Shown piece after piece: positions 1 through 33,243 of a stretch of 33,243 nucleotides of DNA (positions within the stretch are counted from its first letter, which is position 1; the number at the start of each line of letters is the position of its first letter). Source of the DNA: Verrucomicrobiota bacterium (GTDB lineage: Bacteria > Verrucomicrobiota > Verrucomicrobiia > Palsa-1439); contig PLZV01000045.1 in the NCBI GenBank assembly GCA_003152315.1, positions 1 to 33,243 on the forward strand, read 5' to 3'. The notes below the pieces were generated by a model. It was not told the origin of the DNA. It worked only from the letters and a program-made list of their open reading frames with translations, and did no database searches. A program made the position numbers and the translations under genes.

Positions 1-191
1 TGATTTTCAACGCCCTGATCATCGTCGCGCTGATTCCGTTGGCGTTGCGCGGCGTGAAATACCAACCGCTGGGTGCGGCGGTGATCCTGCGCAAGAACAT
101 GCTGATCTATGGAGTGGGCGGCATCATCATCCCGTTTATCTTCATCAAGCTGATCGACATCGCGTTGGTCGCCGTTCATCTCGTGAAATAA
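1..191 (+). CDS. kdpB: Potassium-transporting ATPase subunit B, C-terminal end (partial)
   Basis: This is the last 62 codons of KdpB, read from base 3 to the TAA at 189-191; the gene starts outside the window. KdpB is the P-type ATPase subunit that hydrolyses ATP to power the KdpA potassium channel in the inner membrane. What is visible is the final membrane region: an '[16 protein letters not shown]' segment, a polar turn with 'LRKNMLIYG', and a last hydrophobic helix ending in HLVK. This matches the known C-terminus of KdpB. kdpC starts 12 bases downstream with a good ribosome site (AGGAGAA), as in kdpABC operons. The catalytic part cannot be seen. Confidence 0.88.
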
Positions 192-203
192 GGAGAACCC
201 AAT

Positions 204-803
204 ATGAAACTACTCATTCAATCCATTCTGCTGACGATCGTGTTCACGGTCATCACCGGCATCCTATACCCGCTGGCGATCACCGGCATCTCGCAAGTCG
301 CCTTCCACGACAAGGCCAATGGCAGCTTGCTCGTGCGCGACGGCAAGGTCGTCGGTTCCGAGTTGCTCGCGCAGCAGTTCACGGGTGACAAATACTTCTG
401 GCCGCGACCCTCCGCGGGCAGCTATGCCACGGTACCGTCGGGCGCCAGCAACCTCGGTCCGACGAGCCAGGCGCTGCAGTCCAACGTCACCGCCAACGCC
501 GCGGCGTTCCGCACCGGCAACAAGCTGGCGGCGGACGCGCCCGTGCCGGCGGACATGGTCTTTACCTCCGCCAGCGGACTCGATCCCCACATCAGTCCCG
601 AAGCGGCGCGACTGCAGGTCGCACGTGTCGCTGCCGCGCGCAGCCTGGGCACGGATCCGGTCAAGGCGCTGGTGGAGAAGTTCGTCGAGTCGCCACAGTG
701 GGGGATTTTCGGCGAAGCGCGCGTGAACGTGTTGCGGTTGAATCTGGCCCTGGATGAATTGGACACGAAGAAGGCAGAAGGGAATGTGCCCGTGAAAGGA
801 TAG
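204..803 (+). CDS. kdpC: Potassium-transporting ATPase subunit C
   Basis: KdpC is the small single-pass subunit that stabilises the KdpFABC potassium pump and helps ATP binding to KdpB. The 199-residue product has the normal length. One N-terminal membrane helix (about residues 4-32) is followed by a periplasmic domain with the family motifs 'GSELLAQQFTGDKYFWPRPS' (about 51-70) and 'SGLDPHISPEAA' (about 124-135). The start is preceded by AGGAGAA at 191-197. It follows kdpB by 12 bases and is followed 10 bases later by a universal stress protein gene, so it is most likely in the same transcript. No defects are seen. Confidence 0.95.
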   Translation: MKLLIQSILLTIVFTVITGILYPLAITGISQVAFHDKANGSLLVRDGKVVGSELLAQQFTGDKYFWPRPSAGSYATVPSGASNLGPTSQALQSNVTANAAAFRTGNKLAADAPVPADMVFTSASGLDPHISPEAARLQVARVAAARSLGTDPVKALVEKFVESPQWGIFGEARVNVLRLNLALDELDTKKAEGNVPVKG

Positions 804-813
804 GTGATCGAAC

Positions 814-1353
814 ATGGAAAATCCTCCATCTCGAAAGCCCGAACGGCGCGTCATCAACTCGACATCGTCCGGTCTGCAATTGCGCCGGATTCTCGTGCCG
901 ATCGATTTTCGTGATTCCACCGTCGTGGCGCTGCAGTACGCGGCGGCGTTTGCCCGGCAGTACAAGGCGACGATTACACTGCTGCACATCGTCGAACCGG
1001 TTGGTCCGGAGTTGAGACGCAATATCCCCCGTGAGCGCCTGATCGAGGAAATGAGCGAGGTCGGCGAGTGCCAAATCCGCAAACTGGTGGACGTGATTTG
1101 GGGAGAGGAGATCGCCACCGACATTGTGGTTGCCGGCGGAAAGCCGTATCGGCAAATCGTCAATGAAGCCAAGGAGACGAATGCAGACATGATCATCATG
1201 GCCAGCCACGGCGCCGTTGGCTCGTGGGGATTGTTTCGGCGCGGCACGACAGAGAAAGTGGTCCGTTATGCGCCCTGTCCGGTGTTGGTGGTGCCGCCCT
1301 TTGAACGGGGTTTTGTGGTGGGTGCTTCCGTCGAACGCAACGCGGACCGTTGA
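814..1353 (+). CDS. Universal stress protein (UspA family)
   Basis: This is a 179-residue protein with one Usp domain after a basic, poorly conserved N-terminal tail of about 22 residues. The domain begins at 'RRILVPIDFRDST' (about residue 24, with the ATP-contacting Asp) and ends with the family signature 'MASHG...RRGTTEKVVRYAPCPVLVVP'. The G/S-rich nucleotide loop is close to the G-x2-G-x9-G-S/T pattern, but its first Gly is Ala and the loop is one residue longer, so ATP binding is probable rather than certain. It lies 10 bases after kdpC. KdpD itself contains a Usp-like domain, and free Usp proteins are known to bind KdpD in E. coli (UspC), so a role in potassium or osmotic signalling is a reasonable inference. 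Confidence 0.88.
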   Translation: MENPPSRKPERRVINSTSSGLQLRRILVPIDFRDSTVVALQYAAAFARQYKATITLLHIVEPVGPELRRNIPRERLIEEMSEVGECQIRKLVDVIWGEEIATDIVVAGGKPYRQIVNEAKETNADMIIMASHGAVGSWGLFRRGTTEKVVRYAPCPVLVVPPFERGFVVGASVERNADR

Positions 1354-1375
1354 AAGGCTGAATTGTGTCCCCCGC

Positions 1376-2437
1376 ATGAAACTCGGCCTGCCTCTGGGTC
1401 CTGAAACTTCCGCCGGCAACCGAAATGTGCCGGCTGATCAGGCGAGTTACATTACCCTGTGTCCCGGCGACACGTTGGACGGCCGGTTCCGGCTGGTGGA
1501 AACAATCAACCAGGGCGGAATGGCCACGGTGTTCAAAGCCGAAGACCTTCACCGTGATCACCAGTTGGTCGCCGTCAAAGTACCCCTCAGGAAATACGCC
1601 AGTGGCGTTGGCACGTGGTCGCGCCAAGAACGCGAAGAAGAAATGGGGTTGCGGCTGAACCATCCCTATGTCCTGAAGTTTATCCCCGTGGACGGGCACC
1701 AGCGATACTATATTGTGACCGAATACCTGATCGGCCACACCCTGGCCGAGGATCTCAAGAACCTCGGTCGAATTGCGGAAGCGGAGGCCATCTCGATCGC
1801 GCGTCGCATCTGCGAGGCGTTGCAACACCTGCACGAGGAAGGCGTGGTGCATTACGACCTGAAGCCGGCCAATATCATGCTGTGCGCAGATGGATCGATC
1901 CGGTTGATTGATTTCGGTCTGGCTCAACCAGTCGAGACGAGCCGATTTCATTTGCGCGGTCCCGCTCCCCCAATGGGAACGGTCGCCTACGTCTCGCCGG
2001 AACAAATTCAGCGCAAACGCGGCCGGCTGAGCGCGGACATTTACAGTCTCGGCGGGATGTTGTACGAGATGCTGACCGGTTCCCCACCGTTTCCTGGCGA
2101 CGATCCGTATCTCATCGGGAGCCGGCGACTGACCGGTGACCCGGTGGCGCCGCGAACGTTGGCCCCGGGAATTTCGTTGCAGGTTGAAGAAGTCGTTTTA
2201 CGCGCGTTGCAGCGCGATCCCGCGCGGCGCTATCCGAGCGCGGCGGCCATGCTCGCCGATCTGGCCGCGCCCGAGCGGGTTGTGGTGACGGGTCTGAGTG
2301 GGCGATTGCAACCGTCCACCCGCTGGCGGCGGAATTGGCGGCGGTTTCGTTGGTTTGCGCTTTGCTTTCTCCTCCCAATTGCGATTCAATTGCTTCTCTA
2401 CATCTTGATCTGGCGGCGGTTCAACGGAAGGCGATGA
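1376..2437 (+). CDS. Membrane-anchored Ser/Thr protein kinase, non-RD type
   Basis: Eukaryote-like (Hanks-type) protein kinase of 353 residues. The start at 1376 is preferred because it gives a length and N-terminus like the paralogue at 2863; the frame is open further upstream to 1217, overlapping the stress protein gene. Visible elements: a degenerate Gly loop 'INQGGMATVF' (45-54), catalytic Lys68 in 'VAVK', 'HYDLKPANIM' with Asp161 and Asn166, DFG at 179-181, and 'GTVAYVSPE' as the activation/P+1 segment. The HRD arginine is tyrosine. One membrane helix lies near the C-terminus (about 327-346) with only a few residues after it, so the kinase faces the cytoplasm and there is no external sensor domain such as PASTA. 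It sits inside the kdp locus. Substrate unknown. Confidence 0.88.
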   Translation: MKLGLPLGPETSAGNRNVPADQASYITLCPGDTLDGRFRLVETINQGGMATVFKAEDLHRDHQLVAVKVPLRKYASGVGTWSRQEREEEMGLRLNHPYVLKFIPVDGHQRYYIVTEYLIGHTLAEDLKNLGRIAEAEAISIARRICEALQHLHEEGVVHYDLKPANIMLCADGSIRLIDFGLAQPVETSRFHLRGPAPPMGTVAYVSPEQIQRKRGRLSADIYSLGGMLYEMLTGSPPFPGDDPYLIGSRRLTGDPVAPRTLAPGISLQVEEVVLRALQRDPARRYPSAAAMLADLAAPERVVVTGLSGRLQPSTRWRRNWRRFRWFALCFLLPIAIQLLLYILIWRRFNGRR

Positions 2438-2444
2438 AAGGGAC

Positions 2445-2765
2445 ATGAAGATACTGGTCTGGTTGATTTTTCTCAGCGCGGCAATCCTGGAAGTCGGCGG
2501 TGACGCGACGGTTCGCCGCGGCCTACGGGGGAGTAATCTTGCGCTCATCATCGCCGGCTTTGTCGCCCTGGGTTGCTACGGCCTGGTTGTCAACTCGGTC
2601 AAATGGGATTTCTCGAAACTGATCGGCGTTTATGTCGCCTTTTTCGCACTCGTCAGCGTCTTGGTTGGCCGGTTCGTTTTCAAGGAGGTGGTTCCCTCAT
2701 CAACCTGGTGGGGCCTAGCCTTGATCATTGCCGGTGGGTTTGTGATTCAGTTTGGACACCGCTAG
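2445..2765 (+). CDS. Small four-helix membrane protein, SMR/EamA (DMT) type
   Basis: This 106-residue, very hydrophobic protein has four predicted membrane helices (about residues 2-16, 29-49, 57-77 and 84-103). Length and layout match the small multidrug resistance branch of the drug/metabolite transporter superfamily. A glutamate in the first helix ('AAILEVGGDA', Glu16) is in the position of the essential Glu14 of EmrE. The last helices carry the 'WWGLALIIAGGFVIQFG' pattern seen in EamA-type proteins. The start has AAAGGG at 2437-2442, and the gene follows the kinase by 7 bases, so the two are co-transcribed. Substrate unknown; an SMR drug exporter and a half-size EamA transporter are both possible. 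Confidence 0.65.
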   Translation: MKILVWLIFLSAAILEVGGDATVRRGLRGSNLALIIAGFVALGCYGLVVNSVKWDFSKLIGVYVAFFALVSVLVGRFVFKEVVPSSTWWGLALIIAGGFVIQFGHR

Positions 2766-2772
2766 GGCCGCG

Positions 2773-2792
2773 CCGGGCGTGTCCGGTTTTTT
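2773..2792 (+). terminator. Possible weak Rho-independent terminator
   Basis: A short GC stem (CCGGG at 2773-2777 with TCCGG at 2782-2786, one G-T pair) is followed directly by six T residues (2787-2792), and then a second T run. It lies just after the SMR-like gene and before the second kinase. The stem is only five pairs, so it would at most reduce read-through into the second kinase, kdpD and kdpE. Confidence 0.35.
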
Positions 2793-2862
2793 GATGTTTT
2801 TTTAGCACGTCGGCCCCGCCATTTAATTACCCGACCAGTCAGAAGCGTGGGATAGTAAGACT

Positions 2863-3930
2863 ATGAAAACCACCACGCTGAGCCCGCTGGAAGAGGTGTC
2901 CTGCTGCCGCGAGGTAGCGGAATATCACGCGCCGGTGAATTCCCGAGGGGGCGAAGAACTTCACCCCGGAGACATCCTTGATGATCGTTTTCTGATTACC
3001 GAAGTGATCAGCCGCAGCGGCATGGCGATGATTTTCAAGGCGCAAGACATGCGTCACGACCACGCCAACGTCGCGATCAAAGTGCCGCATCTGGCCTGCG
3101 AAAGTGACCCCGGGTCTTTTGCGCGCTTCCGGCGCGAGGAAGAGATCGGGCTTAAGCTCGACCACCCGTTTATCCTGAAATTCATTCCGGTTGACGGACC
3201 AAAGAGCCGTCCTTATTTGGTCACCGAATACCTGCGCGGCAGCACCCTGGCGCATCTGCTGGACGCGATGCATCCGTTGCCCGAGAAAGACGCGCTGAAG
3301 ATCGCCAGCCTGCTTTGCGAAGCGGTGCAGTACTTGCACGACGAAGGGGTCATTCATCGCGACCTCAAACCGCAAAACGTCATGATCGGTTGCGACGGGA
3401 CAATCCGCCTCCTTGATTTCGGGCTGGCCGTCGGCGCGGACACGCGGCGCGTCACTTTTCCAGGACTTACGCCGGCGATGGGAACACCCGATTACATGGC
3501 GCCAGAGCAGGTCAAGGGCAAACGTGGCGACGAACGCACAGATATCTACAGCCTCGGCGCAATTCTGTATGAAATGCTAACCGGGATGACGCCCTTTGAA
3601 GGCGATCATCCATTGGCGGCGATGAATGCCCGCTTGCTCGGGGATCCTGTTGTCCCGCGCAAACTGAATCCGTCGCTCTCTCCGCAGGCTGAGGAAATCG
3701 TCCTGCGCGCCCTGGAACGAGAATCTACCCGGCGGTATCCCAGCGCCGTGGCGATGCAAGCACACCTGGACCTGCCCGACCAGGTGTCTGTGACCGGTCG
3801 CGCGGAGCGGGCACATTCGCCCGCGCCATGGCGCGTGTGGCTCCGACAATACCGCACCGTCGCGCTGGCGCTGGTGGTTCCCGTGGTCGTGCCGGTGGCG
3901 GTGGCCGTGTACCTGTTGCTCCGTCAATGA
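2863..3930 (+). CDS. Membrane-anchored Ser/Thr protein kinase
   Basis: A Hanks-type kinase of 355 residues, clearly a paralogue of the one at 1376: the two share 'HPGDILDDRFLI'/'CPGDTLDGRFRL', 'KFIPVDG', 'TEYL', 'DIYSLG' and the C-terminal layout. Catalytic residues are present: Lys73 ('VAIK'), 'HRDLKPQN' with Asp167, DFG at 185-187 and 'YMAPEQ' at 211-216. The Gly loop is degenerate ('ISRSGMAMIF', only one Gly kept). A C-terminal membrane helix (about 332-353) ends the protein, so again there is no extracellular sensor. It has the HRD arginine that its neighbour lacks. It follows the SMR-like gene by 97 bases and precedes kdpD by 38. Likely arose by tandem duplication; substrate unknown. Confidence 0.9.
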   Translation: MKTTTLSPLEEVSCCREVAEYHAPVNSRGGEELHPGDILDDRFLITEVISRSGMAMIFKAQDMRHDHANVAIKVPHLACESDPGSFARFRREEEIGLKLDHPFILKFIPVDGPKSRPYLVTEYLRGSTLAHLLDAMHPLPEKDALKIASLLCEAVQYLHDEGVIHRDLKPQNVMIGCDGTIRLLDFGLAVGADTRRVTFPGLTPAMGTPDYMAPEQVKGKRGDERTDIYSLGAILYEMLTGMTPFEGDHPLAAMNARLLGDPVVPRKLNPSLSPQAEEIVLRALERESTRRYPSAVAMQAHLDLPDQVSVTGRAERAHSPAPWRVWLRQYRTVALALVVPVVVPVAVAVYLLLRQ

Positions 3931-3968
3931 GTTCTTGTGAACAAGGTGCGACTGGCTAGAATGCCCGC

Positions 3969-6650
3969 ATGACCGAGCCATCGCGGCCAAACCCCGACGC
4001 GTTGCTCGCGGAGATCCAGCGCGAGGAACAGTCGGCAAAACGCGGGCAGCTGAAGATCTTCTTCGGCATGTCTCCCGGCGTCGGCAAAACGTACGCGATG
4101 CTGGAGGCAGCGCGCATCCAGAAGGCGGAGGGCGTGGACGTCATGATCGGGGTCGTGGAGACGCACGGGCGCGTGGAAACGGAAGCGCTGCTCGCCGGGC
4201 TACCGATCATTCCCCGCAAGAAGATCGAGTATCGCGGCGTCACGTTGCAGGAGATGGACATCGACGCCATTCTCGCGAGGCGTCCGGCCCTCGTGCTCGT
4301 GGACGAGCTGGCCCACACCAACGCGCCGGGCAGCCGCCATCCCAAACGGTACCAGGACGCGCTCGAATTGCTAGACGCCGGCATCCATGTCTACGCCACG
4401 CTCAACGTCCAGCACCTCGAGAGCCGGCTGGACGTGGTGCAGCAGATCTCGGGCGTGGTAGTGCGCGAGGCCGTGCCCGATTCGGTGCTCGACCAGGCCG
4501 ATGCGATCGAACTGGTTGACGTTACGCCCGATCAATTGCGCAAGCGACTGGCCGAGGGCAAGGTGTACATGGGCGAGCGGGCGGCGACAGCTTCGGAGAA
4601 TTTTTTCCGCGAAGAAACCCTGACTGCATTGCGCGAGATGGCGTTGCGCACGACGGCCGAACACGTGGACCAGGAATTACGGGATGTCATGCGCACGAAG
4701 CGGATCGGCGCGCCGTGGAAATCCGGGCAGCGACTGGGCGTGGGCGTCGGGCCGAGTCCATTTTCCGGTCAATTGATCCGTTGGACGCGGCGGATTGCGG
4801 CGGCGATGGACGCACCGTGGGTGGCGGTTTACGTGGAGACCTCGGCAGCGTTGGACGAAGACGAGAAGCGACGGTTGACCAAGAATCTTTCGCTGGCGCG
4901 GCAGTTGGGCGCGGAAGTGGTGATGACGACCGGCGACGATGTGGCGGGGGCCTTGCTGGAAGCGGCGCATCAGCAGGGCGTGACGGAGATGGTGGTCGGC
5001 AAGCCTTTCGGCAATCCATTACTTGAATCGCTACGGGGCGGCTCGCTGGCGAGCCGGTTGATCCGCCGGGGCGGCGACATCGATGTCCACGTGGTGAGTG
5101 GAACCACGCGCACCGACAGGAGCGTGCGTGCGCGCCGTCCCTGGACACAGTATGTGGGGACGAATATTCTGCGCGATTGCGCCGTGGGCGTGGGCGCGGT
5201 GGTGGCGGCGACGGCGGTGGGGTGGTTGTTGCAGGGCCTGACGGGGTACATGGCGGTCTCGTTGGTGTATCTCCTGTGCGTGGTTCTGTTGGCGATGGTC
5301 TTGAATCGGTGGGCCGTGCTGTTGGTGGCAACGCTGAGCGCCGTGGCCTGGAATTATCTTTTCATTCCACCGATCTACACGTTTCAGATCACCTCGGCGC
5401 ACGATTTGATGATGTTCTCGATGTTCTTTGTGGTGGCGTTGGCGATGGGGCACATTACGAATCAACTACGCACGCGCGAAACCGCGGAACGACGGCGCGA
5501 GCGGCGGGCCTCGGCGTTGAATCGATTATTGGAGAGCGTGACCGCGAGCGCCTCACTCGAGGATGGGCTGGCGCGCTCCGTGAAGGAGGTGGACGCGTTG
5601 TTTCGGTCGCGGACGGTGGTTTTACTGACGGCGGCGGAAGGGCGGCTTGAAGAAGCGCCGCATCCGGCGAGCACGTTTTCGATCGACGCCAAGGAGCGCG
5701 CGGTGGCGGCGTGGGCGATCGAACACGGGCAGGCGGCGGGACGGTTTACCGACACGCTGCCGGACGCGCAGGGGTTGTATGTGCCGCTGCAGACCTCGAA
5801 GAACAAGCTCGGCGTGCTGGGCGTTCATTTTGAGGAGCGGAACACGTGGACGCTCGACGAAAACGATTTGCTGGAGACGTTCGCGGGCCAGATCGCGGTG
5901 ATGATTGAAAGCTACCGTTCGATGGAGACGGCGCAGCAGGCGCGCGTGGCCGAGGAATCAGAGAAGTTGCATCGAACGCTGCTGGATTCGGTTTCGCATG
6001 AGTTGAAGACGCCGCTCGCGGTGATCAGCGCGGCGACCGACGGGCTGGACACGGTCGTGAAGGATGCCGGGCTGCCGCTGACGGAGACGTTTTTGGACGA
6101 GATTAAGGCGGCAAACCGGCGCTTGAACCGCATCGTGACCAACCTGCTCGACATGACGCGCATTGATTCGGGACGGCTGCCGCTGAACCTGGAGTGGGGG
6201 GAAGCGCGCGAGTTGTTGGAGTCAACTGTGAGCCAGGTCGAGAACGAGGTCTCGCGCGAACGCGTCCACATTACGGCGCCGGAAAACCTGCCGCTGGTGC
6301 GGCTGGATTTTGGGTTGATGGAACAGGCGTTGTGCAATCTGCTCGTCAACGCTGCGGAACACAGTCCCGCCACGACGCCGATTGAGATGTCGGCGCAACT
6401 CGACGGCGGCACGTTGCACTTGCGTATCCGCGACCATGGCCCGGGACTGATTCCCGGCGAGGAAAAGAAGGTGTTCGAGAAATTCTATCGCGGCACCGAT
6501 TCGCGGCCCGGCGGCACGGGACTGGGTTTGTCCATCGTGCAAGGCATCGCCCGCGCCCATCACGGCGAGATCGATGCCGAAAACAGTCTCGCGGGCGGCG
6601 CGATCTTTACGATCCGCATGCCCGTGGAAACGACCGCGAGGCCGGCATGA
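3969..6650 (+). CDS. kdpD: Osmosensitive K+ channel sensor histidine kinase KdpD
   Basis: KdpD senses low potassium or osmotic stress and phosphorylates KdpE to switch on kdp expression. The 893-residue protein has the full domain order: KdpD N-terminal ATPase-like domain (about 25-235) with Walker A 'GMSPGVGKT' at 33-41 and Walker B-like 'LVLVDELAHTNAPGSRH' at 108-124; a Usp-like domain (about 250-375); four membrane helices of the DUF4118 type (about 400-497); a GAF-like region (about 515-645); HisKA with the phospho-accepting His677 in 'DSVSHELKTPLAV'; and HATPase_c with N-box Asn790/Asn794, 'DHGPGL' and 'GGTGLGLSIV'. Its stop overlaps the kdpE start (ATGA), so the pair is translationally coupled. 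No key residue is missing. Confidence 0.97.
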   Translation: MTEPSRPNPDALLAEIQREEQSAKRGQLKIFFGMSPGVGKTYAMLEAARIQKAEGVDVMIGVVETHGRVETEALLAGLPIIPRKKIEYRGVTLQEMDIDAILARRPALVLVDELAHTNAPGSRHPKRYQDALELLDAGIHVYATLNVQHLESRLDVVQQISGVVVREAVPDSVLDQADAIELVDVTPDQLRKRLAEGKVYMGERAATASENFFREETLTALREMALRTTAEHVDQELRDVMRTKRIGAPWKSGQRLGVGVGPSPFSGQLIRWTRRIAAAMDAPWVAVYVETSAALDEDEKRRLTKNLSLARQLGAEVVMTTGDDVAGALLEAAHQQGVTEMVVGKPFGNPLLESLRGGSLASRLIRRGGDIDVHVVSGTTRTDRSVRARRPWTQYVGTNILRDCAVGVGAVVAATAVGWLLQGLTGYMAVSLVYLLCVVLLAMVLNRWAVLLVATLSAVAWNYLFIPPIYTFQITSAHDLMMFSMFFVVALAMGHITNQLRTRETAERRRERRASALNRLLESVTASASLEDGLARSVKEVDALFRSRTVVLLTAAEGRLEEAPHPASTFSIDAKERAVAAWAIEHGQAAGRFTDTLPDAQGLYVPLQTSKNKLGVLGVHFEERNTWTLDENDLLETFAGQIAVMIESYRSMETAQQARVAEESEKLHRTLLDSVSHELKTPLAVISAATDGLDTVVKDAGLPLTETFLDEIKAANRRLNRIVTNLLDMTRIDSGRLPLNLEWGEARELLESTVSQVENEVSRERVHITAPENLPLVRLDFGLMEQALCNLLVNAAEHSPATTPIEMSAQLDGGTLHLRIRDHGPGLIPGEEKKVFEKFYRGTDSRPGGTGLGLSIVQGIARAHHGEIDAENSLAGGAIFTIRMPVETTARPA

Positions 6651-7333
6651 CCGCCGAGCGTACGGTGCTGGTGATCGATGATGAACCGCCGATTCGCCGG
6701 CTGCTGCGGTTGACGCTGGAGCCGCAGGGTTATCGCGTTTTCGAGGCGGACAACGGGCAACTGGGCCTGCAGGAAGCGGCGGCGCGTCGACCGGATGTGA
6801 TCGTCCTGGATTTGGGATTGCCCGACATGGATGGCTTGACGGTTTTGAAGCGGCTGCGGGAATGGAGCCAGACGCCCGTGCTGGTGTTGTCGGTGCGCGA
6901 CCGCGAAGCGGACAAGGTGGCGGCGCTCGATAATGGCGCGGACGATTACCTGACGAAGCCGTTCGGGACGGGGGAACTGCTGGCGCGGATGCGGGCCGTG
7001 CAACGCCGCACGCCCGATGCGCAGGAGGAACCGGTCTTCATGAGCGGGGACCTGACCGTGGACCTGGCGGGGCGGACGGTGACGGTGAAGAAGAAGGAAG
7101 TACACCTGACGGCGACCGAGTACGCGTTGTTGCGCGAGTTGGTGCGCCATGCGGGGAAGGTCGTCATGCACGCGCAACTCCTGCGGGCGGTGTGGGGGCC
7201 GAACTCCGAGGGCCAGTCGCAGTATCTGCGCGTGTACATCACGCACTTGCGCAAGAAGTTGGAGACCAGCACGAGCGGGAAGTTGATCCAGACGGAGCCG
7301 GGCATTGGGTATCGGTTGCTGGCGAGTGAGTAA
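6647..7333 (+). CDS. kdpE: Response regulator KdpE (OmpR family)
   Basis: Partner regulator of KdpD: once phosphorylated it binds DNA and activates the kdp operon. It has 228 residues. The receiver domain (about 5-118) has the acidic pair Asp11/Asp12, the phospho-accepting Asp55 in 'VIVLDLGLPD', the switch residue Ser82 in 'VLSVRD' and Lys104 in 'YLTKPF'. The winged-helix output domain (about 128-225) shows 'LTATEYALLRELVRHAGKVV' and 'YLRVYITHLRKKLE', as in OmpR/KdpE. The ATG overlaps the kdpD stop by four bases. It is the last gene of the kdp run; the next gene has its own promoter. Confidence 0.97.
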   Translation: MTAERTVLVIDDEPPIRRLLRLTLEPQGYRVFEADNGQLGLQEAAARRPDVIVLDLGLPDMDGLTVLKRLREWSQTPVLVLSVRDREADKVAALDNGADDYLTKPFGTGELLARMRAVQRRTPDAQEEPVFMSGDLTVDLAGRTVTVKKKEVHLTATEYALLRELVRHAGKVVMHAQLLRAVWGPNSEGQSQYLRVYITHLRKKLETSTSGKLIQTEPGIGYRLLASE

Positions 7334-7402
7334 CTTCAGAAATCCTCAAAGCTGCGAATTTATCAGGTTACCACCCATACGAGCACGGGTTAATTATTTG
7401 CT

Positions 7403-7431
7403 TTGACAATATCCCTGTAAGCCGCCATTAT
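7403..7431 (+). promoter_or_regulatory. Sigma-70-type promoter for the FHA gene
   Basis: A perfect -35 box TTGACA (7403-7408) is followed after exactly 17 bases by CATTAT (7426-7431), four of six matches to the -10 consensus. It lies 27 bases before the FHA gene start, with GAGGAG at 7441-7446 as ribosome site. The leader would be short. This argues that the FHA gene is expressed separately from kdpDE. Confidence 0.6.
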
Positions 7432-7457
7432 GCTGGCTTGCGAGGAGATTAGGGTAT

Positions 7458-8783
7458 ATGGGTAAAGCAAAAAATGCGGGTGGGCGGAAGCTTGTCGTGC
7501 TGTCGGGCAGGACAAAAGGTACAGCGTTTGTGTTGACGAAACCGGAGGTCAATGCGGGACGTGAAAGCGACAACGCCATTTGTTTGAAGGGCAAACGCGT
7601 GTCTCGTTATCACGCAGTTCTGGTTCGCAACAACGGCGAATACACCCTGCGCGATGTGAGTCCACACATCGGCACGCTCCTGAATGGCCGGCGCACGAAA
7701 GAAGCTCCTTTGAAGCCGGGTGATCGGATTTGCATCGGCGAGTTTGAGTTCAGTTACGAGGCGTCAACTGCGCCGGCGATTGACGCTCTGCCCGTCACAA
7801 CTGCTTCGCAACCCGATGAACTCTCCGCACTCAGCCTTCCGGTTGCGGCGGCGCCAAAAGAACCTGTCGCGGAGTTGGCCGCTGAGAACCCGGCCCCCGA
7901 AAATCAACAACACATTGCGGAGTTGACGCAGGAAACGGAACGGCTCGTTGGCGAGGTGAAACTGGGCAACGAAGCTTTGGAATCTGTGCGCGCCCAGTTG
8001 CAGATGCAGTCGGATCTACAGGCGGACTTGTCGGAGCGGCTTGGTAGCATGTCCCAAGAGAACATTGACCTGGTGAAGCTGAACAGAGAATTGCAGGCGA
8101 AAGTTTCCGAATTGAAAGGGTCGGCGGCGGCGGCGGACCATGTGGAAGCGAAGTTGACGGAGGAAATAAAACGGCTCGTTGGCGAAGTGAAGAAGGCCAA
8201 CGAAGCCATGGAATCCCTGCGCGCTCAATTGCAGACGCGGTCGGATCAACAGGCGGACTTGACGGAGCGGCTTAAAACCGTGTCCCACGAGAACGCGACG
8301 TTGACCAAGCTGAACAGCAAATTGGAGGCGAAAGTTTCCAAACTGGAAGCGTCGGCGGCAGAGGCGGACCGTGCGGAAGCCGAGTTGGCCACCGCGCAGG
8401 CTGCGCTCCGCCAAATGAGCAAAGACCTGGCGAAGGCGCGCCAGTCGACCAAGCTGGACGCGAACACCGAGCCAACGGGCCAGGCGCTTCCGTTGAGCCC
8501 AGCCGCGCCAGCCGAAGCGCACGTTGAACGGGACAAGGTCAGCGATCTACCTGCCGATATTGAGCCGGTTGCGGTCGAAAGTGACGAGGTGCGGATTGCC
8601 GCGGCCAAGAAGCGAGAAGAAGCGGCCCTTGCCAAGCGCGGTGTTTCCGACCAGACCAACCAACAGTTCGACCGTATACGCCAGTCGATTGTGGAGAAGA
8701 AGAACCAGAATCCTGACAAGACGCTTCTCACTAGATTCTTGCGGCCCTTCCGCGGCCCCGTTCGCCCGGAGAGCATTTCCTAG
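7458..8783 (+). CDS. FHA-domain protein with duplicated coiled coil
   Basis: This 441-residue protein starts with a forkhead-associated domain (about 12-100), a phosphothreonine-binding module: 'AGRESDNAI' (33-41), 'VSRYHAVL' (48-55) and 'GTLLNGRR' (72-79) carry the conserved GR, S-x-x-H and N-G positions. A Pro/Ala-rich linker follows, then a long coiled coil (about 150-330) made of two copies of a 77-residue unit starting 'RLVGEV' (DNA copies start near 7941 and 8172, 231 bases apart). An Ala/Pro-rich segment and a charged tail end the protein. There is no signal peptide or membrane helix. The nearby Ser/Thr kinases are plausible sources of the phosphothreonine ligand (inference). Function otherwise unknown. 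Confidence 0.85.
   Translation: MGKAKNAGGRKLVVLSGRTKGTAFVLTKPEVNAGRESDNAICLKGKRVSRYHAVLVRNNGEYTLRDVSPHIGTLLNGRRTKEAPLKPGDRICIGEFEFSYEASTAPAIDALPVTTASQPDELSALSLPVAAAPKEPVAELAAENPAPENQQHIAELTQETERLVGEVKLGNEALESVRAQLQMQSDLQADLSERLGSMSQENIDLVKLNRELQAKVSELKGSAAAADHVEAKLTEEIKRLVGEVKKANEAMESLRAQLQTRSDQQADLTERLKTVSHENATLTKLNSKLEAKVSKLEASAAEADRAEAELATAQAALRQMSKDLAKARQSTKLDANTEPTGQALPLSPAAPAEAHVERDKVSDLPADIEPVAVESDEVRIAAAKKREEAALAKRGVSDQTNQQFDRIRQSIVEKKNQNPDKTLLTRFLRPFRGPVRPESIS
7941..8400 (+). repeat. In-frame tandem duplication, 231-base unit
   Basis: Two adjacent copies of a 231-base (77-codon) unit inside the FHA gene, beginning CGGCTCGTTGGCGA at 7941 and 8172. Large parts are nearly identical at DNA level (for example the 'RLVGEV' and 'RAQL' stretches), showing a fairly recent duplication that lengthened the coiled coil. 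Confidence 0.8.
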
Positions 8784-8803
8784 CGCAGAGGCCACCGAGA
8801 AAA

Positions 8804-8865
8804 AAGGGTCAGTTCGATGGTTGAGAGTGGATTCGCGCGCTACCACGAAAAGCGAACTGACCCTT
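8804..8865. repeat. REP/MITE-like palindromic element
   Basis: A perfect 13-bp inverted repeat: AAGGGTCAGTTCG at 8804-8816 and CGAACTGACCCTT at 8853-8865. Inside it is a shorter GTGG/CCAC pairing and a GCGCGC core, so the whole 62-base element can fold into one long hairpin. It is gene-free, between the FHA gene and the RCC1 gene. The form is like the REP elements mobilised by RAYT (IS200-like) transposases, but no transposase is in the window. A degenerate half copy is at 11001-11021. Confidence 0.6.
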
Positions 8866-9009
8866 CACCACCCGTTGGGGATGCTGGTGTTCCAATTTCA
8901 TTGAGTTTCCCTGCCTTGGCGGCTACACTGCGACGGAGTCTGCGATTACTATTTTGCGGGCGTGAGTTGTAGGGTATCGCTTCTTCAAGAGAAGGATGGG
9001 ACGGGTCGG

Positions 9010-10422
9010 ATGATCGGTTGCGAATTAAACATCTTGGGGACATCGCGGTGTTCTTCCTTGTCCCCGCACCGGCGACGTCTTCGAGTCGGGAGTTTTTGCG
9101 GGCTCATCCTGTTGTTGCCGGTGGTTGCTGCCCAGGCGGCGACCGTGACGAAGATTTCCGCCGGAGTTTACCACAGCATTTTTGTAAGGTCTGATGGCAG
9201 CCTTTGGGGTATGGGGGGCGACCCGCATGGCCAGTTGGGCGATGGCTTCAGCGTCGCCGGCACCAATGCTCCGGGGCAGATCGCAACAAGCAACGTCACG
9301 GCGATTTCCGCCGGAGACTTTCACAGCCTTTTTGTAAAGTCCGATGGCAGTCTTTGGGGCATGGGCGCAGATTTCCTGAACCAGTTGGGCCTCGGCACGA
9401 CCAATGATGTCCTCATCCCCGAACTGATCGTATCCAACGAGGTTACGTTGATTGCCGCTGGAGCGGTCCACAGCCTTTTTCTAACGTTTCATCCGTTGAG
9501 TGGCCCGGGCAGTTACTGGGCGATGGGTTACAACGCGAGCGGCCAGTTGGGCGACGGCACTACCAACAATCGTGCCTTGCCGGAGCAGGTCCTGTCCAAT
9601 CTATCAGGCAATGTTTTCTCGGTGATTGCGGCCGGAGAGCAGCACAGCCTTTTGATCAAGCCGGATGGCAGTCTCTGGGTCACGGGATGGAACGGTTACG
9701 GCCAGTTGGGTGACGGCACCACGACGAACCACCACCTTCCCGAGCTGATCGTGGCCAGCAATGTCACAGCGATTGCCGCGGGCGGAGACCACAGCCTTTT
9801 CGTGAAATCCGATGGCAGCCTTTGGACCATGGGGAACGATGCCGTCGGCGAGCTGGGTGACGGCACCAACGGCACTATTCACACAACCCCTGAACTAATC
9901 GTATCCAACAACGTCACGGCCGTTGCGGCGGGGGGCGCCCACAGCCTTTTTCTGAAGTCCGACGGCAGCCTCTGGGGGATGGGCCGGAATGTTTATGGCC
10001 AGTTGGGTGACGGCACGACCAACAACCGCTCCCTACCCGTGCTGATCGTGTCCAACAACGTCACGGCGGTTACGGCCGGATTTTTCCACAGCCTGTTTAT
10101 CAAGTCCGATGGCAGCCTGTGGGCCATGGGTTTCAACCAGAGCGGGCAGTTGGGCGACGGCACGACGAACAACCGCGTCACCCCAGTGCAGGTCGTCCCG
10201 CCGCCGCCGCAAATTCTCTCGGTGAACCTGGCGGGCGTTAGTTTTGAGATGAGCTTTCTGTCGGTTTCCAGCCAGAGCTACACGGTCCAAGCCAACCTGG
10301 ACCTGACGACGACGAACTGGTTTGCGTGCACGAATGTTTCCGGCAACGGCCTGATCATGCCGGTAACTGTACCCGTCAGTAACGGCGTCCCGCAGGAATT
10401 CTTCCGCGTTAGAGAGCCGTGA
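9010..10422 (+). CDS. Secreted RCC1-repeat (beta-propeller) protein
   Basis: This protein of about 470 residues has a long signal peptide (basic 'PHRRRLRVGS', hydrophobic 'FCGLILLLPVVAAQA', cleavage after AQA). Seven RCC1-type repeats of about 50 residues follow, each with 'AAGxxHSLFxKSDGSLWxMGxNxxGQLGDGTTN', which should close as a seven-bladed propeller. After a proline run (PPPPQ), a C-terminal module of about 75 residues contains 'SYTVQANLDLTTTNW' and ends 'PQEFFRVREP', a tail found on many secreted verrucomicrobial proteins. The ATG at 9010 is preferred; an in-frame GTG at 8962 would add 16 residues. The repeats are highly alike, suggesting recent expansion. Probably exported; the ligand cannot be told from sequence. 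Confidence 0.85.
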   Translation: MIGCELNILGTSRCSSLSPHRRRLRVGSFCGLILLLPVVAAQAATVTKISAGVYHSIFVRSDGSLWGMGGDPHGQLGDGFSVAGTNAPGQIATSNVTAISAGDFHSLFVKSDGSLWGMGADFLNQLGLGTTNDVLIPELIVSNEVTLIAAGAVHSLFLTFHPLSGPGSYWAMGYNASGQLGDGTTNNRALPEQVLSNLSGNVFSVIAAGEQHSLLIKPDGSLWVTGWNGYGQLGDGTTTNHHLPELIVASNVTAIAAGGDHSLFVKSDGSLWTMGNDAVGELGDGTNGTIHTTPELIVSNNVTAVAAGGAHSLFLKSDGSLWGMGRNVYGQLGDGTTNNRSLPVLIVSNNVTAVTAGFFHSLFIKSDGSLWAMGFNQSGQLGDGTTNNRVTPVQVVPPPPQILSVNLAGVSFEMSFLSVSSQSYTVQANLDLTTTNWFACTNVSGNGLIMPVTVPVSNGVPQEFFRVREP

Positions 10423-10447
10423 AGGCGGGGAGAAGAACGTCGGCATC

Positions 10448-10473
10448 AGGAGCCACGCTGAAGCGTGGCTCCT
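10448..10473. terminator. Perfect 12-bp hairpin between convergent genes
   Basis: AGGAGCCACGCT (10448-10459) pairs perfectly with AGCGTGGCTCCT (10462-10473) around a two-base loop. It sits between the convergent RCC1 and PEP-CTERM genes. There is no T tract on either side, so it may be a bidirectional terminator of the non-canonical kind or a mobile palindrome. Confidence 0.5.
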
Positions 10474-10501
10474 TGAAACCTTTACGCTATGTTTATCGGT
10501 A

Positions 10502-10967
10502 CTACGCCGAGCGGCGACCAAAGCGGCGGAAGCCGAGGAGCAGGCCGAGGCCGCCCAGAGCCATTGCCCAAGCCGAGGGTTCGGGAACGGTCACCACGAT
10601 ATTGTCCAACGTGACTTGATTCGCCACGCCATCCACACCGTTCTGGAACATGAAGACTTCCGAAACGCCAGTCCCCGGACTCACCAGAGCCGCGCCGGTC
10701 ACTACCTGGAGTCCATCCAGAGAAATATTCATGGTGCCCGCGCCGAAATCCGCATTGATGGCCACGTGATGCGTTTCGCCGTCGGTGTAGGAGCCAAAAC
10801 TAACCAGGTCTCCACTCACCCCGGGCAGGCGGTAACCGAAATCGCCACCCGTGAGGCTCGTCGGCGAGACGGCGAAGCGAAAGAGCCGTTGGGAATCCAG
10901 CCCAAATACATTGATGGCGAAGGCCTGCCCGTTCGGCGCTCCCACGCGACGGGGATTCAGGGTTTTT
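10502..10967 (-). pseudogene. PEP-CTERM protein, 5'-truncated
   Basis: The open frame runs from just after an in-frame TGA (about 10968) to TAG at 10502-10504; the only usable start in it is a GTG at 10945 (147 residues). The C-terminus is a complete PEP-CTERM sorting tag: 'VPEPSAWAMA', a hydrophobic helix and a basic end 'FRRFGRRSA', recognised by exosortase in exopolysaccharide-producing bacteria. The rest looks like a beta-rich lectin/LamG-like fold ('FAINVFGLDSQRLFRF', 'HHVAINADFG', 'TMNISLDGLQV', 'VTLDNIVVTV'). PEP-CTERM proteins normally start with a signal peptide; here it and the first part of the domain are missing. The break lies next to the repeat at 10983-11021, so truncation by rearrangement is likely. 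Confidence 0.75.
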
Positions 10968-10982
10968 CAACGGCCTCATTAG

Positions 10983-11021
10983 ACGTGACCCTAAATCTTT
11001 GAAAAGCGAATTGATCCCTTT
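10983..11021. repeat. 18-bp direct repeat (copy 1) plus degenerate REP half
   Basis: ACGTGACCCTAAATCTTT at 10983-11000 is repeated exactly at 11974-11991. The adjoining GAAAAGCGAATTGATCCCTTT (11001-11021) resembles the right arm of the palindrome at 8804-8865 (GAAAAGCGAACTGACCCTT), with C-to-T differences. It lies directly upstream of the truncated PEP-CTERM gene. Confidence 0.6.
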
Positions 11022-11236
11022 CATTCTCCTCTGCCAAACGCGCGCTCCCATACGCCGCCGTGGCTGAATTCATGTAGCCCACGGTAGGTCAACACCCCAT
11101 AGCACCCGTACGGTTGCCCGGACTATCCTCGGTTTCATCAAGAACGGAACACACGGGTTGTGAAAGGATTCCAAGGCAAACACAGTCTAATGCAGAAATG
11201 AAACCAGTAAGAAGCATGAGTACCAACAACCAAACT

Positions 11237-11242
11237 AGGAGG
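11237..11242 (+). promoter_or_regulatory. Ribosome binding site deciding a TTG start
   Basis: AGGAGG at 11237-11242 stands six bases before an in-frame TTG at 11249. No upstream in-frame ATG (11198, 11216) has a comparable site, and starting at the TTG places a short basic N-terminus directly before the hydrophobic signal sequence. Confidence 0.7.
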
Positions 11243-11248
11243 CATACG

Positions 11249-11854
11249 TTGAATGTAAGAAAATGGATTGCTGCCAGTATAATAATCAGCGCGATCGCCG
11301 CGCAAACCCGCGTCATGGCCGATGATGGGGTTCAGCCAACCCAAACAACAACCGACACCCAGGTAACGACCGATACGACGACGGTGACGACCACGAACCG
11401 GGTGACAACGACGAAATGGGGTAACACTTCCGGTGAACCCTTTCCGTCGCACCAACTGAGCCTGCAAGCGTTCGGCACCTACGCGACGCGGGGCCGCGAG
11501 GGCGGGAGTAAAGAGGAAGGCGGTGGCGGCCTGGGGTTGACGTACTTCTTCACGCGGTACGTGGGTCTCGGTGCGGATACGTATGTCGCAGAATGGAAAT
11601 TGCCTTATCGGGTCAATGGCAGCGTGATTTTGCGCCTCCCACTCCCGGAACAGTTTTCCAAGCTGGCGGTGTACGGCTTTGGCGGCGGTGGACGGGAGTT
11701 TAAGGACATTCCGCAGTTTACGTGGCATGGTGGTGGCGGACTGGAATACAAGTTCTGCCGCTATCTGGGACTGTTCGCCGATGCGCGCGAAGTTTTTCCT
11801 GATAAGACCGCGAGTTACACCCTGGTACGTGCCGGTGTAAACATCGGATTCTAA
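11249..11854 (+). CDS. Outer-membrane beta-barrel protein
   Basis: With the TTG start the product has 201 residues. A signal peptide ('NVRKWIAASIIISAIAA', cleavage near VMA-DD) is followed by a Thr-rich linker of about 45 residues (many 'TTDT'/'TTTN' steps) and a domain of alternating polar/aromatic strands: 'HQLSLQAFGTYATR', 'GLGLTYFFTRYVGLGADTYV', 'LAVYGFGGGGREF', 'WHGGGGLEYKFCRYLGLFADAR', ending 'LVRAGVNIGF' with a C-terminal Phe. These are features of small outer-membrane barrels of the OmpA/porin type. A strong terminator follows. Two in-frame ATGs upstream (11198, 11216) are alternative starts. The gene lies between two 18-bp direct repeats. Specific function unknown. Confidence 0.75.
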   Translation: MNVRKWIAASIIISAIAAQTRVMADDGVQPTQTTTDTQVTTDTTTVTTTNRVTTTKWGNTSGEPFPSHQLSLQAFGTYATRGREGGSKEEGGGGLGLTYFFTRYVGLGADTYVAEWKLPYRVNGSVILRLPLPEQFSKLAVYGFGGGGREFKDIPQFTWHGGGGLEYKFCRYLGLFADAREVFPDKTASYTLVRAGVNIGF

Positions 11855-11888
11855 AGCGCAACCCCAATGGGCCCAGCAGCCCTCTTCG

Positions 11889-11928
11889 ATCGCCGTGTGA
11901 TCCATACCAAGATTACACGGCGATTTTT
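11889..11928 (+). terminator. Strong Rho-independent terminator
   Basis: A 14-bp stem (11889-11902 with 11911-11924, one G-T pair, core ATCGCCGTGT/ACACGGCGAT) with an eight-base loop runs straight into TTTTT (11924-11928). It lies 35 bases after the barrel protein gene. Confidence 0.9.
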
Positions 11929-11973
11929 ATGGCTGGAGCAATTGTACAGAAGTACAGCGGATGCAACGACCAT

Positions 11974-11998
11974 ACGTGACCCTAAATCTTTATAGGGT
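11974..11998. repeat. 18-bp direct repeat (copy 2)
   Basis: An exact second copy of ACGTGACCCTAAATCTTT (11974-11991), in the same orientation as the copy at 10983 and 991 bases away. Here it continues into TAGGGT (11993-11998), which can pair with the internal ACCCTA to make a small hairpin. Confidence 0.6.
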
Positions 11999-12090
11999 GA
12001 ATGCCCCATTGTCGCGCAGATGGCTCGGCGCATAGATTGTGGCAGAGCTGTTAACGCCAATAGCCGAAAGAGAGAGAAGAGGTATCAGCC

Positions 12091-12636
12091 ATGGTGAATA
12101 AGGACCAATTGGAACAGACCAGTGAAGGCCAACAGGTTTTGGCTTTCATGGCAAAGAATTTTACCGCGGAACAGTTTCAACCGGCGTTGACGCTGATTGA
12201 GCAACGGTATACGGAAGACCTAACGGTATGGGATACCGAATTGAATAGTGATAGCAAGTTGCCGTTTAGTCGGACAACCAGCGCCCAACGGCTTTTGGTT
12301 TTCTTTGCCAGTCCAGACCGCCTGGCAAAGATCAAGGACGAGCTTGCGCAGCGTGAGGCAGAGCACTCGATTAAACAGGCAGAAGGCCCAGCGGGAAAAG
12401 TCCCGGCAGCGGCCAAGCCCAAGGTGAAGGGCAAAACCAAGACGAAGGCCAGCGGGTCAGTTCAAAAAGCCCGGGGGCGCAAAATAAAAGCCAACAAGGC
12501 CATCAAGAAAAAGCTCCCAAGGCGGCAAGGAAGTAACCGGCCCAGTAAGCGACCCACACACAAGAGCGTTCCGGCAAAATCCGAGAAATCCCGCGGCAAG
12601 AAAAAATCAAAAACCTCAAAGAGAAAGAGAAGCTAG
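12091..12636 (+). CDS. Lysine-rich, histone-H1-like C-terminal tail protein
   Basis: This is a 181-residue protein of two halves. Residues 1 to about 95 are an ordinary mixed, probably helical domain ('GQQVLAFMAKNFTAEQFQPA', 'TSAQRLLVFFASPDRLAKIK') that I do not recognise. From about residue 103 the chain is almost only Lys, Arg, Ala, Pro, Ser and Gly, with motifs such as 'KGKTKTKASG' and 'RGKKKSKTSKRKRS', like bacterial H1-type or AlgP-like tails that bind DNA or RNA. GAAGAGG at 12076-12082 is a possible ribosome site. There is no signal peptide, so it is cytoplasmic. A nucleoid-associated role is inferred only from composition. Confidence 0.7.
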   Translation: MVNKDQLEQTSEGQQVLAFMAKNFTAEQFQPALTLIEQRYTEDLTVWDTELNSDSKLPFSRTTSAQRLLVFFASPDRLAKIKDELAQREAEHSIKQAEGPAGKVPAAAKPKVKGKTKTKASGSVQKARGRKIKANKAIKKKLPRRQGSNRPSKRPTHKSVPAKSEKSRGKKKSKTSKRKRS

Positions 12637-12736
12637 AGGCATTTCCTCCCCTATTCCCTGGCGTGAGATCGGTCGTGAACCGATTGTCATAGCTCCCAAT
12701 CCAACGCATACTTTGCTCCAGAAAGGAACACAACAA

Positions 12737-13117
12737 ATGCAGCCCAGAATTCTATCAGCAACGACAATTATTAACGACAAAGTCGTGAATTTACGGAACG
12801 AGAATTTGGGCTACATCGATGAGCTAATGATCGATCGGAACTCCGGTCGAATCGCCTATGCGGTCTTGTCCTTCGGTGGCTTCCCGGGGACGCGGGATAA
12901 ACTTTTTGCGGTCCCGTGGGAGGCGCTCAAAGTTGACAGCGAAAACAAGCAGATCATCCTCGACATCGATCCGGAAACTCTCAAGGCTGCGCCGGGGTTT
13001 GACCAGAACAACTGGCCGGATATGACCACTCCGGAGTGGCACAGCAGCATCCACGCTTATTACGGATTCGAGCCCTACTGGGAAAAAAACTCTGTCAGCA
13101 GCCGGCAAGTGGCGTAA
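12737..13117 (+). CDS. PRC-barrel domain protein
   Basis: This 126-residue protein has a PRC-barrel (about 8-85): 'ATTIINDKVVNLRNENLGYI', 'ELMIDRNSGRIAYAVLSFGG', 'LFAVPWEALKVD' and 'IILDIDPETLKAAPGF' follow the beta-barrel pattern, with the W/F-x-x-L 'VPWEAL' element typical of the YlmC/YmxH-like and stress-linked PRC proteins. A C-terminal tail with 'WHSSIHAYYGFEPYWE' is common in stand-alone PRC proteins of soil bacteria. The ATG at 12737 is chosen because AAAGGA precedes it by nine bases; an in-frame ATG at 12713 has no ribosome site. The family is linked to RNA processing or photosynthetic reaction centres; here function is unknown. Confidence 0.85.
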   Translation: MQPRILSATTIINDKVVNLRNENLGYIDELMIDRNSGRIAYAVLSFGGFPGTRDKLFAVPWEALKVDSENKQIILDIDPETLKAAPGFDQNNWPDMTTPEWHSSIHAYYGFEPYWEKNSVSSRQVA

Positions 13118-13570
13118 CGGCCGATTGAAAACAGGGACCGTTCGATTGTCCGCTCGTGTGGTGGCGTGCCATCTTGGAAAGCGAGACGACCCCTTCATGG
13201 GCTGATACTGGCCGGCCACGTTTTCTATAACACCTTTCGAAGTTGGGCGCTGACCGCTATTACTTATTGCTTGCGGCCCATCTGTATCGATCGCTTGGGT
13301 TGCAGACTCGCTATTGAGGCGATTAATCCTTTGTTTTGTGTAATAACGTCTGGCTTCCTGTGTGGATGTTTATCCTATACCGATAATTTTACTGGACACG
13401 GTGTTTCGGGGCGGGTATAGTGGGGGCGGAAAACAGATGAACGCTACGCGCTCAACATCCAACCCCGAAACGAGTTCGGGGCAGGCTGCTCAACCCTCCA
13501 TCGCGAGGACGCTTCTTCCTTCGCTAAGGTTCCGGCGGACGAGGAGAATCTCAAAACATGTGTTTTTGCG

Positions 13571-13669
13571 AAACGAACCCACCGTTTTTTGGAAGGAAAA
13601 CATGGGTTAAGTGATTGGGGAGCAATGGGAAACGATGGAAAAAATATTGGAATTTCGGTGGGTTCGTTT
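13571..13669. repeat. Long stem-loop element, copy A
   Basis: AAACGAACCCACCG (13571-13584) pairs perfectly over 14 bp with CGGTGGGTTCGTTT (13656-13669), enclosing a 71-base purine-rich loop. Copy B at 13967-14065 has the same stem length and loop length, and the loops align without gaps in their first half (shared GAAAACA, TAAGT). Confidence 0.75.
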
Positions 13670-13687
13670 TGGAAAACGAACCCACCG
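13656..13687. repeat. Tight alternative hairpin with third arm
   Basis: The right arm of copy A (CGGTGGGTTCGTTTT, 13656-13670) can also pair, over 15 bp with a two-base loop, with AAAACGAACCCACCG at 13673-13687. The long and the tight hairpin share one arm, so they exclude each other. A GGAGGGGTTTTTGGG stretch follows. Confidence 0.65.
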
Positions 13688-13725
13688 GGAGGGGTTTTTG
13701 GGAGGAATAAGTGACGAATTTAACG

Positions 13726-13761
13726 TCCAACGCTAAACGTTCAACGCCCAACGCTCAAGGG
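13726..13761. repeat. Degenerate heptamer array (YCAACGC)
   Basis: Five roughly seven-base units in a row: TCCAACGC, TAAACGT, TCAACGC, CCAACGC, TCAAGGG. It lies between the two long stem-loop elements. No known factor site is recognised. Confidence 0.5.
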
Positions 13762-13849
13762 AAGAGGGAAACGAGAAATGGAGACCTGCGGTCGGATGGA
13801 GTGCGCGGTCGGGAGACCGTCGCACAACGATTTGCCTGTTCAACAGGAA

Positions 13850-13906
13850 GGCGTAGTTGGTTCTCGCTCCGCTCGGTTGGCTCCGCTCAGGCCCCTGAGC
13901 TACGCC
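13850..13906. repeat. Compound palindrome
   Basis: GGCGTAG (13850-13856) pairs with CTACGCC (13900-13906). Nested inside is GCTCAGG/CCTGAGC (13885-13891 with 13894-13900, loop CC). The stretch between has repeated 'GCTCCGCTC' runs. It lies in gene-free DNA between the long stem-loop elements. Confidence 0.5.
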
Positions 13907-13966
13907 CTTCGGGCGTCGGCACAACGCGACGCCATGTCGGTGCTACCCCCGCACCTCCATTCTGCG

Positions 13967-14065
13967 AAACGAACCGGATTTTTTCGAGGGTGAAAACAGG
14001 GGATAAGTTGTTGAGAGAAAATGTGATGCGGAGCGGAAGTGAGGAAAAATCAATCCGGTTCGTTT
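13967..14065. repeat. Long stem-loop element, copy B
   Basis: AAACGAACCGGATT (13967-13980) pairs perfectly over 14 bp with AATCCGGTTCGTTT (14052-14065), again with a 71-base loop. The outer nine stem bases equal copy A; the inner five differ at every position on both sides yet remain complementary. Confidence 0.75.
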
Positions 14066-14195
14066 GGAATGGAAATGCGCCCGTGCTGAATCGATCGGAC
14101 GCGATGGAGCGCGTCCCTCCAGGCGGCGAATTGGAAAGCGGCCGGGCGGATAACAGCCTTGCCGCCTGTGCGCGCATGAGCTATAAGGCGGGGGA

Positions 14196-15044
14196 ATGAG
14201 TACGCGCAGTATCGCGCTGGCCAATCAAAAGGGAGGCGTTGGCAAAACCACCACGGCTGTCAGTCTGGCGGCGTGTCTGGCTGAACGGGGGATACATACG
14301 CTGTTGCTGGATCTTGATCCGCAGGCGAATGCGACGAGCGCGTTGGGGTTGGAGAAACTTTCGGGTGGGAGCGTTTACAAGGCGCTGCTCGGCACCGCGC
14401 TGCTGGCGGATTCGATCCAGCCGTCGGGGTTGGAACATCTCGATATAATTCCGAGCGAGGTGGACCTGGCGGTGGCGGAAGTGGACGTGGCGCGCGCGGA
14501 GAATTATTTACAACGGTTGCAGTTTGCGTTGACGCCGATCCAGGGTGCGGACCGGTATGAATTTATCATTGTGGATTGTCCGCCATCGCTGGGGATTCTC
14601 ACGATGAACGGGCTGGCGGCGGTGGATAGCGTGATGGTGCCAATGCAGGCGGAGTATTTTGCGCTGGAGGGCTTGGCGGTGATCACGCGGGTGCTGCAAC
14701 AGATACGCGAGAGCGGGGCGAATCCGTCGCTGGAACTGGAGGGGATCGTCCTGACGATGTACGACGGGCGGACAAACCTGGCGCAGCAGGTGGCGGCGGA
14801 GGTACGCAAACATTTTCCCGACAAAGTGTACAAGACGATCATCCCGCGGACGGTGCGGCTGGCGGAAGCGCCAAGTTTTGGCAAGCCCATTACTACGTAC
14901 GACACCGGTTCGTATGCCGCGAAGTGTTACCGTTCTTTGACGGATGAACTACTCGCGCCGCCGGCGGCGGTTCCCGAATCGACTCCCACAGAAAGCGCGC
15001 CGAAAGAGGAAGCGCCTTCCTCGACGCCGTTGCCGGCAGCTTGA
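14196..15044 (+). CDS. parA: ParA/Soj-family ATPase
   Basis: ParA-type ATPases dimerise on DNA with ATP and move chromosomes, plasmids or protein cargo. The 282-residue protein has the deviant Walker A 'KGGVGKTTT' (12-20, with the signature Lys12), Walker A' 'LLLDLDPQANATSALG', Walker B 'FIIVDCPPSLGILT', and the Soj-like 'VPMQAEYFALEGL' and 'IPRTVRLAEAPSFGKPI' segments. A Pro/Ser/Glu-rich tail of about 30 residues is extra compared with Soj. GGCGGGGGA just before the ATG is the likely ribosome site. No parB or parS-like site follows; the next gene is convergent. It is either the chromosomal parA separated from parB or an orphan cargo-positioning ATPase. Confidence 0.9.
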   Translation: MSTRSIALANQKGGVGKTTTAVSLAACLAERGIHTLLLDLDPQANATSALGLEKLSGGSVYKALLGTALLADSIQPSGLEHLDIIPSEVDLAVAEVDVARAENYLQRLQFALTPIQGADRYEFIIVDCPPSLGILTMNGLAAVDSVMVPMQAEYFALEGLAVITRVLQQIRESGANPSLELEGIVLTMYDGRTNLAQQVAAEVRKHFPDKVYKTIIPRTVRLAEAPSFGKPITTYDTGSYAAKCYRSLTDELLAPPAAVPESTPTESAPKEEAPSSTPLPAA

Positions 15045-15063
15045 TCGGAAAGTGGTCGAGGGT

Positions 15064-15699
15064 TCAATCGGCTGACTTGCCGTCTCCGTCCACCATGCGA
15101 AGCTCGAGCCGATGGATTTCGTTCTCCGAGACGCCGTAAGCGATGGCCATGCGCGACTTGTCGGCAGTGCGCTTGATATAGATGCCCGGCGTCAATGATA
15201 GAGGGTGCCAATCATCGGCCCAGGTCGAGTTGCCCTTGTTGTTTTCCAAGAGGGCGTTGAGCGCGGCGGGTGAAAACGGGACGGAATGGCCGACTTTGTC
15301 GCCGTTCTTGTTCTTCTGCCAGACGAGGGGGCAGTTGATGACCTCGCGGACGGAGGAGCCGGAAAAATCGACGTCGTTGTATTTCTCGCCGACGTTGCCG
15401 ATATAGACCACGATGCCCAGGCCGTCTTTCGTGAAGGTATCCCGCTGGCGGGTTTCCACGAGATCCATGTTGTAGTCATTGTTCGTCGTGGCAATCAGGC
15501 TGACATTCGTGGTGAAGGATTCCGTGAGCTCCACGTAGTATCCTTTTTGCGTGGGGATGTCTCCCGTGCTGATCTCGACCGCGCGGGGCGATCCATATCG
15601 TTGAACCAAGGTCGGCTCCGAATCGCCGAGCCAGGCGTTGGTGGTGGCGACGGCGGTCAGTGAGGCCGCGATGGTCAGGGCAATGGAAATTGTTTTCAT
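15064..15699 (-). CDS. Secreted protein of unknown function
   Basis: This 211-residue protein has a clear signal peptide ('MKTISIALTIAASLTAVATT', cleavage near TNA-W). The ATG at 15699 is preceded by AGGAGG eight bases upstream and by a good promoter, so the longer open frame to 15816 is rejected. The mature part begins 'LGDSEPTLVQRYGSPRAVE', which resembles the start of small verrucomicrobial exported proteins where a short helix ends in 'RYGxP'. It continues with beta-type segments ('GYYVELTESFTTNVSLI', 'GLGIVVYIGNVGEKYNDVDF', 'PGIYIKRTADKSRMAIAYG'). I recognise no catalytic motif. It is divergent from the glycosidase-like gene and converges on parA. Confidence 0.75.
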   Translation of the reverse strand: MKTISIALTIAASLTAVATTNAWLGDSEPTLVQRYGSPRAVEISTGDIPTQKGYYVELTESFTTNVSLIATTNNDYNMDLVETRQRDTFTKDGLGIVVYIGNVGEKYNDVDFSGSSVREVINCPLVWQKNKNGDKVGHSVPFSPAALNALLENNKGNSTWADDWHPLSLTPGIYIKRTADKSRMAIAYGVSENEIHRLELRMVDGDGKSAD

Positions 15700-15723
15700 C
15701 CTTATTCCTCCTGGTACGAGAGC

Positions 15724-15752
15724 ATTATTACCGCGAGTGAAAACACAGTCAA
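15724..15752 (-). promoter_or_regulatory. Sigma-70-type promoter for the 15064-15699 gene
   Basis: Read on the minus strand: TTGACT (15752-15747), a 17-base spacer, then AATAAT (15729-15724); each box matches the consensus at five of six positions. It lies 24 bases before the start codon. Confidence 0.65.
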
Positions 15753-15839
15753 ACTGTAAGCGAGGCCGGGGTGCGTTTGGCAGGTTGGGAGGGAGTCGGT
15801 GAGTTGACGCCTGCAATCTGAAAGGGTTACGATGCCGAT

Positions 15840-18071
15840 ATGCGGAAGACGGCGATTTTTATTAACATTCTGACGGGAGCTGTGTTGGCTGGCAACTGCC
15901 GAGCGGCGGTGACGTTGCCCGAGGCGCAGAGCGGAGTCAGCATTCAGGTGAACACGAATGGCGACTACGAGATTCGGGCGCGCGAACCGGCGTGGACGTT
16001 CGGCGGAAACGTGGGCTACCCGATCCAGGAGATCAAGACGGCGTCGGGCCGTGACACGATTGGCGTGTACCAGGAAGTGACGTTCCGCTGGAACGCGCAG
16101 TTTTCGGGCGGCATCCGGCGCTACGACGACAAACCCGCCGTGCTCTTTTCCATGAACCTACCGGCCGGAGCGATTGTGACGAATGTGGCGTTCCCGTCGT
16201 TTACCCGTTTGCCCGCCAACCTGCATGGGTTCAGTTATCGCGAGGAGAACTTTGCGCCGCCCAGTTTCAAGCTGGAACAAAACGGCACGCCATGGCTGCT
16301 GTTCGACGACGCGGCCAACACGGCGGTCCTTTCGCCCGCCGCGAACTTCCTCGTCGCTCGGCTGACCGGCGATGAGCGGACGGGAATCGCCAGCGGGTTG
16401 AATCCTGAAATCGGCACCCTGGAGAAGCCGTTGACGCATCGGAGCCTGCTGGTGGTCGGGCGTGGCGTGGGGGTGACTTTCGAGGCGTGGGGAGGCATGT
16501 TGACCGATTTGTATGGCAAGAGACGTCCGCCGTATGACGCCGATCCGACGCTGAAGTATTTCGGTTACTGGACGGATAATGGCGCGGATTACTATTACCG
16601 GTATGACAAGGACCTCGGCTATCGCGGGACGCTTTTGAAACTTGTGGAAAGTTACCGGCATCAGGGCATCGCGTTGGGGTATTTCCAACTCGATAGTTGG
16701 TGGTACCAGAAATCCACTCGAGAACCCAATGGCAATCAGGGGAAGGAGAAGAAGGTTGCGGATTTGCCCGCCGGCCGCTGGAACCGTTACGGTGGGACGA
16801 TGGACTACACGGCTGATCCCGATCTGTTCCCGCAGGGTCTGGCCGCGTTCCAGAAGGAACTGGGTCTGCCGCTGGTGGTGCACGGTCGCTGGGTGGACCG
16901 CGAAAGCCCCTACCAAAAGCAGTACAAATTCTCCGGCGTGGCCCCGATTGATCCCGCGTATTGGGAGGATCGCATGGCCTATCTCGCGACGAATGGCGTT
17001 TGCTGTTACGAACAGGATTGGCTGGACCGAATCTATTTCAACAGCGACCTGGGCCGCGCCGTCGGACTCGGCGACGCGTTCACTGACGGCATGGCTGCAG
17101 CGAGCGCAAAGCACGGCCTCGTGATGCAGTATTGCATGCCGCTACCGCGCCATTTCCTACAAGGCGCGAAGTACCGCAACCTCACGACCATCCGCACCAG
17201 CGGTGACCGGTTTGAACCGGGAAAGTGGCGTCCTTTCCTTTACACGTCCCAACTCGCGGGTGCCCTGGGCATCTGGCCATGGTGTGACGTATTCAAGAGC
17301 GGCGAGACGGGCAACATGGTTGTGGCAGTGCTTTCCGCCGGGGCCGTTGGCACCGGCGACGCGATGGGCAAGGAAGCGCCGGAAAATATCCGACTCGCGG
17401 CCCGCGCCGACGGTGTTCTCGTCAAGCCCGACCGGCCAATGGTTCCCACGGATGACACCTACTTGCAGGAGGCGGGCGTCTACGGTACCTCGAGCAGCGC
17501 CAAGATGGCGTTCACCGCCTGGACCTGCACGGATCATGGTGATCATCGAACGTTGTACGGTTTCGCCTTCGTGCCCGATAAGAAGAAGGTGTCGGGTACG
17601 GACTTTGGTTGGACCATCACACCGGCAGCCTTGGGCATCCGGTCACCGGCTTACGTTTATGACGTGACCCGCAAACGGGGTGTGACACTGGCGGCTGGCA
17701 AACCTTACGACGCGGACCTGGAGAGCGGCCAATACGCGTTCGTGATCATCGCGCCGATCGGGCCCTCCGGCATTGCCTTCCTCGGCGACGCAGACAAGAT
17801 CGCTTCCACCGGGAAACAACGCATCGCTGATATCCGCGAGTCCGCCGAAAGTCTGAAGGTCACGGTCCTCACGGCGCCGGGCGAGTCCGTAGTGACGCTC
17901 CATGGTTTCGCCGAGGCCGCACCCATATGTCAATTGGCGGACGGAAAAGCCCTGCCGGTTCGGTACGACGCCGCGACGAAGCATTTCACCGTCGCGGTCA
18001 CCGTGCCCGCCACCGGGGGAGAGCACGTCGTGATTTTCCGGCACGTAAGCACCCGAACCGCACGAGAATGA
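15840..18071 (+). CDS. Secreted TIM-barrel glycoside-hydrolase-like protein
   Basis: This 743-residue protein starts with a signal peptide ('MRKTAIFINILTGAVLAGNC', cleavage near CRA-A). An N-terminal beta-sandwich (about 25-235) leads into a probable (beta/alpha)8 barrel (about 238-560) and a C-terminal beta domain. Barrel motifs include 'YFGYWTDNGADYYY' (240-253), 'LGYFQLDSWWYQ' (279-290, Asp285), 'VVHGRW' (346-351), and 'YEQDWLDRIY' (390-399, Asp393). Strand-end Asp residues after hydrophobic strands resemble the alpha-galactosidase clan (GH-D, e.g. GH27/GH36), and the domain order fits. I cannot place it in a numbered family, and the catalytic assignments are inference. An extracytoplasmic polysaccharide- or glycoside-degrading role is likely. 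Confidence 0.6.
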   Translation: MRKTAIFINILTGAVLAGNCRAAVTLPEAQSGVSIQVNTNGDYEIRAREPAWTFGGNVGYPIQEIKTASGRDTIGVYQEVTFRWNAQFSGGIRRYDDKPAVLFSMNLPAGAIVTNVAFPSFTRLPANLHGFSYREENFAPPSFKLEQNGTPWLLFDDAANTAVLSPAANFLVARLTGDERTGIASGLNPEIGTLEKPLTHRSLLVVGRGVGVTFEAWGGMLTDLYGKRRPPYDADPTLKYFGYWTDNGADYYYRYDKDLGYRGTLLKLVESYRHQGIALGYFQLDSWWYQKSTREPNGNQGKEKKVADLPAGRWNRYGGTMDYTADPDLFPQGLAAFQKELGLPLVVHGRWVDRESPYQKQYKFSGVAPIDPAYWEDRMAYLATNGVCCYEQDWLDRIYFNSDLGRAVGLGDAFTDGMAAASAKHGLVMQYCMPLPRHFLQGAKYRNLTTIRTSGDRFEPGKWRPFLYTSQLAGALGIWPWCDVFKSGETGNMVVAVLSAGAVGTGDAMGKEAPENIRLAARADGVLVKPDRPMVPTDDTYLQEAGVYGTSSSAKMAFTAWTCTDHGDHRTLYGFAFVPDKKKVSGTDFGWTITPAALGIRSPAYVYDVTRKRGVTLAAGKPYDADLESGQYAFVIIAPIGPSGIAFLGDADKIASTGKQRIADIRESAESLKVTVLTAPGESVVTLHGFAEAAPICQLADGKALPVRYDAATKHFTVAVTVPATGGEHVVIFRHVSTRTARE

Positions 18072-18252
18072 GATTGCCCAAACCCCAGCGCTTCCAGCGC
18101 ACGGCTGGACAAACTTGGGACATTCGTGCACCATGGATGCCACTCTTGAATTCACGCGTTTCCCACGGAGCAAAAAACGCAACTCGGTCACCTAAGTGCG
18201 CGACCAGGGATGGCATTTTGTGATTACGACATCGAAGTCATCTACAGCCAGC

Positions 18253-19734
18253 ATGCTGGCGCTGGGGCAACACAGGAAATCGACTTTGAAGGAGTTGAAT
18301 TTCGCGACCGCACACGAACTGGCAGCGGCCATACGTGAACGCCGCGTCTCGGCAGTTGAGGTGTTGGACGCGCACCTTGCCCGCATAGCCCGGTACAACC
18401 CGGCCCTGAATGCAATTGTCACGCTCAACGAGGAAAATGCACGCGTGAGAGCTCGGGAAGCGGACGCAGCCCTTGCACGAGGTGAGGTCTGGGGGCCCTT
18501 GCACGGCGTGCCGGTGACTATCAAGGACTCTTTCGCCACGGCCGGTCTGAGGACAACCAGCGGCTTTCCACCGTTGGCCAACTATGTTCCCGACTCCGAC
18601 TCCACGGTGGTTGCACGTCTGCGGGCAGCCGGTGGTATCGTGCTGGGGAAAACCAATCTTCCCCTGCTGGTGCATGGCTTCCAGAGCGACAATCCCGTGT
18701 TTGGTCGAACGAACAACCCATGGGACCTGGCGCGAACCCCGGGCGGTTCGACCGGGGGCGGTGCCGCAGCAATCGCGACCGGTTTTTCTCCGCTTGAAGT
18801 GGGAAGCGACTATGGCGGCTCGGTGCGCATTCCGGCGCATTTTTGCGGCATCTATTCACTGAAACCAACGGATAATCGCGTACCACTCACAGGCCACATC
18901 CCGGAGCTTCCGGGCCGACGAGGCGTGAGGCATTTGGCCACGCCGGGGCCTCTTGCGCGTTGCGTGCAGGACCTGGTGTTGGCGCTGCGAGTGATGGCCG
19001 GTCCGGATCCCCATGACCCGGATGTTCCACCATTGCCGCTGACCCTGGCCCCGGAACCTGCATGGAAGAATCTACGCGTCGCATGGGTCGAGGAATTTGG
19101 CGGGATACCGGTGACCCGTGACACACAGGCGGCGCTGACGAAACTGGTCACAGCCCTGCAGGAACAAGGATGTACCGTTGCCCGGCGCCTGCCGGACGGA
19201 ATCGATTTTCCAGGAATTTGGGAAACGTACGGCGAGTTGCGCCAGTGTGAAGTTGGCGGCGCGATGCCGTCGGAGTTGGAAGAAGAGTGCGCCGCAAATT
19301 TCGGGGTGCGCGCGCAGTCCGACGATCCCGAGATGCGTGGCATGGCGCGGAGGTTGAATGCGACGTTACGGCAATATACCGCCACGTTGGCGAAACGCGA
19401 CGCCTACATTGCCGCGATGGAACAGTTCTTTGAATCGTGGGATGTTCTGCTTTGCCCGGTCACTGTTGGCCCTGCGTTTGTGCATTGCGCGCCCGGCACG
19501 CCGATACCAGTGGACGACGGCCATGTGCCGTACCGTCTTGGAGGAACGGGCTATACCAGTCCGTTCAATTTGACGGGTAACCCGGTCGTTGTGCTTCCAC
19601 TGACCCGATCCAGCGGAGGACTGCCGATTGGCGTCCAAGTGGTTGGCCGACGCTGGGGCGAGATGAAACTTTTGGCAGCCGCCGAGCGGATTGCCGGGCT
19701 GACAGTTCCGTTTCAGCGCCCCCCAGGGTACTGA
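18253..19734 (+). CDS. Amidase-signature family hydrolase
   Basis: These enzymes cleave amide or ester bonds with a Ser-cisSer-Lys triad. All three are present: Lys in 'GVPVTIKDSFATAG', the cis-Ser as the Ser of 'PGGSTGGGAAA', and the nucleophile Ser in 'GSDYGGSVRIPAHFCG', followed by the usual 'YSLKPT'. The protein is about 493 residues from the ATG at 18253, which puts the first conserved block ('ATAHELAAAIRERRVSAVEV') near residue 20; an in-frame GTG at 18196 would add 19 residues. No glutamine-tRNA amidotransferase partners (gatB/gatC) are nearby and the sequence is not specially GatA-like, so a stand-alone amidase is more likely. It converges on the Mo-hydroxylase operon; a link to that pathway is only possible. 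Confidence 0.85.
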   Translation: MLALGQHRKSTLKELNFATAHELAAAIRERRVSAVEVLDAHLARIARYNPALNAIVTLNEENARVRAREADAALARGEVWGPLHGVPVTIKDSFATAGLRTTSGFPPLANYVPDSDSTVVARLRAAGGIVLGKTNLPLLVHGFQSDNPVFGRTNNPWDLARTPGGSTGGGAAAIATGFSPLEVGSDYGGSVRIPAHFCGIYSLKPTDNRVPLTGHIPELPGRRGVRHLATPGPLARCVQDLVLALRVMAGPDPHDPDVPPLPLTLAPEPAWKNLRVAWVEEFGGIPVTRDTQAALTKLVTALQEQGCTVARRLPDGIDFPGIWETYGELRQCEVGGAMPSELEEECAANFGVRAQSDDPEMRGMARRLNATLRQYTATLAKRDAYIAAMEQFFESWDVLLCPVTVGPAFVHCAPGTPIPVDDGHVPYRLGGTGYTSPFNLTGNPVVVLPLTRSSGGLPIGVQVVGRRWGEMKLLAAAERIAGLTVPFQRPPGY

Positions 19735-19817
19735 GTCGATTTGCGGTGGCGGGGCGGCGCTCGTAGAGAAGGTGTAGTTCAACCGTGAGATCATTGGCAG
19801 GGAGGATCAACCACACC

Positions 19818-20258
19818 ATGCAAATATCTATGTTCGCAGTTGTCGCATTCTTGATGGGGGCGATACTTTCCGTCTACTTGCCGATGAACAGTTCGGTTTC
19901 GCGACATCTGGGATCTTCCATGGCCGCATCAGCGGTCTTTTTCGTGGTGGCTACAATAACCTCCATTTTGATCCTCATTTTTGGGGGTGAATATCATTCA
20001 CTGGCCAAACTTCGGAACGTGCCCGTTTATCTGCACGTCGCCGGGATCATCAGCGCCTTCTTCATCGTCGGGACGACCTTTCTCATCCCCAAGGTCGGAG
20101 CGAGAACGTTTTTTATACTGCTGGTTTCCGGGCAAATCCTGATGGCAATGGTTATCAGCCATTTTGGCGTGCTGGAATCTCCACAGGATCCGATAACCCT
20201 GAAGAAGACACTCGGAGCAATTCTGGTGATTGCCGGTGCGTGCCTATCGGCGCGTTAG
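19818..20258 (+). CDS. YdcZ-like (DUF606) DMT-superfamily membrane protein
   Basis: This hydrophobic protein of 146 residues has five predicted membrane helices (about 3-22, 31-52, 68-87, 95-113 and 125-144 from the ATG at 19818). The repeated small-residue helices and the 'GARTFFILLVSGQILMAMVI' and 'KKTLGAILVIAGACLS' segments fit the YdcZ/DUF606 branch of the drug/metabolite transporter superfamily, whose members are often half-size and act as dimers. GGGAGG at 19799-19804 is a somewhat distant ribosome site; an in-frame GTG at 19785 is an alternative. It ends 13 bases from the convergent Mo-subunit gene. Substrate unknown. Confidence 0.7.
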   Translation: MQISMFAVVAFLMGAILSVYLPMNSSVSRHLGSSMAASAVFFVVATITSILILIFGGEYHSLAKLRNVPVYLHVAGIISAFFIVGTTFLIPKVGARTFFILLVSGQILMAMVISHFGVLESPQDPITLKKTLGAILVIAGACLSAR

Positions 20259-20271
20259 CCGACGCCGGCTT

Positions 20272-22701
20272 CTACTTCTTTGCCGGAGCTTTGGTGTGGA
20301 ACTTGTACGCATCCGGACGCCCGGCAAAACAAAGCCCCATGGACGACCCTTTCACGTCTTCGTAGGAAACCCCCTGCAATTCCAACGCCACTTTCTCTGC
20401 CGTAATTGGCATGGTCTTCATTCGCCGGCCAACCGCGTCTTCCACGGCGTTGGCGACCATTGCTGCCGCCGGAATCATCGTGTGTTCCGCGGCTCCACGA
20501 GCCCCGAACGGACCATCCGGCTGCGCGACTTCCACGATAATCGGAACAATCTCCTCCGGCACATCCATCGAGGTTGGTATCTTGTAATCCGTAAAATTGG
20601 CATTCATCAGTTTCCCCTTGAGGCTGTAGCGGATGTCTTCGTACAGCACCGTCGCCAACCCTTGGACGATCCCACCGACGATCTGGCCTTTAACAAGACG
20701 TGGATTGATCGCCTTGCCGGCGTCGACGGCCAGCGTGGCCTTCAGTACGCGCATCTTACCGGTTTTCTTGTCGATCTCGAGAGTGACAGCAGCGGCGCCC
20801 ACTGTGTAGTGCACGTTCGGATGGCCACCCTGACTCGTCTCCGGGTCGCTCAACGCCGAGGTGAACTCAGGCATGAATACACCGCTCCCGAGAATCGGTC
20901 CGCCGATAAAGCTCCCCTGCGACGTCTGGATGCCGTTGATGACGAAGTTTCGTAGTGGCAATTCAAAATCCACGCGGGTCCGGCATTTGACCTTCTCATC
21001 TTCAAGGTAAAGCGCGTCGCGGGCGATGCCCAGGGCCCGCTCGACGACTTCAAATATCTTCGCCCGCACATCGAGGGCGGCGGCCTTCACGGCATTGCCG
21101 CACCCCCACGTTACGTGCGAGCCAACAGTCTGCCACTCGTATGCATTGCGATCCGTGTCGGGCAATTCCACACGAATCTTCTCGATCGGCACCGTGAGAA
21201 TCTCGGCGGCAATTTGGGCCATCACGGTCATGTACCCCTGCCCAATTTCCATTCCCGAAACTCCGATGTTCAGGCTGCCGTCCTCGTTAAATTTCAGGAA
21301 AGCCGCGGACGCGGCATTGGGTGGCATTGCGGGTGCCTTCCAGAAGCAAGCGAAACCCTTTCCGATGACCTTGTTGGGGTCTTTGGAAACCTCCTTCTTT
21401 CCCCAGCCGATTTCCGTCGCAACCCGGTCGATCGATTCCATGAGGCCGCACGGGTTCATCTTCGCGCCGTACGCCAGCGTGTCGCCTTCGCGAATGGCAT
21501 TCTTCCTCCGGAAATCAACCGGATCCATGCCGAGTTTGTGCGCCATCCGGGTGATGTGGGATTCCAATCCAAAATGGAACTCGGAATACCCAAAACCGCG
21601 GTACGGACCGCTCGGTGGGAGGTTGGTATAGACGCAGACCGAATCGATTTTGACGTTGGGGATCCGGTACGGGCCCGTGGCAGAAAGTCCGACCGCATTC
21701 ACCACATTGGCGCCGTATTCCACATAACCACCGGCATCCCAGTGCAATGAATGTTCGATCGCCGTAATCGTGCCATCCTTCTTCGCGCCCAATTTGATTC
21801 GCGCAATGACTCCCTGTCGTTGGTAGGTGTTGTAGAACTCCTGGGCCCGCGACCAGCGGACCTTGACTGGTTGACCCTTCACCATCATCGCCAATGCCGC
21901 GCCAATGATCTCCATCGACACGCCGGCTTTGCCGCCAAAACCACCGCCGACATACGGCGTCACGACACGGATGTCCTTGTGGGACAACCCGAGCGGGGCG
22001 AGCGCCTGCGCGAGGACGTGTCGTTGCGTGTAGGGCGACTGCGAAGCCGACCAGAGCGTTAGCCGTCCGGACAAATCGTATAGACCGACGATCACATGTG
22101 GTTCGATCGCACAGTGGGAATAACGCGGGACCGTATAGGTGTCTTCCAGAATAACGTCTGCTTCCTTGAACCCTTTCTCGATGTCACCCTTCCTCGTTTT
22201 ACGCCAATGGGCGATGTTCGTCCCCGCTTGCGGGAAAAACCATGGGCAACGTGTGTAATTCCCGAGATCAGGGTGTACCAACACGGCATCGTCCCGAAGC
22301 GCCTTTGTGAGATCGAGGACGGGTTCCAGTTCCTGGTAAACCACCTTTACGAGTTTCGCCGCCCGCTTCGCTGTTTTCGCGTCCCGTGCGACCACAGCAG
22401 CGACTTGTTCGCCGACAAAACGGACGCGGTCCGTTGGAAAACTGAATCGGTCCTGCATGTACAATCCGAAGCGGTACGGAAAATCCTTGCCGGTGACCAC
22501 GCGGACAACACCGGGAACCTTCTCGGCAGCCGATGTATCGATACTCTTGATCAACGCATGTGCGTAAGGGGTTTCCACGATCTCCGCGTGAAGCAACCTT
22601 GCGCCGAAATCGATGTCGTCCACGTAGGTGGCTGCCCCCGTGATTTTCTCCAACCCGTCGATGCGTTCGGGAGATTTGCCAACAAATTTAAGCGAACTCA
22701 T
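20272..22701 (-). CDS. Xanthine-dehydrogenase-family Mo-binding subunit
   Basis: Large catalytic subunit (809 residues) of a molybdenum hydroxylase that inserts water-derived oxygen into a heterocycle or aldehyde. It has the N-terminal a/b-hammerhead (about 18-130) and two Mo-cofactor-binding domains. Motifs: 'VGGGFGGKAG' (251-260), 'PYRGFGYSE' (366-374), and the catalytic Glu739 in 'GARGAAE', equivalent to the base that activates the Mo-OH. 'PYRGFG' rather than 'AYRCSFR' excludes a form I CO dehydrogenase. Its ATG overlaps the stop of the 2Fe-2S gene (ATGA). FAD, 2Fe-2S and Mo subunits are separate genes in that order. No XdhC/CoxI-type cofactor-insertion gene is in the window. The substrate cannot be told from sequence alone. 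Confidence 0.92.
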   Translation of the reverse strand: MSSLKFVGKSPERIDGLEKITGAATYVDDIDFGARLLHAEIVETPYAHALIKSIDTSAAEKVPGVVRVVTGKDFPYRFGLYMQDRFSFPTDRVRFVGEQVAAVVARDAKTAKRAAKLVKVVYQELEPVLDLTKALRDDAVLVHPDLGNYTRCPWFFPQAGTNIAHWRKTRKGDIEKGFKEADVILEDTYTVPRYSHCAIEPHVIVGLYDLSGRLTLWSASQSPYTQRHVLAQALAPLGLSHKDIRVVTPYVGGGFGGKAGVSMEIIGAALAMMVKGQPVKVRWSRAQEFYNTYQRQGVIARIKLGAKKDGTITAIEHSLHWDAGGYVEYGANVVNAVGLSATGPYRIPNVKIDSVCVYTNLPPSGPYRGFGYSEFHFGLESHITRMAHKLGMDPVDFRRKNAIREGDTLAYGAKMNPCGLMESIDRVATEIGWGKKEVSKDPNKVIGKGFACFWKAPAMPPNAASAAFLKFNEDGSLNIGVSGMEIGQGYMTVMAQIAAEILTVPIEKIRVELPDTDRNAYEWQTVGSHVTWGCGNAVKAAALDVRAKIFEVVERALGIARDALYLEDEKVKCRTRVDFELPLRNFVINGIQTSQGSFIGGPILGSGVFMPEFTSALSDPETSQGGHPNVHYTVGAAAVTLEIDKKTGKMRVLKATLAVDAGKAINPRLVKGQIVGGIVQGLATVLYEDIRYSLKGKLMNANFTDYKIPTSMDVPEEIVPIIVEVAQPDGPFGARGAAEHTMIPAAAMVANAVEDAVGRRMKTMPITAEKVALELQGVSYEDVKGSSMGLCFAGRPDAYKFHTKAPAKK

Positions 22702-23171
22702 GCGCGTTTCCCCGCTTTCTTACCGACGGCCACAATGGCATCAATGATTGGTTCGTAACCAGTGCAACGACACAAGTTGCCCGAGATGGCCTCCTTGACT
22801 TCATCTTTGGACGGGCTCGGGTTCTTGCCCAGTAGTTCAGTCGCCGAGAGCACCATACCGGGCGCGCAGAATCCACATTGGAAGGAGTTGTACTTGAGCA
22901 GAGACTGCTGCACAGGCGTCAGACCCGATTGACTCAATCCTTCAAGCGTCGTGATTTCATGACCGTCTGCTTCGACAGCGAGAATGAGGCAACTGCGAAC
23001 GGTCTTGCCATCCAGGAGGATCGTGCACGCACCACAGTCACCGCGTTCGCAACCAATCTTCGGGCTCTTCACGCCCAGCACTTCCCGCAAGACATCGAGG
23101 AGAATGTCGCTGGGCTCGACAGCAAGGCTACGGATTTCATTATTGAGTGTTACGGTGATCCGTTTCGTCAT
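22698..23171 (-). CDS. Molybdenum hydroxylase 2Fe-2S subunit
   Basis: Small electron-transfer subunit of 157 residues, the standard length. It carries all eight cluster cysteines: Cys41, 46, 49 and 61 in the plant-ferredoxin-like domain ('GCERGDCGACTILLDG') and Cys99, 102, 134 and 136 in the helical domain ('QCGFCAPGM', 'NLCRCTGYEPI'). Electrons should pass from the Mo centre through both clusters to the FAD subunit. It starts nine bases after the FAD subunit gene and overlaps the Mo subunit gene by four bases, so the three are made together. Confidence 0.95.
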   Translation of the reverse strand: MTKRITVTLNNEIRSLAVEPSDILLDVLREVLGVKSPKIGCERGDCGACTILLDGKTVRSCLILAVEADGHEITTLEGLSQSGLTPVQQSLLKYNSFQCGFCAPGMVLSATELLGKNPSPSKDEVKEAISGNLCRCTGYEPIIDAIVAVGKKAGKRA

Positions 23172-23180
23172 GGCCGCCTC

Positions 23181-24071
23181 CTATATCACGCTGGTGCCAT
23201 ACGCGGGGCCCGAGCCCGTTATTCGCTCGACCGCGGCCCGGACTCCTCGCTCCAGCATGACACCCACCATGTGCATCCGGTATTCCTTGGTTGCACGGAT
23301 ATCGGTGATCGGGGCAATTTCTTCGGGCAAAAGTCGCACCGCTTCCTGAATCAGATCGTCCGACAACGCGCGGCCTTCCAACAAAGCTTCGATTCTTTCC
23401 CCGCGAATCGGGCGTGGCGCGACCGAGCCGAAGGAAATCCGATAATGGTTATCGGCATACGCGAGAACCGTCACGCTGGCTTGCGCGAGATCTTCGCCTT
23501 CGTACCTGCGCAGCTTGACGAAACAGGCGCCATGTTTCTTCTTGGGCAGCGCTACCGCTATGCTGATTGCGATTTCGCCGCGCTTCAGCACGGTCTTGCG
23601 CGGACCGAGAAACCAATCGCGCAGCGGCACCTTTCGCCTGCCCGACGGGCCGGCCACCAGCACTGCGGCATCGTAAACCAACAGAACCGGACCGCTGTCG
23701 CAGCAGGGGACCGCCGAGCAGATATTGCCAACCATCGTGGCCCGATTCCGAATGCCCACAGAAGCCACCCACCCGGTCATCTCCCAAATCACGGGAAACT
23801 TTTTCGCCACAACGGTGGAGTCTCGTAGGTCGCTGAACGTGACCAGCGCGCCAATTGTGAGGACCCCATTCTTAAATTCGATCTTATCCAGGCCGGGAAC
23901 GCCCTTGATGTCCACCACGATGTCGGGCGTCACCATGTCTTCGGCGATGAGAGTGATCAAGTCAGTCCCGCCGGCGAGAACGCGGGCGCGCGTTCCGGAG
24001 CGCGCAAGCGTTTTGACCGCCTCGCGCAGTGTGCGGGGCTTCACGTAGTCAAACTCATGCGCGATTGCCAT
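23181..24071 (-). CDS. Molybdenum hydroxylase FAD subunit
   Basis: Medium subunit of 296 residues that takes electrons from the 2Fe-2S subunit and passes them to an acceptor. The FAD-binding PCMH-type domain shows 'VLAGGTDLITLI' and 'TMVGNICSAVPCCDSGPVLL', the counterpart of the usual 'GGNIANASPAGDS...'; the C-terminal CO-dehydrogenase flavoprotein domain has 'KLRRYEGEDLAQASV' and 'SFGSVAPRPIRG'. The ATG at 24071 is chosen because AAGGAGG lies five bases upstream; the open frame continues to 24212 but overlaps the cyclase gene. The cysteine pair 'PCCDS' in the flavin loop is unusual. It begins ten bases after the cyclase gene. Confidence 0.93.
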   Translation of the reverse strand: MAIAHEFDYVKPRTLREAVKTLARSGTRARVLAGGTDLITLIAEDMVTPDIVVDIKGVPGLDKIEFKNGVLTIGALVTFSDLRDSTVVAKKFPVIWEMTGWVASVGIRNRATMVGNICSAVPCCDSGPVLLVYDAAVLVAGPSGRRKVPLRDWFLGPRKTVLKRGEIAISIAVALPKKKHGACFVKLRRYEGEDLAQASVTVLAYADNHYRISFGSVAPRPIRGERIEALLEGRALSDDLIQEAVRLLPEEIAPITDIRATKEYRMHMVGVMLERGVRAAVERITGSGPAYGTSVI

Positions 24072-24081
24072 GATGACCTCC

Positions 24082-24900
24082 TTATTTTGGCGGCAGCAGG
24101 GCCACGATGCGGCACATGGCAGATTCCATTTCGATGCCACGTAGCGGGAAGGCGCCAATCCAAACACGCTGATTGCTGACTTTGTCGATTTCGCCGCCGA
24201 GATTCTCGGCATGCACCAGCTTCTTCGGGAACAACTTCAAGTGCATGACCTGATAGTACTCGTCCGGCGGAAACATCTCGTCCCATCCCTTGCCATACTT
24301 GGCCTTCAACTTCCTCTCGGCTTCGGCGAACCGGGCAGGGTGCCAGTTGCGAATGATGGTATTCATCGGATGGTCGGCGCTGCCGCAATCGACCCCGATC
24401 CATTTGAGCTTCATGTCCAACGCCCATTGGTGGAAGCCGGGGCCGGGCCCCGGGTGTTTCACAAAATACCGCAGCTCATCGGATTGTTTCTGGTCCCAGG
24501 CGTAGCGGTGATAGCCGGTGTTGATGATCAGGATATCGCCCTTCTTGACCTCCACATTCCTGGTGATCATTTCCGGCGAATAAAGATCGTAGTCGCCCAC
24601 GTCCTTGGAGATGTCGGCCACGACGCCGGGACCAATCCACTCTTCAATGGGGACATGACCAATCGATCGACCGCTGGCGTGAAAATGAATCTCACCGTCC
24701 ATGTGTGTGCCGACGTGGTTGCTGGTCGTGATGATCTGGCCGTTGGCGCCCTGCCCCATGTGCGCACCGGCGATGCGCTTGAAGTACTGGATTCCCAGCG
24801 GCATGTAGCTTGGCCATGGTGGGGTGTGAATGCTTAATGGCTGCGTCAGGTCATACACTCGGACCTTGTCCATGAACCGCAGGAATTGTTTGGTATTCAT
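24082..24900 (-). CDS. Cyclase-family (kynurenine formamidase-like) metal hydrolase
   Basis: Members of this fold (PF04199) hydrolyse amides or cyclic amides with bound metal; kynurenine formamidase and isatin hydrolase are known examples. The 272-residue protein has the metal-binding signature 'NHVGTHMDGEIHF' (61-73: His62, His66, Asp68, His72), where the usual Pro of H-x-G-T-H-x-D-x-P-x-H is Glu70. Further family segments are 'YDLTQPLSIHTPPWPS', 'VKKGDILIINTGYHRY' and 'WIGVDCGSADHPMN'. It lies between the DUF1116 gene and the Mo-hydroxylase genes with gaps of ten bases on each side. I infer a ring-opening or amide-cleaving step after the Mo-dependent oxidation. Confidence 0.85.
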   Translation of the reverse strand: MNTKQFLRFMDKVRVYDLTQPLSIHTPPWPSYMPLGIQYFKRIAGAHMGQGANGQIITTSNHVGTHMDGEIHFHASGRSIGHVPIEEWIGPGVVADISKDVGDYDLYSPEMITRNVEVKKGDILIINTGYHRYAWDQKQSDELRYFVKHPGPGPGFHQWALDMKLKWIGVDCGSADHPMNTIIRNWHPARFAEAERKLKAKYGKGWDEMFPPDEYYQVMHLKLFPKKLVHAENLGGEIDKVSNQRVWIGAFPLRGIEMESAMCRIVALLPPK

Positions 24901-24910
24901 TGGTTGTCTC

Positions 24911-26323
24911 TCATTTCTTGGTTAATCGTCTGGCCAACCCCGCGAAAGCTTTCCGGAATGGCTCGGCGGGCGCGCTCAACACGCCGGCGCCAATCTGGCC
25001 AACGCCCGGTTCCTTGTGGGCGACGCCGGTATCGATGAATGGCAGGATATTCTTTTCGACGACCTTGATGGCGTCGATGCCCGTTGGCGTGCCGCGGAAG
25101 TTCAGATAGGGAATCTGGTAGGTATTGTTCTCGCCAGCGGTGACCTCGTACATCTGTCGCGTGTAACGAATCGCATCGTCGCTGTTACCGCCAACGAACT
25201 GGACAATGGCCGGTGCCGCCGCGATGGCGAATCCACCCAAGCCATTCGTTTCTGTGATCGCGCTGTCGCCAATGTCGGGATTCGCGTCGGCTCGCGTATA
25301 CCCCGGGAAGAACAAGGCGTCGGGCACATCTGCCGGACCGGTGAACCATTCATCACTCGTGCCGGAGAGTTGGATGCCGAAATCGGTGCCATTACGGGCC
25401 ATGACGACCAGAACACTGCTATTCTTGACGCCACGCGCCGCATCCAATGTGACTTTGGAAGCGGGCATGGAAAGGTTCAGGAAAAAGTGATCGTTGTGGT
25501 TGACGAACTCCAGGACTTCCGCAGCGACGGCTGGAACATCACAGGTCGTCACAATCGCCGGCGCAATCGTCCGATAGAAAATAGAAGTTGCCGCGCGGTT
25601 GCGGTTATGGACCTCATCTCCCATGTGGAGCGCCTGGGCGATGATATTCTTGAGGTCGATCTTCCCCAGTTTTGCCACCGCTTTCTTCAACACCGGATAC
25701 AGGGTTCCCTCCATCCAGCGGAGCTTCTGAATCACCGGCTCACCATACGCGCCGTACCGTAACACTTTGCCGAGCCCCTCGTTCAACGTGCAGTACGCAA
25801 AATTGCCGTGCGCCTCGTTTTTTAGCACGAATACCGGCATCGATGGCGAGATAATGCCCGCCATGGGGCCGACGGAAGCGTGTTCGTGACAGGGAGAGAA
25901 CTTGATGGCACCGGATGCGGCGAGCCGCTGTGCATCCTCGACAGTTTCAGCCTTCCGCTCGTACAATAACGCGCCAATCATCGCGCCACGCATTGGCCCG
26001 CACATCCGATCCCACGTAATCGGCGGTCCCGCGTGCAGCAGCATGTCCGACTTCATCCCCGGAATGACATCGATCGCCCGTTCCAAGCCGATGAGGTGCG
26101 GCATTCCGCTCAGGATGATCTTCAAGACTTCGGCATTAGCTCTTTCAATGGCGGGGCGAAACATTTTCACGCGGTTCGCCGATTTGGCATCGACCTCGAT
26201 GGGGGGCTTCCAGTCGACCTGCACGGACATCGCATGAGCATCATCCAGCGCCTGTTTGAAGGCTGACAAGCCGATGTTAATGACCTTCAGATCACTGCCG
26301 AACAGTTGATTGATGGACGTCAT
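24911..26323 (-). CDS. DUF1116 protein (AllG/YlbE/YahG-like)
   Basis: A 470-residue protein of the DUF1116 family, near the length of E. coli YahG. In E. coli the DUF1116 protein YlbE (AllG), with FdrA (AllF) and YlbF (AllH), has been reported to form oxamate carbamoyltransferase, which makes carbamoyl phosphate from oxalurate during allantoin breakdown. Family-like segments include 'MRGAMIGALLYE', 'FSPCHEHASVGPMAGIISPS', 'GMPHLIGLERAIDVIPGM', 'GDEVHNRNRAATSIFYR' and 'FFLNLSMPA'. Its ATG overlaps the FdrA stop by four bases. The order AllH-AllF-AllG, all coupled, argues for one complex. Membership is confident; the exact substrate is inferred only. Confidence 0.85.
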   Translation of the reverse strand: MTSINQLFGSDLKVINIGLSAFKQALDDAHAMSVQVDWKPPIEVDAKSANRVKMFRPAIERANAEVLKIILSGMPHLIGLERAIDVIPGMKSDMLLHAGPPITWDRMCGPMRGAMIGALLYERKAETVEDAQRLAASGAIKFSPCHEHASVGPMAGIISPSMPVFVLKNEAHGNFAYCTLNEGLGKVLRYGAYGEPVIQKLRWMEGTLYPVLKKAVAKLGKIDLKNIIAQALHMGDEVHNRNRAATSIFYRTIAPAIVTTCDVPAVAAEVLEFVNHNDHFFLNLSMPASKVTLDAARGVKNSSVLVVMARNGTDFGIQLSGTSDEWFTGPADVPDALFFPGYTRADANPDIGDSAITETNGLGGFAIAAAPAIVQFVGGNSDDAIRYTRQMYEVTAGENNTYQIPYLNFRGTPTGIDAIKVVEKNILPFIDTGVAHKEPGVGQIGAGVLSAPAEPFRKAFAGLARRLTKK

Positions 26324-27852
26324 TTCCTTTCCCGGTATCGAATAATCTGACCTGCCAGGTTGCAGGCGGCGGCGTTTGATGGCGTCACAATTGCACCGGC
26401 CTTTCGCAGGGCGGCCTCAACACGTCCCCGGTTCTGCGGGTCATGATTGGTTCCGGTGACTGAACAGACAACGGAAACTTTGCGCGACGCCTGCCGAACC
26501 ACACCCGAGAGTTCGGCTGCCGGATCAGGATGGGCGCCGTAGCCGAGCACGACATCCAGCAGAATGACCGCGGTCTCCGGGTCGGCCGCTTCGACGAGGA
26601 TGCGGCGATTCCGTAGCGAGTAATCGATCATGGGATGCGGACGACCGACGGTGAATTCGTCTTCGCCCAAATCGATTACAGAGTGTTTCTGGCTGACGAG
26701 AGAATCTCGAAGCTGCTTCGTATTTCCTACAGGAGCATTTGAGTACACACCCGTCAGCAGGGTTTTGAAAAGGACTTGAGCCTCTGCGCAGAACGTACCG
26801 CCACTGAAGAGCCCGCGCACATATTTCTGGTTCCGCTTACGTTTGCCGGCTTCGCGCTTCGCGGTCCGCAGGATCTCTTTGTCCCGCGCAACGAGTCGAG
26901 AGGCGACTTCATCGCGTGGTTTTCCCTGTGACAGGGCCACGGCGATCAGGGCCGCTTCTTCGAGAGTGGAGGGACGATCTTCTTGTGTGGAGGCACCGAC
27001 AAACGAGGTCACGATGGGCTTGCGGATGGTCTTCGCCAGCTTCTCGATCCGGCGCAGGACGTCTTTGTGCGGCGGTTTGGAAACGAGAAGAATGACGCGT
27101 GTTTGTTCGTCCTTCGCCAGGGCTTTCAGCCCCTCCAGAAACATGATTCCGCCGACCTCTTGCTTCACATCGCGGCCACCAGTGCCGATGGCTTGCGAGA
27201 TCCCCGCGCCGGCGTTGGAGATAATGCAGCTTACTTCCTGTAACCCTGTGCCGGCGGCGGCGACGATGCCGATGTTTCCCCGATTGACGACGTTTGCGAA
27301 GGCGAGGGGAACGCCGTTGATGATGGCCGTGCCGCAATCCGGACCCATGACCAGCAGCCCGCGTCTTTGGGCAAACTTCTTCAGAGCAATTTCTTTCTCA
27401 AGGGGGACGTTATCCGAGAAGAGCATCACGTGCAGACCGTTCTCGAGAGCGCGCATCGCTTCATCGCCAGCGTATCGGCCGGCAATCGAAATCAGCGCGA
27501 GATTGGCACCGGGAATTAGATTGAGCGCACCAGCCAGGCTTGAGGGACGGGATTCGCCTCCAGTGGTGATTGTGTTGATTGCCTTCTTGAGAAGACCGTC
27601 GACTGCAGCCAGGGCGGATTGCGTCGCGGTTTCGGTTTCGCCCTTTACCGCGACCAGAAGATCGGTGTCGCTTGCATTATCAAACTTGGCACTCAGCAGG
27701 CCACTGGAGTTCAGGATCGCTCTGTTGGATTTTGTCCCCATCACCACGGCGGCGTCGATTACGCCTGGCAGGGCCGTGATCTCCGTTCCCACGCGCATCA
27801 AGGTGACGGAATCGAAGTAGGCGCCCTTGCGGATCTGGCCGGCAACGTTCAT
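26320..27852 (-). CDS. fdrA: FdrA-family (AllF-like) acyl-CoA-synthetase-fold protein
   Basis: A 510-residue protein related to the alpha subunit of succinyl-CoA synthetase. FdrA hallmarks are 'LLVMGPDCGTAIINGVPLAF' (about 168-187), the N-terminal 'KGAYFDSVTLMRVGTEI', 'GLHVMLFSDNVPLEKEIALK', 'ILLVSKPPHKDVLRRI' and a C-terminal domain with 'VRGLFSGGTFCAEAQVLF' and 'ILLDVVLGYGAHPDPA'. In E. coli FdrA is AllF of the carbamoyl-transferring AllFGH complex; the Rossmann-like domains probably bind the phosphate or carbamoyl intermediate. Its start overlaps the DUF2877 stop and its stop overlaps the DUF1116 start, each by four bases. Confidence 0.9.
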   Translation of the reverse strand: MNVAGQIRKGAYFDSVTLMRVGTEITALPGVIDAAVVMGTKSNRAILNSSGLLSAKFDNASDTDLLVAVKGETETATQSALAAVDGLLKKAINTITTGGESRPSSLAGALNLIPGANLALISIAGRYAGDEAMRALENGLHVMLFSDNVPLEKEIALKKFAQRRGLLVMGPDCGTAIINGVPLAFANVVNRGNIGIVAAAGTGLQEVSCIISNAGAGISQAIGTGGRDVKQEVGGIMFLEGLKALAKDEQTRVILLVSKPPHKDVLRRIEKLAKTIRKPIVTSFVGASTQEDRPSTLEEAALIAVALSQGKPRDEVASRLVARDKEILRTAKREAGKRKRNQKYVRGLFSGGTFCAEAQVLFKTLLTGVYSNAPVGNTKQLRDSLVSQKHSVIDLGEDEFTVGRPHPMIDYSLRNRRILVEAADPETAVILLDVVLGYGAHPDPAAELSGVVRQASRKVSVVCSVTGTNHDPQNRGRVEAALRKAGAIVTPSNAAACNLAGQIIRYRERK

Positions 27853-28688
27853 GAAACCCCCATTTGACCGCGTACTGTGAGCAAGAATCCCGTTCCCAAA
27901 TCGGCGCCGGAACTTCCGCCGATGGCCATGAGTCTCGCCGCCGACTTCCTCACCGTCTCCTCGCTTTCGTGCATCAGCGCGAGGACCAGATCTTTCATGC
28001 GTCCGAAAAGCAAGCCGCGGCGGGCGAGATCCAGAAACGAATTGGAGAATATGTTGCCGGCTCTTGCTGTTCGAAACACGTCATTCGCAATCCTTTGGTA
28101 ATCCTGCCCTCGTAGTTGCTGCAAAAGGTTCAAACCAATGAGCAGCCCGGCAATAAAATCGTCGCCACTCGGGGTCAGCCCCAACCCACAGCCTCTCAGG
28201 GTTCGAACTCCATCCAGTAGGTGACCGTTCATCATCTGGTACACGCCGCGACGGATCTGATCGGTAAACGCCCGTTCAAATCCCGGTCGGAAATTCGTGG
28301 TTCGCTGTTCATCGAGAAGAAACGCGAGACTCTTCGGCGAAGACGCAGTTTGCAGTTCTTCCGCAAGGACGGCCAGATTGTGATGGAAGAGACGCGGCTC
28401 CCAATTGTCGAGGGCGACGGCTGAACGATAATAATCCTGGTCCGTGAATTCAAAACGATTGCTCCCAAGGACGACCGTGTTCGCCGTAATCATCAGGGGC
28501 GCAGGCTCGTGGGTTGCCGATTGACCCTCGAAATCACGAATGACGATGTTGAGTGGCCCGTCGCCGATTTCTTCGCTGACTACAGAAATAAGCTGTTTGT
28601 CGCACAAGAAGTTGACAGCATGTCGAAATCGGGAGTGGAACGGGTAGGTTCCTTCCTTTACCTGATCTCCAATGCTCACCAGGGTCAT
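27849..28688 (-). CDS. DUF2877 protein (AllH/YlbF-like)
   Basis: A 279-residue protein of the DUF2877 family, close to the 271 residues of E. coli YlbF. Conserved segments are 'LRGCGLGLTPSGDDFIAGLL' (about 164-183) and the C-terminal 'GGSSGADLGTGFLLTV'; the N-terminal part is beta-rich with 'GPLNIVIRDFEG' and 'ITANTVVLGSNRFEF'. YlbF is the third subunit (AllH) of the oxamate carbamoyltransferase complex. It overlaps fdrA downstream and the OB-fold gene upstream by four bases each. No carbamate kinase follows, unlike in E. coli. Confidence 0.85.
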   Translation of the reverse strand: MTLVSIGDQVKEGTYPFHSRFRHAVNFLCDKQLISVVSEEIGDGPLNIVIRDFEGQSATHEPAPLMITANTVVLGSNRFEFTDQDYYRSAVALDNWEPRLFHHNLAVLAEELQTASSPKSLAFLLDEQRTTNFRPGFERAFTDQIRRGVYQMMNGHLLDGVRTLRGCGLGLTPSGDDFIAGLLIGLNLLQQLRGQDYQRIANDVFRTARAGNIFSNSFLDLARRGLLFGRMKDLVLALMHESEETVRKSAARLMAIGGSSGADLGTGFLLTVRGQMGVS

Positions 28689-29032
28689 GCCGGGTAAAAC
28701 ACCATCCCGAAGTTCTTGCTGTATTCGGCCTCACGGACGATCTCGACCTTCCCGCTGACCGCCATTCCGATCTTCGGGCTCGGAACTTTCAGTTGCCCCG
28801 TGATCCGCATTCCGTTTTCCAACTCAACGATTCCCAGGCTCAACTTGGCGACGTTGAAGTCCGGAGGAAGATTGTGGACGGTTGTGAACGTCAGCAGTTT
28901 GCCGTTCTTCGGAAGGGCAACCGTGTTAAACTCGAACGGTTCCAGATTTCCGCACTTTTTGCACACCATGCGAAATGGATAATGAAGTTGGCCGCATTTC
29001 TTGCATTGATAGGCGTAGATTTCGAGAGCCAT
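28685..29032 (-). CDS. Zn-ribbon/OB-fold protein (DUF35), thiolase partner
   Basis: This 115-residue protein has a rubredoxin-like zinc ribbon with Cys10, Cys13, Cys24 and Cys27 (C-x2-C-x10-C-x2-C), then an OB fold ('GKLLTFTTVHNLPPDF', 'LGIVELENGMRITGQL', 'IGMAVSGKVEIVREAEY'). DUF35 proteins bind CoA esters and form complexes with thiolase-fold enzymes, for example the archaeal acetoacetyl-CoA thiolase/HMG-CoA synthase complex. The ATG at 29032 has GGGAG upstream and follows the thiolase-like gene by two bases, so the two proteins almost certainly act together. It overlaps the DUF2877 gene by four bases. Confidence 0.9.
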   Translation of the reverse strand: MALEIYAYQCKKCGQLHYPFRMVCKKCGNLEPFEFNTVALPKNGKLLTFTTVHNLPPDFNVAKLSLGIVELENGMRITGQLKVPSPKIGMAVSGKVEIVREAEYSKNFGMVFYPA

Positions 29033-29034
29033 GA

Positions 29035-30210
29035 TCAGTTCTCCCTCTTGAAGACGAGGCAAACGACATTGTTACCGAAGCCGCCGAAGTTGCAGGTGAA
29101 ACCAATCCGGGCGTCCTTCACCTGTCGTTTGTCGGCTTCGCCGCGAAGTTGCAGAACAATTTCGTGGGCTTGCCCGACACCCGTCGCCCCAACGGGATGT
29201 CCTTTGGCCTTCAGGCCACCCGACGTGTTGATGGGAAGCCTCCCGCCCAGACGGGTTTCACCCCGCTCGAGCGCAAGATGTCCTTCGCCTTTCTTGAAGA
29301 AACCAACCTCCTCGCTCTCGACAATCTCCAGAATCGTGAAGGCGTCGTGAAGCTCGGCGACATTGACGTCGGACGGACTCACGCCGGCCATCTGGAATGC
29401 CTTGGCCGCAGCACCCCGTACGGCCAGCAAGTCCGTCGGTTCCGCACGTTCATGGACGCAATGGGTGTCCGTCGCCTGCCCGACGCCGGCGAGGCGAATC
29501 ATCGGCTTATTCAATTGCTTCGCGACTTCCGCGGATGCGAGGATCACGGCAGCGCCACCGTCGGAAACCGGACAGCAATCGAAGAATCGCAGCGGTTCGG
29601 CAACATACGGGTTGTTGGTCATCGCCTCGGGGGAATCGAGGATTCCTTCGAGGGTGATTTTTTCGTGCAAGTGCGCGAAGAAGTTCAGCAATGCATTGTC
29701 ATGGTTCTTTACCGCCACCATGGCCAAATGCCGCTCGGTTACGCCGTACTTTTGCATGTAAAGACGGGTGAACATTGCGGCCAACGAGGGTAGCGTTACG
29801 CCGTAGATGTATTCGGCCAGCGGATGGGACAGCGATGCCACAACATCGGTCGCCTCAAGGTTGTTCACCTCACGCAGACGCTCCGCGGATGTGACCAGGA
29901 CGGTATCGTGAAGTCCGGAAGCCACGGCCATGAACCCTTGCTTGATGGCGGAAGCACCGGACGCGGGGCCGTTCTCAATGACTTCGGCGCCAGCGGGAGT
30001 AAGGCTCAAGGTGTCGACGACGGCGCTGGCCAGCCCGGTCTGGTGATTGAGCCGGGCGCTGCCCATGTTGGCCACGTATACATGATCGACCTTGGAGAGA
30101 CCGGCGTCCTTCAGCGCGACCATGGCAGGAAAAGCGGCGATTTCACTTAACGGGTATTCGAGCCGGGTAAAGCTCGTGATCCCGATACCGACGACGTAAA
30201 CCTCGCGCAT
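29035..30210 (-). CDS. Thiolase-fold protein without nucleophilic cysteine
   Basis: This 391-residue protein belongs to the SCP2/archaeal-type thiolase branch. It keeps the two His motifs ('AELHDAFTILE' and 'SGGLKAKGHPVGATG') and the final 'CNFGGFGNN' loop. At the nucleophile position, where family members read 'E-N/A-x-C-A-S-G', this one reads 'IENGPASGASA': the Cys is Pro82. A normal Claisen/thiolysis mechanism through an acyl-cysteine is therefore not possible. It is coupled to a DUF35 partner, and the reading frame is intact, so it is not decay. It may bind acyl-CoA, act by another mechanism, or be structural. The ATG at 30210 is two bases after the upstream gene's stop. Confidence 0.88.
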   Translation of the reverse strand: MREVYVVGIGITSFTRLEYPLSEIAAFPAMVALKDAGLSKVDHVYVANMGSARLNHQTGLASAVVDTLSLTPAGAEVIENGPASGASAIKQGFMAVASGLHDTVLVTSAERLREVNNLEATDVVASLSHPLAEYIYGVTLPSLAAMFTRLYMQKYGVTERHLAMVAVKNHDNALLNFFAHLHEKITLEGILDSPEAMTNNPYVAEPLRFFDCCPVSDGGAAVILASAEVAKQLNKPMIRLAGVGQATDTHCVHERAEPTDLLAVRGAAAKAFQMAGVSPSDVNVAELHDAFTILEIVESEEVGFFKKGEGHLALERGETRLGGRLPINTSGGLKAKGHPVGATGVGQAHEIVLQLRGEADKRQVKDARIGFTCNFGGFGNNVVCLVFKREN

Positions 30211-30212
30211 GA

Positions 30213-30962
30213 TCAAGCCTTCCCTTCCTGTTTCCAACGCTGGGACATCAATGCGGTGCCCGTTGAGTCATACAGCGAGCGCGTGGCTGCGAGAAGGTCG
30301 ACTGGCGCCTTCGGTGGATCGGTCGGCGGGAGAATGGCCGCCTGCGCTTTTTCGAGGAGGTGTTGCGGCACAGGGCGCCTGCCGACGACAAGTGTTTCCC
30401 GCGCTCGATTGAATAGTTCCTTCGTCAGCGCCCACGAGGGAACACCGCCGAGTTCATGCGCGATGTGGAATCGCTTCTCCAGTTCATACTCGATCATCCA
30501 TCGGCGAAATCCAATCGGCGACTCGGCCACGACGAGGACTTCCTTTTGACCGATGATATCGATGTGGTACTCCATTTTCGTGGCGAAGGCGTGCGCTCCC
30601 ACGCGCAAGCCGCGCCGGAGAGCGACGGTGTGGTACGACATACCGACGTCCTTGCTCAAGAGGCGGCCATTAACGACCGCGACGAGTTCCCCGTTGATTT
30701 GCGCGACGAGGACATATTCGTCCTGAACACGATACCGATAGTAGGCCAGAAGCTCACTGTAGAGACGCGCGGCGACAACGTCGTAATAGTCACGCTCTAC
30801 GTGAATCAGGGGTTCGACATGTTGCAGAATGTCGGGGATTTCATCACGGGTCACCTGACGGATGACCATCTCCTCTCCGCCCGCGAGCATCATATACTTG
30901 GGCGGAAACGGCGGAACGGGGTTATCGACCGGACGCAGGATCTTTTCAAGGTCAACAGCCAT
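30213..30962 (-). CDS. GNAT-like protein, first gene of the operon
   Basis: A 249-residue protein. Residues about 30-170 look like a GNAT acyltransferase fold: 'MVIRQVTRDEIPDILQHVEP' as beta1-alpha1, 'YVLVAQINGELVAVVNGRLL' as beta2-beta3, then 'GLRVGAHAFATKMEYHIDII' in the place of the acetyl-CoA loop and alpha3. The canonical R/Q-x-x-G-x-G/A pattern is only loosely kept ('LRVGAHA'). The C-terminal 80 residues are unrecognised and Pro-rich. The start has GGAGGAG at 30969-30975 on the minus strand. As first gene of the operon it may modify the pathway substrate or an enzyme. The fold is a moderate-confidence call. Confidence 0.55.
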   Translation of the reverse strand: MAVDLEKILRPVDNPVPPFPPKYMMLAGGEEMVIRQVTRDEIPDILQHVEPLIHVERDYYDVVAARLYSELLAYYRYRVQDEYVLVAQINGELVAVVNGRLLSKDVGMSYHTVALRRGLRVGAHAFATKMEYHIDIIGQKEVLVVAESPIGFRRWMIEYELEKRFHIAHELGGVPSWALTKELFNRARETLVVGRRPVPQHLLEKAQAAILPPTDPPKAPVDLLAATRSLYDSTGTALMSQRWKQEGKA

Positions 30963-31023
30963 GGCACCTAACTCTCCTCCCTAATATCGGTGAATAATCC
31001 AGCCTCCTTTGGGACAAGCAGAC

Positions 31024-31046
31024 GTCGATGCACTCTGCGCATCGAC
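31024..31046. promoter_or_regulatory. Inverted repeat, possible operator
   Basis: GTCGATGC (31024-31031) and GCATCGAC (31039-31046) form a perfect 8-bp inverted repeat with a seven-base spacer (15-base centre-to-centre). It lies in the divergent control region between the catabolic operon and the phosphorylase gene, as a dimeric repressor or activator site would. Confidence 0.45.
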
Positions 31047-31075
31047 CAATGTCGGAAGCTAAATGCCTTGACATC

Positions 31076-31090
31076 GCATTGGGTATGCCA
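31076..31090 (-). promoter_or_regulatory. Possible sigma-54 promoter of the operon
   Basis: On the minus strand TGGCATACCCAATGC (31090-31076) matches the -24/-12 pattern TGGCAc-N-TTGC with the invariant GG and GC ten bases apart. It is 114 bases before the first gene. A short pattern of this kind occurs by chance, so support is weak. Confidence 0.3.
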
Positions 31091-31143
31091 CGCTGGGTTT
31101 TTACGAAATTTACCTCGATGTATCTATTTAATAGTGAATATCT

Positions 31144-31149
31144 TATAAT
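31144..31149 (+). promoter_or_regulatory. Possible -10 box for the phosphorylase gene
   Basis: A perfect TATAAT lies in the only AT-rich stretch (31095-31155) of the divergent region, about 280 bases before the likely start of the phosphorylase gene. No good -35 box is found 16-18 bases upstream. Confidence 0.35.
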
Positions 31150-31427
31150 TTAAAAGGCGTTTGTGTTACTGTTTGATGGTCCGTTGCCATAGTGTCGGAC
31201 TTCCCTGCGCGAGGCTGACAACGTGTCAGAACTCGCTGGAAGAGTTCCTGTCGGAGTTGCCAGAGTGGCGGATGAAACAACTGAAACTTCGGGACTTCGA
31301 CGAGTTTTCGGTGGTCCCAATCGAAACTGCCAAGACCACCTTGAATTCTGCTTGCGAGGGTCGGATTGTTGACGCCCGCAATGTGAAAGCCTACGATGCG
31401 ATCCAGAGTAAGGTTGAAGGAGAGACC

Positions 31428-33243
31428 ATGAGCGGACAAACTCGCGCCAGCAGCCCGATCCACAGTCTTCTACCCGAGGAAATCGAGGGGTACGGTTCAC
31501 TCGCGGAGCTTGCCCTGGACTTGCGCTGGTCATGGAACCATCGCGCCGACGACCTGTGGAAGCAGCTCGACCCCGCGCTCTGGGAGTTGACTCGAAACCC
31601 TTGGGTCGTTCTCCAGACGGTCTCGCGGGAAAAACTCCGCCTCCTGTTGGCCAATCCCGCGTTTCGCCAGAAGGTGGATGATCTCGTACAAGCGGAGAAG
31701 CGCGCCGCCGAGTCACCCGCCTGGTTTCAGCAAACTCATCCGCAGGCGTTCCTGACTTGTGTCGCGTATTTTAGCATGGAATTCATGTTGGGTGAGGCTC
31801 TCCCGATTTACTCGGGGGGGCTTGGCAATGTGGCCGGCGATCAACTCAAAGCCGCCAGCGACCTGGGTGTGCCGGTGGTCGGCATCGGACTGCTTTATCA
31901 GCAAGGCTATTTCCGCCAAATGATCGACCAGGACGGGGTGCAACAGGCGCTCTATCCGTATAACGATCCCGGGCAATTGCCGATCACACCCGTGCGCCAG
32001 CCGAATGGCGAATGGTTGCGATTGGAGATCGCGTTGCCCGGTTACTCGGTCTGGCTGCGCGCATGGCAGGCGCGTATCGGGAGGGTGAAGCTCTATCTGT
32101 TGGACAGCAATGACGCGGCAAATTTCCCCATCCATCGCGGCATCACCAGCGAGTTGTATGGCGGCGGGCCGGAGCTGCGGCTCAAGCAGGAATTGCTCCT
32201 CGGGATCGGTGGCTGGCGGCTGCTCGGCGCGCTCGGTATCCGTCCGGAGGTTTGTCACCTCAATGAAGGACACGCGGCTTTCGCTGTTCTGGAACGCGCC
32301 CGGAGTTTCATGCAAGAAAGCGGGCAGCCCTTCGACGTCGCGCTGGCCGTCACGCGGGCGGGGAACCTATTCACCACCCACACGGCGGTGGCGGCGGGAT
32401 TTGATCGTTTCTCTCCGGCACTCATTGAACAATATCTCGCCCGGTATACGCAGGAGAAGCTGGGAATTTCACTCCACGATTTACTGGCCTTGGGACGCCA
32501 GAACCGCGATGACGCTGCCGAGCCTTTCAACATGGCGTATCTGGCAATGCGCGGCAGCGGGGCGGTCAATGGCGTGAGCCGCTTGCACGGCCAGGTGAGT
32601 CGACACCTTTTTGCGCCTCTCTTTCCCCGCTGGCCAGAAGACGAAGTGCCGGTCAGGCATGTGACCAACGGAGTCCATATGCCGACGTGGGACTCGGCGG
32701 CGGCCGACGATCTCTGGACGGAGGCGTGCGGGAAAGACCGCTGGCTGGGAGCGACGGATCCATTGGAAGGGGACATTCGCAGCCTTCCTGATGCGCGACT
32801 CTGGGAACTGCGCACAGCCAGTCGCCAGTCGTTGATCGATTACATTCACACTCGATTGCCGCAGCAACTGTCCGCTTCCGGACGGCCGGCCAACGTAGTG
32901 GAGGACGCGAAGCATTTGTTCGATCCCAATATATTGACGCTGGGATTTGCGCGCCGGTTCGCCACCTATAAACGCCCGAACCTGCTGCTGCACGACCAAG
33001 AGCGGCTGCTGCGCCTCGTAACCAACCCGCAACGACCCGTGCAGCTCATCATCGCCGGAAAAGCGCATCCAGCGGACCAGCCGGGTCAGGCATTGATCCA
33101 GGAATGGATTCGCTTCGGCCGGCGACCCGAGGTGCGCCAGCATGTGATCTTCCTCAGCGATTATGACATGCTCCTCGCGGAGCGTCTGGTGCAAGGTGTG
33201 GACGTCTGGATCAACACGCCACGCCGACCCTGGGAGGCTTGCG
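31428..33243 (+). CDS. glgP: Alpha-glucan (glycogen) phosphorylase, partial
   Basis: GlgP removes glucose-1-phosphate from glycogen or maltodextrin. The visible 605 residues contain a DUF3417-like N-terminus ('SLAELALDLRWSWNH'), 'VAYFSMEFMLGEALPIYSGG', 'GDQLKAASDLGVPVVGIGLL', 'CHLNEGHAAFAVLER', 'VRHVTNGVHMPTW', 'LGFARRFATYKRPNLL' and, at the edge, 'VDVWINTPRRPWEACG'. This is the short GT35 type found in many bacteria. The pyridoxal-phosphate lysine lies beyond the window. GAAGGAGAG (31416-31424) supports the ATG at 31428. The same frame is open upstream without a stop to 31149, with another ATG at 31176, so a longer N-terminus is possible. Confidence 0.92.
   Translation, partial: MSGQTRASSPIHSLLPEEIEGYGSLAELALDLRWSWNHRADDLWKQLDPALWELTRNPWVVLQTVSREKLRLLLANPAFRQKVDDLVQAEKRAAESPAWFQQTHPQAFLTCVAYFSMEFMLGEALPIYSGGLGNVAGDQLKAASDLGVPVVGIGLLYQQGYFRQMIDQDGVQQALYPYNDPGQLPITPVRQPNGEWLRLEIALPGYSVWLRAWQARIGRVKLYLLDSNDAANFPIHRGITSELYGGGPELRLKQELLLGIGGWRLLGALGIRPEVCHLNEGHAAFAVLERARSFMQESGQPFDVALAVTRAGNLFTTHTAVAAGFDRFSPALIEQYLARYTQEKLGISLHDLLALGRQNRDDAAEPFNMAYLAMRGSGAVNGVSRLHGQVSRHLFAPLFPRWPEDEVPVRHVTNGVHMPTWDSAAADDLWTEACGKDRWLGATDPLEGDIRSLPDARLWELRTASRQSLIDYIHTRLPQQLSASGRPANVVEDAKHLFDPNILTLGFARRFATYKRPNLLLHDQERLLRLVTNPQRPVQLIIAGKAHPADQPGQALIQEWIRFGRRPEVRQHVIFLSDYDMLLAERLVQGVDVWINTPRRPWEAC

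Follow-up and report, generated by a model that had tools for sequence, protein, structure and literature searches.

Active site of the thiolase-like protein

The stretch of DNA analysed here (the window) covers positions 1 to 33,243 of contig PLZV01000045.1, from the assembly of a Verrucomicrobiota bacterium (GCA_003152315.1). A thiolase-fold protein of 391 residues is encoded on its minus strand (29035–30210), with a proline (Pro82) at the position of the catalytic nucleophile and an alanine (Ala290) at that of the acid/base cysteine. The open reading frame is intact, from an ATG at 30210 to a TGA at 29037–29035, confirming that the gene is full length. Pfam thiolase domains match the protein, and the NCBIfam model NF004720 ('thiolase domain-containing protein') gives 404 bits, with a cut-off of 420.

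The nucleophile motif reads ENGPASG, and codon 82 (29965–29967, minus strand) is CCC, in place of the codon for the nucleophilic cysteine. Pro82 aligns exactly with the nucleophilic cysteine in the ESACASG motif of Cys-type paralogues from related genomes (L131–L134, 42–44% identity), and the same column holds the nucleophilic cysteine of EAACASG in the structures 7yvy and 6esq. The alignment at this position is secure, as the Cys-type paralogues read HDCF at the second catalytic motif as well as ESACASG at the first. The original prediction, that the catalytic cysteine of this thiolase homologue is replaced by proline, is thus correct. Another cysteine shifted into the place of the nucleophile was ruled out, since the aligned motif contains no cysteine in any orthologue.

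The acid/base cysteine of the HDCF motif is also missing. The motif here is HDAF, with Ala290 in all 53 aligned orthologues. The Pyrococcus protein (7yvy) keeps its nucleophilic cysteine, yet it reads HDAF too. On the other hand, His288 (in HDAF), Asp289, His338 (in GHP) and Asn374 are invariant in the 53 orthologues, so the histidine motifs are intact, as had been noted from the sequence. The C-terminal cysteine loop had likewise been described as intact. Cys373 is indeed present in the window protein and is a cysteine in 43 of the 53 orthologues, but it is replaced by Val, Thr or Leu in the other 10, which rules it out as a conserved catalytic residue.

The protein therefore has the thiolase fold and the active-site histidines (HDxF and GHP), and lacks both the nucleophilic cysteine (Pro82 in 53/53 aligned orthologues, and in 84 loci in all) and the cysteine of HDCF. 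Judged by its catalytic residues, the gene product is not a thiolase; databases would call it an acetyl-CoA acetyltransferase.

Conservation among orthologues

Eighty close orthologues of the thiolase-like protein were found in 84,980 scanned species genomes, and the 79 that cover the nucleophile motif all read ENGPASG. Four more divergent orthologues from a whole-genome search (L111–L114, 54–55% identity) also have this motif, while L107–L110 of that search are loci already counted. Altogether, ENGPASG is found in all 84 motif-covering orthologues, at 54–100% identity. Averaged over the columns of the 53-orthologue alignment, identity is 77%.

By record title, the orthologues belong to about 17 phylum-level groups, including Verrucomicrobia, Actinobacteria, Elusimicrobia, Eisenbacteria, Riflebacteria, KSB1, Ignavibacteria, Planctomycetota, Deltaproteobacteria, Bipolaricaulota and Chloroflexi, among others; the genomes are mostly metagenome bins, and single phylum assignments may be wrong. 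No orthologue bearing a cysteine at the nucleophile position was found in the same gene context. The suggestion of selection for a non-thiolase function is well supported by this absence, by the invariance of Pro82 and Ala290 across these phyla and by a sister group that also lacks both cysteines (see below). Both checks proposed in advance as able to refute it were carried out, and it withstood them.

A clade of proteins without the catalytic cysteines

A tree was built of 47 proteins, comprising the Pro family, haloarchaeal plasmid proteins, ST0096 (4yzo) and Cys-type relatives. The Pro family, the haloarchaeal proteins and ST0096 form one cysteine-less clade (support 99/95), with the Cys-type proteins outside, and the sister group of the Pro family lacks both cysteines as well. 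The nucleophile motif is ENTSASG, ENTNASG or DQTSSSG in the haloarchaeal proteins and DNTSGSG in ST0096. The second protein of the window's genome (L002) joins this clade on a long branch, and its placement is unsure. Five residues, His129, Cys213, His250, Pro258 and Asn380, are common to the clade almost without exception, do not occur in the Cys-type proteins, and may belong to a rebuilt active site.

The haloarchaeal plasmid loci (L153–L165) carry thiolase-like/DUF35 pairs. Their annotation is 3-ketoacyl-CoA or acetyl-CoA thiolase, yet both catalytic cysteines are gone, with Ser or Asn at the nucleophile position, and the gene context varies from species to species. Two of the haloarchaeal genes (L157, L158) are near genes for a Mo-hydroxylase, a cyclase and a nucleobase permease, and one of them lies beside a urease operon. 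The haloarchaeal cyclase is 44% identical to that of the window. A CoA-transferase gene is located directly upstream of the thiolase-like gene in L157, L160 and L161. Other haloarchaeal relatives have other neighbours, so the clade as a whole does not belong to a single pathway.

The window's own genome encodes a second thiolase-like protein (L166, G000:C5:54000-73900), which also has no nucleophilic cysteine and carries a C-terminal extension. It is located between dihydropyrimidine dehydrogenase (PreA above the cut-off) and a transaminase, and its neighbours include a dihydropyrimidinase, a nucleobase symporter, an N-carbamoyl amidase-type hydrolase and an MMSDH-like aldehyde dehydrogenase. 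MeaB and a mutase C-domain are also found in this cluster, and the reductive pyrimidine pathway in it looks complete. As the genome has this reductive cluster, uracil need not be the substrate of the operon in the window.

The three-gene module and the predicted structures

The thiolase-like gene is the middle member of a module of three genes on the minus strand. Directly upstream is a gene for a GNAT-fold protein of 249 residues (30213–30962), and directly downstream is one for a DUF35/OB-fold partner (28685–29032) with zf-ChsH2 and OB_ChsH2_C domains and an intact Zn ribbon (C-x2-C-x10-C-x2-C). An adjacent OB-fold/Zn-ribbon gene, as in DUF35-partnered complexes, is thus present. The GNAT gene occupies its upstream position in 75/75 loci and the DUF35 gene its downstream position in 77/77, where the contig allows this to be seen. 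The thiolase-like and DUF35 genes had been described as translationally coupled. They are adjacent, but two bases separate the stop codon from the ATG at 29032, and the genes do not overlap.

The module is separate from the other pathway genes described below in 8 of 37 long loci. In two Bipolaricaulota-type genomes (L072, L074) it is near purine nucleoside phosphorylase-like genes instead of the usual operon, and in L072 also near a glutamate dehydrogenase-like gene (all named by eye). No homologue of the GNAT subunit was seen in the searched flanks of the haloarchaeal relatives, where the thiolase-like/DUF35 pair persists.

Structures were predicted as single chains. The AlphaFold2 model of the thiolase-like protein has a pLDDT of 90.6, and its best fold match is 6et9, the thiolase of the archaeal thiolase/HMGCS/DUF35 complex (Z 60.6, rmsd 1.5, 380 aligned residues). 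The next matches are PhlABC, BbsAB, MucABC, the SCP2-thiolase-like protein of Trypanosoma brucei (TbSLP), Ltp2 and Sal, with PhlC and MucABC among the best (Z about 54) and the Ltp2/Sal-type folds 6ok1 and 9myr at Z 49.5 and 48.2.

The upstream 249-residue protein matches no curated Pfam or NCBIfam family, and by sequence it resembles GNAT proteins at an E value of only 0.033. Its model (pLDDT 82.6) has a GNAT fold (Foldseek probability 1.00; VIA-align Z 14.0, rmsd 2.9 over 164 residues), and the protein has many invariant residues. Membership of the classical malonyl-CoA decarboxylase family was ruled out by the lack of a PF05292 match. No structure of that enzyme is among its listed fold matches, which in itself proves nothing.

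The operon and its linked genes

Seven further genes follow the DUF35 gene on the minus strand. The first three encode an AllH-family protein (oxamate carbamoyltransferase subunit family; 27849–28688, PF11392, 1.1e-21), an FdrA/AllF-family protein (26320–27852, NF004760 above the cut-off) and an AllG-family protein (formerly DUF1116; 24911–26323, PF06545, 1.5e-97), so that all three subunit families of the oxamate carbamoyltransferase AllFGH are present. Next is a cyclase-family hydrolase (PF04199, 24082–24900), the proposed ring-opening enzyme, and then the three subunits of a xanthine dehydrogenase-type Mo-hydroxylase, namely the FAD subunit (XdhB-like, 23181–24077), the 2Fe-2S subunit (XdhC-like, 22698–23171) and the molybdopterin subunit (XdhA-like, 20272–22701). 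The set of AllFGH, cyclase and Mo-hydroxylase genes recurs across phyla. An amidase gene (18196–19734) was rejected as a member of the operon, being on the plus strand and not observed among the conserved neighbours.

In a sample of 289 genomes from the same phylum, AllG is present in all nine that carry the thiolase-like gene and in 21 overall (Fisher p 9e-12, indicative only, as the genomes are related). The idea that FdrA/DUF1116 operons always carry the Pro variant fails, as 12 AllG genomes in this sample have no thiolase-like gene; it is the reverse that holds, with AllG in 9/9 of the Pro genomes. Of 22 module genomes, most of them selected for a module with no AllG next to it, 17 have AllG, often with the cyclase and the Mo-hydroxylase, and the five without it are draft MAGs. 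Of 51 module genomes, 43 have carbamate kinase above the curated cut-off, the window's own among them, compared to 2 of 14 controls. In a set of 43 module genomes, just one has classical malonyl-CoA decarboxylase (PF05292); the window's own genome has no match to it, which concerns membership of the family and not the reaction.

Elsewhere in the window, KdpC-, KdpD- and KdpE-like genes (204–803 and 1217–7333), with two Ser/Thr protein kinase-like genes between KdpC and KdpD (1217–2437 and 2863–3930), and an RCC1-like repeat protein with a signal-type N-terminus (8962–10422) were named by eye.

The ring opened in the proposed pathway

The AllFGH homologues (24911–28688) are found here outside the allantoin context, and are a possible ureidomalonate carbamoyltransferase. 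The allantoin pathway was ruled out as the context, as the operon contains no allantoin genes. AllFGH of E. coli converts oxalurate and phosphate to oxamate and carbamoyl phosphate (PMC11326118). Ureidomalonate, the product of barbiturase, is an analogue of oxalurate with one more carbon, and from this likeness we infer that AllFGH-type enzymes could act on it. With a Mo-hydroxylase and a ring-opening hydrolase in place of the allantoin genes, the carbamoyl donor is probably ureidomalonate and not oxalurate.

The actinobacterial loci bear on the identity of the ring. They have no cyclase and carry instead an AtzD/TrzD-family protein (PF09663, 5e-143). Compared with solved structures, this protein scores 535 bits against barbiturase and 314 or less against cyanuric acid hydrolases, and the NCBIfam cyanuric acid hydrolase model passes its cut-off on it as well. 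Several of these loci have a permease by the module, closest to UraA (271 bits). Among 50 module genomes, 34 have the window-type cyclase, 12 have the barbiturase and none has both (p 1.5e-8). As record titles place all the barbiturase genomes in the Actinobacteria, a single evolutionary event may lie behind this exclusion. Most simply, the cyclase would take the place of barbiturase. The PF04199 cyclase is mostly 69–97% identical across phyla and is a possible non-homologous barbiturase.

Overall, the gene context points to oxidative breakdown of pyrimidine or barbiturate with recovery of carbamoyl phosphate. The known oxidative pyrimidine route ends in malonate and urea, through ureidomalonase. 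In the open-licence literature searched, no papers were found on this module, on its GNAT partner, or on carbamoyl phosphate recovery from barbiturate.

Proposed function and alternatives

Thiolase catalysis has two halves, acyl transfer through the nucleophile and enolate chemistry through the oxyanion hole and acid/base residues. With the nucleophile gone, thiolysis through an acyl-enzyme is not available to the window protein. A site that keeps the histidines of the enolate half could, in theory, still decarboxylate malonyl-type thioesters or break a bond beside a carbonyl, and cysteine-less condensing enzymes do decarboxylate malonyl thioesters without a covalent intermediate. There are precedents among cysteine-less thiolase-like proteins: TbSLP slowly decarboxylates malonyl-CoA, and Sal, whose nucleophile position holds Gly, carries out a retro-aldol cleavage (PMC12329534).

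We tentatively favour, at somewhat less than an even chance, a working non-thiolase CoA enzyme that is a subunit of the GNAT–thiolase-fold–DUF35 module, within an operon that serves to break down a pyrimidine-type ring oxidatively. The retained enolate half would be put to use, and most likely a malonyl-type thioester is decarboxylated or cleaved to acetyl-CoA. Both the C3 substrate and the reaction are deduced from the gene context. The decarboxylase or lyase-type reaction suggested in the original prediction is thus our leading guess.

In the proposed pathway, the Mo-hydroxylase would produce barbiturate or a similar cyclic ureide, and the cyclase or barbiturase would open this ring to ureidomalonate. 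The AllFGH homologues would then convert ureidomalonate and phosphate to malonamate and carbamoyl phosphate, in the manner of oxalurate to oxamate, and carbamate kinase would use the latter to produce ATP. Such a pathway leaves malonamate or malonate, and as classical malonyl-CoA decarboxylase is so rare in the module genomes, the most economical role to propose for the three-protein module is to turn this C3 unit into acetyl-CoA, a step of which we are less sure. The GNAT subunit may load the C3 unit on CoA. This role is a guess, prompted by the CoA-transferase gene found in its place in haloarchaea. The thiolase-fold subunit would then remove CO2 or cleave a C–C bond without a covalent enzyme intermediate. 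The operon has no gene that would make malonyl-CoA by a known route, which counts against the proposal, as do the very slow decarboxylation by TbSLP and its different motif (YDCF), the module genomes in which AllG was not found and the loci in which the module is apart from the other pathway genes. The scheme as a whole, a three-component CoA enzyme that turns the malonyl-type remnant of a pyrimidine into acetyl-CoA and so completes an ATP-yielding pathway (Mo-hydroxylase, cyclase or barbiturase, ureidomalonate carbamoyltransferase and carbamate kinase) in many uncultivated phyla, with a urea-linked counterpart in haloarchaea, is possible, and we regard it as doubtful.

The thiolase-fold protein could instead be catalytically silent, binding a CoA ester and, together with DUF35, serving as a scaffold for the GNAT protein, which would itself carry out an acyl transfer or the reverse, an amide thiolysis. 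The GNAT protein is always the upstream partner and has many invariant residues on a GNAT-type fold, and DUF35–thiolase proteins do hold multi-enzyme complexes together in solved cases (6esq/6et9, PhlABC). However, His288, Asp289, His338 and Asn374, as well as the clade-specific His129, Cys213, His250 and Asn380, are kept with few or no exceptions, beyond the needs of a binding fold, and the thiolase-like/DUF35 pair is retained in the haloarchaeal loci, in whose searched flanks no GNAT homologue was seen. We consider this explanation unlikely. A scaffold for carbamoyl transfer, as had also been suggested, is made less likely by the AllFGH homologues, which cover the carbamoyl chemistry, and by the presence of the module in loci away from them.

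A retro-Claisen C–C lyase would act on malonamyl-CoA or ureidomalonyl-CoA, giving the acetyl-CoA enolate and carbamate, allophanate or isocyanate. Compounds of the type R-CO-CH2-CO-SCoA, with R being NH2 or ureido, fit the 3-oxoacyl-CoA geometry of thiolase substrates, the enolate-half histidines are intact, and the gene context supplies such acids. With ureidomalonyl-CoA as the substrate, however, the AllFGH-type carbamoyl recovery would be partly redundant, and to our knowledge no such enzyme is known. This reading is quite unlikely.

A retro-aldolase like Ltp2 and Sal would have the same fold, a DUF35 partner and no nucleophile, as found here. The Tyr of the YDxF motif is needed in both of these enzymes (PMC12329534), but its position is His288 in 53/53 orthologues, and a hydratase/MaoC gene was not seen among the conserved neighbours, making a retro-aldolase distinctly improbable. 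A condensing acyltransferase of the PhlABC/MucABC type, working in the synthetic direction, is very improbable. These enzymes also have three components, with thiolase-fold and DUF35 subunits, and PhlC and MucABC are close in fold. However, the PhlABC-type entry 9skm is a C88S mutant, implying a cysteine in the wild type, their KAS III-like subunit is absent here, where the third gene has a GNAT fold, and the gene context is catabolic. Finally, nothing was found in favour of a sequencing error, of gene decay or of an ordinary thiolase that uses a different nucleophile. All three are next to impossible, and the first two are ruled out, with the same proline in 83 other loci from many phyla and the high conservation of the sequence.

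If the favoured reading is correct, the cysteine-less thiolase fold has a further role, next to those in the steroid aldolases and in TbSLP, and the protein is a candidate for a missing last step of oxidative pyrimidine breakdown. The pathway would provide a substrate-level source of ATP from pyrimidines in uncultivated lineages. The thiolase-like gene marks its cluster in about 17 phyla, and no description of this cluster was found in the papers searched.

Comparison with known systems

Cysteine-less thiolase-fold enzymes with DUF35 partners are already known. In overall fold, the window protein is closest to the archaeal acetoacetyl-CoA thiolase (6esq/6et9) and the Pyrococcus protein PFC_04095 (7yvy), with Z scores of 56–61, 36–43% identity and the HDxF and GH[PA] motifs in common. 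The complex of 6esq has a DUF35 partner as here, but its third partner is HMG-CoA synthase, compared to the GNAT protein here. Both 6esq and 7yvy have the nucleophilic cysteine in place of Pro82, and 6esq also has the cysteine of HDCF in place of Ala290.

ST0096 of Sulfolobus tokodaii (4yzo), at about 39% identity, has likewise lost both catalytic cysteines (Ser and HDMA) and shares the FKKGEG and TILE stretches. It differs in having Ser at the nucleophile site, where the window protein has Pro.

The steroid side-chain aldolases Ltp2 and Sal have the thiolase fold, lack the nucleophile and need DUF35, and they cleave C–C bonds of CoA thioesters without an acyl-enzyme. In contrast to the window protein, which has His288 and no steroid context, they use a catalytic Tyr (YDHF/YDCY) in a steroid context. 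TbSLP, also without a nucleophile, binds malonyl-CoA (5ab7) and decarboxylates it slowly, but it is only 23% identical, has a YDCF motif and has no DUF35 partner.

For the pathway, E. coli AllFGH with the carbamate kinase AllK is the nearest likeness, as all three subunits have homologues in the window and carbamate kinase is present in the genome. The oxidative pyrimidine pathway is matched in the actinobacterial loci by the barbiturase homologue, the uracil-type permease and the Mo-hydroxylase. The two differ at their ends: in place of malonate and urea, recovery of carbamoyl phosphate and a CoA module are proposed here.
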